The notes beneath the pieces were generated by a model that saw nothing but the letters and a program-made list of their open reading frames with translations, did not search any database and was not told the DNA's origin. A stretch of 43,546 nucleotides of DNA from a virus. Shown here one piece after another: positions 1 to 43,546 of the stretch. The position numbers and the translations under genes were made by a program. Position 1 is the stretch's first letter; every line of letters begins with the position of its first letter. The DNA is taken from the IMG/VR virus record IMGVR_UViG_3300020596_000002, positions 1 through 43,546 of that record. The stretch is one strand, 5' to 3'.

Positions 1-127
1 ACAGGCAGCACTATAACTAATATGCCGCAGGTTCCAGCTGAGATAGAAAGCGGTACAGGCTTCTTTACTAATACCCGTACAGGAAATGTAACAGCGGTAG
101 GAACTCCGAGTAAGAAAACATTAGCTC
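1..127. repeat. Terminal direct repeat, left copy
   Basis: These 127 bases are identical to 43420-43546. The gene interrupted at the window edge reads through in frame when the two copies are merged. The repeat is therefore the overlap of a closed circular or circularly permuted assembly, giving a unit length of 43,419 bp. A genuine short terminal repeat is possible. However, the repeat lies inside a coding frame and has exactly 127 bases, a common assembler k-mer length, which favours assembly overlap. Confidence 0.9.
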
Positions 128-1551
128 TTGCTGCTCCTGCTGCTCCTGCTCCTGCGGTTCCTGCTGTTCCTACTGTTTCTTCCGCTATCACTACTGTTGG
201 TACAAAAAATCCTGCAATTGAATCTATTATCTCTCTCATAAATACAGCTACATTGGAAGAAGATAAGCTGGATTATGCGTTTAAGCTAAAGAACATGGCG
301 CAAGAGCAGGCGCTTATTGATTACAATAAATTCGCTAAGCAAGCGGAAGCGCGCTTCAGTGTTCCTGATCTTGAGGGCAGTATTGATCTTATCACGAAAC
401 AGGAATTAGTTGACCCCAATAGGCCGGCTGGTGCCATATCCGACCAGCGGCTAGCACTATTAGGTCAATTAGGTAAAGCACGCGCAGAATCACGCCTTTA
501 CGTTGCTGATCTTGTCAGGGGAAATATTGAAGTCAACAAAGCTATGGTGTTGGCTGACTCCATTGTTGCTGGCTTTAAACTTAGTGATGACAAAATTGCG
601 CTGAGAGCGAAACAAGAAGAAGAAACGTATAAGCAACAAAGAAAATTGGAGCTTCTCGCTGATACGAAGTTTCTAGATAGGGTTAACGCATTAACTACTG
701 GAAGTATTTCTCCCACCCAAATGTCTAGGGAACGTATAGCGACGCAGATTGCCCTTAATCCTAAATCACTGGACAGTAAGACTGAGCAATTGGCAAAAAT
801 GAGTAAGGATGATTTGTATAGTTTACTCTTTATGCCTGATATTAAGGATCAGGATAAATCAAGTATTAAGAACGCACTCATGGCAGAGGAAGTTACTATC
901 ACAGGTAATGCGGAAAAAGCAAAAAAGAGCATGAAAGTGGTGGAAGCAGTGCTTAACCTTAACTTCGATGAGCAAAAGTTAACGGATATTATTGCACAAT
1001 TCCCCGCAGCAGCAAAGAATGAAGTAGGACTATTAGTTAATGAGCACAAAAAAGCACGCGGGGTTAAAGCCGGTGCGGGTAAAAGAGAAAATCTTGCGGC
1101 TAAAGATATTGCTAATACACTTCTCGCCTTCGATGTTGATGCGAAAAGAAAGCTTATCCGCATTGTTAGTACCGCTGTATTCTCTGAGGATGTAAAGGCA
1201 TGGCAAGGTTTAATTCAAGCGGATGAAACTGCTATCGGTCTTATCGCCAAAGCAGATAAGAGCAAACCATATAATGCGCCTCAGTTCGTGGCCGATTATA
1301 TTAATTCCGGTCAAAAGAACGCACTCAATGAGCGCGTAGTTAAATTGCGCAATATGGTAAATACCGCGTCTATAGCGTATGATAATGGTTCAATCCTTCC
1401 ACCGATGAATCCTGCTTCACTTGAAATTATGATTGATCGTATGGCACTAACCGCGATAGAGTTCCGCTTTGCTAATCTCCAAGGAAAATCATTCACAGAA
1501 GTCGGTGAATCGTATAATGACGCATTGCGCATGCCGCGCACACTTCCTTAA
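1..1551 (+). CDS. Internal virion/ejection protein, C-terminal part (gene starts at 43345)
   Basis: The frame is open from base 1 and continues the CDS that starts at 43345; joined across the terminal repeat the protein is 541 aa. The first in-frame ATG in this copy (22) is not the true start. An Ala/Pro-rich linker (APAAPAPAVPAVP type) lies near the N-terminus. The rest is Lys/Glu/Ala-rich, probably mostly helical, without catalytic motifs I recognise. It sits between a 352-aa protein and a 1853-aa giant protein at the end of the late operon, where short-tailed phages keep the proteins ejected with DNA. Function is inferred from position and composition, not from a recognised family. Confidence 0.75.
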   Translation, partial: TGSTITNMPQVPAEIESGTGFFTNTRTGNVTAVGTPSKKTLALAAPAAPAPAVPAVPTVSSAITTVGTKNPAIESIISLINTATLEEDKLDYAFKLKNMAQEQALIDYNKFAKQAEARFSVPDLEGSIDLITKQELVDPNRPAGAISDQRLALLGQLGKARAESRLYVADLVRGNIEVNKAMVLADSIVAGFKLSDDKIALRAKQEEETYKQQRKLELLADTKFLDRVNALTTGSISPTQMSRERIATQIALNPKSLDSKTEQLAKMSKDDLYSLLFMPDIKDQDKSSIKNALMAEEVTITGNAEKAKKSMKVVEAVLNLNFDEQKLTDIIAQFPAAAKNEVGLLVNEHKKARGVKAGAGKRENLAAKDIANTLLAFDVDAKRKLIRIVSTAVFSEDVKAWQGLIQADETAIGLIAKADKSKPYNAPQFVADYINSGQKNALNERVVKLRNMVNTASIAYDNGSILPPMNPASLEIMIDRMALTAIEFRFANLQGKSFTEVGESYNDALRMPRTLP

Positions 1552-1571
1552 TTTTTAGAGAGTAAAATAAA

Positions 1572-4500
1572 ATGGCTGATATCGTATCGCAGGATTTCGT
1601 TAATAAGTATTCCATACAATATGATGCAACTGCCAATGCTACTGGAATAGGGGAAAAAGCATTTGGAGCCGTTGCAGCTACCATTGCTGCTTTAGGGGTT
1701 AATACGTTTAATTCCCTCGTCTCAATTCCTGAATTCATCCCCTTTGTTGGTATTCATGGTATTGGCGTGAGTAATAGTTCCGGTATTGACATGAGTAAAT
1801 CAACAATAGATACCTATGAAACTTTAGCAGGAATCAATGATAATTGGGCTAATGTATACGCTGATAACAAAGACTTCGTAGAAACTGCCGCGTTTATTAC
1901 TGGCATCATTATACCCGCTGGCATTGCGCTAAAAGGTATGCGCTTATTGCAGGCAGGCAGGCTTGGCATGTACGCTAGGGCTGGATTAGACGATTATTCT
2001 CAATTGAAGCGAACCAGCCAATACTGGGAAGCATTGCAATACGCGCCAAAGAATAAGCTTCTTCAAGACAGTATTCGGCGCAAGATGTTATTCGTTAATG
2101 TAGGCCAAGAAGCTAGTCTAGCTCTTGGCATGGAAGTGGCTATTCTTGCGACACAGAATCAATCCATTCTTATGGAAGATTATATTCGTGACCCAGGTAA
2201 GAATATTCTTCTTGGTATGATTGGCGGTGGAGGTGCTTTTGGCGCAGGATTAGCAACTGTAAGTATAGCTCTTGGCCAGATAGCTATTAGAAGCTCATTA
2301 GCTAAAGGTGCAGCTGAGATAGTAGAACGAGCAATAGACGACACGCGTAAGTTAGCTGGTGCAACGCTCCCAGTTAATATTTCCTATATAGATGAATATC
2401 AGCGCATGACATATAAAGCCAGTGAGCTTAGGAATTATGCGACTAACGATGATAATATTCCATTACACAAAGAACTTGCTGCATCACTCGCATCTGTCAT
2501 AGAAGGAAAAGCCGGTAAGCTGCTGACCGACAATATTCATTCGCCAGAATTAAAGAATTGGCTAGATGCTAATAGAACTACGCCTGATGGCATAGAAACT
2601 ATGAAGGTAATCAACGGTCTTATTAACTTTTCGGGTACCTGGGGAGGAAATACTATTGCTCGCCCAACATTTGATCTTAAAACACTGAATACTGCTACGG
2701 CAAAAAATTTCAATTCTGCTGTTACTATACAAGAACGTGTTGATGCCGCTACGAGTGTTGGTTTTGCCGATGAAGTTCTCAACGCAGTAGGGCAGAAACT
2801 TGGTGTTAGGCCAATATATATGGGGTTATCTACTAAACCTGCATACATAGCGTCGCTTACAGGTGGAAAAATAAATTGGCATCATATACAAATGCCAAAC
2901 ATAAGTGACCAAGCATATAGGGTTAAATATGGGCTGAGTACAAACAGTGTTCTAGCTCATGAATTAGGGCACGCTGTTGCACAAGCAAATAATCTTAACA
3001 GCGAGCTTACTCTACAGACGCAATTAGCTTTACGTAAGGAGTTAGAACCCCTGTCCAAAAGCTTCAAGCCTAAAATATGGGATCGTGGACCACTCTATGC
3101 TGGTCTCGGCAGGGAATTAATTGCCGATGGTGTGGCTATATGGATGCTTGTTCCGTCTGTGCGTAAGAAGATGCCACTATTCGCAGCGCATATTGGTGAG
3201 GCCGTTGCTTATGCGCAATTCGATACTCTAGCTTCGAACATAACACGCGAATTACGTAAGTTAGCAATGGATAAAACATCATTAGCAATTAGTAAGGTAT
3301 ATCAAGCAAGTCCAAATTGGGGTGGTATGCCTTCTACAGTTATTAATGATACGAATAAAAATACCGGACTAGAGAACCTTACTACTTATTATTCTCCGCT
3401 TTTTAAGGCTTATGCCAGCAAGGAAGATATAACGCAGGTGCTTCGCGCGGTAGATATTGGATTCATTAAACCGCAATATATACAATCAATAGGGCGTCTT
3501 GGGTCAGACGCTGATTTACAATTGCTTAATCGTAAAGCTTCTCCCGGATTTATAGATGCACACTATATTAACGCGCTGCATACTGTGAATACATATAGGC
3601 ACAATGGCGAAGTATTTATTCCTACTGATGATATTGCTGTAGCGCAAGCTTGGTATAGCCGTCTGTCTAAAGATCTTGCCAATGGTATACCCACTAAAAT
3701 CAAGCTTACTACTGTTCCTACTGTTGTTGATGGTATTTCACAGAGTGCTATTAAGTCTAGTTCCAAGGAAATTTCCCTGGAAGAACTTAAGCAACATATT
3801 GTGACTACCAAAGGCGACTATCTTGCCGGACTTCTCAAGGCTGGAGCTTCATCGCAGGAAATGAGTATTAGGTTGAATCTACCCATGGATAACATTAATG
3901 CGATTATTGCTCAAGGCAAGCGCATTGACGAGGTAGGTGATATCGGTACTTATGTAAATCCTGCGCATATTCAAGATGCCTACATGTCTCAAGCTAATAG
4001 AGTATTAGCGATATCTTCCAACGCGCGTAAGCTTATGAGCAGTAAATTGCGCGGTCCTGATAACGCGGCTATCTTTGATACAGAGGCTATCCAGCTCGCT
4101 AATTCTGAGATTGTAGATGTTGTTATGTCATCCAGTAAAAGTACTTTGGGCCAAGCAATTTATAAGAGAATTCTTAGCGATAAGGATTCCTGGGATATGA
4201 TTAAGGAAGCTGTAGGGCAAATCAGCAATGAGAACGTCGGCGCTATCATGATAAATAGTGCAGACTTCTATTTGCGCCGTCTAGGTGTTGCTGGAGAAAG
4301 AATGGCAGTGCTTGGGCAGGAGACTACGCATACGCTCAATAGTACTAGTTCAGATATTCTTGCGCCTTCTGCTGCTATGCTTCGCGCGTTTAAAAGCACA
4401 TTAGCAGGACGAGAGGAATTTAATAGGGTGATCAATATCCTAAACGGTACTGGGGGTTATCGTAATATTGATGGGAATGGAAAGTTATATAAAACAGCCA

Positions 4501-7133
4501 TGGGTGAGCAAGGTTCTGTAAAGGAATACATTACGGAAACTGATGGTCGTGCGCTCTATATTTCCCCCGAGATGCAGAAAATATTAACTGAATTTTCCTC
4601 TGTGTCAAAAGAGCAATTGGAACTGCATAATACTTACAATCGCCTTCTCGGCTTCAAAGATATGAGTGATATCGGACTGCACATTCCTGCCTTTAATCCA
4701 AAAAATAAATTTATCTCCTATATACTGGATAGAGAATCTACTAGCCCAGACCAGCGGATTAGGCTATTAGTTGCCCGCGATGGTAAAAGTCTTGAGGCTA
4801 TGGAAGATCATTGGCAAAGAACTGTAGGTTCTAACAATAAGCGTTTTGAACTTATTGGTTCTAAGAGCAATCAGGAGGATTATAATTATTGGCATCAACG
4901 TGTTAGTCCCATTGAAATGGATTTTGCTGATGTAAGCAAAATCCATAGTGGCGCATCTGGGCAATTCTTTAATCCACTTGGTGACGATTATGCAGAGACT
5001 ATTATCAATAACTGGCATAATCGATTTATTCACTATGGTAAGAAATTACAGCAGGTCTATCTAAGTGATCTTATGGAACACCTAGATAACATGTCTGCCG
5101 TCAATAAGTCTTATACTAAGAATCAACCTGCAAGCAATAGAATAGCACAGCTTAACCAAGCCCCGGATGCTGCACTGGCGGTCAAGAATATTATCCTCGG
5201 CAACGATCAACTTGATGCTTCTATGACATGGAAGGCAGTGAATAATGGCGTAGCTGCTGCCATGGATTATGCTATTCAAAAGGTAGCAAAACCAATTGAA
5301 GGATTCGCGCAGTTTATTTCCGATGGTAAATATCTTACGAAACAGGCATTCACTGGGATTACTAATATCCCGACAGTAGGAAAGGCTGAAGTTTCATATA
5401 AGCGGCTTTCACAGGAACTTAAGAGCCAGGGCTTTCGGTTGCCCTTTGAGAATTTCGCACACTATGAAGCTTTCAAAAAGGATACAACGGGGAGTGTAAC
5501 AGCTTTATGGGATATATCAATAGATAAGGGTACTATTAGAGCGCCTTCACAGGAAGCAGGAGAGAGGTTCATCGCTCAAATGGATAAACTTCAGATAGTG
5601 GAAACAGCGCGTAGACTTGAAGTATCTCCCGCTAAGGCTGAGGAATATATTCAGGCAGGTGCCTCCTTCCTTACTATGACTGCGCTGAAAGTATTAGAAT
5701 TCGGCCATGCTGCTGTTACTGCGATGTCATGGCCCATTATGACACTGCCTAATCTTTATCGTGACTTCACTAAAACACCAATCAGTGAGACTATGGGAGT
5801 AGTATTTCCCTTTAGACTTATCAGCGATGGAATTAGATTTCGTCATAGTGCCGTTGGTGCAAGTAAGATGAAACAATGGACTGCGGAAGGATACGCTGGT
5901 TCTATTGTTAGTGAGGTACAGGAAATGCAAAAGCTCCTGAATACGGGGGGAAAAGGTGCTGTCGCTAGGATCAATCAGATAACTAACAGTAAATTGGTTG
6001 AAAGGCTCTCAACAGCTACTAATTTTGCGGAAGAAGAAACTAGGCTGTGGAGTCTTTCTACTGGCTATCTTGCGGCTAAAAAAGCATGGCCAGGTATTAG
6101 TGATCGCGAGGCGGATATGTTTGCTAAATCCTTTCTTGCGCGCAGTGTTGGCAACTATAATTCTGGCCAACGTCCTGCGCTATTCCAAGGTGTTCTTGGA
6201 CAAACCATTGGCCTATTCCAAACTTATATGCTCTCTTGGGCACAGAATATGTACAGGAATATTGAAGAAAAGAGTTTTAATGCACTTATGAGTCAGAGTC
6301 TCTTTCAGGCAGGGATGTTTGGTATGTCCAGTATGCCGCTGTATAATCATTACTCTACGGCAATAGGAGAACACTTCAGCGATAAACACTTCGATCTTAC
6401 TACTGGAACTTATCGCGCTGTGCCAGAACCAATAGCTGATTTCCTGATTTATGGATTACCCGCATCACTTGGTGTTGGATTGTATACTCGCGGTAACATT
6501 CAACCTAGGGTTCCATTTGTTCAGGATAAACCAATGGATACCATCGCTACGGTCAATGTTATTCGTCAGCTGTATGGGGCAACAACGGAGATGATTACGG
6601 GCGCAATGGCTAGTAACGGAATGGCAGATAAGACTAGGGCGATACTGGAAGGACTTAGTGTTCAGAGTATGAGTAGGCCAATGGCTAGAATAGTGGAATT
6701 GCTCCCACAATATAATCAGGAGACAGGAGATGTAGTTCCTGTTGGAACTGTTACTAGGAAGGGCAATACTGTGGGAACAAGTGATATGGTATGGAGTATT
6801 CCTGGTGTACTCTCTCGCGTTTTTGCTTCTAGGAGTAGTCAGGAAGCTATCAAAAGGGACATGTTGTATTTGTCCTCTTATTACGGCAGTCTTGATAGCG
6901 ACAACAGGAAGGAAGCTGCACATCTTATGAAAATATCTCTGCGAAATGGTACTCTAAATTCGGATAATTTAGATATCATTGCTTCAAGGTATCTTCGTAG
7001 TGGCACTGCCCAAGGATTTAGGAGTGCGCTTAATGAGGCAGTAGCCACTACGGAAGGGGGAATAGATGCTACCATGGCTAAAAAGGTTAGAGATGGTAGC
7101 CCATTTATGAGTATGATTGATTACGCCTACTAG
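1572..7133 (+). CDS. Giant internal virion protein with embedded zincin-type metalloprotease motif
   Basis: This 1853-aa protein is the last and largest gene of the rightward unit, the usual place for the large ejection protein of podoviruses. Residues 463-467 read HELGH within AHELGHAVA. About 50 residues later comes ELIAD (E515, D519), giving the HExxH...E layout of gluzincin-like zinc peptidases. Hydrophobic, Gly/Ala-rich stretches occur near residues 25-60, 100-125 and 210-240, and again in the C-terminal third, which could insert into the envelope. No lysozyme or transglycosylase motif was recognised. The protease domain may cleave peptidoglycan crosslinks, envelope proteins or host proteins after injection; that is inference. 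The stop codon shares CTAG with the convergent gene. Confidence 0.8.
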   Translation: MADIVSQDFVNKYSIQYDATANATGIGEKAFGAVAATIAALGVNTFNSLVSIPEFIPFVGIHGIGVSNSSGIDMSKSTIDTYETLAGINDNWANVYADNKDFVETAAFITGIIIPAGIALKGMRLLQAGRLGMYARAGLDDYSQLKRTSQYWEALQYAPKNKLLQDSIRRKMLFVNVGQEASLALGMEVAILATQNQSILMEDYIRDPGKNILLGMIGGGGAFGAGLATVSIALGQIAIRSSLAKGAAEIVERAIDDTRKLAGATLPVNISYIDEYQRMTYKASELRNYATNDDNIPLHKELAASLASVIEGKAGKLLTDNIHSPELKNWLDANRTTPDGIETMKVINGLINFSGTWGGNTIARPTFDLKTLNTATAKNFNSAVTIQERVDAATSVGFADEVLNAVGQKLGVRPIYMGLSTKPAYIASLTGGKINWHHIQMPNISDQAYRVKYGLSTNSVLAHELGHAVAQANNLNSELTLQTQLALRKELEPLSKSFKPKIWDRGPLYAGLGRELIADGVAIWMLVPSVRKKMPLFAAHIGEAVAYAQFDTLASNITRELRKLAMDKTSLAISKVYQASPNWGGMPSTVINDTNKNTGLENLTTYYSPLFKAYASKEDITQVLRAVDIGFIKPQYIQSIGRLGSDADLQLLNRKASPGFIDAHYINALHTVNTYRHNGEVFIPTDDIAVAQAWYSRLSKDLANGIPTKIKLTTVPTVVDGISQSAIKSSSKEISLEELKQHIVTTKGDYLAGLLKAGASSQEMSIRLNLPMDNINAIIAQGKRIDEVGDIGTYVNPAHIQDAYMSQANRVLAISSNARKLMSSKLRGPDNAAIFDTEAIQLANSEIVDVVMSSSKSTLGQAIYKRILSDKDSWDMIKEAVGQISNENVGAIMINSADFYLRRLGVAGERMAVLGQETTHTLNSTSSDILAPSAAMLRAFKSTLAGREEFNRVINILNGTGGYRNIDGNGKLYKTAMGEQGSVKEYITETDGRALYISPEMQKILTEFSSVSKEQLELHNTYNRLLGFKDMSDIGLHIPAFNPKNKFISYILDRESTSPDQRIRLLVARDGKSLEAMEDHWQRTVGSNNKRFELIGSKSNQEDYNYWHQRVSPIEMDFADVSKIHSGASGQFFNPLGDDYAETIINNWHNRFIHYGKKLQQVYLSDLMEHLDNMSAVNKSYTKNQPASNRIAQLNQAPDAALAVKNIILGNDQLDASMTWKAVNNGVAAAMDYAIQKVAKPIEGFAQFISDGKYLTKQAFTGITNIPTVGKAEVSYKRLSQELKSQGFRLPFENFAHYEAFKKDTTGSVTALWDISIDKGTIRAPSQEAGERFIAQMDKLQIVETARRLEVSPAKAEEYIQAGASFLTMTALKVLEFGHAAVTAMSWPIMTLPNLYRDFTKTPISETMGVVFPFRLISDGIRFRHSAVGASKMKQWTAEGYAGSIVSEVQEMQKLLNTGGKGAVARINQITNSKLVERLSTATNFAEEETRLWSLSTGYLAAKKAWPGISDREADMFAKSFLARSVGNYNSGQRPALFQGVLGQTIGLFQTYMLSWAQNMYRNIEEKSFNALMSQSLFQAGMFGMSSMPLYNHYSTAIGEHFSDKHFDLTTGTYRAVPEPIADFLIYGLPASLGVGLYTRGNIQPRVPFVQDKPMDTIATVNVIRQLYGATTEMITGAMASNGMADKTRAILEGLSVQSMSRPMARIVELLPQYNQETGDVVPVGTVTRKGNTVGTSDMVWSIPGVLSRVFASRSSQEAIKRDMLYLSSYYGSLDSDNRKEAAHLMKISLRNGTLNSDNLDIIASRYLRSGTAQGFRSALNEAVATTEGGIDATMAKKVRDGSPFMSMIDYAY

Positions 7134-7399
7134 ACCCATTTAAATACAGGGCACAGCCAACCGGGGTATATAGTTCTTTTCCTCCTAACCCTCCTTGCAT
7201 CGGGATGATTATCTTTCCATGCAAGGAGTTTTTCCATCCGTTGCATTCCTTTCTCGGGGTAACGAAGAAGATAATTAGCGTGCTCTATCCTTCTACGACA
7301 CTTGGCAGAACAATATTTCTGTATTGCTTGATATGGTGTAAAGGATTCGTCACACGCGCTACAGGCACGCGCTTTATTATCCCCCTTCTTCAAGCTCAT
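7130..7399 (-). CDS. Small zinc-finger-like protein
   Basis: The product is 89 aa with Cys13-x2-Cys16-x13-Cys30-x3-Cys34 (CSAC...YCSAKCRRR), a pattern typical of small treble-clef or zinc-ribbon domains. It is followed by a basic tail rich in Arg and Lys, which suits nucleic acid binding. It is the last gene of the leftward unit. Its ATG overlaps the stop of the upstream gene (ATGA), with GGGGAAG as ribosome site. The TAG stop lies in the same CTAG as the stop of the 1853-aa protein. The specific role is unknown. Confidence 0.75.
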   Translation of the reverse strand: MSLKKGDNKARACSACDESFTPYQAIQKYCSAKCRRRIEHANYLLRYPEKGMQRMEKLLAWKDNHPDARRVRRKRTIYPGWLCPVFKWV

Positions 7400-7782
7400 A
7401 CTTTCTTCCCCTTGAGAACTATTTCATCGTAATAATAGCTTGCAGCCTTTCGTGCTTCTACTTCCAGAACTGCGCCATGTGTCTGTTTATCTAGTTCCAC
7501 ATCCAATCCGAAAGCCTCAGAATACCACGCTGTCAAACTATTGGGATTAGAAAAAAATGTGCCATACGGTAATGTTGCGTGCAATCTCCCTATTAACCAC
7601 AGCTCAAAACGCATCATCATATTACTAGCGCGTAGGCCAGAGAAGTTATCGCGCTTTAATTCCTGCATGGTTCTTGTATCAAAATCGTTTACTTTAACCG
7701 CTATCCTATCCGATTTTCTGTTGAGAATACCCTCTGCTTTTCGCGCAATTACATTTGTAATTATCTGATCTAAGGTTGTCAT
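7396..7782 (-). CDS. Hypothetical protein, 128 aa
   Basis: I do not recognise a family. The protein is soluble, with a basic N-terminal half (IARKAEGILNRKSDR) and a Tyr-rich C-terminus (KAASYYYDEIVLKGKK). It sits between a 93-aa protein and the zinc-finger protein in a tightly packed string downstream of the replication genes. Its ATG overlaps the preceding stop in TAATG, so translation is probably coupled. A head or accessory replication role cannot be chosen from sequence alone. Confidence 0.7.
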   Translation of the reverse strand: MTTLDQIITNVIARKAEGILNRKSDRIAVKVNDFDTRTMQELKRDNFSGLRASNMMMRFELWLIGRLHATLPYGTFFSNPNSLTAWYSEAFGLDVELDKQTHGAVLEVEARKAASYYYDEIVLKGKKV

Positions 7783-8063
7783 TATTGTATATCCTTTATT
7801 TTTTCATCATTCAAATATGCGTCGAAATTATTCAATTCAAATAGAGTGTATAATTGCTCTATTTTATTGAGCTGTTTAAAGCTCATACCGCGCTTGTTTG
7901 TTATCCATTGAGAATAAACAGAAGGAATAAAATCTGAGGCAAAGTCATACGATGCGTATTGGTTGGCGTTTAATTCTCCCACTGCATTTGAGTCAAATAA
8001 TTTCGCCATTAAATTATCTAGTGCGAGTAATTTTGCTGCTGTTCTTTGTTTTGCTGTACTCAT
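7782..8063 (-). CDS. Hypothetical protein, 93 aa
   Basis: This is a short, probably helical, soluble protein that I do not recognise. The middle (SQWITNKRGMSFKQLNKIEQLYTLF) looks like a helix-turn-helix-sized helical pair, but I would not call DNA binding from it. It starts at ATG 8063 within TAATG, overlapping the stop of the P-loop ATPase, with AGAGGAAA upstream as ribosome site. The context is the replication cluster. Confidence 0.7.
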   Translation of the reverse strand: MSTAKQRTAAKLLALDNLMAKLFDSNAVGELNANQYASYDFASDFIPSVYSQWITNKRGMSFKQLNKIEQLYTLFELNNFDAYLNDEKIKDIQ

Positions 8064-9355
8064 TATCCAATTTCCTCTGTGGTTAGGAAGTTTAAATTAA
8101 TCAATCCCTCTTTCCATTCTTGCTTAATTCCGACATTAGGTACGTATCCCTGTTTCTTGTCAATATGAATACTCTTAATCTTCTCTGATTGTATCATACC
8201 CTCTAGAGTTTCAACGAGATGATTGTAATTATCCACCTCATTAGCCAATTGCTTGAATAACATCCGTATTCCCACAGGTGCATTATAGTGCGCGAGAATC
8301 TGGATCACTTTATTGGCAACGACACTATTCCTGCTGCTGCCAAATTCTCCTAATGCTCTAGGCATTCTATTCTCTGTCGCGAAAAGTAATGTGTTCGCAT
8401 TGATTGCATCCTCCACACTAATCACAGTTCGACAATCCATCGCTGCAAATATCATAGATAGTTTAAGCAGGTGTATGAAACGCCTATTGTTGTAGTGCTT
8501 AAAACGGAAGTCATCAACTCCAACAGCATCGTTGTACATCTGACCTAGGATAAGGCGAGCGGATTTAGAAAGAGTAATTGCGCCAATAACGTGCGTCTTA
8601 ATTTCACGTAGCCGGTCAGTAAGTAGTTTAATCGTAAGGGTATTTGGTGCATCTGGGAAGTCTATCTTGATTCCTGTGGATTGGCTAAACACCATAATAA
8701 ATCGTGACATGATGCCCTGACCAATAGCCTCGGGAGGGAATACAGAGTAAATCATATCCGGCTGTGATCCAGCTAAAATACTAACAGTCGGTTTCGTAAT
8801 GACTATGCTTGCGCCTGTTATCTTAGGGTGACGGTATTCATCAGGTGAATCCCACAGCTTGGCTAAGATAGTTAAAAACTCTAGATTGTGTTTTCCTACA
8901 AAATCTAGGAATTCATCAGCTACTATGAAACGATCACTTGGCTCATCAATAGGAAGTTCGATAAGTTCTTCTAGTGATCTATTATCTATTTCTTCGCCAG
9001 GAGTTAAGTCTTTTAAGAAGCGTTCTTTGCTTGTCCTATCTGCTGCGAATCTAGTATAGCCTGCTCCCCTAAGTAACTTCTTTCCCAGCGTAATGCTAGT
9101 TGTTTTTCTAGCGGCCGGTTCTCCTACTAACATGATATACATGTTGGGGTAATAAATCCAGTGACCGTGTTCTAACCAGCACTGCCTAGAAAGTAATGCG
9201 CCAATACAAGCAATAGGAGACCAACGATTAAATATAGTTGGTACCTCTGTCGTTCGGGCAGAACTAAGTCCAGTGTAGTCAAAATATAGCTTATAGAATT
9301 CAGTTAACTTTCTTTCCTTTTCTGGCAGCGGTACAATATTATTAAGTGCTTCCAT
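8063..9355 (-). CDS. P-loop replicative ATPase/helicase-like protein (DUF3987-like)
   Basis: The protein is 430 aa. Walker A is GEPAARKT at residues 78-85 (K84), directly after YYPNMYIMLV. Walker B is FIVADEF at 143-149 (D147, E148). The layout 'h-x-YPNxYI-hhVG' followed by an Ala-Arg-Lys P-loop matches the DUF3987-type ATPases found in phage primase-helicases. No primase catalytic or zinc domain is present, so it may be a helicase or loader alone. It follows the DNA polymerase gene and overlaps it by 14 bases, with GGGAGC as ribosome site, which supports a replisome role. Helicase activity is inferred. Confidence 0.75.
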   Translation of the reverse strand: MEALNNIVPLPEKERKLTEFYKLYFDYTGLSSARTTEVPTIFNRWSPIACIGALLSRQCWLEHGHWIYYPNMYIMLVGEPAARKTTSITLGKKLLRGAGYTRFAADRTSKERFLKDLTPGEEIDNRSLEELIELPIDEPSDRFIVADEFLDFVGKHNLEFLTILAKLWDSPDEYRHPKITGASIVITKPTVSILAGSQPDMIYSVFPPEAIGQGIMSRFIMVFSQSTGIKIDFPDAPNTLTIKLLTDRLREIKTHVIGAITLSKSARLILGQMYNDAVGVDDFRFKHYNNRRFIHLLKLSMIFAAMDCRTVISVEDAINANTLLFATENRMPRALGEFGSSRNSVVANKVIQILAHYNAPVGIRMLFKQLANEVDNYNHLVETLEGMIQSEKIKSIHIDKKQGYVPNVGIKQEWKEGLINLNFLTTEEIG

Positions 9356-11621
9356 GCCATGCTCCCGTATCTTGCCAATTGATCTTGCCTATTTTTATTT
9401 CGGAAGGAATAAGCATAGTCCTCCCATTTATGACTACTGGCTGTTCTCTGTTGGCTAGAGTGGGAAGAATTGCATCCATGTGTTCTGACTTGATCTGCAT
9501 AAATCTGCTGTCATGTATTTGTGCTTTAAGGCGAACGATGCCATTACTCGCAATACATATTTTATAATCTTCCCAAAAATCCTCATTGAGAAGATCTACT
9601 GAAAGATTCTGTGGGACATGGGCTACAATACTCCGCAAAGTATTATGTGCGCTGCTACCGCTAGTACTTCCAAATACTCTCCGTGTCCAACCAAGTGGAC
9701 TAACAAGATGTTTAGTTTGTTTCACCTCATTTAACACTGTCTGATACCATCGCTTTAATTCTGGGAATGGGTCATGATAAAGTGAGAGTAGCCAAGCAGC
9801 AAAAGATCTTATTTCCATCTTCTTACCGAGTTCTCGCATTATCTTAAATAATTCCTGCGGTGTTACAGTAAGTACAAAAGTCCACTCGCCCATAAGATAA
9901 TTACTGCCGTGGATAATGCGCTTCATTATTTTGTCGCGCTGGTATTTAGTTACACTTTCGTATGGAACACCAAAGAGCATGGAGTAAAGCTGCTTATAGT
10001 AGTCTTTATCTGTATTCTCCAGCGCAGCTACCATAGTCCAGCACTTAGAAGAATAACCTACTATCCTGGCTTCGCTCTTGCTCTTATCTATCTCGACTAG
10101 AGTATAGCCTTCGTCTGGTAGGAAGGTTTCCTTTATACCTTCCTGTGGAATATTCTGTACTTGAAGGCCATAACTTTGCCACTCCTTTCCACTATCCCTA
10201 CTACTATCCCAAAGACCAAAGGCACTTTTGCTACTCGCCATACGTCCTGTTTCTGTTCCTGTCGGACGTACTGTCCATAGTGCTCTGTCACCGTCAAAAA
10301 GATAATAGTTTAGATAGGTTGTAGCTTCCTTCTGTACTTCCTTAAAAGCAAGATGTTCTTTGACCAAGCGTGCGAGTAAGGGGTGCTGCATAGCTACCTG
10401 ATTTAATTCCTTCTCGCCTGTTGCTGATTTGGTAATACTTTTGGGTCTCTTAGCACCTAGCATCCCATAGAAGAACTGAGATACTTGCTTAGGAGAGCCA
10501 GGATTATAATTTGAAAATTGTGTGTATATGCTAAAGTTATTCTTAATGTCTGTTGCTTTATCTATCGCTGCATTCAGGCGCGTTTTTCTACCGACAACAT
10601 CTATCTTGCATCCTTCGAATGCGCAGTAGATTGAAGGATATGTAAGCCTAAAAGTGCGCTTATAATTGTGTATCCAATAATCTGTTGGTGTGGACAGCAT
10701 CAATTGCTGGAGTGCAATGCGCAGTGTAATCCAAGAATCTTTTGCACAATAGGCCCAATAGCTAACAATGTCTTTATTGCTCCCTGCCGTATCTGCTTCA
10801 TGTTTCCACTGGCAATGATCGTATAAATAAAGTGAAGAATTAAAATCTAAGCTTTGATAGAGTTCACTAAATCTACTCCAACCGAATACCATTGTGTCCA
10901 TAAGAAACTCCAATGGCTCAGCATTATAGGTTATGGAATAGGTGGCATCGTAGATTCCATTGTGCGCTATCTTGGGAATGCGCAATTTATTTATTGTTTG
11001 AATTGTTTGTATTGCTTCCCCGAATTCTTCTTTCCTGAAATAATGATTCTTATCAAAATCAAACAATGGTATCACATAGGTTGTCATTGTTCCATCTGCA
11101 AACCAAAGAGAAAAAGATACACAGGTTATCATCCTATAGGCTGGCTTAGTTTCAATGTCATAGCTAATTAGTTCAGCCCTGCGTGCATTACTAATTAAAG
11201 TATCCCATTTCTCTCTATTATCTGCTACGATGAAACTGAATTCCGCTATGGGTATTTTGCACGTTTTAACTTTTTCCAAGTCACGATCAAGTAACCACCG
11301 GCCAAAAGGCACAGCGACAAGATGTTCCAAAGGATTAATGCAATAAATAGGTACATTGTAGTTAAAGCGGCTACCACGATATTCATCAAGGGTCGCGCCT
11401 TTCTTATTGCCTACCATTGGCCTATTGGTTATCTTTTCAAGGCTAGATGTATTGCTTATAATAATAGCATCGCAGTATTTATCCTTAGCAATGCCTACCA
11501 ATTCTGTTGCCTCATAAGTACTTGAACTCATGAGTGCTGTATGCCCGTGATTCCTAAGAATGTTCTGATACATTCCTATAAATCGTTTATCATCTGGGCT
11601 AACATTAAGTAGCAGGCGCAT
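9342..11621 (-). CDS. polA: DNA polymerase, family A, with 3'-5' exonuclease
   Basis: The 759-aa protein copies the phage genome. The exonuclease domain has Exo I D155-I-E157, Exo II N221..D225 (AHNGIYD) and Exo III Y291xxxD295, so proofreading looks intact. In the polymerase domain TGTETGRMAS lies near 454-463, motif A is EIDKSKSEAR with D512, the motif B region is 562-578 (K567, G572, Y575), and motif C is QIHDSR with D704. Two unusual residues appear by eye alignment. The position matching E. coli Phe762 is His571, and the usual HDE of motif C is HDS. There is no 5'-3' exonuclease domain. Start ATG 11621 has AGAGGAAA upstream and overlaps the preceding gene. Confidence 0.92.
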   Translation of the reverse strand: MRLLLNVSPDDKRFIGMYQNILRNHGHTALMSSSTYEATELVGIAKDKYCDAIIISNTSSLEKITNRPMVGNKKGATLDEYRGSRFNYNVPIYCINPLEHLVAVPFGRWLLDRDLEKVKTCKIPIAEFSFIVADNREKWDTLISNARRAELISYDIETKPAYRMITCVSFSLWFADGTMTTYVIPLFDFDKNHYFRKEEFGEAIQTIQTINKLRIPKIAHNGIYDATYSITYNAEPLEFLMDTMVFGWSRFSELYQSLDFNSSLYLYDHCQWKHEADTAGSNKDIVSYWAYCAKDSWITLRIALQQLMLSTPTDYWIHNYKRTFRLTYPSIYCAFEGCKIDVVGRKTRLNAAIDKATDIKNNFSIYTQFSNYNPGSPKQVSQFFYGMLGAKRPKSITKSATGEKELNQVAMQHPLLARLVKEHLAFKEVQKEATTYLNYYLFDGDRALWTVRPTGTETGRMASSKSAFGLWDSSRDSGKEWQSYGLQVQNIPQEGIKETFLPDEGYTLVEIDKSKSEARIVGYSSKCWTMVAALENTDKDYYKQLYSMLFGVPYESVTKYQRDKIMKRIIHGSNYLMGEWTFVLTVTPQELFKIMRELGKKMEIRSFAAWLLSLYHDPFPELKRWYQTVLNEVKQTKHLVSPLGWTRRVFGSTSGSSAHNTLRSIVAHVPQNLSVDLLNEDFWEDYKICIASNGIVRLKAQIHDSRFMQIKSEHMDAILPTLANREQPVVINGRTMLIPSEIKIGKINWQDTGAWHGST

Positions 11622-11904
11622 ACATTTCCTCTATTTCCATTAATGTCCAAAACACTTCTTCTCTGGATACACCAAGGTGCTCGGCTAATTCTTGTATTTC
11701 ATAATTCTGAAGGGATCTATGAAGTTTTTTGTATGTCTGTATTGCTGGCTTAGGTTTCCCTAGCCAATATACGAGTGCCCTGAATCCTTCAAAGTATTTA
11801 AGGTATAGCATATCTGGTGCCCTGAGATATAGTGTTAATAGCGTTGCTGCGCTGCATTCCTCTGTGGTAGTAGGGAATACGTGTGGCGCGTATAAATCAT
11901 CCAT
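11605..11904 (-). CDS. Hypothetical protein, 99 aa, possible winged-helix/HTH
   Basis: I chose ATG 11904 (MDDLYAPHVF) because AAGGAG lies 6 bases upstream; an ATG further upstream at 11937 lacks such a site. The C-terminal part (YEIQELAEHLGVSREEVFWTLMEIEEMY) resembles a helix-turn-helix, with the turn at HLGVS. It overlaps the polymerase start by 17 bases. A small regulator or polymerase accessory protein is possible, but the family is not recognised. Confidence 0.7.
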   Translation of the reverse strand: MDDLYAPHVFPTTTEECSAATLLTLYLRAPDMLYLKYFEGFRALVYWLGKPKPAIQTYKKLHRSLQNYEIQELAEHLGVSREEVFWTLMEIEEMYAPAT

Positions 11905-11930
11905 GTCGTTCTCCTTAATAGGCATAATGG

Positions 11931-11950
11931 AGGGCACTATTAAATGCCCT
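11931..11950. terminator. Short hairpin between leftward genes (weak)
   Basis: The arms AGGGCA (11931-11936) and TGCCCT (11945-11950) enclose an 8-base loop. The hairpin lies in the 64-base gap between the SSB-like gene and the 99-aa gene. No clear T-tract follows in the leftward direction, so it may attenuate transcription or protect mRNA ends rather than terminate. Confidence 0.35.
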
Positions 11951-11968
11951 CTTTATACCTACATCATT

Positions 11969-12451
11969 TTATCCTGCGTGAGGACCCGGCTTAATATCGT
12001 TAAGGTTGACGTTCTCATACTGTCCGTCGCTCTTAATACGAATGCGAGCATTAAACACTACATTCTCAGTAAGTGCATTGAATAACTCTTTCCATGATGC
12101 ACCTTTAACTACCTCTGCTCCCAGAATCTTATCGCAGAATTGCTTGAGATAGGTTTTACCCACCTCATCCCAATTGAATCCATTAGAAAACAATGAACCA
12201 TCAGGTACACCAGCTTCTCCATCTGCTACTTCAATCGTTTTTACTACGCCGATAACAACGTTTACTCTGGACTTCTTTTCCATTTCACCTATTTTGTTTT
12301 TCTTCTCCGTTGTTTTCGGCTTTACCGATACGATCGTAAGATCATATAGACCATTAGGGGGAGTAATGAAATCCGGCGCAGACGTTACATCATCCACCGA
12401 CGAGTCCAAGTCCATATCTCCACTGTGCTCATTATCCATAAGTCCGCTCAT
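11969..12451 (-). CDS. Probable single-stranded DNA-binding protein
   Basis: The protein is 160 aa. An acidic N-terminus (DNEHSGDMDLDSSVDD) precedes a beta-rich core (GLYDLTIVSVKP, RVNVVIGVVKTIEV, VVFNARIRIKSDGQYENVNL) consistent with an OB-fold seen in phage SSB-like proteins. It sits between a Sak4-like ATPase and the DNA polymerase, where phages often place their SSB. Start ATG 12451 has AAGGAAT upstream. The acidic tail that SSBs usually carry at the C-terminus is here at the N-terminus. The call rests on fold appearance and context. Confidence 0.55.
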   Translation of the reverse strand: MSGLMDNEHSGDMDLDSSVDDVTSAPDFITPPNGLYDLTIVSVKPKTTEKKNKIGEMEKKSRVNVVIGVVKTIEVADGEAGVPDGSLFSNGFNWDEVGKTYLKQFCDKILGAEVVKGASWKELFNALTENVVFNARIRIKSDGQYENVNLNDIKPGPHAG

Positions 12452-12508
12452 TTTACTATTCCTTAAAGTTAAATTAAACTACGCTCAAAATTGAGCACTT
12501 ATTGGGAT

Positions 12509-13414
12509 TTACTTCTTTAATACAATATTAGTCTTTCCCAATTTTGCCATCTCTAAATAATAAGCTAGAGATTGCAGACCAATATCTTCTTCTACTTTAA
12601 GCCCTATTCTGCTACCAACCATTGCTTCCATGGTAGAAGTACTGCTACTCATTCCCATGTGTTTACCTAATTTCTTCTTTAACCATATCTTACTACCGAA
12701 GCGATTAGAAGTTTGCGCTGCAAAGCTTTTAGTTCCGATCATAGGATAGAATTTATCCTTAATTAACTTTTGGTCTTTGTTGATATCTTCATTATCACTA
12801 CCGACATATAGACGCGCTATCCATACATGGTTAGTGGTACCTGCTTGCACGACAGATAAGGTATCTGTTAATACCCTGGCAAGTGGATCGTATTCATCCC
12901 ATGTAGGTTTATAACCTGTCCCTTTTCCTTTGCAGAAAAAGGAAAGGATGCTGTCTGTGTATTGACTTGCATCATCTAATACAATCACGTCTCTTTTACC
13001 GAGTGTGAAAAGATTAAACGGCATCCATCCATCTACTACCTTTTCTTTAATACAGATAGGACAATCGCATCTACCATGCAAGCCACATATCTGCCATATT
13101 CTGTTCGTTGTATAAATCTTGGATATAGTTTCATATCCGTAGTGCTGAAGTGGCGTATCAATTATCTTGATAAGCTTTATCTTTTTTGCAGCCGCGTTGC
13201 TTAGTCGTCCTTCTGCTGCCATTCTAATAATGGTTTCGCTGCCATTGGTAATGTCGAACCAATATATAGTATCGAACATGCTACTTTCTGCTAAAGTAGC
13301 AATATACGCTGTTTTGCCCGTTCCACCATCGCCATAAATGACGATAGTATCACAAGGTAATTCCGCTGTCTCAGCTTTATTACGGAGAGCAGCTAATTCT
13401 TCTATTGACTTCAT
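12509..13414 (-). CDS. Sak4-like/RecA-like recombination ATPase
   Basis: The protein is 301 aa. Walker A is GDGGTGKT at residues 28-35 (K34) and Walker B is VIVLDD at 143-148 with a following Ser. Between them is a cysteine insert, C110-x5-C116-x-C118-x2-C121 (CGLHGRCDCPIC), likely binding zinc. The size and layout fit the AAA/RecA-fold single-strand annealing ATPases (Sak4 type) next to phage SSB genes, and an SSB-like gene follows. It probably drives recombination or recombination-dependent replication. An alternative is a generic AAA ATPase involved in replication. Confidence 0.7.
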   Translation of the reverse strand: MKSIEELAALRNKAETAELPCDTIVIYGDGGTGKTAYIATLAESSMFDTIYWFDITNGSETIIRMAAEGRLSNAAAKKIKLIKIIDTPLQHYGYETISKIYTTNRIWQICGLHGRCDCPICIKEKVVDGWMPFNLFTLGKRDVIVLDDASQYTDSILSFFCKGKGTGYKPTWDEYDPLARVLTDTLSVVQAGTTNHVWIARLYVGSDNEDINKDQKLIKDKFYPMIGTKSFAAQTSNRFGSKIWLKKKLGKHMGMSSSTSTMEAMVGSRIGLKVEEDIGLQSLAYYLEMAKLGKTNIVLKK

Positions 13415-13416
13415 GA

Positions 13417-13641
13417 TTATTCCCGCTCAAAAGTAAGAAAATATGTCATGCAGGCAATTGTGCCACTACTATTATTCACTTCTAGCGCACACGCAAGCGC
13501 GATAGGATCTCTAGATTGTGCGATTATTTTATTTTTATTCATATAATACACTGAAATAAATCCAAACATTAATACTAAGCCCCCCATAAGCAGGGTAACG
13601 ATTAGTATGGTAGTTGCATTGTCGCTGAAACCATCTCTCAT
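13417..13641 (-). CDS. Small single-span membrane protein
   Basis: I chose start ATG 13641 (MRDGFSDNAT) because AAAGGA lies about 7 bases upstream; the frame is open further upstream without a good site. The 74-aa product has one strong transmembrane helix at about residues 11-32 (TILIVTLLMGGLVLMFGFISVYY). A soluble C-terminal part with several cysteines follows. It lies next to the split O-antigen ligase fragments and could be a partner in envelope modification or an unrelated membrane effector. Confidence 0.65.
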   Translation of the reverse strand: MRDGFSDNATTILIVTLLMGGLVLMFGFISVYYMNKNKIIAQSRDPIALACALEVNNSSGTIACMTYFLTFERE

Positions 13642-13651
13642 GATTTTTCCT

Positions 13652-13951
13652 TTAGTGTATTTGATTGAAAATGATTTTGAGTCTTTCTTTTTCCCACGAT
13701 ACATCTTTATTTTGTAGCTGTAATAATTTAATTCTTTGCCTAATTAACCACGGGCTAGGTGCGCTTTGTAAGGCTAATTGATTTAGTTCTAGCTTATCAT
13801 CAATTTTTATTATGCTGTTCGCATTTATTTTCCATGCACGATAGAGCACAGTCCAATGGTTCCACAGCCCTAGTTTATCTTCCACTGCTACAGCATTCAC
13901 GTATGAAACACAACAACAAATTATCAGTATTCCTGTTATCACTTTTTGCAC
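13652..13951 (-). CDS. PglL/O-antigen ligase-like protein, fragment D (C-terminal domain)
   Basis: Starting at GTG 13951, the 99-aa product has an N-terminal hydrophobic helix (VITGILIICCCVSYVNAVA). A helical region with LNQLALQSAPSPWLIRQRIKLLQ follows and resembles the soluble C-terminal part of PglL-type O-oligosaccharyltransferases. It overlaps fragment C by 13 bases. The junction TGC AAA AAG TGA has five A bases, where a -1 slip would fuse C and D as ...TQCKKVITGIL. It may be a separate subunit, a frameshift product or a decayed remnant. Confidence 0.55.
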   Translation of the reverse strand: MQKVITGILIICCCVSYVNAVAVEDKLGLWNHWTVLYRAWKINANSIIKIDDKLELNQLALQSAPSPWLIRQRIKLLQLQNKDVSWEKERLKIIFNQIH

Positions 13952-14310
13952 TGTGTCATTCCCAGAACTAATCCGAAAATTATTAGGTATTGCATATAGG
14001 CGTAAGGGAATTCCACAAGACTATGAAAGAACATTATTGCTGCTATGCCATATAAAGGGACATCGTTAGCCCTAAAGTTCCTAGGAATACTGCACAATAA
14101 TACAATAACAATAAGTGCCAGTCCAATAATTCCCGTTTCAGCCATAAAATGAATAAAGATATTATGCGCATTGCGATCCATTCCCATTGTTGCACTATTC
14201 TCATATAACCAGTATGGTAATTCGCCCCATCCTATACCAAACCACGGCGCAGAAAGAAAGGCATTGAAAGCTTGTATCCATAGGTCAATTCTTATTGTGA
14301 TAGAATCCAT
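13939..14310 (-). CDS. PglL/O-antigen ligase-like protein, fragment C (Wzy_C core)
   Basis: The 123-aa fragment carries the diagnostic part of the Wzy_C family: APWFGIGWGE, then NAHNIFIHFMAETGIIGL, then HSLVEFPYAYMQYLIIFGLVLG. These match the conserved periplasmic loop and last helices of PglL/WaaL ligases. In those enzymes the loop His contributes to transfer of polyprenyl-linked glycans to lipid A core or protein. ATG 14310 lies 26 bases inside the end of fragment B, which is +1 relative to it. An in-frame TAG sits just upstream, so C cannot simply extend leftward. Confidence 0.7.
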   Translation of the reverse strand: MDSITIRIDLWIQAFNAFLSAPWFGIGWGELPYWLYENSATMGMDRNAHNIFIHFMAETGIIGLALIVIVLLCSIPRNFRANDVPLYGIAAIMFFHSLVEFPYAYMQYLIIFGLVLGMTQCKK

Positions 14311-14713
14311 GCGCTACCCACAGAATGATAAGATAAAACAAAGCTGTTTTGCTTCCCGACAGCATCAATGCCACAGAGAGGATAGCGAATACCACTGGAT
14401 GGTTAAAAGAACTAGCCATGCCGCAGGCTATCCAATTTGCGAACAGATTTTTCTGTCCTATTAAGCCCGGAATTCCAATAATATTAGGCTGAATGACAAG
14501 TAGCGCCAGCGGAATTGACATTATAGCACTCCATCGAATACCCGCTAGAAGATACGCTTTCTTATCTTCTATCAAGGGGCCATAGTGAAGGCAGATAAGA
14601 AAGATGGCGATATAACATGCAGCCAATACGCCTTTATCTGGATAATATGTGGGCTGTGTGAGAATGTGCAGGATTAGAATAATTCCCGCGCTATTCCTTA
14701 TGATTCTTTCCAT
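14285..14713 (-). CDS. PglL/O-antigen ligase-like protein, fragment B (membrane helices)
   Basis: This frame is open upstream to a TTG at 14851, but the membrane-like sequence begins only near MERIIRNSAG (ATG 14713), so that start is preferred (142 aa). It contains several transmembrane segments and the family-typical IPGLIGQKNLFANW and LSGSKTALFYL motifs. It continues fragment A in the -1 frame with a 16-base overlap and is followed by fragment C in +1. As a whole the four pieces resemble a shortened PglL (about 395 aa; family members are often 550-600). Confidence 0.65.
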   Translation of the reverse strand: MERIIRNSAGIILILHILTQPTYYPDKGVLAACYIAIFLICLHYGPLIEDKKAYLLAGIRWSAIMSIPLALLVIQPNIIGIPGLIGQKNLFANWIACGMASSFNHPVVFAILSVALMLSGSKTALFYLIILWVAHGFYHNKN

Positions 14714-14847
14714 AGCAATAGGCATCCCAATAATACGCAGGCTATTATTTCCTGCCAAAAAGATTGCGGTTCTGGATTCATTGATGGTATCAAGAATGGG
14801 ATGAAAGCAATGGCAAATACTATTGTAGATTTGATCTTTGTGTCCAT
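14698..14847 (-). CDS. PglL/O-antigen ligase-like protein, fragment A (N-terminus)
   Basis: This 49-aa frame begins at ATG 14847, nine bases after a strong GGAGGT site, which decides the start. It encodes two hydrophobic segments around a loop (IPFLIPSMNPEPQSFWQEI) like the N-termini of PglL proteins, which have a Pro-x-Pro..Phe-Tyr loop after helix 1. It stops at TAA 14698, just after the ATG of fragment B. The start overlaps the end of the 81-aa gene upstream by 28 bases. Its short length makes it easy to miss. Confidence 0.6.
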   Translation of the reverse strand: MDTKIKSTIVFAIAFIPFLIPSMNPEPQSFWQEIIACVLLGCLLLWKES

Positions 14848-15065
14848 ACAAGTCTTACCTCCGTTATACCTTTTGCATTAGTATATAATTCCTCACAAAA
14901 ATCAAACTCTTTGATGTTCGTTACATGCCCTAGAAATTGTAGCGTTTCTGTTACCCTAAACTCTAATGTTTCCCCAGTATAATATCGGCTTAATTCTGTT
15001 CTAGCGTGTTCTTCGTCCGTCATAGCCAAAACATGGGGCGGAATATATACAGATACTGTGCTCAT
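14820..15065 (-). CDS. Hypothetical protein, 81 aa
   Basis: A soluble, slightly acidic small protein (MSTVSVYIPPHVLAMTDEE...) that I do not recognise. It starts at ATG 15065, overlapping the previous stop (ATGA), with GAGGAT upstream. Its 3' end carries the ribosome site and start of the O-antigen ligase fragment A, so its translation is likely coupled to that gene. Confidence 0.7.
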   Translation of the reverse strand: MSTVSVYIPPHVLAMTDEEHARTELSRYYTGETLEFRVTETLQFLGHVTNIKEFDFCEELYTNAKGITEVRLVWTQRSNLQ

Positions 15066-15298
15066 TTCATCCTCGCTACATAAAGTTTTTTCTGATATTC
15101 AAAAATACGGTATTCGCGCTCTGGCGGTATATTCAATTCTGCCATTTGCACAAATGGTTTATTTTGAGAATTGTAAATAAGATTACTGATAACTTGCCTA
15201 TTGCCGAAACTATTGGATACCCTAACGAATGTACCAATATGCAATTCATGCACTCTGGCAATTATCGTTTCTGACAAACCACTAATTGGTCTAGCCAT
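15062..15298 (-). CDS. Hypothetical protein, 78 aa
   Basis: ATG 15298 (MARPISGLSE) is preferred over an upstream GTG at 15313, because AGAGGG precedes it and it overlaps the upstream stop in TAATG. The product is small, basic and soluble. Several beta-like stretches (GTFVRVSNSFGNRQVISNLIY, REYRIFEYQKKLYVARMK) suggest a compact SH3- or KOW-like barrel. I cannot assign a function. Confidence 0.65.
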   Translation of the reverse strand: MARPISGLSETIIARVHELHIGTFVRVSNSFGNRQVISNLIYNSQNKPFVQMAELNIPPEREYRIFEYQKKLYVARMK

Positions 15299-15495
15299 TA
15301 TGCCCTCTTGCACAAGACTACTACTGTATCAATATCTTTGGGCGCCTTAAGCATAATAGGATGCTCATTAATACAAGACAGCACAACGGTGATAAGCTTA
15401 GTATTTTCGCTCATTAATACGTTTACTTTGACTACCATAAAACTAGCAAAAAGAATTATGCAAGTGGAAAATAAGGCTAATATATCTTTTGTCAT
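15298..15495 (-). CDS. Small membrane-anchored protein, 65 aa
   Basis: The N-terminal segment (ILALFSTCIILFASFMVVKVNVL) is a transmembrane helix or uncleaved signal anchor, followed by about 40 residues that include two cysteines. AGAGGAAA precedes ATG 15495, and the start overlaps the nuclease gene stop. Function unknown; it could be one of several small envelope-targeted early proteins in this unit. Confidence 0.65.
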   Translation of the reverse strand: MTKDILALFSTCIILFASFMVVKVNVLMSENTKLITVVLSCINEHPIMLKAPKDIDTVVVLCKRA

Positions 15496-16382
15496 ATGGT
15501 TTCCTCTATTCTTCTAACATGGTCAGCGACAATGGTATTTAAATCGAATACGAAATCATATACATTTGTATCGGGTTCATTTACTCGGGGAACATCGCTC
15601 TTTCTTAATTGGCATGTGCCGAAGTATACACATGGACGTCCCCAAGCTTGGCAATGCCCACCACGCATAGGGAAGAAATTAACCTTTTGCATATATTGCA
15701 AGCGTTGAATATCCATTCCAAGCGTAATAAACCAGTCTAATCTATCCCTTAATGTTCTTTGATAAGACAATACATGAAAGACCACATTGGTCAATTCCTT
15801 ACCTTTCATCTGTCCTATTAGATTGATTGTCTGAAACGATGTTAATTCTGCTCCTGCAATAGCGTCGAGTATGATTGAATATCCAAGTGTTTGAGAGGAA
15901 TTTTTATACATCGGTTCAATATCGTTCCATCTTGCGCTCGTGCTCTTACATTCAAGAATAGCATGGATTCCTGTTTGTCTATTACGCAAGACAATATCAA
16001 TATATGCGACATCGTATATTTCGGCGTTAATATTGAGTCTTGCAGATAATTCGATAGCAGGTTTTCCGTTAAACGATGCAACCTCCCAATCCTTTCGGAG
16101 CTTATCGAGTGTAAAGAAGGCCATTCGGAGTAGGGCACAAGAGATATATCCATTATATTCCTCAGTATCTATGATCGGCCAATAGGCCAACCAACAAGCC
16201 AAAATTGCCTTATCTTTATCCCCTGATAATATATATTCTGCTACACCACTACCAAAACCATGCCCGTGTGAAAAGTATTCTTTGAATTCCTGTTTAGGTG
16301 CGGGGCCTACCAGCTTTATTAACTGATATTTTCTTTCACAGCCATGCAGCAATTCTCTACTAGAATAAGATGTACGCAACAT
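15492..16382 (-). CDS. PD-(D/E)XK nuclease of the Cas4/RecB type with likely 4Fe-4S cluster
   Basis: The protein is 296 aa. The catalytic core is readable: YID (D129) followed by ECK (E144, K146) and a QxxxY motif (Q164, Y168). Cysteines C15 near the N-terminus and C244, C251, C257 near the C-terminus (GGHCQAWGRPCVYFGTC) have the spacing of the iron-sulfur ligands in Cas4, AddB and Dna2 nucleases. It probably trims DNA ends in replication or recombination, working with the Sak4-like ATPase and the polymerase. It is not part of any CRISPR locus. ATG 16382 follows the DHH gene by three bases. Confidence 0.85.
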   Translation of the reverse strand: MLRTSYSSRELLHGCERKYQLIKLVGPAPKQEFKEYFSHGHGFGSGVAEYILSGDKDKAILACWLAYWPIIDTEEYNGYISCALLRMAFFTLDKLRKDWEVASFNGKPAIELSARLNINAEIYDVAYIDIVLRNRQTGIHAILECKSTSARWNDIEPMYKNSSQTLGYSIILDAIAGAELTSFQTINLIGQMKGKELTNVVFHVLSYQRTLRDRLDWFITLGMDIQRLQYMQKVNFFPMRGGHCQAWGRPCVYFGTCQLRKSDVPRVNEPDTNVYDFVFDLNTIVADHVRRIEETI

Positions 16383-16385
16383 ATG

Positions 16386-17324
16386 CTATTCTCTCATTTC
16401 ACGTGTATATAGGGCTAGTTTGTTAGTGATATTATTAACTAGGGATAGATATCCCTCATGATATGTAAATCCCGCAGCATTAGCGTGCCCACCACCATCA
16501 AATAATTTAGCAAAGTCGCCACAATTAACCCAACGATGAGTACCGGTATGACTTCTCAGCGATACCTTAATATTTTCTTCGTTATCCATATTCCAAATTA
16601 CGGCTAATCTTTTTTTGTCAGCGATTCTATTACCTATCTCCGAGGCTAAATGATACGGCGCATTGCATATGGCGAAGTGCCAATAATCATTCACATTAGA
16701 TTTCAATATTAACTCTATTTCAAGCTTCATTTTCTGCAAAAGGCTATTACCGACGGTTATGGCTGTATATTTTGAGATGTCTGGGTCTGCGGTTTTTGAC
16801 GAAGATTCTAGCCATGATTGTAGGTCTGACCTATACAATGATAGCCATGCGTGTATATCCCTTGTATATAGCAATTTAAATTGCCACCTATCTCTATCAT
16901 CTATTGCCCGAATCATCCAATGAGTATCCAAACGCTCAACTATGTATTTAGAGCTATTCTCATGAAACCACATAGCAGTTCCCATTGCGCCTGACCATTC
17001 ATTATTTCTGGCCAAAAACAGGGTAAGGTTATTATGTTTCATATCGTCGTGCATGACGTGTAGATCCAGCGCATCTATTGCTGTTTGATGATGATCGATA
17101 AGTGTAACATTATCAAATCTTGTGCATAGATAATCTAGATCAGCCATTTCTGGGCACCAATCTAGAATATAAAGACAGGCACCACGGAGTTCGCTATACT
17201 TTGGTTTCACAGCATAATTTGCTGCGATAAACTGAACGTCATCTTTAGGAAGATAACGACTAGCTACCCATGCAGCAGCCATTCCATCCATACAATGCTC
17301 ATGATACAATACGGTATAATTCAT
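16386..17324 (-). CDS. DHH-family phosphoesterase
   Basis: The 312-aa protein contains HCMDG (D13), LYILDW (D55) and IDHH (D77, H78, H79), the metal-binding motifs of DHH phosphoesterases. A C-terminal DHHA1-like GGGHANAAGF follows at about 277-286. Members hydrolyse short RNA or DNA oligonucleotides, cyclic dinucleotides, pAp or polyphosphate. Here nucleotide recycling, or removal of a cyclic oligonucleotide defence signal, is possible, but the substrate cannot be read from sequence. AAAGGAAA precedes ATG 17324. Confidence 0.85.
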   Translation of the reverse strand: MNYTVLYHEHCMDGMAAAWVASRYLPKDDVQFIAANYAVKPKYSELRGACLYILDWCPEMADLDYLCTRFDNVTLIDHHQTAIDALDLHVMHDDMKHNNLTLFLARNNEWSGAMGTAMWFHENSSKYIVERLDTHWMIRAIDDRDRWQFKLLYTRDIHAWLSLYRSDLQSWLESSSKTADPDISKYTAITVGNSLLQKMKLEIELILKSNVNDYWHFAICNAPYHLASEIGNRIADKKRLAVIWNMDNEENIKVSLRSHTGTHRWVNCGDFAKLFDGGGHANAAGFTYHEGYLSLVNNITNKLALYTREMRE

Positions 17325-17394
17325 TTTATTTCCTTTAAATTCTGGCAGTTTTTAGTATAAGATCTTATACAGGGATATTCTGCCAACCAAACTT

Positions 17395-17727
17395 TCAAAG
17401 CTCATCGTCTGGGATATCATCCATATTTAATATGGCTTGTCTGTCGTTACTCTTTTCTTTTACTTGCTTTTTCAGCGTCTTTTTTTCTTCTTTGATTTTA
17501 GCATCAAATACCATCTTATTTTCAAGTAGGCTAATTCCTGCTACCAATGCACCAATTTCCTCCGGTAGTATTATTCTACACGCACTCTCATTTTCTTTGA
17601 GTGCTTTCTTTAGGGAATCCATATGTCCCCTAAGATCATCTTTTCCAACACTAGATATTTCAGCTATCATAGCCCGAATATGCAATATATCTGGTGTTAT
17701 TGGTACAGCCAAATTTTCTTCTGACAT
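17395..17727 (-). CDS. Hypothetical coiled-coil protein, 110 aa
   Basis: A Lys/Glu-rich helical protein, with heptad-like sequence near residues 70-95 (DAKIKEEKKTLKKQVKEKS) and an acidic tail (MDDIPDDEL). The acidic tail resembles those that recruit replication partners, but the family is not recognised. ATG 17727 is preceded by AGAGGAGAA, lying within the end of the upstream gene. Confidence 0.7.
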   Translation of the reverse strand: MSEENLAVPITPDILHIRAMIAEISSVGKDDLRGHMDSLKKALKENESACRIILPEEIGALVAGISLLENKMVFDAKIKEEKKTLKKQVKEKSNDRQAILNMDDIPDDEL

Positions 17728-17731
17728 TGGA

Positions 17732-18094
17732 TTAATTCTCCTCTCGCCATGCTTTAACTACCTTGGTCATTAAGGTAGCCGTAATCAATTTTGAGGCAGT
17801 CTTATCACAGTCTGCGCTTAAAAGTGAGATTCTTTCTTGCCTTCTAATAACTTGGAATTCAGGGTATGTACCATAATGCGCGCCTTTAATTCCCCAGAAT
17901 CTAGCGGCTTTATTATAAGCGTGATGAATATTGCTTGCACCAAAGGGACAGTATACATTAAGCGGAAGGAATAGGCAATAAAATGTTGTTTGTTCTTCTT
18001 CCCTAGGTTTGCATTCATTCTTATTTTGTGGCACTGTTTCGACTGTCATCTTTCCGGTAGAAGAATCATGCGTTAGCATAAACGTTGTTTTCAT
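17732..18094 (-). CDS. Hypothetical protein, 120 aa
   Basis: A mixed alpha/beta soluble protein with four scattered cysteines and aromatic segments (TTFYCLFLPLNVYCPFGASNIHHAY). I do not recognise it. Start ATG 18094 overlaps the previous stop (ATGA) with AAGGAG upstream. It belongs to a run of small genes between the sigma factor and the DHH gene, typical of accessory early genes. Confidence 0.7.
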   Translation of the reverse strand: MKTTFMLTHDSSTGKMTVETVPQNKNECKPREEEQTTFYCLFLPLNVYCPFGASNIHHAYNKAARFWGIKGAHYGTYPEFQVIRRQERISLLSADCDKTASKLITATLMTKVVKAWREEN

Positions 18095-18453
18095 GGTGTA
18101 TCTCCTTTGTCAGGTACTTCTATATTTAATACTGTTACTGCCGTCATAACAAAATTTACTTTAATTCTGGCGGTACCATCTGTGTCATCTCTTGATATCA
18201 GGGTATATTCTATTTTCCTATCATCAACAGGTTTTCCCACTTTCCTATCTCTTTCATTTGTTTGATATTTTGCATTACTTACACCTTTGCGCAAAGTATC
18301 GAATTGATCCTCCGAAAACGTAATTATCACATTATCCACATCTTTCAGTAAGTTATAGATACTTTGGAAAGACATTCTTTCCTTTTTTATTTCCACTGGA
18401 TCATCATCTTCGACATCGATAATGTTTTTGTATTCACCGTCGATAATGTCCAT
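18091..18453 (-). CDS. Hypothetical acidic protein, 120 aa
   Basis: The N-terminus is acidic (DGEYKNIIDVEDDDPVE). The C-terminal half has beta-strand-like repeats (IEYTLISRD, ARIKVNFVMTAVTVLNIEV). I do not recognise a family. The start lies in TAATG, sharing a base with the sigma-factor stop, so the two are likely translated together. A sigma-associated regulator is one possibility, based only on coupling. Confidence 0.65.
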   Translation of the reverse strand: MDIIDGEYKNIIDVEDDDPVEIKKERMSFQSIYNLLKDVDNVIITFSEDQFDTLRKGVSNAKYQTNERDRKVGKPVDDRKIEYTLISRDDTDGTARIKVNFVMTAVTVLNIEVPDKGDTP

Positions 18454-19073
18454 TATATATAATCCTTCACGTTAACTTTCTCTGTTTTCGTCATGCGATA
18501 CTTTATTAATTCGTATGTTGAATTTATTATTTGTTGTACTCTTTGTCGTGATATCCGGTATCGTTCCGCTATCTCATTATGCGTTAGTTCTTCGTAATCA
18601 AATAGTGCATGAGCGTGAAACAATATCTCAAGATGGTGCAGTTTTATGCCATGGCATGCGCAAGATAAGACTTTTTCTATGTCTACTTGCGCCCTATTAA
18701 TATCACCCATGGAATTATCCGGCGGAATAATATCAACGTCGTCGTCACGCTTGTTATCTATGGACAGCATATTAATTGGATATTGCATATCCCTACCATC
18801 AGCCCATGGGTATTCAGATAATTGAAGTTTAGTTAGTTCTCCCCGCATTTTCCAGTAAGCGAAAGTTAGGAATTTATTTTCTAATTCGGGCTTGAATTCC
18901 TTTATTGCCATTAATATGCCTATGTTGCATGCCTGTTTTCTATCTTCCTCCGGAATGATTTTAAAATTAAATGAATTGACTAATTTAAATATCATTCCAC
19001 TGTGGCGTTTTATTAATGCGGCGAGTGCCTGTTCTTTATATTCCGCTATTAATTCTTCGTCTGATATTTTCAT
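18453..19073 (-). CDS. Phage sigma-70-like factor
   Basis: The protein is 206 aa. A region 2-like block spans residues 17-85, with DRKQACNIGILMAIKEF followed by FLTFAYWKMRGEL, the aromatic -10-recognition helix typical of sigma factors. A region 4-like helix-turn-helix lies at about 161-193 (LTHNEIAERYRISRQRVQQII). It should bind host core RNA polymerase and direct it to phage promoters, probably the late rightward unit, since no phage RNA polymerase is seen. ATG 19073 overlaps the helicase stop. The linker (residues 90-135) is shorter than in housekeeping sigma factors. Confidence 0.85.
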   Translation of the reverse strand: MKISDEELIAEYKEQALAALIKRHSGMIFKLVNSFNFKIIPEEDRKQACNIGILMAIKEFKPELENKFLTFAYWKMRGELTKLQLSEYPWADGRDMQYPINMLSIDNKRDDDVDIIPPDNSMGDINRAQVDIEKVLSCACHGIKLHHLEILFHAHALFDYEELTHNEIAERYRISRQRVQQIINSTYELIKYRMTKTEKVNVKDYI

Positions 19074-21352
19074 TCTTCTTCTCCTTCAAGTAATTCTTCG
19101 CTGTTTATAACGATAGTCCAATCATTCATTAATGCGCGTGCTGTTGTTACCCAATTGGGCAACATTGGGCCACTGTAATATTGCTTAGGTTCTTGTTGCA
19201 TTAAACGCATTGCCATTTCCCAATCTTTGCCATGGCCTGTCATATTCACATATCGTGCAGTTATTAAATGGCAAATTTCGTGTATTACAGTTTCATTGCA
19301 GATATATGAATATAATTCGGGCTGTTTTGCGGAAAGATAAATTGGATTCAATTTTATTTGATGATATTTTGGGATAGCTAATCCTATAGTCTTGCCTCGT
19401 TGACAATCAAATGTCAAGCTTGGGTAATCACCTAATACGTCGCCCCATATTCTTTTGGCAGAATCCCAATGTTTTATGAGATTACTTTTTGCCAATTCCT
19501 TTACGTGCAATGGTACATATTTTTGAAAGTCTGTTACGGTACAAGATCTAACTTCAATTTTTTCTGGCATATTTAATGCCGGTTTTTTCTGTTCTATTAT
19601 TATTTCGTCCGGTTCGCCTAAAGGTGCCCATTCACCCGGCTTTATGACTGGATAACTACTCATATCGACAGTAGCTTTAGCGTTAATATGTGCTATTTTT
19701 TCTTCTAACGTCTTGCCACGGATTATTTGATTATCTACTGCTTTTTGTAGTATTTTTTCTGTTGCTATATAACAGATTTTTTCTCTCGCCCTAGTAGTCG
19801 CAGTGTATATCCATTCTCTGGAAACGAAACTACCTTTTGTAGCGTGTTCTTCGTGCAAAAGAATGAATACTTTGCGCCATTCTGATCCTTGCGCTTTGTG
19901 GCAGGTAGTAACGTATCCTAATGAGAATCCTGCGGGACTAAAATCTCCTGCTGTTTGCAATTGATATTCTTCGTCCGGCGTATCTTCTGCTAATTTTTCC
20001 GCATATTTATATGTGATTATTGCACTGGCCTGATTTTTTCTTTCATCATCTGCCACGTCATCGACGTTAATATCGGCATAACCTGTTAATTCCATATGCG
20101 CTTCGATGTCATGATTGGCATCTTTTGATTCTGCTGCACGATAAAATCCAGTTCGCAACAAATTTTCTGATGCGATTTTAGTACTGCGTCCGGCATAACC
20201 CGGATTGTGCATAATATTTGTAATGATGCACAAATTCTTATCTACTAGGATAAGGTCGCCTTTTGCAAGATAAATATTGCGCCTACCTGCAATTATCTCA
20301 TGCACGATCACTTTTCTTTCATCGCCCATAAATTGCGCTATCCAGTTATTCATCGCTTTAGTTCCCATCTCCTGTTCATTCCACGGAGATAAGATAGCGT
20401 CTGTTAATGGATCATAATCGCCTTTTATGTGTCTTTTCTGAAAGAATCCTCCAGCTTTCCCTAATGCCATTCCAGCACGTGATTGTGACATTTTCTTTGT
20501 TTTTACTTCATCCCACCAGATTATTTCAGTGTCTTTATTCTTAACAGGTATTTTACCGTCTAGAATATTCCATGCGTTTTGCAATACGCCAGAATCATCG
20601 GCTTGGCGATATATTTTAGTTAATTCAATCACTGGTAATTGGTGTAATGCAAAATTGAATATGCTTTTCCCAAATACTGGCGGTAATTGATTAATATCAC
20701 CGATGAATATTACGATAGTACCGGGAAGCATTGCAGCATAGAGTTTTTCATATAACAATAAATCGCACATCGGTGCTTCGTCAATATTCAGTATCTTGAA
20801 TGAAAATGGTCTATTCTCATTCCGTGTTTCAACAAACCGCATCTTATTTTTGCCGGTTTCGATATCCTCATAATATTCTGGTTTAAATTCTAGGTGTTTA
20901 TGCAATGTTTGTATGCACGTCGATACTTGCTTAAACAGTTCTGTATCGCGTGCTAAAGCTTTCCGCGTATTGCCTGTTGCTACACGCGTTAGCGCACCGA
21001 TCGCTATATGGCGCGCTGGATGTCCCATATCTAACAGCGCTTTAAAAATTGCTCTCTCAAGCGTTGTTTTACCGGTTCCTGCTGCGCCAGTTATAACAAA
21101 TGACACGCCTTTTTTTACCAGTTCAATTGCTGCTAATTGTGATTTATCCAGCGTTATATTCAAGCTGAATGTTTGTTCTTGTCTTACAGATACATTTTCA
21201 ACAATGGGAATAGGAACAGAGTCTGTGCTTAATTCCTTTTTTTGTTTAAAATCGCTGATAATTCCTAACCGCTCTCGGATAGGAATATTGCGCCAATCGG
21301 CACTCTCTTGCAGCGCCTTTAAATCTGGGTACTTTATTGCCAAGTTATGCAC
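19070..21352 (-). CDS. SF1 helicase (RecD/Pif1-like) fused to SprT-like metalloprotease
   Basis: The protein is 760 aa. Helicase motifs: Walker A GAAGTGKTT (89-97, K95), Walker B NIDEAP (D191, E192), GDINQLPP (218-225), LTKIYRQ (244-250), TTCHKAQGSEW (482-492) and TATTRAREK (517-525). From about residue 625 a SprT-like domain follows, with HEICH (691-695) and GHGKDW (H707), the zinc ligands of SprT/Spartan proteases. Spartan enzymes degrade proteins crosslinked to DNA, and Pif1/RecD helicases translocate on single-stranded DNA. The fusion could unfold and digest roadblocks ahead of replication. GTG 21352 is the likely start (AAAGGA about 8 bases upstream). Confidence 0.9.
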   Translation of the reverse strand: MHNLAIKYPDLKALQESADWRNIPIRERLGIISDFKQKKELSTDSVPIPIVENVSVRQEQTFSLNITLDKSQLAAIELVKKGVSFVITGAAGTGKTTLERAIFKALLDMGHPARHIAIGALTRVATGNTRKALARDTELFKQVSTCIQTLHKHLEFKPEYYEDIETGKNKMRFVETRNENRPFSFKILNIDEAPMCDLLLYEKLYAAMLPGTIVIFIGDINQLPPVFGKSIFNFALHQLPVIELTKIYRQADDSGVLQNAWNILDGKIPVKNKDTEIIWWDEVKTKKMSQSRAGMALGKAGGFFQKRHIKGDYDPLTDAILSPWNEQEMGTKAMNNWIAQFMGDERKVIVHEIIAGRRNIYLAKGDLILVDKNLCIITNIMHNPGYAGRSTKIASENLLRTGFYRAAESKDANHDIEAHMELTGYADINVDDVADDERKNQASAIITYKYAEKLAEDTPDEEYQLQTAGDFSPAGFSLGYVTTCHKAQGSEWRKVFILLHEEHATKGSFVSREWIYTATTRAREKICYIATEKILQKAVDNQIIRGKTLEEKIAHINAKATVDMSSYPVIKPGEWAPLGEPDEIIIEQKKPALNMPEKIEVRSCTVTDFQKYVPLHVKELAKSNLIKHWDSAKRIWGDVLGDYPSLTFDCQRGKTIGLAIPKYHQIKLNPIYLSAKQPELYSYICNETVIHEICHLITARYVNMTGHGKDWEMAMRLMQQEPKQYYSGPMLPNWVTTARALMNDWTIVINSEELLEGEEE

Positions 21353-21644
21353 TTATCAATCCTTTGTATGGAATAGCAATAGCGTAATGTCCGTGCGTCC
21401 TGAATTGGCAGGATACCAGCGCTTTTACTGTTCGCATCCTTTTTAATTGTTCGATTAAAACGGGATGTAAGACAAGAACCATTGAATAATCTTCTATCTG
21501 TATTTTTCCAGATAGCATATCTTCAACGTCAATGTCGCACGTTTTCAAAAAAGCTTTGATTATCCCATGCTTCATTGATCCGTCAGAATTAAACGTTTTA
21601 AAATCGGAACTACTGATGATTGGTATTTTCTTAATATGTTTCAT
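21345..21644 (-). CDS. Hypothetical protein, 99 aa
   Basis: The frame is open to 21710, but ATG 21644 (MKHIKKIPII) is favoured because it overlaps the stop of the small membrane ORF in ATGA. The residues upstream belong to another frame. The protein is soluble with a basic start and two cysteines. I do not recognise it. It ends inside the helicase start region. Confidence 0.6.
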   Translation of the reverse strand: MKHIKKIPIISSSDFKTFNSDGSMKHGIIKAFLKTCDIDVEDMLSGKIQIEDYSMVLVLHPVLIEQLKRMRTVKALVSCQFRTHGHYAIAIPYKGLISA

Positions 21645-21760
21645 TTTGGTATATCCAATACTGAAACTAGCAGAATACAGAAAAATATCCACAATGCTAT
21701 CATAACGCATTTGCGGCGCTCTATTGCCAATTCTTTGTGGGTATAATCTGCGCTGTTCAT
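21641..21760 (-). CDS. Hidden 39-aa single-span membrane protein
   Basis: This small ORF starts at ATG 21760, overlapping the stop of the 324-aa gene (ATGA), with AAAAAGGA about 9 bases upstream. It ends at a TGA that overlaps the ATG of the 99-aa gene. Residues 1-17 are polar and charged (MNSADYTHKELAIERRK), followed by one transmembrane helix (MIALWIFFCILLVSVL). The double ATGA coupling on both sides argues that it is real. Function unknown; a small membrane effector is plausible. Confidence 0.65.
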   Translation of the reverse strand: MNSADYTHKELAIERRKCVMIALWIFFCILLVSVLDIPK

Positions 21761-22731
21761 TGTTTTATTCCTTTTTCTGCAAATATCTCTGCTAGTGTTT
21801 TCCTACTTTTTGTGGCTGGTATTTCGGTATCCATTGCGCCGAGAATATCATCGTCTGTATTATGGTCAATGGCATTTTCTATAATCCATGCAAGATTATT
21901 TGCCTTATCAGTTTCTTTCATGTTGCTCGCTGCTAAACGTATAGTCATGGCTAGTTCTATTCGCTTTGTGCTACTTATTGCCCATAAGTTTGCCATTATT
22001 TTTTCTGCTTGCAGCGTTATATTTCGCGGTAATTTATCCTTAAAGAATGTAATTAATCGCTTCGCTGTGTCTTTTTGTTTCAACAAACTATCGTCTTTAA
22101 TTTGATTTATACTGCGATTAATTGCATTCTCAATTAATACAGGATCATTTTTATTTTTGTTGTTTTTGATACTATTTTCTTTGAATGCTTTGTATACTTC
22201 GGCCGTATCTGCCGCGGGCAATTCGTCCAGACTCAAAGCTTTTCTAATTATGCGCGTGTGCCTTGAGATTACCATCGCCATACTTTGTTGAGCTTGGCTG
22301 TACGCCACTAGATCAAATGATAACTTCGGGACTCTTATCCACGTTGCATCGCTATCCCAACGCGCCATTATCACGTCGGCAAATTGCCAAAGAATATCTG
22401 TTCCGGCGCTTTGCAATAGCATGTTAGCTTCCGTAGCGCTGCTATTCGGGTATCCCGTAGTCTTACCCTTTGCGCTCAACAAGGATAAAACACAGCCTGC
22501 CATTAACTGTACTTCAATTTTATCTTGTGATTTATTATTTTTTGCTGCCGTTAATAGTTTTATTGCATTTTCCGCTGATGCTGCTGGATGTTTATGGTCT
22601 AGTACTATGCCATAAATACCGCAAGTGCGCAGCGTACTTATCATTCCGGTTATTGGACAATGTATAAGTACATCATTGTCCAATTTTCCTGTTGAAAAAT
22701 TGAATTTTTGCTTATTTATTATTTTATACAT
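21757..22731 (-). CDS. Hypothetical protein, 324 aa
   Basis: A mostly helical soluble protein that I do not recognise. It begins MYKIINKQKFNFSTGKL, carries CPITG and HCP-like segments near residue 25, and has a Lys/Asn-rich helical C-terminal half. GAAAGG precedes ATG 22731. It is the first conventional gene after the cysteine-repeat cluster and heads the block ending in the helicase and sigma factor. The N-terminal HCPITGMISTLRTC may bind a metal, but only two Cys and one His are close together. Confidence 0.7.
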   Translation of the reverse strand: MYKIINKQKFNFSTGKLDNDVLIHCPITGMISTLRTCGIYGIVLDHKHPAASAENAIKLLTAAKNNKSQDKIEVQLMAGCVLSLLSAKGKTTGYPNSSATEANMLLQSAGTDILWQFADVIMARWDSDATWIRVPKLSFDLVAYSQAQQSMAMVISRHTRIIRKALSLDELPAADTAEVYKAFKENSIKNNKNKNDPVLIENAINRSINQIKDDSLLKQKDTAKRLITFFKDKLPRNITLQAEKIMANLWAISSTKRIELAMTIRLAASNMKETDKANNLAWIIENAIDHNTDDDILGAMDTEIPATKSRKTLAEIFAEKGIKQ

Positions 22732-22765
22732 TTTAAACCTTTCGTTTTATGCTACGTTTAATGAA

Positions 22766-22990
22766 TCAGGCCTCAACAGAACTATAAACACTGTCGCAAT
22801 AATTGCAATGATTACAATAATAGCAAAGAATGCTATTATTGCACTGCGGGCAATTGCTGTTATTGCATTCATTGCTATTATTGCTATTATTGCAATAACA
22901 GCAATTAATGCAATTATCGCAATTATTGCAATTAATGCAATTAACGCATTCGTCGTTATTTGCTGTTATTGCGAATTTAAATATTTTCAT
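22766..22990 (-). CDS. Cysteine-triplet-repeat protein 1 (degenerate, 74 aa)
   Basis: This is the last of five paralogues in the direction of transcription. It begins MKIFKFAITA like the others but lacks the KGNSSYS..SQ..A leader segment. It then runs into Cys-x-x-Cys repeats (VNC INC NNC DNC INC), several with Ser replacing Cys (NNS) and one phase slip (NCPQC). AAAGAGG precedes ATG 22990, one base after the stop of paralogue 2. Deletion of the leader and loss of Cys suggest decay or a divergent role. Function unknown. Confidence 0.65.
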   Translation of the reverse strand: MKIFKFAITANNDECVNCINCNNCDNCINCCYCNNSNNSNECNNSNCPQCNNSILCYYCNHCNYCDSVYSSVEA

Positions 22991-22991
22991 C

Positions 22992-23384
22992 TTATGCCTC
23001 TTTTTTTAATTCGTAATAATTATTCCGTGTGCTATAATTATTACAATTATAGCAATTATCACATTTATCGCAATCATTACATTGCTCACAGTTATAGCAT
23101 TCTATACAATAATTGCAATTATTGCAATAATAGCAATACCAACAATAATTGCAATTAATACATAAATTAGCATCATCGCAATTGCGACAATTAGTGCATT
23201 GACGACAATTAGTGCAGCAGATACACTTATAACAATGGCGACAATTAATACATTCAATGCAATAACGGCAATTAATACAGCCATTATCATCCAAAAATTG
23301 TGCATTCTTTTCCGCCATGTCTTGCGAAAAATTGGAATAGGAGGAATTGCCTTTTGCTGTGATTGCGGAAGTATAGAGTATCAT
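22992..23384 (-). CDS. Cysteine-triplet-repeat protein 2 (130 aa)
   Basis: ATG 23384 (MILYTSAITAKG) is the start: AAAGGAAA lies upstream, within the stop region of paralogue 3, and the conserved leader begins here. The longer open frame upstream reads antisense-like repeats of the neighbour. After SAITAKGNSSYSNFSQ and LDDNGC there are about 26 triplets of the form x-x-Cys (INC RYC IEC INC RHC), with Asn or an aromatic residue common before Cys. The C-terminus (NNYYELKKEA) leaves the repeat. Strict three-residue phasing suggests a regular rod or solenoid, with metal or disulfide chemistry possible. No known family recognised. Confidence 0.75.
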   Translation of the reverse strand: MILYTSAITAKGNSSYSNFSQDMAEKNAQFLDDNGCINCRYCIECINCRHCYKCICCTNCRQCTNCRNCDDANLCINCNYCWYCYYCNNCNYCIECYNCEQCNDCDKCDNCYNCNNYSTRNNYYELKKEA

Positions 23385-23385
23385 T

Positions 23386-23808
23386 CTATGTTTCCTTTTG
23401 ATTGCAAAATTTACAATAATTGCATTTATCGCATTTGCTGCAAAATTCGCAATAAGTACAATAATGGCAACTACCGCAATAATGGCAAAATTCGCAATAA
23501 TTGCAATTGCCACAATAGGTACAGCTAATGCAATTAGCACAGATTTTGCAATTGTGGCAATAATCACAGTTATCGCAGTCGTCACAATTACGGCAGCAAT
23601 AGCAATTACGGGAATTGTAACAGTTTATGCTATTGGTACAATCTTTGCAATAACTACAACTAGTACAATTAATGCAATTAATGCAATGAATGCAATTGGA
23701 ACAGCCATTATCGTCCAGCACTTTTGCATTAACATCTGCCATTTCCTGTGAAGTGTAGGAATAGGAGGAATTGCCTTTTGCCGTTATTGCGGATCTAAAC
23801 ATTTTCAT
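23386..23808 (-). CDS. Cysteine-triplet-repeat protein 3 (140 aa, longest array)
   Basis: ATG 23808 follows a GGAAAGGAAAGGAA tract. The leader is MFRSAITAKGNSSYSYTSQ, then VLDDNGC. It is followed by 33 consecutive triplets, 31 ending in Cys and two in Ser, with no phase error. The second triplet position shifts from mostly Asn early to mostly Tyr/Phe late (EFC HYC GSC HYC TYC). The stop is followed after one base by the start of paralogue 2, so the two are co-translated. The protein has no other domain. Confidence 0.78.
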   Translation of the reverse strand: MKMFRSAITAKGNSSYSYTSQEMADVNAKVLDDNGCSNCIHCINCINCTSCSYCKDCTNSINCYNSRNCYCCRNCDDCDNCDYCHNCKICANCISCTYCGNCNYCEFCHYCGSCHYCTYCEFCSKCDKCNYCKFCNQKET

Positions 23809-23837
23809 TTCCTTTCCTTTCCTTATTGTACTGCGAA

Positions 23838-23887
23838 TAGTATCTATCCTCATGCCCACATTATTATGGGCATGAGGATAGATACTA
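23838..23887. repeat. 21-bp perfect inverted repeat between paralogues 3 and 4
   Basis: Arms 23838-23858 and 23867-23887 are perfectly complementary around an 8-base loop, with core CCTCATGCCCA / TGGGCATGAGG. The right arm covers the stop codon of paralogue 4. No T-tract follows in the leftward direction, so this is probably an RNA processing, attenuation or stability hairpin, or a DNA-level cruciform. It shares the CATGCCCACA core with the hairpin at 24306-24335. Confidence 0.8.
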
Positions 23888-24166
23888 CGTCATGCAATTG
23901 GTACAATAGTTGCAATTACTACAATTGTGCCTATTATCGCAATTGCTACAATAGGTACAATTGCTACAATAGGCACAATTGTTACAATTGGTGCAATTGG
24001 TGCAATTGGTGCAATTGTAACAACCAATGCAATTGCTACAGTTAATGCAGTCGTGGCAATTAATACAGCCATTATCATCTAGATATTGTGCATTCTTTTC
24101 CGCATCATCTTGAGAGATGAATGAATAGGAGGAATTGCCTTTAATCGTGATTGCGGAAGAGTACAT
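23885..24166 (-). CDS. Cysteine-triplet-repeat protein 4 (93 aa)
   Basis: ATG 24166 (MYSSAITIKG) follows AAAGGAAA. After the leader SAITIKGNSSYSFISQ and LDDNGC come 20 phased triplets, 18 of them with Cys as third residue (INC HDC INC SNC IGC YNC TNC TNC TNC). Asn is the usual residue before Cys, and one triplet has lost its Cys (DNR). Including the leader Cys there are 19 Cys in 93 residues. The protein is secreted-signal-free and so presumably cytoplasmic, where thiols would be reduced and could bind metals. Function unknown. Confidence 0.77.
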   Translation of the reverse strand: MYSSAITIKGNSSYSFISQDDAEKNAQYLDDNGCINCHDCINCSNCIGCYNCTNCTNCTNCNNCAYCSNCTYCSNCDNRHNCSNCNYCTNCMT

Positions 24167-24214
24167 TTTTCGTTTCCTTTGGTTTGGTTGTGAATAGTTT
24201 CGCATCGTCCTATC

Positions 24215-24304
24215 TATTAACTATAATCCAGTCTTTTCGACGATTTCGGCAAATTTTCCGGGATTTTCGCCAATTTCGCCAATTTCCCCGGATTATAGTT
24301 AATA
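24215..24304. repeat. 15-bp inverted repeat enclosing a 60-base structured spacer
   Basis: Arms 24215-24229 (TATTAACTATAATCC) and 24290-24304 are perfect reverse complements. The spacer has tandem TTTCGCCAA copies and several GG/CC patches, so it may fold into a multi-branch RNA. It lies between paralogues 4 and 5 with no gene. A small RNA, a leader or a recombination site is possible. Confidence 0.7.
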
Positions 24305-24305
24305 A

Positions 24306-24335
24306 TCCCATGCCCACAATTGCGCAGGCATGGGA
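24306..24335. repeat. Hairpin related to the one at 23838-23887
   Basis: Arms TCCCATGCC (24306-24314) and GGCATGGGA (24327-24335) surround a 12-base loop. It shares CATGCCCACA in the left arm with the hairpin after paralogue 4. It is followed by a purine-rich tract with tandem GGAGAT (to about 24357). Its position immediately downstream of paralogue 5 suggests that the hairpin duplicated together with the genes. Confidence 0.65.
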
Positions 24336-24358
24336 ATGAGGATGGAGATGGAGATGGG

Positions 24359-24613
24359 CTACTCTGGCTCGTCGCAATTTATTGCATTGCGATATCCTGT
24401 GCGATCGCTGCAATTATCGCAATTGACACACATGATACAATTGCTACAATTGCCGCAATTGTGACAGTAGCGACAATTGCGGCAATTGACACACATGATG
24501 CAGTCCACGCATCCAGCAGCGTCCAGAGCTTCCGCCCTGGCATCTGCCGTCATTTGGGATATGTGGGAAAAAGATGAATTACCTTTTGCTGTGGTCGCTG
24601 AATAATACAACAC
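24359..24613 (-). CDS. Cysteine-triplet-repeat protein 5 (84 aa, first in the leftward unit)
   Basis: GTG 24613 is the likely start: AAAGGAAA lies 5 bases upstream and the leader YYSATTAKGNSSFSHISQ begins here. An in-frame ATG at 24661 has no ribosome site. About 15 triplets follow (VDC IMC VNC RNC RYC HNC GNC SNC IMC VNC DNC), then the array degenerates (SDR TGY RNA INC). It is the first gene after the control region, so it should be among the earliest transcribed genes. It shares leader and array architecture with the four genes downstream. Confidence 0.72.
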   Translation of the reverse strand: MLYYSATTAKGNSSFSHISQMTADARAEALDAAGCVDCIMCVNCRNCRYCHNCGNCSNCIMCVNCDNCSDRTGYRNAINCDEPE

Positions 24614-24700
24614 TTTAATTTCCTTTGGTTTGGCTGTTTGGCTGCGGGTACTGACTCGCATCAGTATGATCGCATTCCGGGCCCATGTCTAGAAAAAAAG

Positions 24701-24720
24701 TGTAACAATTTGTAACAAGA
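24701..24720. promoter_or_regulatory. Tandem 10-bp repeat, putative operator or leftward -35 region
   Basis: TGTAACAATT is directly followed by TGTAACAAGA. On the leftward strand this reads TTGTTACA twice, with 10-bp (one helical turn) spacing, and a T-run follows. It lies about 90 bases upstream of the first leftward gene. A regulator or sigma-factor binding site is suggested by the spacing only. Confidence 0.45.
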
Positions 24721-24793
24721 TTTTGTGATCGCAGGCCCATTGTACCGGCCAATCGGTCGGGACGCAAGACAAGCCTATCGGCCGATCGCACGC

Positions 24794-25145
24794 TCGCAGG
24801 GCCGCTCAATCACTCAATCCAGGGGGGCGGAGTAGGTCCCGGGTAGGCCCAAATCCGTTAGCATCCATCAATCAGGGTGATGATGGCTAGATATGCCGTA
24901 AGTGTTTGCAATATCTGATTCATGGGTCGTTGTAGAGAGCAAAATTTAAAAAAAAAAAAACAGAGATATTCTTTCGTGTCAAGCACTTTTTTTTGCTCTG
25001 GACATACTGCGTATACATATACCTGCCATAGCCGTACCCTATCGGGATACTAGTTGGCATAGAGTATCCCGGATTTGGGGCGGGAATCCGGCATGCCTCC
25101 CCCCGTGGATTGGCTGGTTGAACGATCGGTTGAGCGGCCCTGCGA
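24794..25145. repeat. Long-range 16-bp inverted repeat
   Basis: TCGCAGGGCCGCTCAA (24794-24809) is the exact reverse complement of 25130-25145. The two arms bracket about 320 bases of the control region. Related CGCAGG and GGCC(A/G)AT words repeat beside both arms. It could close a large RNA domain or mark the ends of an inserted or invertible segment. Confidence 0.6.
25043..25091. promoter_or_regulatory. Pair of overlapping, mutually exclusive hairpins
   Basis: Hairpin 1 pairs 25043-25051 (CGGGATACT) with 25063-25071. Hairpin 2 pairs 25069-25075 (CCGGATT) with 25085-25091. Bases 25069-25071 belong to both stems, so they cannot form at once. That arrangement is typical of attenuators and switch-like leaders. 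It lies about 300 bases before the rightward first gene. No known riboswitch recognised. Confidence 0.45.
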
Positions 25146-25228
25146 TCCTGCGATTGGCTATGAAAGTGTCGAAATATCGTCACTAGATACTGATTGCTAT
25201 TTCGCCTAGCGATGCAGACCAAAAAATA

Positions 25229-25290
25229 TATAATCAGGTCGTGAAAAATAAAAGAGAAAAGACTTGCATGTGCCGTTTAGTCGTGATAAT
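25229..25290 (+). promoter_or_regulatory. Candidate rightward promoter elements
   Basis: A perfect TATAAT lies at 25229-25234 without a good -35 box. A second candidate has TTGCAT at 25264-25269 and GATAAT at 25285-25290, a 15-base spacer that is shorter than optimal. Both precede the gene at 25392 by about 100-160 bases. One may serve the phage sigma factor rather than the host factor. Confidence 0.35.
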
Positions 25291-25391
25291 GTGTATGGAT
25301 GCTGATGTTTACATATTGCGGATACGCTAACAGTGCCTACCGGACATTGTTAGGGCAATCTGCCCACAACCACAAATCAAAGGAAAACAAA

Positions 25392-26048
25392 ATGAACACA
25401 ATCAATTGGTCTATCGCCAAGGTCGAAGCTAACGTCACCGAAGGGCCGAAAGGCGATAGGAAGCGCGTGAGCGTAGGGTTTTATGATCTTCCCTACGCCA
25501 CCGTGATGGCGTTCAAGGATGCCATCAACAGCGTCAAGGTAGATGTTGACGCCTCCGCAGTATCGGCTGACAACACCGAAGGGATTACGGTGTACAGCAG
25601 TGACAGTCCGCTCGATGCGGACGTCGTTAACTGGTTGCAAAGCGCCATCCTTGCCAAAATTAAGGTCAAGGGTAGCAATCAGCTCGTCACTGGCACAAAC
25701 AAGCTTATGGACGGAAAAGCTTTTGCCATCGATTTCGAGACTCTGCTAGAGTCTGGCGAGCGTGGCGGAGCGCACCAACGCTTGAAGGCTGAAAGCGTTG
25801 TCGCATTCGTCGCATACCTTACGGGGCTTGGCAAGTCTACCCAAGTCGTGGAGGGTTTCCGCGCCATGTTCCGGCAGCCTGCGGATGTGCTCTCGCATCA
25901 GCCTGAGAAATATAAGATGAGAATGCAAGAGTATCTCACGGGCTTTGCGTCTAGCCTCAGCGCGGAAAATGTGGAGCGGTATAAGAAGTTCCTCGTGGCC
26001 GTTGAGGATGCCGCCGCGTCAACTGAGGAAGAAGATATGCTCGCATAG
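25392..26048 (+). CDS. Unknown 218-aa protein, GC-rich codon use
   Basis: ATG 25392 (MNTINWSIAKVEAN) follows AAAGGAAAAC; the open frame to 25299 has no ribosome site. The protein is soluble, mixed alpha/beta. Its C-terminus is acidic (EDAAASTEEEDMLA), and a helical region sits near residues 130-200. I do not recognise a family. Third codon positions are much richer in G and C (GCC, GTC, AAG, CGC) than in any neighbour, so the gene looks recently acquired or kept at host-like codon use for strong early expression. It is the first gene of the rightward unit and is followed by hairpins and iterons. Confidence 0.75.
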   Translation: MNTINWSIAKVEANVTEGPKGDRKRVSVGFYDLPYATVMAFKDAINSVKVDVDASAVSADNTEGITVYSSDSPLDADVVNWLQSAILAKIKVKGSNQLVTGTNKLMDGKAFAIDFETLLESGERGGAHQRLKAESVVAFVAYLTGLGKSTQVVEGFRAMFRQPADVLSHQPEKYKMRMQEYLTGFASSLSAENVERYKKFLVAVEDAAASTEEEDMLA

Positions 26049-26056
26049 GGAGATGC

Positions 26057-26089
26057 GCTGGCACGCGGTAGATGTTATCGCGTGCCAGC
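26057..26089. terminator. 11-bp perfect hairpin after the first rightward gene
   Basis: Arms GCTGGCACGCG (26057-26067) and CGCGTGCCAGC (26079-26089) enclose an 11-base loop, 8 bases after the stop codon. A very stable stem suggests termination or mRNA 3' protection, but no T-tract follows; the next bases enter another hairpin that shares 26086-26089. Confidence 0.55.
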
Positions 26090-26133
26090 ATATGCTAATA
26101 TATGCTGGATGTTGCGTATATTAGCATATGCTG
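26086..26133. repeat. 20-bp near-perfect inverted repeat
   Basis: CAGCATATGCTAATATATGC (26086-26105) pairs with 26114-26133 with one mismatch around an 8-base loop. Inside each arm AGCATATGCT is itself palindromic. It overlaps the right arm of the preceding hairpin by four bases, so the two RNA folds compete. It borders the iteron field and is followed by an A-run (26141-26148). It could be a protein-binding palindrome at an origin or packaging site. Confidence 0.65.
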
Positions 26134-26154
26134 ATGTAGGAAAAAAAATTTAAA

Positions 26155-26530
26155 ACCTTAAAGTGAAGTACGATAAAATCAAAAACTTAAACCTTTAAGT
26201 GAAGTACGATAAAATCAAAAACTTAAAACCTTAAAGCTTAAGTGAAGTACGATAAAATCAAAAACTTAAACCTTTAAGTGAAGTACGATAAGATCAAAAG
26301 CTTTAAATACGATAAGGTCAAAAACATAAATGTTAAGATCAAAAGCTTTAAATACGATAAGGTCAAAAACATAAATGTTAAGATCAAAAACTTAAAACCT
26401 TAAAATCAAAAACTTAAAACCTTTGAGTGAAGTACGATAAAATCAAAAACTTAAAACCTTAAAGCTTAAGTGAAGTACGATAAGATCAAGATCAAGATCA
26501 AAAGCTCAAGTGAAGTACGAAAGATCAAAA
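26155..26530. repeat. Iteron-like repeat field upstream of terminase
   Basis: The 12-mer AGTGAAGTACGA occurs seven times in the same orientation, starting at 26162, 26198, 26241, 26277, 26426, 26469 and 26509. Each is followed by ATAAAATCAAAAACTTAAA or a close variant, except the last, which is truncated. Between copies 4 and 5 lies a two-copy tandem of about 45 bases built on TACGATAAGGTCAAAAAC. The field is non-coding and almost devoid of G/C apart from the repeats. Such arrays are seen at replication origins and at terminase-binding (pac/cos) sites; adjacency to the terminase genes favours packaging, but neither is proven. Confidence 0.8.
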
Positions 26531-26532
26531 CC

Positions 26533-26566
26533 AAAAGCACTATGTAGTGGGGGTAGTAGCTTTTTT
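26533..26566 (+). terminator. Possible rho-independent terminator before terminase
   Basis: AAAAGCACTA (from 26533) can pair with TAGTAGCTTTT (26554-26564) with one bulge, followed by a T-run to 26566. The G-rich loop (GTGGGGGTAG) is unusual. It would separate transcription of the early gene at 25392 from the terminase operon. Confidence 0.4.
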
Positions 26567-26626
26567 AAATCGTAAAACCTAGGGCCTATCAATAACCAAT
26601 ACTGAATTTTTCTAATTTTTTTTTTC

Positions 26627-26698
26627 ATATCCCCATATCCCCATATCCATATCTCTCTCCATATCTCTCTATCCATATCCCCATGTCTTTCTGTTTCT
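26627..26698. repeat. Pyrimidine-rich CATATCC tract upstream of terminase small subunit
   Basis: About 70 bases consist of CATATCC(CC) and CATATCTCTC units on the top strand, almost free of G. The repeat ends 14 bases before ATG 26712. Antisense it reads as an artificial Trp/Ile-rich ORF, which is not a gene. It may be a protein-binding or unwinding element belonging to the packaging or late promoter region. Confidence 0.55.
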
Positions 26699-26711
26699 AA
26701 AAGGTAATCCC

Positions 26712-27230
26712 ATGGATCAACTAGCAATAGCCAAATACCTAGCACAAGGACTTTCGCAGGTACAAGTTGCGTCTATAATGGGATGCACTCCAAGCTATAT
26801 TAGCCAGCTAGTGGAGCAAGAAAATGTCAAAGAATTAATCCTCTTTGAGCAAAAAAGAATAGAAATAGAAAAAGAGGACGCGGTACAAGAATATAAATAC
26901 ACTTCTTTGGAAAAGAAGGCACAAGATTACTTGGAAGATCAAATGCCCTTCGCAGAATATAAGGATGTTTTGAAGCTTCTTGAGATATTAAACCGCAGAA
27001 AAGAAAAACCAGCACCACAGATAATAAATAATACCCAAATCAATGTGACAAAATTATCTATTCCAGCTGCTGCGATGCCAGAATTCACAGTAAATGCGCA
27101 GAATGAAGTAATTGGAATAGGAGAAAAGAGTTTAGCCCCTATGAGCAGCGCAGGGGTTAAAGAGATGTTCTCAAATATGAGAAAAAAAGAAGAAATAGCT
27201 GACGTTCAAGCTATTTTAAATCTAAAATGA
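26712..27230 (+). CDS. terS: Terminase small subunit (putative)
   Basis: The 172-aa protein has an N-terminal helix-turn-helix (about residues 10-35: LAQGLSQVQVASIMGCTPSYISQL), followed by a charged helical segment (EKEDAVQEYKYTSLEKKAQDYLED). The C-terminus is less ordered. This domain order is typical of phage small terminases, which bind packaging sites as rings. The ATGA overlap with the large subunit gene and the iteron field upstream support the call. Sequence identity to known families cannot be judged here. Confidence 0.8.
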   Translation: MDQLAIAKYLAQGLSQVQVASIMGCTPSYISQLVEQENVKELILFEQKRIEIEKEDAVQEYKYTSLEKKAQDYLEDQMPFAEYKDVLKLLEILNRRKEKPAPQIINNTQINVTKLSIPAAAMPEFTVNAQNEVIGIGEKSLAPMSSAGVKEMFSNMRKKEEIADVQAILNLK

Positions 27231-28702
27231 CAGAACAAATAATACACGATTTAGGCGTAGATATTGATTCTGCGAAGGAACGGGCAAAGATTGATTTTAA
27301 TTTCTTTGCTGGCCTTTGCCTGACCACACAATTCCTATTTCAATTCCCCAGATATTATGTCGCGTTATTCTTTTTCTTAACACAAGCAACATCCGCTAGC
27401 CAATTCAGCTCAATAATAAGATTAGCCCTTGGCCTTCCTCGTGGCTTTGCCAAAACAACATTCCTAAAGATTGTCATGGTTTGGCTGATAGTACACGATA
27501 AATTCTCCTTCTTTGTTGTGTGCTGTGCTACTGAAGATCGTGCGCAGAACTTCATAGCAGACGTAATGAGTATGCTGTGCTCTGATAATATTAAAGGACT
27601 CTATGGTGATTATAGTAAGAAGCTCATAGAGGACAATAAGACCACTAAACAGGCACACTACAGGGGACGCATGGTAATGTTAGTCGCTATAGGCGCTGGA
27701 AGTAATATTCGTGGCATTAATATAGCTAATACTCGCCCTGATTTCCTTCTTTGTGACGACGCACAAACAGCAGAGAATGCTAAAAATCCTACATTATCGC
27801 AGGAACTATTAGAATGGTTCACTGGTACGTTCTTTAAGATAGTCTCACCATTTAAAGCTATGATTTGTTTTGTGGGGAATATGACGGAAACAAGTTGTGT
27901 GCTTTATAAATTAAAAGAGCACCCTGATTGGAAGAGTCTTATCACTGGGTGTATATTAGAGAATGGAGAAAGTCTTTGGCCAGAATTACATCCTGTAGAG
28001 GCGCTTATTAATGGCTATTTCCACGATGAAAAGTTAGGTGAAGGAGATACTTGGTTTGCTGAGATGATGAATGACCCAATAGCAAAGAGCGATGCGCTCC
28101 TTATTGGGCCATTACCTATTCAACGCTTTGACTATGCTATAGAACCAGAGGCCGCATTCGTTACACTTGATCCTGCTGGCTTTAAAGATGGTGCAGATGA
28201 GAATGTGCTTACTGGGCATCAAGTACTTAATAACAAATTTTTTATTGCTGAAATGGACGGTGGTAAATATGATCCAGGAGAATGTGTTAGACGTGGAATT
28301 TCAATGCTGGTTAGATTACAGGGGAATCTTCTGGGCGTAGAATCAGTCGCCTATCAATCCACATTTGCGTATTGGTTTAATTATCTATGTGAACAACAGC
28401 ATATCTCTGGCATTAGTGCCATAGCATTGCCCATTCCGCACATAGCGAAAGAAAAACGTATTAGAGCGTTTGTAAAGGAAATGTATGCAGGGGAATATTC
28501 TTTCCTAAGGGATGTCGATCGCCAAAAGTTTACTTGGCAGGCTCAGATGTTTCGCTCAGGAAAGAAGAAGAATAAAGACGATTGGCTTGATTCCCCTGCA
28601 TTGGGTTTAGTTGTACGCAACCAATTTAGGCATTTGCTTAAGCTTAGAAAAGAGGCTGGCACTAAATCCGCTGGTGTGCAAACAAACAACACACCATTTT
28701 AA
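27227..28702 (+). CDS. terL: Terminase large subunit
   Basis: The 491-aa packaging motor has ATPase Walker A GLPRGFAKTT (69-78, K77) and Walker B FLLCDDAQ (D177, D178). Most relatives have Asp-Glu at the second pair, so the second Asp stands where catalytic Glu is usual. The nuclease domain begins near VTLDPAG (D315), with further acidic residues in KDDWLDS (451-456) that could complete the RNase H-like site. It cuts genomes and drives DNA into the prohead through the portal. The stop codon lies inside the first unit of a 20-bp tandem repeat. Confidence 0.92.
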   Translation: MTEQIIHDLGVDIDSAKERAKIDFNFFAGLCLTTQFLFQFPRYYVALFFFLTQATSASQFSSIIRLALGLPRGFAKTTFLKIVMVWLIVHDKFSFFVVCCATEDRAQNFIADVMSMLCSDNIKGLYGDYSKKLIEDNKTTKQAHYRGRMVMLVAIGAGSNIRGINIANTRPDFLLCDDAQTAENAKNPTLSQELLEWFTGTFFKIVSPFKAMICFVGNMTETSCVLYKLKEHPDWKSLITGCILENGESLWPELHPVEALINGYFHDEKLGEGDTWFAEMMNDPIAKSDALLIGPLPIQRFDYAIEPEAAFVTLDPAGFKDGADENVLTGHQVLNNKFFIAEMDGGKYDPGECVRRGISMLVRLQGNLLGVESVAYQSTFAYWFNYLCEQQHISGISAIALPIPHIAKEKRIRAFVKEMYAGEYSFLRDVDRQKFTWQAQMFRSGKKKNKDDWLDSPALGLVVRNQFRHLLKLRKEAGTKSAGVQTNNTPF

Positions 28703-28760
28703 TAAACAACACACCATTTTAATAAACAACACACCATTTTAATAAACAACACACCATTCT
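28681..28760. repeat. Four-copy 20-bp tandem repeat at the terL-portal junction
   Basis: The unit AATAAACAACACACCATTTT occurs four times in a row; the first copy begins AACAA and the last ends ATTCT. The first copy encodes the C-terminal Thr-Pro-Phe and stop of terL. The copies after the stop keep repeating that tail and are not coding. The portal ribosome site AGGAG follows directly. Slippage expansion is likely. Confidence 0.9.
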
Positions 28761-28771
28761 AGGAGTTCACT

Positions 28772-30676
28772 ATGGACGTAGGAATAAACAGGTTGGGTGA
28801 AGAAAGCGTTAAGAAGTTAGAGCAATACTGCAAAAACATACTTGATGCGCACAAGAGTTATAGTGATCTTCGCTATAAAGCTGAACAGATAGATACAAAG
28901 TATTATCGTTATCAAACTGAATTGGATTCACAAGCAGGAAATGAGAGCTGCGGTATCAATGTAGATAATATGATAGTACCCGTAGTCATTTCTCAAGTGG
29001 ATAGTTTCATTGGATATACTGCGGAGGTCTATCTTTCAGGTTATCCACTATTCCCCGTAGTATCTACACCATCAACAGCTAAGGTAGCAGATAAGCTAGA
29101 AGCAATTGTAGACACACACGCTACACTTGGTGGATATGCTAGACATTTCCTGCATGGATTCCGCCAGGGGTATAAATATAACTTCATGCCTTTGCTGTGT
29201 GAGTGGGACAAAATGCCGAGTTATGATATTGTCGCTGATCTTCTAAATACCACTGAAGCAAGAAAACTGAAGGCAGCAGAGAAGGGATATACGTGCATTA
29301 AATCGCTGGATGTTTATAATACTATTTGGGATAGCCGCTTTAAACCACAAGAAGTTTCAACGCGCGGTGATTACGTAGGGCACATTGATCGCTATTCCAG
29401 GAATGAGATAAAAAGCATACTTAATAATCTTAAAGCAAAAGGGATTCATTATAATGAGAAGAAGCTATCTACCTTGCCTGCTGTAGGAATATCTTCGGTT
29501 TATTATACTGATCCGCCATTGATCTCTCGTTATGTATCAACCACAGGAAGGACTGGAACTAATCCTGATTGGGATCAGTGGTTTGGTGTTACAGGAAGTG
29601 CAAGAACCAGTGGGCTAACACGCAGCATGTATGAGATGACGAAGCTTTATATTCGCTGTATCCCGTCTGATTTTGGAATTAATGTACCATCACCTAATAC
29701 TCCACAACTTTTCAAACTCTGGTTCCTTAATGGACAATTGCTAATAGGATTTGATCGCTGTATTACTCCATATAGCCGCTTTCCTATTGAGATCGGTACT
29801 CCATTAGAGGATCAGTTTGGTTTGCAAACTCCATCAATAGCGGAAAGTCAGGTAGGTTGGCAGAGCGCAGCAAGTACTCTATTCAATATTCGTATTGCTG
29901 CTTCTCGTCGCGCTGTTTCTGACCGCGGAATATTTGATGGAGATATAGTTAGTGCAGATGATATTAATTCTTCACATCCCGCAGCTAAGATACAGGGGCG
30001 GTTAAAAGGATTAACCGATCTTAGAACAATAAAAGATGCTTATTTTCCTATTCCATTCCAGTCTCAGGGGCTTGAAACAGTCATCAATGATATGGGGACT
30101 ATCATGCAGATGGCAGACCAACAGTCTGGGCTTAATGCTCCACAGCGTGGTCAGTTTCAGAAGGGGAATAAGAGCGTAGAGGAATGGCGGGATACTATGG
30201 GCAGTGCTGATAATCGGCTTCGTTTACCTAGCCTGAACATTGAATTCCAATCCTTTATTCCAATCAAGGAACAAATCAAATTCAATCTCTTTATGTATGG
30301 AGAATCTGGCACGTATACCAGCCAGAAGGATGGAACTAATTATCAGCTTACACCGGAAGATTACATTGAGATGCAAAAACAGGCACTTCAATTCCGCATT
30401 GCAGATGGATATACACCTAAGAGTAAATTGGCTGGTACAGATTTTCTGACTACACTTTTACAGGGTATCCTTACCAGTCCTGTCATGTTGCAGATGTATG
30501 GTTCTTATGTTCCAGGCATGATTACACATCTTGCGCAGCTTGCAGGTGTACGTAATTTTGACGAATACTCTCCACCACCTCCACAGCAACAACCGCCACC
30601 TCCGCAGCAACAACAGCAACAGCAACCGATGGAAGGAAATACTAATGGACCCCCAGGAACTACGCCTACCGCATGA
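28772..30676 (+). CDS. Portal protein
   Basis: The 634-aa protein follows the large terminase, the standard position for the portal, and its size fits a podovirus-type portal. The N-terminal helical region, the central segment around FIGYTAEVYLSGYPLFPVVS, and a C-terminal helical part with LAGTDFLTTLLQG are consistent with portal topology. The tail is Pro/Gln-rich (about residues 605-622, PPPPQQQPPPPQQ), a low-complexity extension. It forms the dodecameric channel at the head vertex. AGGAG precedes ATG 28772. Confidence 0.85.
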   Translation: MDVGINRLGEESVKKLEQYCKNILDAHKSYSDLRYKAEQIDTKYYRYQTELDSQAGNESCGINVDNMIVPVVISQVDSFIGYTAEVYLSGYPLFPVVSTPSTAKVADKLEAIVDTHATLGGYARHFLHGFRQGYKYNFMPLLCEWDKMPSYDIVADLLNTTEARKLKAAEKGYTCIKSLDVYNTIWDSRFKPQEVSTRGDYVGHIDRYSRNEIKSILNNLKAKGIHYNEKKLSTLPAVGISSVYYTDPPLISRYVSTTGRTGTNPDWDQWFGVTGSARTSGLTRSMYEMTKLYIRCIPSDFGINVPSPNTPQLFKLWFLNGQLLIGFDRCITPYSRFPIEIGTPLEDQFGLQTPSIAESQVGWQSAASTLFNIRIAASRRAVSDRGIFDGDIVSADDINSSHPAAKIQGRLKGLTDLRTIKDAYFPIPFQSQGLETVINDMGTIMQMADQQSGLNAPQRGQFQKGNKSVEEWRDTMGSADNRLRLPSLNIEFQSFIPIKEQIKFNLFMYGESGTYTSQKDGTNYQLTPEDYIEMQKQALQFRIADGYTPKSKLAGTDFLTTLLQGILTSPVMLQMYGSYVPGMITHLAQLAGVRNFDEYSPPPPQQQPPPPQQQQQQQPMEGNTNGPPGTTPTA

Positions 30677-30956
30677 TGCGCTATTCGAATCCGGTTTCAT
30701 AAATTACTACAGTCAATATACTTCTGTTAGTGGTTTCAATAAAGAACAGATAAAAGCTCTTACCAACCATCTGAATGCGCCGGAAGTTCAGGCATGGTTG
30801 AAAGAATTGGCTATCAATATTACGCGCGATTTAATGCGCTTAGACTTTACTAGGTCGGATGATCAGCTTAAATTGGCTGCTAAATACGGTCAAGGTAGGG
30901 GTGCATTGGAAGTAATTGAGCAACTTATTAACCAGAGTAAGGAGAATGTAAAATGA
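30645..30956 (+). CDS. Hypothetical protein, 103 aa, between portal and scaffold
   Basis: ATG 30645 (MDPQELRLPHDALFESGF) is chosen because GGAAGGAA lies just upstream, inside the portal 3' end. The longer frame from 30531 is only the portal shadow. The product is helical and soluble. Genes at this position in podoviruses often encode small head-assembly factors, but no family is recognised. It overlaps the scaffold gene start by 4 bases. Confidence 0.75.
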   Translation: MDPQELRLPHDALFESGFINYYSQYTSVSGFNKEQIKALTNHLNAPEVQAWLKELAINITRDLMRLDFTRSDDQLKLAAKYGQGRGALEVIEQLINQSKENVK

Positions 30957-31681
30957 ACAATATGTTCAGTAAGATTTTTGGTGGTGGCGGAGATGCTAAA
31001 CCAGCAGCAGTAGTCAATGGTGACGGCGGTCAAAAATCGGCTGTGGCTAACGACACTAATATGATGACAGGAGATATTAAGAAACAGCCACCTCAAGATC
31101 CCCTTGCGTCGTTTGCCAAGGTTTTTGATAATGGCAGCGATTCTGAAAAGAAAGCTCCACAATTCAAGTTATCTCCCGAAGTATTAAAACAAGCTACAGA
31201 TAGTCTAGATTTTTCCCAAGCACTCCCGAAAGATTTTAAGGAGCGTATGGCGAATAATGATGAGACTCTGTGGCCTGAAATAATGAATAGTCTCGGGAGG
31301 CAGACTTATCAACACGCTATGGAACATACGTCAGCCCTAACTGACCGCTTTGTATCCTTACGCTCCGATCATGACCGTTCAGGCTACGGTACAGAAGTAT
31401 CTCGCCACATGGCGAAACAAAGCCTACAATCTATCGCTGCCAAATCCCCTGCTACCGCGAAATTCATGGAACAACTTCAGGCTGAAGTATTTTCTTCTAA
31501 TCCTGACGCTACTCCTGAGTTCGTTGAGGAGCAAGTACGCAAAGGTATTATGAGCATGGCCGGAATTATTGACCCTGAAGCATTTGTTGAAGGTCAAAAG
31601 AAAGTCAAGCTTAATTCCGATGGTACTGTAGGAGATACTGATTGGGACGCCTGGTCTAGAAAAAAACCAGCCGGCAGCTAA
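30953..31681 (+). CDS. Scaffolding protein (putative)
   Basis: The 242-aa protein lies directly upstream of the major capsid gene and downstream of the portal, the classical scaffold position. It is Lys/Asp/Gln-rich, with a flexible Gly/Ala-rich start (GGGGDAKPAAVVNGDGG) and a helical centre. It has no catalytic motif. Scaffolds guide prohead assembly and then leave. Similar composition would also fit an internal core protein. Confidence 0.7.
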   Translation: MNNMFSKIFGGGGDAKPAAVVNGDGGQKSAVANDTNMMTGDIKKQPPQDPLASFAKVFDNGSDSEKKAPQFKLSPEVLKQATDSLDFSQALPKDFKERMANNDETLWPEIMNSLGRQTYQHAMEHTSALTDRFVSLRSDHDRSGYGTEVSRHMAKQSLQSIAAKSPATAKFMEQLQAEVFSSNPDATPEFVEEQVRKGIMSMAGIIDPEAFVEGQKKVKLNSDGTVGDTDWDAWSRKKPAGS

Positions 31682-31748
31682 AGAACCCTAAATCAAAACG
31701 TAATATAGTCCCAGCCCATAGTTTTTCCTTTTATATTGGAGCTGGATA

Positions 31749-32957
31749 ATGCCCTCTTCCTTTTTCTCTGGTGTGTTTGCTGCTGAAACCGAAAACCCTG
31801 CTGAACTGAATAAGCGTAGCTTTGCTGCTCATATGCTGCATCGCTATCCAAATGGCTCTTTTCCGCTATTTGGCTTGCTCAGTCAGCAGGGTAAAACTCG
31901 TGCGGTTTCTTCCTCGCATGGATACTTTGCTAAGACCATGGTATTTGCGTCAATCGTAATTACTGCGGAGGAAGCAGCTAATTCGGTTACGCTTGAAACG
32001 ACGAGTACAGCCGGTATTACGGTAGGAAAGATTCTTTATAATCCTGCTACACGTGAGAATATGCGTGTTACCGCTGTTTCTGCCGATGTTAGTGTAACGG
32101 TTACACGCGCTTTTGGTCGTGTTGCTGCTGCCATAATCGTTGCAGGTCAAACGCTTATCTCTGTTGGTAGTGCGTTCATGCAGGGTTCTGCCCGTCCTAC
32201 TAGTCTGGGTATTACCAAGATTTATGTTCCTAACTATACTCAGATCTTCCGTAATGCCTGGGCGCTTACTGATACTGCTCGGGCATCTGCGGTTGAAATG
32301 GGTATGAGCAATATTGCAGAGAATAAAGATGACTGCGCTAAAATGCACTCTACGGATTGCGAATATGCCATCATCTTTGGTCAGCCCAAAATGGATACTA
32401 CTGGTACGGAGCCTGTTCATTCTACCCAGGGTATCTACGATGCGATTGACCAATATGCTCCAGCCAATACTAATACTGCGGGTGCCACTACTACCTATGA
32501 TCAGTTTGTTGAGTTGGTAGAGCCTGCGTATACGTATTCCACAGATATGGGCGATCCTAATACTCGCTTGGCTATCTGCGGTAATACTGCTCTTAAGGCT
32601 ATGAATAAGATGGGGCGCTTGTTTGGGCAGATTAACCTTACTCAGGACGTAACTAGCTTTGGTATGAAGTTTGCTTCATTCATCTTCTACCGTGGTCAAC
32701 TGAATCTGGTTTCTCACCCGCTGCTTAATGCTCATCCTGATCTGGCCAAACTGATGATTATCCTTGATCCTGCCGCGCTGAAACTGGCGTATATGGAGGG
32801 TCGTGATACTCGTGCGGAGGAGTATGGTGGAACTGGCAAGAATAATGCTAATGGTGTAGATGCAGAAGGAGGTAGCTTGACTACTGAATTCGCCGTTGAG
32901 CTTATCAATCCGGCTGGTTGTGCCGTAATTGAGAATCTTACCGATGCAGTAGCCTAA
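31749..32957 (+). CDS. Major capsid protein (DUF5309-like, HK97 fold expected)
   Basis: The 402-aa protein follows the scaffold with GGAG as ribosome site. Features resembling DUF5309-type capsid proteins include the Thr/Ala-rich N-terminal domain with TAGITVGKIL, then GSARPTSLGITKIYVPNYTQI. A C-terminal domain with LVSHPLLNAHPDLAKLMIILDPAALKLAYMEGRDT also matches. A strong terminator follows, consistent with a highly expressed gene. The fold itself is inferred from the family. Confidence 0.85.
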   Translation: MPSSFFSGVFAAETENPAELNKRSFAAHMLHRYPNGSFPLFGLLSQQGKTRAVSSSHGYFAKTMVFASIVITAEEAANSVTLETTSTAGITVGKILYNPATRENMRVTAVSADVSVTVTRAFGRVAAAIIVAGQTLISVGSAFMQGSARPTSLGITKIYVPNYTQIFRNAWALTDTARASAVEMGMSNIAENKDDCAKMHSTDCEYAIIFGQPKMDTTGTEPVHSTQGIYDAIDQYAPANTNTAGATTTYDQFVELVEPAYTYSTDMGDPNTRLAICGNTALKAMNKMGRLFGQINLTQDVTSFGMKFASFIFYRGQLNLVSHPLLNAHPDLAKLMIILDPAALKLAYMEGRDTRAEEYGGTGKNNANGVDAEGGSLTTEFAVELINPAGCAVIENLTDAVA

Positions 32958-32964
32958 AGGCCAG

Positions 32965-33010
32965 AGGGAAAGATAATGCTTATACAGGTTATCTTTCCCT
33001 TTCCTTTTCT
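32965..33010 (+). terminator. Rho-independent terminator after the major capsid gene
   Basis: AGGGAAAGATAA (32965-32976) pairs perfectly with TTATCTTTCCCT (32989-33000) over a 12-base loop. It is followed by TTCCTTTTCT. It begins eight bases after the capsid stop. It probably lowers transcription of downstream structural genes relative to capsid. Confidence 0.78.
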
Positions 33011-33027
33011 AATCTAAAGGATATATC

Positions 33028-33387
33028 ATGAGTATTATGGACACCATAAATGAACAAAGTCGTGCAAAGATGGAAGAAATAGTAAGAGAAACTGATAAAA
33101 GGAATAAAAGGAATACGGAGCAAGAGATGGAGCAGAAAGCAACTACCCTGCCTCCGCATCTTACGTCTACCGCATTGCGCAACGATTCAACCGAGGTAGT
33201 ATTTAAGGCTATTCGTAGCAATCTCGGCTTCTTCTACGCCGTAGGAAAGCGCGCTCAATTTGAAAATGGGTACTTGGTTACAAAAGACCCTGACGTTATT
33301 AAATACGTCAAAGAACAACTGCGCTCCATAGCTACTGTTGTTGAAGAAGGCCCACTTATGATTAAAACACCGTTTAAGGTTAGATAA
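33028..33387 (+). CDS. Hypothetical protein, 119 aa, head-completion region
   Basis: The first third is strongly charged and helical (MDTINEQSRAKMEEIVRETDKRNKRN). A compact C-terminal part follows with NLGFFYAVGKRAQF. AAGGATATATC precedes ATG 33028. It lies between the capsid and a putative head-tail adaptor, so a head-decoration or assembly role is possible. I do not recognise a family. Confidence 0.65.
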   Translation: MSIMDTINEQSRAKMEEIVRETDKRNKRNTEQEMEQKATTLPPHLTSTALRNDSTEVVFKAIRSNLGFFYAVGKRAQFENGYLVTKDPDVIKYVKEQLRSIATVVEEGPLMIKTPFKVR

Positions 33388-33389
33388 TC

Positions 33390-33956
33390 ATGGACTTTGG
33401 GACAATGGTAGATGCGATAGCTCTCCGCTGCATTCGCCCAGATAAGGCAATTGATATCGAAGCTGCTATTAATGACGCCATTGAATACTGTACCGTTAAT
33501 GGGGACTTTGCTGATGATTTAATAGAAGGCAATACCACCGTTGACGGTACAGTATATACCCAAAGTATTATAATTAGTACTACGTTCACGCGATTCAGGA
33601 AGATAAAGTATTTGCGTCCTAATGGCTATACTAAAATGCTTAGCCCCCGTGATCCTTCAAAAATATTTGATGACAGGGGTAATACATGTCGTGATATGTA
33701 TTACAGGGCTGGAGATAATCTAGTCCTTAATACCTCCGCGACGATAAGCACTATTTATTATGGCTATTACCAATTTCCCCTTCGCATGACTGCTGATGCT
33801 GATACTCATTGGATGATGAATAATATGCACATGGCAATCTTCAATATTGCTCTCGCAGATATTTGGGATGATGTTGGTAACATGGAGGAAGGTGCAAAGC
33901 GTAGAAGGATTGGATACAACAGTTTTATGGATCATCGTAGAGACCATTCGGGATAA
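33390..33956 (+). CDS. Head-tail adaptor-like protein
   Basis: The 188-aa protein starts with an alpha-helical block (MVDAIALRCIRPDKAIDIEAAINDAIEYC). A beta-rich centre (TYTQSIIISTTFTRFRKIKYL type) follows, and it ends with helices holding conserved-looking Trp and Met (DTHWMMNNMHMAIFNIALADIW). This resembles podovirus adaptor or head-completion proteins that dock under the portal. The position before the fibre gene supports this. The call is by layout, not by a clear motif. Confidence 0.6.
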   Translation: MDFGTMVDAIALRCIRPDKAIDIEAAINDAIEYCTVNGDFADDLIEGNTTVDGTVYTQSIIISTTFTRFRKIKYLRPNGYTKMLSPRDPSKIFDDRGNTCRDMYYRAGDNLVLNTSATISTIYYGYYQFPLRMTADADTHWMMNNMHMAIFNIALADIWDDVGNMEEGAKRRRIGYNSFMDHRRDHSG

Positions 33957-33958
33957 CA

Positions 33959-35119
33959 ATGTCTAGTCCTTATCGCCCAGGTAATAATTATACCATAGAT
34001 GCTGACTTAGCTGCTATATCGGCACTTACTGGTGCTGGATTACTCGCTAGGACAGCGGAAAATACATGGGCATTAAGAACTCTACAGGCTCCTGCGGCTG
34101 GATTGACAATAACTAATCCAGCAGGAACAGCCGCTAGTCCATCATTTGCTTTTGTTAATGATCTTGGAGCATTAGAGGCTCTAGCATCTACTGGTATTGC
34201 TGTACGCTCTACCATAGATACATGGGTACAAAGGACTATAACTGGAACGGCGGCAGAAATAACGTTAACTGATGGAAATGGTGTAGCGAATAATCCCACT
34301 ATCAGTATTCCTGCCGCAGTTACTTTTACTGGCAAGACAATAACCGGTGGAACATACGCTTCCCCAACACTGAGTGGTACGCTAGTAGGGTCAGGAACCA
34401 TTGGCGGTAGTACTATTATCAATACAGCAGGGGCTATAACAGGCGCTGCGGGGACATTCACTGCGATTAACGCGACAGGGAATGTAACAGTCGCGCTAGC
34501 TAGTATGACTAATAGTGTCAAGATAGGTCAAGTATCTGATGATCTTACCTATGGAGCAATCTCATTCAATGGTAGTATGACTGGTGCTGGAATGCAGGGA
34601 TGGATGTCCCGTGGAACAAGTGATCTAACGCTATATGGAAAGGTACAAACAGGGGGTGAATATGACCTGCGCATCAACGGTGTTCCGAAACTAATTCTAA
34701 ATACTTCAACACTTACGTTACCAGGTACAGCAGCAGCGACAAGAGAAGGATTAGTGCTTAACGGAACAACTACCGCAGCGCACTATATGACACTTTCTAA
34801 TGATGGCTGTAATCTGCGGCTTGGTATAGATAATTCCGCCGGTACAGCATTAATAGGCGGTGGTACTGCGTATGGTGCAGTAGTGGGAACGAACAATAAT
34901 ACCATTCTCCACCTGGTACAGAATGGCGATAGCATTCTGCGGGTACAGGGCACAGGAATAGCTCTAACAGGATTTTACGAGGGGATAGAACAGACAGCCC
35001 CTGCTGCTGGCGCAACTAATACTGGTCGTATGTTTTATCAGGATAATGGCGCCGGTAAAACGCAATTGATGGTGATTTTTAATACTGGCGCTGCGCAACA
35101 AATCGCAATTCAACCATAG
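33959..35119 (+). CDS. Tail fibre-like protein with an internal repeat
   Basis: The 386-aa protein is Ala/Gly/Thr-rich and beta-structured, typical of phage tail fibres or spikes. It includes GTLVGSGTIGGSTIINTAGAIT-type low-complexity beta sequence. Residues about 14-62 and 65-115 form a two-fold repeat: LTGAGLLARTAENTWALRTL matches LASTGIAVRSTIDTWVQRTI, each followed by a GLTITN/EITLTD strand. The C-terminus has no chaperone-like or lyase motif that I recognise. It likely contacts the host surface. Confidence 0.7.
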   Translation: MSSPYRPGNNYTIDADLAAISALTGAGLLARTAENTWALRTLQAPAAGLTITNPAGTAASPSFAFVNDLGALEALASTGIAVRSTIDTWVQRTITGTAAEITLTDGNGVANNPTISIPAAVTFTGKTITGGTYASPTLSGTLVGSGTIGGSTIINTAGAITGAAGTFTAINATGNVTVALASMTNSVKIGQVSDDLTYGAISFNGSMTGAGMQGWMSRGTSDLTLYGKVQTGGEYDLRINGVPKLILNTSTLTLPGTAAATREGLVLNGTTTAAHYMTLSNDGCNLRLGIDNSAGTALIGGGTAYGAVVGTNNNTILHLVQNGDSILRVQGTGIALTGFYEGIEQTAPAAGATNTGRMFYQDNGAGKTQLMVIFNTGAAQQIAIQP

Positions 35120-35131
35120 GAGAAATATGTT

Positions 35132-35383
35132 ATGACTACCGAACATCTAATGGATAAGATTAACCATCTTACCGGGCAGGTTAAGAATGACGAAATGCAG
35201 ATCTTTGTCCATGAACTTGCAGTGCAGGATGCAGAAGCACCAGTAGGCTCTGACGACGTAGATAAGCAACTAAAGGCAACAGCAGACTCCGCTAAACAAG
35301 CAATGAAACTGTTGCAAAGACGTATTGAGGTGCGTAAGACTCTACTGCGAGTATTACAAGAAGAACTTGACGCAGCAAAATAA
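35132..35383 (+). CDS. Small coiled-coil protein, 83 aa
   Basis: The product is mostly charged helix (KATADSAKQAMKLLQRRIEVRKTLLRVLQEELDAAK), consistent with a coiled coil. ATG 35132 follows AGGAG; a nearer ATG at 35126 hits a stop after two codons. It may be a fibre chaperone or structural accessory, given its place after the fibre gene. Family unknown. Confidence 0.65.
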   Translation: MTTEHLMDKINHLTGQVKNDEMQIFVHELAVQDAEAPVGSDDVDKQLKATADSAKQAMKLLQRRIEVRKTLLRVLQEELDAAK

Positions 35384-35424
35384 AATGTACCAGTGTTTTA
35401 ATCCAAACCAGTAAGGAGATTTAA

Positions 35425-36021
35425 ATGAAGAAGTATACTAGTAATATCCTGCTGGCCGGTTTCTTGCTGGCTAGTGCTGTTGCTGTTGCTCAAACTGCGG
35501 TAGTTCCGTCTGTTAATTCACTTGATAATAAGCCTGCATCTTATAGTGCTTCTATCACAGGTATTACAACGGTAGCAACACCGACTGACATTTTCAGGCT
35601 TAGTGGTTCCGCTACTAAGACTATCTATGTCAAGCGTATCGCAGTTGGTGGTGTTAAAACTACCAGTGGTACGTTGTTGGTTAATCTGTTTAAACGTAGT
35701 ACTGCCAATCTGGATGGTACCACAGTAGCGATTACGGAGCATCAGCTTGATAGTACTGTTGCTACTGCTACTGCCGTAGCTACTGCTATTACTGCCAATC
35801 AAACAGTAGGAACTGGTGTTGTTATTGGTAGTAAGCGCGTTGCTTGGTTGTCGAATACTGCCGTTAATGATCCTACGGCGGCTCAATGGACTTGGGGTGG
35901 CTTTAGTCCTGAAGGTTATCTGGTATTGCGTGGTGTAGCGCAGGGACTTACTGTTAGCTTGGATGGTGTGACACAAACAGGTGGCTCGGCTAATGTTGAG
36001 GTCGAGTGGATGGAAAAATAA
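35425..36021 (+). CDS. Secreted or exported protein, 198 aa
   Basis: The N-terminus (MKKYTSNILLAGFLLASAVA) is a typical Sec signal peptide, with probable cleavage after AVA before Gln23. The mature part is Thr/Val/Ala-rich with many beta strands (TTVATPTDIFRLSGSATKTIYVKRIAVGG). AAGGAG precedes ATG 35425. A signal peptide is unusual for a structural phage gene, so the product may act in the periplasm or on the cell surface, or be carried on the virion after lysis. Terminator-like hairpin follows. Confidence 0.7.
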   Translation: MKKYTSNILLAGFLLASAVAVAQTAVVPSVNSLDNKPASYSASITGITTVATPTDIFRLSGSATKTIYVKRIAVGGVKTTSGTLLVNLFKRSTANLDGTTVAITEHQLDSTVATATAVATAITANQTVGTGVVIGSKRVAWLSNTAVNDPTAAQWTWGGFSPEGYLVLRGVAQGLTVSLDGVTQTGGSANVEVEWMEK

Positions 36022-36029
36022 AGCAGCGT

Positions 36030-36060
36030 GTAAAGCCCTTCTTAATACGAGGGGCTTTAC
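36030..36060 (+). terminator. Hairpin after the exported-protein gene
   Basis: GTAAAGCCC (36030-36038) pairs with GGGCTTTAC (36052-36060) over a 13-base loop; outer bases extend the pairing imperfectly. The following sequence is only moderately T-rich. It separates the fibre block from the lysis cassette. Confidence 0.55.
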
Positions 36061-36087
36061 TCATCGTGCTTTATTTAGGAGTATAGA

Positions 36088-36528
36088 ATGCTTATATCCG
36101 TACTGCGACATGAAACAGACAATGACAGGACACTATCTGATGTAAAGATAGGAGATACGCACGTCTGTTATGGCATGGAAGATCCTGTACGTGAGATTAT
36201 TGGGCAACCTATAGTTGACTGGAAGATTTGGGGAAAGACAGCTATTCCAGCGGGTAAATACAATATGACTATCAACTGGAGCAATAGGTTTAAACGGCAA
36301 ATGATAGAGATATTGAAAGTCCCTGGGTTCTCTGGTATTCGTATTCATAATGGTAATGGCCCGAAAAGTACCGATGGTTGTCCTCTAGTGTCAATGACAC
36401 CGGATTTCAACTATAATAGGGAAGCTATGCTACTGCTAGAGAAGTACGTAATGGATTGTTTGGTGCGAAAGGAAATAGCGGAAATTCAATTTATCCCTTA
36501 TACCGGAGTAGCCCATAATGACGGATGA
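36088..36528 (+). CDS. DUF5675-like protein, candidate endolysin
   Basis: The 146-aa protein resembles DUF5675 proteins: HETDNDRTLSDVKIGD near the start, then IPAGKYNMTI, then IRIHNGNGPKSTDGCPLVS with H87 and C98. The His...Cys pair in an HNGN..T.GC context recalls YkuD-like L,D-transpeptidase sites, so a peptidoglycan-related activity is plausible. Its place just before holin-like genes supports an endolysin role, but a phage lysozyme or amidase motif is absent. AGGAG precedes ATG 36088. Confidence 0.65.
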   Translation: MLISVLRHETDNDRTLSDVKIGDTHVCYGMEDPVREIIGQPIVDWKIWGKTAIPAGKYNMTINWSNRFKRQMIEILKVPGFSGIRIHNGNGPKSTDGCPLVSMTPDFNYNREAMLLLEKYVMDCLVRKEIAEIQFIPYTGVAHNDG

Positions 36529-36820
36529 AGCACTTATAGCTGTACCAAGCACAAAAGCGGCTGATGTAGCACAAGCTAAACTAGTAGCAGATACTGTTGC
36601 CGCTGATGCTGCTAATCATCAGAAAAAAATAAATTATGTGTGGGAATATACACAGGCAGGAATCGCTGGTTCAGTGGTACTTGCAACCCTTATAATGGAA
36701 TTCCTGATCGTTAGTGGATTCTCTAAGGTAGACAAAGAACCCGTATTAATCGCGGCAGCTTTTGGTTTAGTGGTAGGGTTCTATTTCGGTAGAACTAATC
36801 ATGCAAGACCAATAAAGTAA
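36518..36820 (+). CDS. Holin-like small membrane protein, 100 aa
   Basis: A soluble, charged N-terminal half is followed by two transmembrane helices (TQAGIAGSVVLATLIMEFLI and PVLIAAAFGLVVGFYFGRT) and a short basic tail. That layout fits a class II-type holin. It overlaps the DUF5675-like gene by 11 bases, with CGGAG upstream of ATG 36518. Another holin-like gene follows, so one may be an antiholin. Confidence 0.65.
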   Translation: MTDEALIAVPSTKAADVAQAKLVADTVAADAANHQKKINYVWEYTQAGIAGSVVLATLIMEFLIVSGFSKVDKEPVLIAAAFGLVVGFYFGRTNHARPIK

Positions 36821-36833
36821 GCGAAAGATATAA

Positions 36834-37139
36834 ATGGTTGAGAAACGAATAAGTTTAAGGAATGATCCTGCTTATATGCTGGCCGTTATTTGGACATTAG
36901 GTTTCTTGGCTTTCGCTTTCATCGTTGTTCTAAAGGACACGCCTGCTAGTAGCGCACCAATTATACAGCAGATTATCAGTATTATGAGTATCATACAAAC
37001 GGCTATAGGCGCTTATTTCTACGGAGCCTCCAAAACAGCAGCAGATACAGCTAAAGTAGAGGCAGCCAAAACACCATTCGCGCGCACTGAGCATCTAGAT
37101 GTAGTTGTTAATGCAATCCCCGTAAATAAACCAGTGTAA
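36834..37139 (+). CDS. Second holin-like membrane protein, 101 aa
   Basis: Two hydrophobic helices (MLAVIWTLGFLAFAFIVVL and IISIMSIIQTAIGAYFYGAS) separate short loops. The C-terminal part is soluble and charged. Like the preceding product it could form membrane lesions. Duplicate small holins are common in Gram-negative phage lysis cassettes. Assignment rests on topology and neighbours. Confidence 0.6.
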   Translation: MVEKRISLRNDPAYMLAVIWTLGFLAFAFIVVLKDTPASSAPIIQQIISIMSIIQTAIGAYFYGASKTAADTAKVEAAKTPFARTEHLDVVVNAIPVNKPV

Positions 37140-37152
37140 AGGAGATAATGCA

Positions 37153-37467
37153 ATGAAAAAATTGTTCGTAAGTTTAATACTATCCGTCAGTATGTTGGGG
37201 TGTGCAAATCTTTTGCCACAAACTACGCCGGAAAAATTGGCTGCTGGATACGTTACTGTGACAACGGTGGCTACTACTACATCTTCTATGTTGCTTGCTG
37301 GTAAGATTAGCGCAGAAGATGCGGAACACGTATTGATTACTTCTCGTGTAGCCAAAACTGGACTAGATGTATCTAGGAAACTCACAGGTGGCGCAGCAAC
37401 GGCTAAAGTTGATTCTGTGTTAGTGGGACTCAAAGCGTTAGAATCCTATCTGAATGAAAGGAAATAA
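37153..37467 (+). CDS. Lipoprotein, candidate outer-membrane spanin component
   Basis: MKKLFVSLILSVSMLGC has a lipobox ending at Cys17 (MLGC), so the protein should be lipid-modified. The 87-residue mature part is helical with many Thr and Ala. In a lysis cassette an outer-membrane lipoprotein (o-spanin) is expected, and no separate i-spanin is obvious here. It may also be an envelope protein acting before lysis. AAAGGAG precedes ATG 37153. Confidence 0.6.
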   Translation: MKKLFVSLILSVSMLGCANLLPQTTPEKLAAGYVTVTTVATTTSSMLLAGKISAEDAEHVLITSRVAKTGLDVSRKLTGGAATAKVDSVLVGLKALESYLNERK

Positions 37468-37468
37468 A

Positions 37469-37672
37469 ATGAATTCAACCGCAGCAGCAGTAGCAATAGA
37501 TGCACTAGTCCAATTGCTTAAAGGAGCTATACAAATCACTTCTCTTATCCAAAAGGCTAGGGATGAGGGACGTGATATTAGCGCAGCAGAATTGGATGTG
37601 CTCAGTCAGAATGCGGAATATGCTCTCGTTACTCTAAAGAGCACAATTGCTTCTACTACGATTAAGGGTTAG
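37469..37672 (+). CDS. Hypothetical helical protein, 67 aa
   Basis: ATG 37469 (MNSTAAAVAIDALVQLLKGA) is preferred over the upstream in-frame ATG 37454, because GAAAGGAA precedes it. The protein is a short, amphipathic, Ala/Leu-rich helix pair. It could be a lysis accessory or small structural protein. Not recognised. Confidence 0.6.
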   Translation: MNSTAAAVAIDALVQLLKGAIQITSLIQKARDEGRDISAAELDVLSQNAEYALVTLKSTIASTTIKG

Positions 37673-37677
37673 AGGTT

Positions 37678-38079
37678 ATGGCACTTGATCGCCCGACGGC
37701 TGGATTAGATCAATTTCCATCTGCCCGGCCGGACGGAGAGCTTATACCATATAGTATTGGCAATCCGTATGGTGTGTATAGTCATTCAGTGGCAGTTACA
37801 GCATCAGTGTTGCAGACTTTACCTGTAAGCACTACATTGGTGGATTTCTTTTGTGACCAAGCTAATGTCATGCTCCGTTTTGGCGATCAAGTTCCTGCTT
37901 TAACCGCAGATGATACTTTTCGTGAAGATTCTCTATTCATTCCAATAGGTACGCATGTCCAGATTCTTATCCCCGCAATTACGTTTAAATCCATAGGAGA
38001 CACCACTGGCACATTAAGATTACAACTATGGCGCGCGTGGAAAGCTGCTGGTATTTCTTCACTTAAAACTTCGATATAG
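37678..38079 (+). CDS. Hypothetical structural protein, 133 aa
   Basis: A beta-rich protein with alternating hydrophobic strands (HSVAVTASVLQTLPVSTTLVDFF, TFREDSLFIPIGTHVQILIPAI) and a C-terminal RLQLWRAW. The spacing and strand pattern fit small virion decoration or tail proteins. It lies in a string of short genes before the large tail protein. Family not recognised. Confidence 0.6.
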   Translation: MALDRPTAGLDQFPSARPDGELIPYSIGNPYGVYSHSVAVTASVLQTLPVSTTLVDFFCDQANVMLRFGDQVPALTADDTFREDSLFIPIGTHVQILIPAITFKSIGDTTGTLRLQLWRAWKAAGISSLKTSI

Positions 38080-38088
38080 GAGATTATT

Positions 38089-38286
38089 ATGGCTGCTGTA
38101 GCTACTACTTCATTGGCACCTTTCGGGAATCCTGCTGAACGTACCAGGGTTATGCTCGCACAATGGGCTGGTGTAACTGACGAAAAGGCGCATTTACAGG
38201 GTATTGTGGCGTTCCTTACTGCTGATCAAACGCTTGGTGCATATTATTCTTTGACCGAAATCAGCGCTAGAATTGCTGCCATCTAA
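38089..38286 (+). CDS. Hypothetical protein, 65 aa
   Basis: Small, helical, mildly hydrophobic protein (MAAVATTSLAPFGNPAERTRV...). AGGAG precedes ATG 38089, and its stop overlaps the next ATG in TAATG. Translation with the next two genes is likely coupled. Function unknown. Confidence 0.55.
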   Translation: MAAVATTSLAPFGNPAERTRVMLAQWAGVTDEKAHLQGIVAFLTADQTLGAYYSLTEISARIAAI

Positions 38287-38561
38287 TGGCCCTTGAATTT
38301 GTAGCGCCCGAATTCTATATATTCATTGGGCAATCAAGTACTCCGCCTGCTCTCAAGATAATTGAGGGGCGCTACTTATTTCTTTCCTACACTGAACTTA
38401 CAATGACAGATGCCACATTCTTTCCCGCTGCTGGTGGAATGTTCAATATACTTAAAGGACAACAATCCCCTGTATTTCCTGAGTATAAAGGCGCTTTCAT
38501 TTATGATATTAAATTCCAGAAGTGGGGTCAAATGACCAACAATACTGTGGAGTCAGCATAA
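38286..38561 (+). CDS. Mini-paralogue of the 939-aa tail protein, 91 aa
   Basis: Residues 1-36 (MALEFVAPEFYIFIGQSSTP...) match the start of the 939-aa protein (MSIEFIAQEFWDYMSESAVP...). Residues 50-83 (GGMFNILKGQQSPVFPEYKG...) match its residues about 765-800 (GKFNIQFGEFAPIYPTYLG...). The short gene therefore equals the big one without a roughly 730-residue insert. It shares one base with the ATG of the following gene. It likely caps or templates the same tail structure. Confidence 0.7.
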   Translation: MALEFVAPEFYIFIGQSSTPPALKIIEGRYLFLSYTELTMTDATFFPAAGGMFNILKGQQSPVFPEYKGAFIYDIKFQKWGQMTNNTVESA

Positions 38562-39445
38562 TGGCGCAATCTGCAAAACGCATTGACATTACGCGCACGT
38601 ATCTTCCTATTGATCCTATCACGCTGCCTGAAACTGGGCATGATACTGGGCGGGAAGATGATCCAGAGCAGAGGCTTCCAGTAGTTGCATACGATGGAGC
38701 AAACATCATCCCAACCGGCATGGGGTATAGGAGTTATTTTGGTGTTACTAGTCAGCTTGATGTAAATGACATTCCTACTCGATGTGATGATGTCATCCTT
38801 TTTCAATTGGCGAATTATAGCAATCTTCTTCTGGCTCTTTGTGAGGATGGTGTATACACAAAAGATCCTAATGTCGCTGGTGCTTGGACAAAGAGTATTG
38901 CTGCGGGAGTAACAGGAAGTGACGCTAATTACCTCTTGTGGACTTGGTGTGTTATTGAGAATAAACTATACATCTATCGACAAGCTGAGGCGAATGTCTA
39001 CACGGTAGATACTGCTGGAACCATAGCTAGTTTTGCGCCTACGGGTGCTGTTATTAATATGGCGGGACAGATAGGAATATACAAGGCCGGTGGACGCCTT
39101 GGTTTCTGGGATAGTTCAGATACTCATAGCTGGTCAAGTTATATTGATAGGCAGGATTTCCTTCCTAGCATTACTACTCTTGCTAACGTTGGTGTAACTT
39201 TTCGTCAATTTGTTGGTAAGACAGTTACTGTTAAAGCTTGCGGAAAAGGTTTCGTGATCTATGGAACGAGAAGTATCCTTCTGATTAAACAGAGTACAAG
39301 GGGGAATGCGCTTCTATGGGATGACCCGATAGTCCTGAGCAATAGTGCTGGAATTAGCTATCATAATCAAGTGGCCGTTGCTAATCCAGATAGCTTGCAT
39401 TTTGCGTGGACTAACGCAGGTTTCGCTAAAATAACAGAAAATTAA
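38561..39445 (+). CDS. Tail-associated protein, 294 aa
   Basis: ATG 38561 (MAQSAKRIDITRTYLPID) overlaps the preceding stop. The frame extends upstream to 38522, but that part belongs to the other gene. The protein is beta-rich with aromatic repeats (SNLLLALCEDGVYTKD, NYLLWTWCVIENKLYIYRQA, FAKITEN at the end), consistent with a beta-propeller or tail-tube-type protein. It sits beside a large tail protein with which it probably assembles. Not matched to a known family. Confidence 0.6.
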   Translation: MAQSAKRIDITRTYLPIDPITLPETGHDTGREDDPEQRLPVVAYDGANIIPTGMGYRSYFGVTSQLDVNDIPTRCDDVILFQLANYSNLLLALCEDGVYTKDPNVAGAWTKSIAAGVTGSDANYLLWTWCVIENKLYIYRQAEANVYTVDTAGTIASFAPTGAVINMAGQIGIYKAGGRLGFWDSSDTHSWSSYIDRQDFLPSITTLANVGVTFRQFVGKTVTVKACGKGFVIYGTRSILLIKQSTRGNALLWDDPIVLSNSAGISYHNQVAVANPDSLHFAWTNAGFAKITEN

Positions 39446-39447
39446 TA

Positions 39448-42267
39448 GTGTCAATTGAATTCATCGCCCAGGAGTTCTGGGATTACATGAGTGAGAGTGC
39501 AGTACCTGTAGCACTAAAAATATTAGAATCTAATTATCTGCTCATTAGCGTGGCTGATACTGATTTCATTACTAGAGATATCAATTTATCCAGTTGGACT
39601 GTAGCGAGTATAAATAACCCGAATACAACCCTTGCTGTAATCAATAGTAGTCCTCCGGGTATATCTCTTTCTTCCGCAGCTCTTGGTGATTTTCTGAAGT
39701 CAATGGCTATTAATATTTCCGTTAATGCCATGCAAGCATATAGTGTACCATTTGGTCCCCCCACACTTATCTCTATTGTTACGGCGGGAACAACAATAAC
39801 AATGATTATAGACGTAGGTGATGGAACTACATATACCGATGTATTTACACCTACGTCGTTTACTATAACGCATAGTGCTGACCCAACCAATCCTATTACA
39901 ATAATAATTGCAGGTTATACTGTAGTAGAAGACGCGGGTTATTATACTTTCACATTTAATGCGATTACACCAACTGCCGCGAATGGTGCAAGTTATTACA
40001 GCAGTGGTGTTGGTAGCGTAGCAGAGATACCTGATAATAGTTATGTAGGAGCGGGTGTTATACCCTATCTAACCTATTGGAATTCCGAGGGTAGTTACAC
40101 AACCAATAACTTTACCTTTGATACTAAGTCTAGTGATATTTCTTCCTGGACCATTAGTGCTGCCTCTGTTAATCTACCAATGGCTAATGGTGATATGATA
40201 TCCATTACACCAACAGGAACACCGGGTAAAGTTGGTGACTTAAATACAGCAACAGTAGCTCATACAATTTTTAGTGAATTAGCCCGTACTAGAACAATGG
40301 CTGGCGTTAATTTTCTTTCTGGTAGTATTAGTGCTGGTGGCGGTTTAACCGCACTTCTTGATAACAGTTCGCTCAAAGTAATGCTACAGGGTACGCCAGA
40401 TTTAGTCTTTGCTGTACAGGATATAATATGGCAGAAAGAGTTCTCTTGGGCTGAGAAACGTATTGCAGATATTGGTTATCGTGTGCGTGAAGCATCAAGC
40501 ACAGCGCGTGTAGTATCTTCGCATTACTCAGGAGGTATAGTTGTCACCGGAGTAACAGCAGCTGGACAGCCTAAAGGCGCTTATAATAGTTCTTTCTTAA
40601 GCATCGTATGGTTTGACACCGGTACAGATAGGTTTAAGATTACTACTGCTGCTGCTGCTGCAACATATGGTCTAGAACTTATAGCTGCGCAGTCTGCTGA
40701 CGTAGATATAATTGAACAAAGCGTGTTAGCGGTTATTCCCCATGGTTTTTATCAGCATGTCTGGGGAGTATCATACGGCATATCATGGCGTCAAACATCA
40801 ATAAAAACTGCGAATAAATATACAAAGACTAAAAGAGTGCGTATCAGTAATAACGTACTATCGCGCGCGTGGTATAATAGTGTGACAGCAGACGTATATA
40901 CTATTGTGCAGAGTGTATTACCCGCCTTTACTGGTATTTATCCGTTTACGAATACTCAGACACTCTATTTAGCGCGCAACGCTATAACAATAGGCACGCT
41001 TAATGTAGGTACATCGACGTTTACTGGATTCGGTTTAGGTACTTTCAGTAACTGGTACGCTGGTACTTTTGGCGGGCAGATGGAGTTTAGTACGGGTACT
41101 TTATCTGGCGCTGGTGGCCCAAACTCTACTAATCCAAATTTCACGGGTACCTTTACTTATGAAACTGACCCGTCTGTATATTTGAATGCCATAATTGCAG
41201 CGAACACGGGATACGTTGATCTTTTAGATAGTACCATAACAGTAGCCAATGCGGTAGGGCAGTTTCTAAACAATGCTGCGATTCAAACGCTTTTAGGCTA
41301 TGCTGGTGGTTATGTTAGCCACATATTGACACCTTCAGGCGCCGCAGTTAATATTGCAATAACCTGCGTGAACTGGAGCATTTCATTTAATCTCAGTTTC
41401 TCTGTTAGTAGTAATCTGGTCATTGCGCATGATGTAGTGAAAACTACTGTAAGTATACCGCGTTGTGAAGCAATACTTGCATGTGGTTGGGGGCCAGAAA
41501 GCTATCTACAGCAAATAGATAATGAGCTTGTACTTCCCGATCCACCATATGATCCAGGTAATATAAGCGTAGTAGAGCTTGACACATTGTGTAGTATTGA
41601 CGCACCGAATAAACAGGTGTTTAGTTGGGCATATTTTTATGATTCCCCACCCTATGGGCCAATAAATACGCCAACTAGCTTTACCATTTTAATTGGTACA
41701 ACAGCGTATAGCTTAACATCACCGCCTGATTTCCCTACGGGTAAATTTAACATTCAATTTGGCGAATTTGCCCCTATTTATCCAACGTATCTAGGAGCGT
41801 TTCTTTATGATATATCTTTACAAAAATGGGGAAAATTAACTATGCCATATCGTGCGCTACTAGACTTTGCCCCTATTAATACCCAATCTTCTCAGCTACT
41901 GCCTAATGCGCGTTTTGGGCCTGTAGGCGGTATATTGAATGCTGCGGGTAAGATATTCCAATGGGACGCTAATCCGAGTGATTCGTTTATAGTCTACGGT
42001 AAGTTTTCTCTCTATCGTCTAGGTGTAACGACCATAGAGGAAATAGAAGCTCAATTTGGTATTCAGTCAACGGGCACACTTGAGACTGAAACATCCCTAG
42101 ATGGTAAAACGGTGGAGCTTTCCCTTTCTACATCTTACGCATTCACGGGTGCTAGGGTAGTCAAGGCCCCTGTATCTAAAACAGGCAAATGGCATAATAT
42201 TGTATTCAGGGGTCAGTATGATTTGACCTATCTTCAGGTTAATGGTTATAGAGCTGGAAGGAGATAA
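39448..42267 (+). CDS. Large tail protein, 939 aa
   Basis: The start is GTG 39448, three bases after the previous stop. The protein is almost entirely beta-rich, with long runs of Thr, Ser, Ile and Val, as in tail hubs, spikes or large fibre proteins. Residues 1-35 and 765-800 flank an insertion relative to the 91-aa protein encoded just upstream. The last 140 residues (QKWGKLTMPYRALLDFAPINT..., TLETETSLDGKTVELSLS) form a distinct domain. No enzymatic motif seen. It precedes the ejection-protein genes, so it may be a tail nozzle or needle protein. Confidence 0.65.
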   Translation: MSIEFIAQEFWDYMSESAVPVALKILESNYLLISVADTDFITRDINLSSWTVASINNPNTTLAVINSSPPGISLSSAALGDFLKSMAINISVNAMQAYSVPFGPPTLISIVTAGTTITMIIDVGDGTTYTDVFTPTSFTITHSADPTNPITIIIAGYTVVEDAGYYTFTFNAITPTAANGASYYSSGVGSVAEIPDNSYVGAGVIPYLTYWNSEGSYTTNNFTFDTKSSDISSWTISAASVNLPMANGDMISITPTGTPGKVGDLNTATVAHTIFSELARTRTMAGVNFLSGSISAGGGLTALLDNSSLKVMLQGTPDLVFAVQDIIWQKEFSWAEKRIADIGYRVREASSTARVVSSHYSGGIVVTGVTAAGQPKGAYNSSFLSIVWFDTGTDRFKITTAAAAATYGLELIAAQSADVDIIEQSVLAVIPHGFYQHVWGVSYGISWRQTSIKTANKYTKTKRVRISNNVLSRAWYNSVTADVYTIVQSVLPAFTGIYPFTNTQTLYLARNAITIGTLNVGTSTFTGFGLGTFSNWYAGTFGGQMEFSTGTLSGAGGPNSTNPNFTGTFTYETDPSVYLNAIIAANTGYVDLLDSTITVANAVGQFLNNAAIQTLLGYAGGYVSHILTPSGAAVNIAITCVNWSISFNLSFSVSSNLVIAHDVVKTTVSIPRCEAILACGWGPESYLQQIDNELVLPDPPYDPGNISVVELDTLCSIDAPNKQVFSWAYFYDSPPYGPINTPTSFTILIGTTAYSLTSPPDFPTGKFNIQFGEFAPIYPTYLGAFLYDISLQKWGKLTMPYRALLDFAPINTQSSQLLPNARFGPVGGILNAAGKIFQWDANPSDSFIVYGKFSLYRLGVTTIEEIEAQFGIQSTGTLETETSLDGKTVELSLSTSYAFTGARVVKAPVSKTGKWHNIVFRGQYDLTYLQVNGYRAGRR

Positions 42268-42269
42268 AC

Positions 42270-43328
42270 ATGGCAGCGTTGACATATGCTGGTGCTAATA
42301 AGGATTCAGGCGCATTAAAGGATTCAGGCGCATTTAATGAAACTGCTTCCGGTAATAAAACAGGAACGGAGAAAAGCAGTCAGACGCAAGCGCAGAATCA
42401 GACACAAACGCTAGAAACAAACACCAATAGCATTAAGGGTGTTAATATTGCGAATATGTCCTCTGGGGCACTTACCGCATTAGAGAGCCTTATTCAGTCG
42501 CTGTCTGATCGCCCTACAATATCGCGTGAACAGGCTATGGTTAAGCTTGCTAACGCGCCGAGTGAATCACGCATGTCTCAACCACAGCAACGTGCTACGT
42601 ATAATGCAGACCGATACGGGCAATTCAATGGATGGGGATTCACTGATCATCTAGGTAATACCACTGATTACGCTGGATATCAGAAAGCATTGAAATTGTA
42701 CGATGGTGCTGTTCAATCAGTTCAGGATGCCGGAGGAATAACTCCCGGTGGTACTGTTGAGACTACAAATGCTAGTACTAATTTCAAGCAAGAACTAGAT
42801 ACTGTGCGTCGAGCCAGAGAAGGATATGGCAAAGATGACGCATTCGCTGATTCTAGGGGTGCAATGGACGCTGCGATGCGTCAAACGCTTGAAAAGATAA
42901 TGCCAGATATTAACGCTATTGTAGAGGGTAGTGGAACATCTGGGGGTGCAGTAGCAGGAATACTTAAAGGTGACGCTGCTATGCGTGCAGCAGAGGCAGC
43001 AGCTACTCTCGGTATTAAAGCTGCTGTAGACTACGGTAATATATTCAATCAACAAAGCCAGATTACTGGTGATCTTATCCAAAAAAGCCCAATAGCATTA
43101 AATGCGCTGCTTAAAGCTCTTGATATATCTAAAGGTTCTATACAGTCTGGATCGAACAGTGAAAATACCGGAGGAAAGAATGTTACTACTACTGTCGGTA
43201 CAGGAAATAGTTCAGGTAATAAGACTGCCGCGGATACATCTACTGGTACCAAAGAAGCTAATAGATCTCCTTATGGGCTTACAAATAGAAGCTCTGCTAC
43301 TGATGTTTACGGCAATTTCACCTTTTAA
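42270..43328 (+). CDS. Internal virion protein, 352 aa (ejection candidate)
   Basis: AAGGAG precedes ATG 42270. The N-terminus is Gly/Ser/Thr/Gln-rich and repetitive (KDSGALKDSGAFNE, QTQAQNQTQTLETNT). A helical middle (RGAMDAAMRQTLEKIMPDINAIVEG, AAMRAAEAAATLGIKAAVDYG) and a low-complexity Gly/Ser/Thr/Asn tail follow. No catalytic motif is visible. Position between the tail protein and the two larger ejection proteins suggests an internal virion or ejection function. Confidence 0.65.
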   Translation: MAALTYAGANKDSGALKDSGAFNETASGNKTGTEKSSQTQAQNQTQTLETNTNSIKGVNIANMSSGALTALESLIQSLSDRPTISREQAMVKLANAPSESRMSQPQQRATYNADRYGQFNGWGFTDHLGNTTDYAGYQKALKLYDGAVQSVQDAGGITPGGTVETTNASTNFKQELDTVRRAREGYGKDDAFADSRGAMDAAMRQTLEKIMPDINAIVEGSGTSGGAVAGILKGDAAMRAAEAAATLGIKAAVDYGNIFNQQSQITGDLIQKSPIALNALLKALDISKGSIQSGSNSENTGGKNVTTTVGTGNSSGNKTAADTSTGTKEANRSPYGLTNRSSATDVYGNFTF

Positions 43329-43344
43329 TCGAGGATAAAACAAA

Positions 43345-43546
43345 ATGGCTGATAATTCAAAAGTGTCGCGGGTAGGAAACACATTCACTAATATGGATGA
43401 CGTCCTTACAAATTTAATCACAGGCAGCACTATAACTAATATGCCGCAGGTTCCAGCTGAGATAGAAAGCGGTACAGGCTTCTTTACTAATACCCGTACA
43501 GGAAATGTAACAGCGGTAGGAACTCCGAGTAAGAAAACATTAGCTC
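43345..43546 (+). CDS. Internal virion/ejection protein, N-terminal part (continues at 1..1551)
   Basis: ATG 43345 (MADNSKVSRVGNTFTN) follows GAGGATAAAACAAA. The frame runs off the window end and continues in the same frame from position 1, because position 43420 equals position 1. The full gene is 541 codons. See the entry at 1..1551 for the body of the protein. Confidence 0.9.
   Translation, partial: MADNSKVSRVGNTFTNMDDVLTNLITGSTITNMPQVPAEIESGTGFFTNTRTGNVTAVGTPSKKTLA
43420..43546. repeat. Terminal direct repeat, right copy
   Basis: This is an exact copy of bases 1-127. It is the second copy of the assembly overlap or terminal repeat described at 1-127. Confidence 0.9.

Follow-up and report, generated by a model that had tools for sequence, protein, structure and literature searches.

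Does this virus carry a glycan transferase that works in four parts, or what is left of one that was made as a single chain? The window analysed here is a 43,546-base virus record, and in a run of replication-type genes it contains four overlapping minus-strand frames (A to D) that the first-pass annotation had read together as a shortened PglL/WaaL-like ligase. That annotation had proposed coupled split subunits and had named decay as an alternative. The coordinates, strand, frames and overlaps of 16, 26 and 13 nt were as it had given them. The pieces, their junctions and the neighbouring genes are as follows, with profile E values from a profile of 57 bacterial relatives and energies for the Shine-Dalgarno (SD) region.

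16382-15492: PD-(D/E)XK-like exonuclease
15065-14820: small ORF upstream of the broken gene
14848..14867, minus strand: SD region of piece A, GGAGGT
14847-14698, minus strand: piece A, ORF of 49 aa with N-terminal hydrophobic segments and the PEPQSFW loop (profile E 3.2e-4, SD -10.8 kcal/mol)
14698..14713, minus strand: A-B overlap of 16 nt, frame change -1, in a loop
14713-14285, minus strand: piece B, ORF of 142 aa from the nearest ATG with GQKN and SGSKT motifs (profile E 1.8e-4, SD at background)
14285..14310, minus strand: B-C overlap of 26 nt, frame change +1, in a loop, with about 40 residues missing relative to all 57 relatives
14310-13939, minus strand: piece C, 123 aa, putative catalytic core (Wzy_C, PF04932) with the conserved Arg, PWFGIGWGE, NAHN and HSLVEFP (profile E 2e-36)
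13939..13951, minus strand: C-D overlap of 13 nt, frame change -1, in a loop, with an A5 run and an A_AAG tetramer by the C stop
13951-13652, minus strand: piece D, ORF of 99 aa from the nearest GTG with a C-terminal hydrophobic segment and a soluble tail (profile E 4.4e-3)
13641-13417: small ORF downstream of the broken gene
13414-12509: Sak4-like ATPase
11621-9342: DNA polymerase A

Pieces A and C lie in one common frame, and B and D in another. The B frame is open already upstream of the A start (from 14851) and the D frame is open from just past 14023, so the start codons named for B and D are merely the nearest ones.

To place the four frames, we collected bacterial relatives. Piece C aligned with one Acinetobacter relative was used as the query and returned 58 loci in genome contigs. 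Piece C alone had matches, with up to 43% identity, in 112 of the 399 genomes searched from the order to which G013 belongs (E value 1e-6); G013 is a Rhodoferax locus, so the order searched is Burkholderiales. In the family of G139, 2 of 3 matched, and a search around G011 at the stricter E value of 1e-12 returned 0 of 78, missing even G011 itself, and so carries no information. None of the listed bacterial matches to piece C had an internal stop. A first profile was built from the proteins of 350-750 aa at the 58 loci, without L027, L042, L076 and L083 (53 sequences, 29 of them non-redundant), and a second excluded L115 and sequences below 400 aa (67 sequences, 57 after redundancy removal). 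The relatives in the second profile were found with piece C as the only part of the window gene, and the window sequence was not included.

We then scanned this 57-relative profile against every stop-to-stop ORF of the window that is 40 aa or longer, 403 in all. Pieces C, B, A and D were the top four in that order, and the fifth ORF scored at E = 0.4. Because A, B and D had played no part in finding the relatives, their ranking is independent support. The matched profile positions (of 579) run in gene order, with A at 13-51, B at 74-230, C at 283-409 and D at 475-532. The whole-protein profile scores of the four pieces were unmatched by any of 1000 shuffles each (749 shuffles of A, 911 of B, 875 of C and 701 of D yielded any score), and the best single-domain score of piece B was equalled by 2 shuffles. 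Individually, B and D are weak against the profile, and D was non-significant with the earlier 29-member profile. The four frames are, on this homology, one PglL/WaaL-type protein broken in three places, and the first-pass annotation's claim of such a protein with its named motifs is thus borne out.

Piece C carries the Wzy_C domain of the superfamily that joins PglL-type transferases and O-antigen ligases (54.9 bits against PF04932, curated cut-off 31.7). For Wzy_C_2 (PF11846), piece C scored 24.1 bits and the joined pieces 28.4 bits, with the cut-off at 28.5. The PglL_A domain, given as conserved in PglL and PglS in PMC12645811, was absent from the Pfam matches of A, B and the joined pieces at E values up to 1. 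The solved structure closest to piece C is the oligosaccharyltransferase 9rmk (E 3e-8). As judged by sequence, the relatives are PglL-type protein O-oligosaccharyltransferases (O-OTases) and O-antigen ligases, mainly of Burkholderiales.

Next, we assessed how well the protein has been kept. Fourteen of the columns in which at least 80% of the 57 relatives agree fall in piece C, and the window protein is identical at 13 of them; we take these columns to be those of the catalytic loop. The predicted catalytic part is thereby well preserved. Across the whole protein, 16 of 23 such columns are identical. Among the departures are a Lys in place of Arg in B and further sites in A, B and D, and some of these look alignment-shifted. 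The joined protein has 396 codons, which bears out the description of the ligase as shortened when set against the 57 relatives (median 585 aa, minimum 428), but the Wzy_C protein of phage VarioGold, at 411 aa, is of similar size. Length has been lost at the breaks: the B-C junction spans 26 residues where each of the 57 relatives has 64 or more, and the C-D span is 75 residues against a median of 108, with one relative shorter still. Residues are missing inside pieces as well (33 against at least 43 in B, 46 against at least 49 in C), so the shortening is partly in frame and not confined to the breaks. This in-frame loss suggests a compact form that was under selection before, or despite, the breaks. 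Within the 396 codons there is no nonsense codon, and 4.3% of single changes there would give one; by this measure the gene has diverged by no more than about 0.06 per site since it was broken.

These observations fit best, we consider with moderate confidence, with a single phage-borne O-OTase gene that was recently disabled and is now the remnant of an accessory gene. Decay, named as an alternative in the first-pass annotation, is thus the reading we now favour, given that only one piece has a strong start and that residues are missing at the breaks. When intact, the gene would have encoded a membrane enzyme of the PglL or O-antigen-ligase kind, carried by the phage among its replication genes. 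From its family, such an enzyme would move a lipid-linked glycan of the host to a periplasmic acceptor (pilin, another surface protein or lipid A-core), and the transfer may alter the receptors of the infected cell and so shut out competing phages. In the present copy, three frame changes would break the chain: translation would start well at A and stop 49 residues on, which should leave no working enzyme, and the copy is most likely inactive. The breaks would be recent relative to the divergence from the bacterial relatives, since there are no nonsense codons and segments are missing near the breaks. With 13 of 14 conserved columns retained in C and no piece containing a stop, decay would be young at most. 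The in-frame shortening and the position of all three breaks in loops also count against this reading, as does the fact that no second copy of the locus was seen. The phage itself probably infects uncultured, betaproteobacterial hosts.

Three frame changes within the bound of about 0.06 per site fit recent decay and also error, and frame breaks seen in a single sequence are treated as likely indels or sequencing errors in PMC3711429. The main rival to a decayed gene is a fault of assembly or consensus, in which the true gene is intact and errors of length occurred at three places within 900 bases. We regard this as unlikely. No second contig spans the locus, and frames are otherwise well maintained. 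Contig L086 (the same contig as L023; metagenome 3300020192) starts at window position 13641, shortly after the end of D, and an assembly break may lie there. Over the 11,215 bp that L086 shares with the window, however, it is 99.65% identical with 39 mismatches and 0 gaps. Contig L002, from the same metagenome, matches 27249-35737, and its length differences are 20 nt outside genes and 6 and 9 nt, the small in-gene ones being multiples of three. Wherever L086 and L002 allow a comparison, the window contig proves sound, but the broken gene lies in neither. It would also be odd for one gene to collect three errors when the genes checked show none, and single-base errors fail to explain the residues missing at the breaks.

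Megablast of window positions 8000-30000 against phages gave no match, and no relative came from viral-contig scans with piece B, piece C and the exonuclease. When the Sak4-like ATPase and the DNA polymerase served as queries, the near-identical contig L023/L086, which does not reach the gene, was the sole match. The terminase is nearest to that of Polaromonas phage Tiera (41.7% identity) and to Pseudomonas phages of the PaMx41/PaP2/119X group.

Several other features of the window and its close contigs were recorded. Position 1 of L086 coincides exactly with the start of the next ORF after the broken gene, at its initiation codon, as though upstream of this point the strains differed. At about 4166-4169, L002 has a deletion of ~180 bp relative to window 31432-31612 that truncates the 30953-31681 ORF; it is of the same population. 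At 38271-42267, a virion protein occupies two ORFs (38513-39445 and 39430-42267). Of the 6 relatives that match it, 5 have it as one ORF of 967-1006 aa, and in the sixth it is cut at contig ends. A small ORF at 38271-38561 has two halves, similar to residues 1-37 and 755-798 of the larger virion-protein product. The ~4 kb at 22731-26712 hold few convincing ORFs. The ORF at 25299-26048 has a third-position GC of 0.63 (about 0.35 elsewhere) and no Pfam or PHROG match, and at 19070-21352 UvrD/RecD-type helicase domains are fused to a C-terminal SprT-like domain.

Could the four pieces instead be a functional split, that is, four small membrane proteins that are translationally coupled and assembled as one transferase? 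Start-bearing overlaps occur at all three junctions, overlaps of 14 to 28 nt also occur between other genes of the same phage, a second long protein of this phage is in two parts relative to its relatives, and the catalytic core is conserved. All three breaks also fall outside the hydrophobic segments; these make up 37% of the joined protein, and at that proportion three of three breaks would land in loops by chance about 1 time in 4. We nevertheless consider the split improbable. No SD in the window is stronger than that of A (-10.8 kcal/mol, with -9.2 the best among 41 other ORFs). B, C and D have energies of -4.0, -3.7 and -4.2 kcal/mol, within the range at 809 internal ATGs of other genes, where the lower quartile is -4.1 and the median -2.7, and their starts look like chance internal starts. 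When we introduced hypothetical breaks into nine other window genes, 60% of 12,057 junctions had an overlapping downstream start, and in 34% the overlap was 26 nt or less, so a start codon at three of three junctions is weak evidence of design. Profile segments are missing at the breaks, and no relative sharing the three breaks was found in the viral-contig scans with B and C or in the alignment-based scans. A coupled split gene would be expected to have an SD or other efficient start at each downstream piece and an arrangement kept in relatives; with neither seen here, the proposal of coupled split subunits was not sustained. More specifically, a compact four-part O-oligosaccharyltransferase, made by reinitiation across the short overlaps and assembled in the membrane with its breaks in loops, would be slightly less probable still. 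If the pieces were functional, four parts would, to our knowledge, be an unusually fine division for a membrane glycan transferase. Four independent genes were set aside, as three of them would have no SD.

A single protein might also be recovered by recoding, through slippage of ribosome or polymerase at the junctions, which we judge very unlikely. The suggestion that the A5 run at the C-D junction could slip holds in that an A_AAG tetramer lies by the C stop (further Z_ZZN tetramers occur in piece A), and it falters in that such tetramers need a strong stimulator for frameshifting, as stated in PMC4066793, and none was predicted there. The fold 3' of A-B is mildly stable (-19.8, where shuffles average -13.4 with an sd of 2.7), but no stimulator fold was predicted after the B-C or C-D junction. 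The X_XXZ_ZZN heptamer of programmed -1 frameshifting is absent from A and from the overlap zones, C-D included; the one heptamer in piece C, at 14059, lies outside the zone open in the D frame. Codon scoring backs a change of frame close to B-C and another close to C-D. For the A-B junction it favours the B frame from ~14765, ahead of the end of A and contrary to the PEPQSFW homology of A. Three events in series, one of them +1, would also multiply to a very low yield. Surface-glycan genes often phase-vary, and slipped-strand mispairing at repeats could in principle switch this one, but the longest homopolymer in the gene is at most 5, a repeat search found no tandem repeat at the junctions, and three breaks would have to switch in concert, which makes phase variation extremely improbable.

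With a recently disabled gene as the preferred reading, we asked how it compares with known systems. Bacterial PglL-family O-OTases (of Burkholderiales, Neisseriaceae and Acinetobacter) are colinear with the window protein over its whole length, are up to 43% identical in C and share the conserved Arg, the His and HSxxEYP; unlike the window protein, which is shorter and runs over four frames, they have one continuous reading frame (median 585 aa in the 57 used). The pilin-specific O-OTase TfpM (NF058641, 421 positions) is similar in length and gives a weak match to C and the end of B with near-equal spacing, but the window protein scores 33.5 to 35 bits where the cut-off is 600, and so falls outside that family.

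Among mobile elements, tblastn of piece C in plasmids gave no match at an E value of 0.01, and the joined pieces gave only weak matches in plasmids and phages. Two records of "Acinetobacter phage MD-2021a" with a pilin-adjacent ligase gene were rejected; the one inspected looks bacterial, filed as phage. Wzy_C was absent from the 8 terminase-relative records tested, several of which are fragments, as expected of cargo. Judging by titles and abstract openings, the literature searched describes no phage-borne PglL-type O-OTase. Variovorax phage VarioGold does carry an O-antigen ligase-like gene, VG_p25, which has a relative in phage D3 and is thought to alter surface glycans, according to PMC9658991. 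Like the window gene, VG_p25 is carried by a phage and encodes a Wzy_C membrane protein close to 400 aa in length (411 aa); unlike it, it has one frame and lies near the lysis genes of a temperate phage, and it was not among the matches of the window protein in the phage collection. The parallel with phage D3 drawn in the first-pass annotation is apt in kind, the VarioGold/D3 ligase-like gene being the published counterpart.

Finally, two alignment-based scans of viral contigs recovered two other PglL-type loci, of which one is intact and sits on a contig that is clearly phage, and such transferases look rare in the viral contigs searched; a ligase fragment at L085, cut by the locus end, was excluded. 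The intact copy (L143, IMGVR_UViG_3300031250_000102, 3275-4945) encodes a PglL-type transferase of 556 aa, is flanked by a Mu F-like head gene and a capsid gene, and scores 317 bits against the 57-relative profile, so such genes are real phage cargo. Like the window gene, it is a PglL-type protein on a phage contig (29% identical to piece C over 133 aligned positions); unlike it, it is 556 aa long, in one frame and among head genes instead of replication genes. Phage cargo that rewrites the pilin or surface glycans of the host would offer a direct means of keeping rival phages out, and a broken copy beside intact ones would show glycan-transfer cargo being both gained and lost.

Follow-up and report, generated by a model that had tools for sequence, protein, structure and literature searches.

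A family of phage cysteine-triplet-repeat proteins, likely small beta-solenoids, with relatives in cultured Campylobacter phages

What kind of protein places a cysteine at every third residue, and what would a virus gain from encoding five of them side by side? The question is raised by region 22766-24613 of the window, by which we mean the whole 43,546-base virus record that was analysed. The region is filled by five minus-strand open reading frames, g1 to g5, whose number, direction and lengths (Table 1) agree with those given in an earlier note on this DNA. Proteins with 20 to 45 cysteines spaced exactly three residues apart are unusual in a bacterial cytoplasm, where such a protein must avoid wrong disulfides and metal poisoning.

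The window codes for terminase, portal, polymerase, helicase and sigma factor and carries a 127-base direct repeat at both ends (1-127 and 43420-43546), so that it probably represents a complete circular assembly. g1-g5 are the first genes of a leftward unit that also carries the helicase, the polymerase and the sigma factor. The helicase (19070-21352, minus strand) is of the SF1 type (AAA_19, UvrD_C_2) and fused to an SprT-like metalloprotease domain, and the phage-encoded sigma-70-like factor (phrog_351, Sigma70_r4) lies at 18453-19073 on the same strand. A 29-nt inverted repeat, 90% complementary with arms 320 nt apart (24781-24809 and 25130-25158), is located in the divergent intergenic region and is a possible origin or regulatory site. 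Two further inverted repeats separate g1 from g2 and g2 from g3; the hairpin between g2 and g3 has a predicted energy of -39.3 kcal/mol (53-nt strand, 23838-23890), the one between g1 and g2 resembles it (GGGCATG type), and both could be RNA processing or stability elements.

Table 1. Array genes and intergenic inverted repeats in the window.
Feature	Position	Strand	Description
g1	24359..24613	-	84 aa, GTG start; leader and x-x-Cys array, 13 Cys in 16 slots
g2	23885..24166	-	93 aa; leader and array, 19 Cys in 20 slots
g3	23386..23808	-	140 aa; leader and array, 32 Cys and 2 Ser in 34 slots, longest run 23
g4	22992..23384	-	130 aa; leader and array, 26 Cys in 27 slots; protein used for modelling
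g5	22766..22990	-	74 aa; leader cut down to MKIFKFAITA; array with a single phase break
Inverted repeat g1-g2	24215..24304	-	15-nt perfect arms, 60 nt apart; long predicted hairpin
Inverted repeat g2-g3	23841..23886	-	near-perfect; RNA hairpin of about 23 pairs, no T run

AAGGAAA-like ribosome-binding sites are found upstream of each of g1, g2, g3 and g4; the g1 site reads AAAGGAAA. As described earlier, four of the proteins share a leader, SA(I/T)T(A/I)KGNSS(Y/F)S..SQ..A......LD..GC, which aligns without gaps from SA(I/T)T through GC in g1-g4, and g5 retains only the first residues. The arrays that follow are built of triplets with S/T/A/I/V in the first position, D/G/N in the second and Cys in the third. 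In g1-g4, 90 of 92 cysteines lie in a single phase (13/13, 19/19, 32/33 and 26/27, respectively), which was equalled by none of 20,000 shuffles (p<=5e-5 for each gene). The strict three-residue phase proposed in the earlier note thus holds for these four genes but not for g5, whose cysteines split into groups of 8, 6 and 1 by phase (shuffle p=0.16). Near NNSNCPQC g5 lacks one residue, and with its leader lost and its phase broken once, the gene has the look of decay and is probably a decaying copy. The longest unbroken runs comprise 12, 15, 23, 14 and 7 triplets in g1 to g5; the count of up to 33 in a row given earlier was too high, the two Ser of g3 interrupting its array. Replacement of Cys by Ser and Arg, also reported there, was found at the slots of g1-g4, but the list was incomplete, as Ala and Tyr occur too. 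The triplets are diverse and their codons mixed; the use of both TGT and TGC for Cys and of both AAT and AAC for Asn indicates that the constraint acts on the protein and not on a simple DNA repeat. Between the leader paralogues of the window, dN/dS is about 0.13-0.3 where dS is defined. All five proteins end with the array, without a C-terminal domain of the GCF/GCR/CRAGW type.

The five proteins match PHROG 15341, a cluster of unknown function (E-values of 8e-7, 6.8e-9, 2.5e-7, 7.7e-11 and 2.8e-4 for g1 to g5), and so does every relative tested. PHROG 15341 is a sequence cluster only, without described structure, function or period, and many of its members have another type of leader, W.D.NNN.W. 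The earlier statement that no characterised family could be recognised is therefore right as to function, but the proteins do belong to an existing cluster and have relatives in cultured Campylobacter phages. A Pfam search gave no match at E<=10 for the window proteins, including none to pentapeptide repeats. For g4, a zinc-finger identity was rejected, its PDB matches (best E 7e-4, ZZ domains) being attributed to Cys content. Searches of phages by tblastn with the window proteins or other full-length members returned no match, probably because the low-complexity filter masks the array; the queries that worked were leader-only and C-terminal pieces. No description of the family was found in literature on Cys at every third residue, CXXCXXC phage repeats and Cys-rich solenoids, which is weak as proof of absence.

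With a DNA pattern of leader plus four phased Cys, 28 IMG/VR viral contigs were found to carry leader and array. Their family proteins (alignment A1) share MRYxSxxSPxGNRSxSxxSQAEADARCKALDxAGC followed by the array, the conserved positions being GN.S.S..SQ..A......LD and C, and the profile of this alignment matches g1 with an E-value of 4.0e-30. Copy number reaches five in L275 (one with a stop) and is two in L277, L280 and L284; some relatives have extra C-terminal domains. A second leader type, W.D.NNN.W...S.EEA..AS.TL..C, precedes equal arrays in L015, L020, L026, L027, L046, L072, L075, L077 and L105, and the members tested also match PHROG 15341. Both leader types have a common register; their hhalign comparison was not significant (probability 3%, P 0.013), and on sequence grounds their homology is not proven. 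The family is absent from relatives of the virus with about 40-47% terminase identity, which suggests that it is dispensable. The leader pattern was met in none of 793 genomes from two phyla, the profile matches obtained in six cellular genomes look like simple repeats, and a bare scan for TGY at every ninth nucleotide in viral and cellular contigs mostly retrieved 9-nt microsatellites.

Two other kinds of Cys-rich protein were observed alongside these. In L275 (4367-5191) and L280 (4935-5723) the array genes are adjoined by another Cys-rich repeat protein with 22-27 Cys, which starts MKIYTQSDFDALP and MRTFTQAEFDALP, respectively, and has no Pfam match. In the actinobacterial genomes L133, L171, L192 and L211, N-terminal repeats of small residues (SAGVAGSVAT) lead into an x-x-Cys array that ends in CSGL(R/T)G-like motifs; these proteins may be a cellular triplet solenoid.

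Cultured carriers are provided by 17 Campylobacter phage records, in which the relatives are annotated only as hypothetical. The proteins of the group II phages (IBB35, CP220, CP21, CPt10) have a leader and a strict x-x-Cys array like those of the window, while the letters of the leader differ; most of these genomes contain two or three array copies. The best viral structural match of the g4 model is H6SUK4 from Campylobacter virus IBB35 (E 1.6e-7), named a 'Caib/baif family protein'. IBB35 holds two array proteins, AEF56835 and AEI88196, and H6SUK4 is identified with the former by phage and equal length (141 aa); its CaiB/BaiF name appears unfounded. The Campylobacter phage genome papers searched do not discuss the proteins as Cys repeats. 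In most records opened, one orthologue lies between a helicase and a phosphoesterase-like gene, and array genes are placed beside replication genes in L280 and L284 (by eye) as well as in the Campylobacter phages. Flavobacterium phage FL-1 (L290, KY421186.2) also contains an array, at 2609-3313; the annotated CDS follows a different frame (MVVGIAPVAS...), and ahead of a CRAGW domain the reading frame is broken, so that the deposited annotation is probably wrong.

The Campylobacter phages show what is held constant. Among six distinct orthologues of 141 codons, the 28 phase positions (26 Cys, 2 Ser) have undergone no nonsynonymous change, with up to 10 synonymous changes per pair, and well-diverged pairs have a dN/dS over the whole gene of about 0.08-0.23. 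Counted over 45 arrays, Cys occupies 1182 slots and other residues 23, 13 of these being Ser, and the phase nearly always survives indels and substitutions. Selection on the period, as suggested in the earlier note, is borne out by these values, obtained from Campylobacter relatives of the other leader type; they differ from the dN/dS near 1 and random loss of phase that the note had set against it. The family is real, under selection, widely shared and uncharacterised, and it probably falls with phage solenoid proteins rather than standing without relatives.

To which fold the period corresponds was addressed with two AF2 models of moderate confidence, one of g4 (model 1, mean pLDDT 71.5) and one of L105, which has the other leader type (model 2, mean pLDDT 73.9), with pTM values of 0.55 and 0.42. 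Both display a hairpin-helix cap (pLDDT 87-95), followed by a bridge at each third residue along the entire array. The top VIA match of model 1 is the Tenebrio antifreeze protein (1l1i; Z 5.4, 80/84 residues, rmsd 4.1), which ranks seventh for model 2 (Z 3.5); the Z values remain below 8 throughout for both models, and Foldseek found nothing in the PDB at E<=0.001. Among the proteins that the L105 model matches in BFVD are pentapeptide and hexapeptide solenoids of phages. A repeat block with a C-terminal domain of the GCF/GCR/CRAGW type is present in L105, L075, L263 and L020, and the GCF-type domain of L105 and L075 recurs in GenBank phages after pentapeptide repeats (L291, L296; EBPR siphovirus 1, Listeria phage B025) or hexapeptide-like repeats (L292-L295; BF766P1, phiAGATE, phiRM10, MA9V-2). 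Given the two models, the antifreeze match and the C-terminal domains of other solenoid proteins, the array is likely to fold as a small beta-solenoid, one of the shapes that had been suggested; the other, a polyproline-II bundle, was dropped because the models contain beta bridges instead. Right-handedness and 12 residues per turn are read across from the match to the antifreeze protein. Matches of the same residue are most frequent four triplets apart (z 4.3 for the first and 2.3 for the second triplet position), but this signal is gone once the count is limited to matches whose codons differ, and may thus come from 36-bp duplications. In second place among the structural matches of either model stands a giant-virus 'TNFR-Cys' protein (BFVD A0A5B8IEK9, Mimiviridae ChoanoV1), which indicates that the design may extend to eukaryotic viruses.

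The explanation towards which we lean, with somewhat better than even confidence, is that of a modular phage beta-solenoid with a Cys core that serves as an accessory binding protein of the early region. The leader would form the N-terminal cap, with its hairpin and helix, and not a cleaved peptide. The array would form a slender beta-helix, right-handed, in which one turn takes up about four triplets (12 residues) and length varies by whole triplets; the first residue of each triplet (Ser/Thr/Ala/Ile/Val) would lie in a strand, the second (Asp/Gly/Asn) in a turn, and the third, Cys or occasionally Ser, would face inward and line the core. In a reducing cytoplasm, we infer, the main part of Cys would be that of a small residue that can be stacked in the core, disulfides or soft-metal binding being possible as well. 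Function would then reside in the outward residues, by which a rigid rod would bind a target from host or phage. The rod would be produced from the early or replication region and diversified by gene copying into paralogues that vary in length and surface. The replication/early position and the patchy presence fit a dispensable, host-directed accessory; an early role in host takeover or anti-defence, as the earlier note had it, is compatible with the position only.

The main rival keeps the same rod and gives it another purpose, namely a thiol or metal store of the kind known from copper storage proteins, in which a Cys-lined tube would take up numerous ions per chain (Cu(I), Zn or Fe-S) and buffer metal or oxidants in the infected cell. 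The 26 to 32 inward thiols that the predicted model sets in line in each chain would suit such a store, and so would the Campylobacter phages, which keep all Cys and two Ser positions while the surface residues drift. We nevertheless consider it unlikely: the core is narrow in coils like those of TmAFP, here and there in the family Cys gives way to Ser or one of a few other residues, and inspection of the genes beside g1-g5 showed no metal transporter, chaperone or Fe-S gene. A bolder version, a new minimal class of beta-solenoid with a nearly all-Cys core, four per coil, acting as a cytoplasmic thiol/metal wire or store that alters the metal or redox state of the host, seems rather improbable. 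An outward-facing alternative is a DNA mimic or target decoy like the gyrase-binding pentapeptide proteins, whose acidic rod surface would block a host or defence enzyme. It draws on the C-terminal domains common to the relatives and phage pentapeptide proteins, on the early/replication-region location and on the strongly acidic arrays of many relatives (up to -2.4 charges per 12 residues); since the window arrays carry almost no net charge (-0.5 to 0 per 12 residues) and PADLOC, a library of defence rather than counter-defence, gave no match, we judge it distinctly improbable for these genes.

The earlier note had also been reminded of ribosomal peptide precursors, and here the array does resemble heterocycloanthracin, which has a conserved leader, a Cys-Xaa-Xaa core, in-phase tripeptide indels and modifying enzymes encoded at a distance from the precursor (Haft 2009, PMC2674419). 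Like this and the other thiazole/oxazole precursors of the TIGR03601 group (heterocycloanthracin/sonorensin), the window family combines a leader with a Cys-Xaa-Xaa array and in-phase indels, which a host or phage enzyme might modify. The bacterial pattern scan yielded precursor-like proteins (L128, L207, L221), TIGR03601 gives L272 a weak score (E 0.077; 13.6 bits, where the cut-off is 35), and Campylobacter group II phages encode 11-12 radical SAM proteins (PMC2853527). Against a thiazole-peptide precursor, YcaO was detected in 0 of 29 virus records, of which several are fragments and in which positive controls were detected, though a host enzyme is possible; NCBIfam gave no relevant match for the window proteins, TIGR03601 included, and no bacteriocin model above cut-off. 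Asp, Asn, Arg and Tyr are frequent before Cys, several members have additional C-terminal domains, and the leader is predicted to be a structured cap, so that we regard a precursor as highly improbable. That the genes have no protein function and are 9-nt microsatellites open by chance is barely credible. Pure 9-nt repeats, translated as SGC SGC or GPC, are indeed numerous in the collection scans; the window triplets, in contrast, are diverse, the leaders are conserved and dN/dS is low in relatives. A pure microsatellite is refuted for g1-g4 by the codon and dN/dS evidence and still possible for g5.

Should the predicted Cys-core rod prove real, it would rank with the simplest known solenoids, with one triplet as its building unit, and the 'hypothetical proteins' of a cluster that BLAST misses through low-complexity filtering would become a named, testable family. 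The cultured carriers (CP220, CP21, IBB35 and Flavobacterium phage FL-1) open the family to experiment now.

Among known solenoids, the pentapeptide and hexapeptide proteins of phages share with relatives of the window family the C-terminal domains and the modular layout; they differ in a five- or six-residue repeat and a Leu/Phe or aliphatic core, against a period of three here, and the five-residue repeat A(D/N)LXX does not occur in the window proteins. The Tenebrio antifreeze protein is secreted, with two Cys per coil engaged in disulfides and a Thr-Cys-Thr ice face, whereas a coil of the window arrays is predicted to contain up to four Cys, the position before Cys is taken by Asn/Asp/Gly, and a TCT ladder is absent: in the arrays counted, D/G/N/S precede Cys and Thr does so only three times. 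In the Tenebrio molitor protein, every coil of 12 residues turns C2, S5, C8 and A11 inward (PMC8038014). This beta-helix (1EZG/1L1I), with an inward residue at each third position and a core of Cys and Ser, has a period identical to that of the window arrays, whose cysteines, according to the predicted model, would point inward in the same way.

Follow-up and report, generated by a model that had tools for sequence, protein, structure and literature searches.

Lambda-type cos sites are built as cosQ-cosN-cosB, where terminase cleaves upstream of terS, the gene of the small terminase, and the R sites of lambda are on the same side of the cut as terS. In some phages, the small terminase (TerS) binds repeats near cleavage sites. 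Several direct repeats in AT-rich DNA are also found in replication origins of the iteron type, which occur in plasmids and phages.

Within the group of podoviruses considered here, the study of Polaromonas phage Tiera used PhageTerm to locate genome ends, and its annotation was made on the genome as rearranged (PMC9959647). The accessible text of that paper reports direct terminal repeats for the other two phages of the study and none for Tiera, and it does not state the terminus type of Tiera, so that the start of the Tiera record serves as indirect evidence of a genome end. For Shea, which is PaP2-like, "terminally redundant ends" have been reported (PMC13348215).

The window analyzed here is the whole 43,546-nucleotide IMG/VR record IMGVR_UViG_3300020596_000002. 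A preliminary description had proposed that the non-coding DNA upstream of its terminase genes (26057-26700) forms a composite packaging or origin site. We assign a probability of about 0.65 to a different reading, in which the interval consists of three unrelated things in a row: a post-stop hairpin, a private palindrome followed by a minisatellite, and a family-wide packaging site.

The phage and its relatives

The record closes circularly through a 128-bp terminal overlap (1-128 = 43419-43546) and is therefore probably a complete phage genome of ~43.4 kb. Its gene set includes the large terminase TerL, portal, capsid, DNA polymerase A, primase, RecD/Dda-like helicase, and Sak4-like genes, which place it in a group of podoviruses that includes Tiera, EBPR podovirus 3, and Jamesmcgillvirus (PaMx41 and PaP2; Fredfastierviridae). 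TerL identity to these relatives is ∼39–47%, with 39% to Jamesmcgillvirus, where the gene order is similar. The homologous terminase module and the gene order thus suggest that the phage is related to Fredfastierviridae (Tiera, PaMx41, PaP2). At the DNA level, no match to the window was found in the phage collection, and a search for relatives in bacterial genomes returned a single distant match in a MAG. One contig (L008) encodes an identical TerL but begins inside terL, which leaves the repeat block outside its span.

The non-coding interval is bounded on the left by an open reading frame at 25299-26048 and on the right by terS (26712-27230, plus strand), which encodes an N-terminal helix-turn-helix (PHROG 16503, E 2e-16; leave-one-out profile, E 7e-42) and is followed by terL (27227-28702, plus strand; PHROG 38, E 6e-52). 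Several features elsewhere were recorded in passing. At the end of terL, 28684-28758 holds 3.8 perfect copies of AAACAACACACCATTTTAAT, and because this unit encodes the conserved C terminus NNTPF plus the stop, the terL tail has been duplicated into the gap between terL and portal. On the minus strand lie a sigma factor gene (18453-19073; PHROG 351, E 8e-16), a gene in which a SprT-like C-terminal domain is fused to the RecD/Dda-like helicase (19070-21352), and an array of small paralogous Cys-rich proteins (22766-24661) with a three-residue Cys repeat (CINCxxCINC...) and a common N-terminal segment, ITAKGNSSYS...LDDNGC (PHROG 15341, no assigned function). Two inverted repeats of 29 nt (24781-24809 and 25130-25158; 90% complementary) bracket ∼320 bp of GC-richer DNA in a divergent intergenic region and are possibly MITE-like. 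In Tiera, a non-coding divergent region (L029:43391-44172) contains an ∼70-bp tandem duplication (AGTATCCGGTGGGCGCG...) and is a possible control or origin region.

A family-wide element upstream of terS

When the DNA upstream of terS was aligned among relatives, a conserved order emerged: a G- or C-rich box, ∼8 nt, CTTTTTT, ∼22 nt often with GCGCG, TATCAATAG, ∼10 nt, and AAATTTTCCTAAA(G/C)TTTT. In the window, this element occupies 26546-26625 on the plus strand and comprises a G5 box (26549-26553), CTTTTTT (26560-26566), the core TATCAATA (26588-26595), and then ATTTTTCTAATTTT; its right half is among the more diverged copies. A profile of the element recovered 55 distinct versions, every one on the terS strand, a count that takes profile E values up to 0.5 and includes some weak matches. 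In leave-one-out tests, a profile built without the window gave one significant match in it (26546-26623, E 5e-4), and there was a match across the junction of the Tiera record (E 1.6e-4). Exact-pattern scans that were independent of the terminase found 12 profile-positive loci, each adjoining a TerS of this family; as most of their contigs were already in the TerL set, these loci speak for specificity rather than for new members. We found no paper describing the ∼80-bp element.

The break of the deposited Tiera record falls at TATCAA|TAGGCC, within the element core, and the equivalent position in the window predicts a terminase cut after 26593. No terminal repeat was found in the Tiera record. 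Because a direct terminal repeat was neither found there nor reported for Tiera in the accessible text of its description, a cos or pac end is favored over a direct terminal repeat. Given the terminally redundant ends of Shea, the group may include more than one type of end, or the type may be headful. The deposited PaMx41 and PaP2 records begin elsewhere, about 2 kb from the element, and contain no terminal repeats that we could find. Five contigs end 23–85 nt upstream of the predicted cut, compared with a density of about 0.8 contig ends per 100 nt in the 3 kb that follow. These contig ends lend weak support to a genome end at this place and, near the T-run, may instead be assembly breaks.

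The best reading of 26546-26625 is therefore a terminase recognition and cleavage site, cos- or pac-like, with a predicted end after 26593. Of the alternatives to this reading, we considered a conserved late-operon transcription signal, terminator plus promoter, which we regard as unlikely. It draws on the true hairpin that precedes the T-run in several relatives (e.g. L021 and L024) and on the sigma factor encoded by the phage, whose late promoters might therefore be atypical. However, the T-run comes after the G5 box in PaMx41, Tiera, L009, and the window, and the possible terminator of the preliminary description (26540-26567) was rejected in the window, as it has no GC-rich stem plus T-run by rule and folds weakly at this place (z −1.3); what it marks is the family-wide element. 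In relatives, inspection by eye shows a further promoter-like sequence that lies after the element and before terS (e.g. TTGACA...TATAAT in L024), so that a simple terS promoter does not account for the element, and the end of Tiera falls in the element core. A search for a sigma-70-like promoter just upstream of terS in the window found none.

Between the element and terS lies a C/T-rich tract (26626-26684, plus strand) with four exact copies of CATATCC, as previously noted. These are possible TerS-binding repeats. The motif was rejected as a late-promoter motif, because its other four copies are scattered through the genome (435, 8753, 13132, and 18786).

The post-stop hairpin and the upstream gene

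The hairpin at the left edge of the interval, described earlier as 11 bp, is real: its arms (26057-26070 and 26076-26089, plus strand) are 14 nt long and 93% complementary, with an RNA fold of −27.3 kcal/mol (z −6.3). Its context is the putative gene at 25299-26048 (plus strand; 249 amino acids as opened), homologues of which occupy the equivalent place in 10 relatives (leave-one-out profile, E 4e-34). Homology begins near residue 30, and the true start may be further in. The protein had no match in Pfam or PHROG, its predicted structure is of low confidence (mean pLDDT 62.6), and a search for relatives through this protein alone confirmed none. A clear stem lies within ∼45 nt of the stop of this gene in 9 of the 10 relatives (z −1.9 to −5.7), with a weaker stem in Tiera (z −1.1). 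Because the stem keeps its position after a homologous gene while the sequences are unrelated, we read 26057-26089 as probably an mRNA 3′-end stabilizing or processing stem of the upstream gene. It is thus a hairpin kept in position within the upstream gene family rather than a piece of a composite site.

The palindrome and the repeat block

The 20-bp palindromic inverted repeat (26086-26133) was also found as described. Its arms (26086-26105 and 26114-26133; 20 nt, 95% complementary; fold −32.1 kcal/mol, z −8.1) flank 8 nt; the inverted repeat contains two AGCATATGCT palindromes and shares 4 nt with the 3′ arm of the hairpin. The inverted repeat is absent from the relatives examined. AGCATATGCT was rejected as a genome-wide operator, as the genome has no further exact copies.

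The "iterons" that follow are an AT-rich (74%) minisatellite on the plus strand (26144-26540), with about nine degenerate copies of an ∼36-bp unit. All seven AGTGAAGTACGA 12-mers were confirmed exactly, on the plus strand at 26162, 26198, 26241, 26277, 26426, 26469, and 26509 (spacings 36, 43, 36, 149, 43, and 40), and AGTGAAGTACGA occurs nowhere else in the whole record; across 500 Markov shuffles of the interval, no 12-mer reached more than five copies. The true repeat unit is nevertheless ∼36–37 bp, not 12 (TRF period 36, 8.5 copies, 26144-26464). TACGA is common to nine units, two of which (26308 and 26353) lack the AGTGAAG half, the 5′ part of the 12-mer. The 45-bp sub-repeat reported before is present as two perfect copies (starts 26289 and 26334) and belongs to a set of nested tandem duplications, of 45 bp (100% identical) and 79 bp (93%), a pattern typical of recent local amplification. 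A coding repeat was rejected, because every one of the six reading frames of the block is interrupted by stops; the repeats do lie in non-coding DNA upstream of terS and terL. As stated earlier, the spacing of the 12-mers follows no constant helical phase, and no 10.5-bp A-tract phasing indicative of bent DNA was found in the block.

The array was absent from the flanks of 47 relatives, and iteron scans of four collections (viral contigs, genome contigs, phages, and plasmids) found none. The preliminary description had held that absence from close relatives would count against its proposal; the iterons are missing from all relatives searched, but with TerL identities of up to 47% these are not close, so that the result weakens the proposal but falls short of refuting it. 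In relatives, the same slot holds small open reading frames (e.g. L012, L015, L021, and L024–L027) or is nearly missing (Tiera and L022). Most likely, the minisatellite is lineage-specific, grew by tandem duplication, and is tolerated in a slot without essential content.

The 12-mer is invariant in seven copies while the flanks vary (longest invariant run, p about 1.5e-4 compared with random placement), a test biased in that the copies were chosen by that 12-mer and the flanks shift by small indels. This invariance hints at constraint on the iterons. The block could be a phage-specific cis module that acts as an origin or enhances packaging and that was amplified recently next to the conserved packaging site, but comparison with relatives lends this no positive support and we give it only a small chance. 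If it were true, this lineage would couple replication initiation or terminase loading to its genome end.

Taken specifically as a replication origin, with the AGTGAAGTACGA repeats bound by an initiator that melts AT-rich DNA beside the packaging site, the block is a somewhat poorer candidate still. Its direct repeats lie in 26% GC DNA at one locus in the genome, the 12-mer does not vary, and the cumulative GC skew has its minimum nearby, at about 24–27 kb, although the skew tracks gene direction. Against this, no initiator was found among the genes tested (several small open reading frames match nothing), the relatives without iterons share the replication genes, two units are without half of the 12-mer, and the spacing is not helical. 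We thus found no positive evidence for the origin that had been proposed in this interval.

Slighter again is the chance that the terminase binds the iterons as R-site- or pac-like repeats, which would work with the cut element in this phage. The array does end 73 bp from the predicted cut, and repeats bound near cleavage sites have their precedents. It is located, however, opposite to the side of the lambda R sites, a position that only the CATATCC tract fits. The recognition segment of the TerS helix-turn-helix is CTPSYISQL in this phage, CTPAYISQL in L009, and VSPSYISQ in PaMx41 and Tiera, and these three relatives have the element but not the iterons despite the similar segments, which makes a dependence of TerS on the iterons unlikely. 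Least probable is a partial assembly artifact with wrong copy number or order, because, even though this is an IMG/VR contig with identical 45-bp copies and no second contig spanning the block, the units differ from one another and the flanking genes are intact, which makes the block genuine DNA, although the number of copies may be wrong.

Discussion

Comparison with relatives separates the elements of the proposed composite site. On the sequence evidence, a candidate packaging-type site very probably does lie in the interval, at 26546-26625, and this part of the proposal stands, with versions of the site throughout the relatives and with the Tiera record ending at it. The hairpin and the iterons, by contrast, are not pieces of a shared site. 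The case for the element is made by its conservation, position, and orientation and by its coincidence with the deposited end of Tiera.

In the mechanism that we propose, TerS, which keeps its helix-turn-helix across the family, would bind in or beside the element. TerL would then cut concatemeric DNA within the TATCAATA core, as predicted after 26593. The rightward DNA, with terS, terL, and portal, would presumably enter the capsid first, and a genome end, inferred to be of cos or pac type, would be left behind.

A recognizable ∼80-bp candidate packaging site across a divergent podovirus group would make genome ends predictable for many uncultivated phages. Binding and cleavage by the terminase could also be assayed on this precisely defined sequence in members that can be cultured, such as Tiera and PaMx41. 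Further, striking repeats next to terminase genes are not necessarily a packaging signal, and comparison with relatives tells the two apart.

Compared with iteron-type origins, the block in the window likewise has multiple direct repeats in AT-rich DNA, but it is without a recognized linked initiator, its spacing is irregular, and it is not conserved in relatives. The likeness of the element to a lambda-type cos is one of position, without any claim of sequence similarity: in both, a short conserved site lies just upstream of the small terminase gene, and it is where virion DNA ends in lambda and, going by the Tiera record, may end in this group. Cohesive ends and TerS-binding repeats are features of lambda, and the iterons of the window lie on the side away from terS. 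PaMx41 and PaP2 likewise have the element upstream of terS in a similar gene order, with a TerL only 39% identical and with different DNA upstream of the element. Tiera (OQ067478) lacks both the slot and the iterons but has the same element in the same place, together with a homologous TerS, TerL, and upstream gene.
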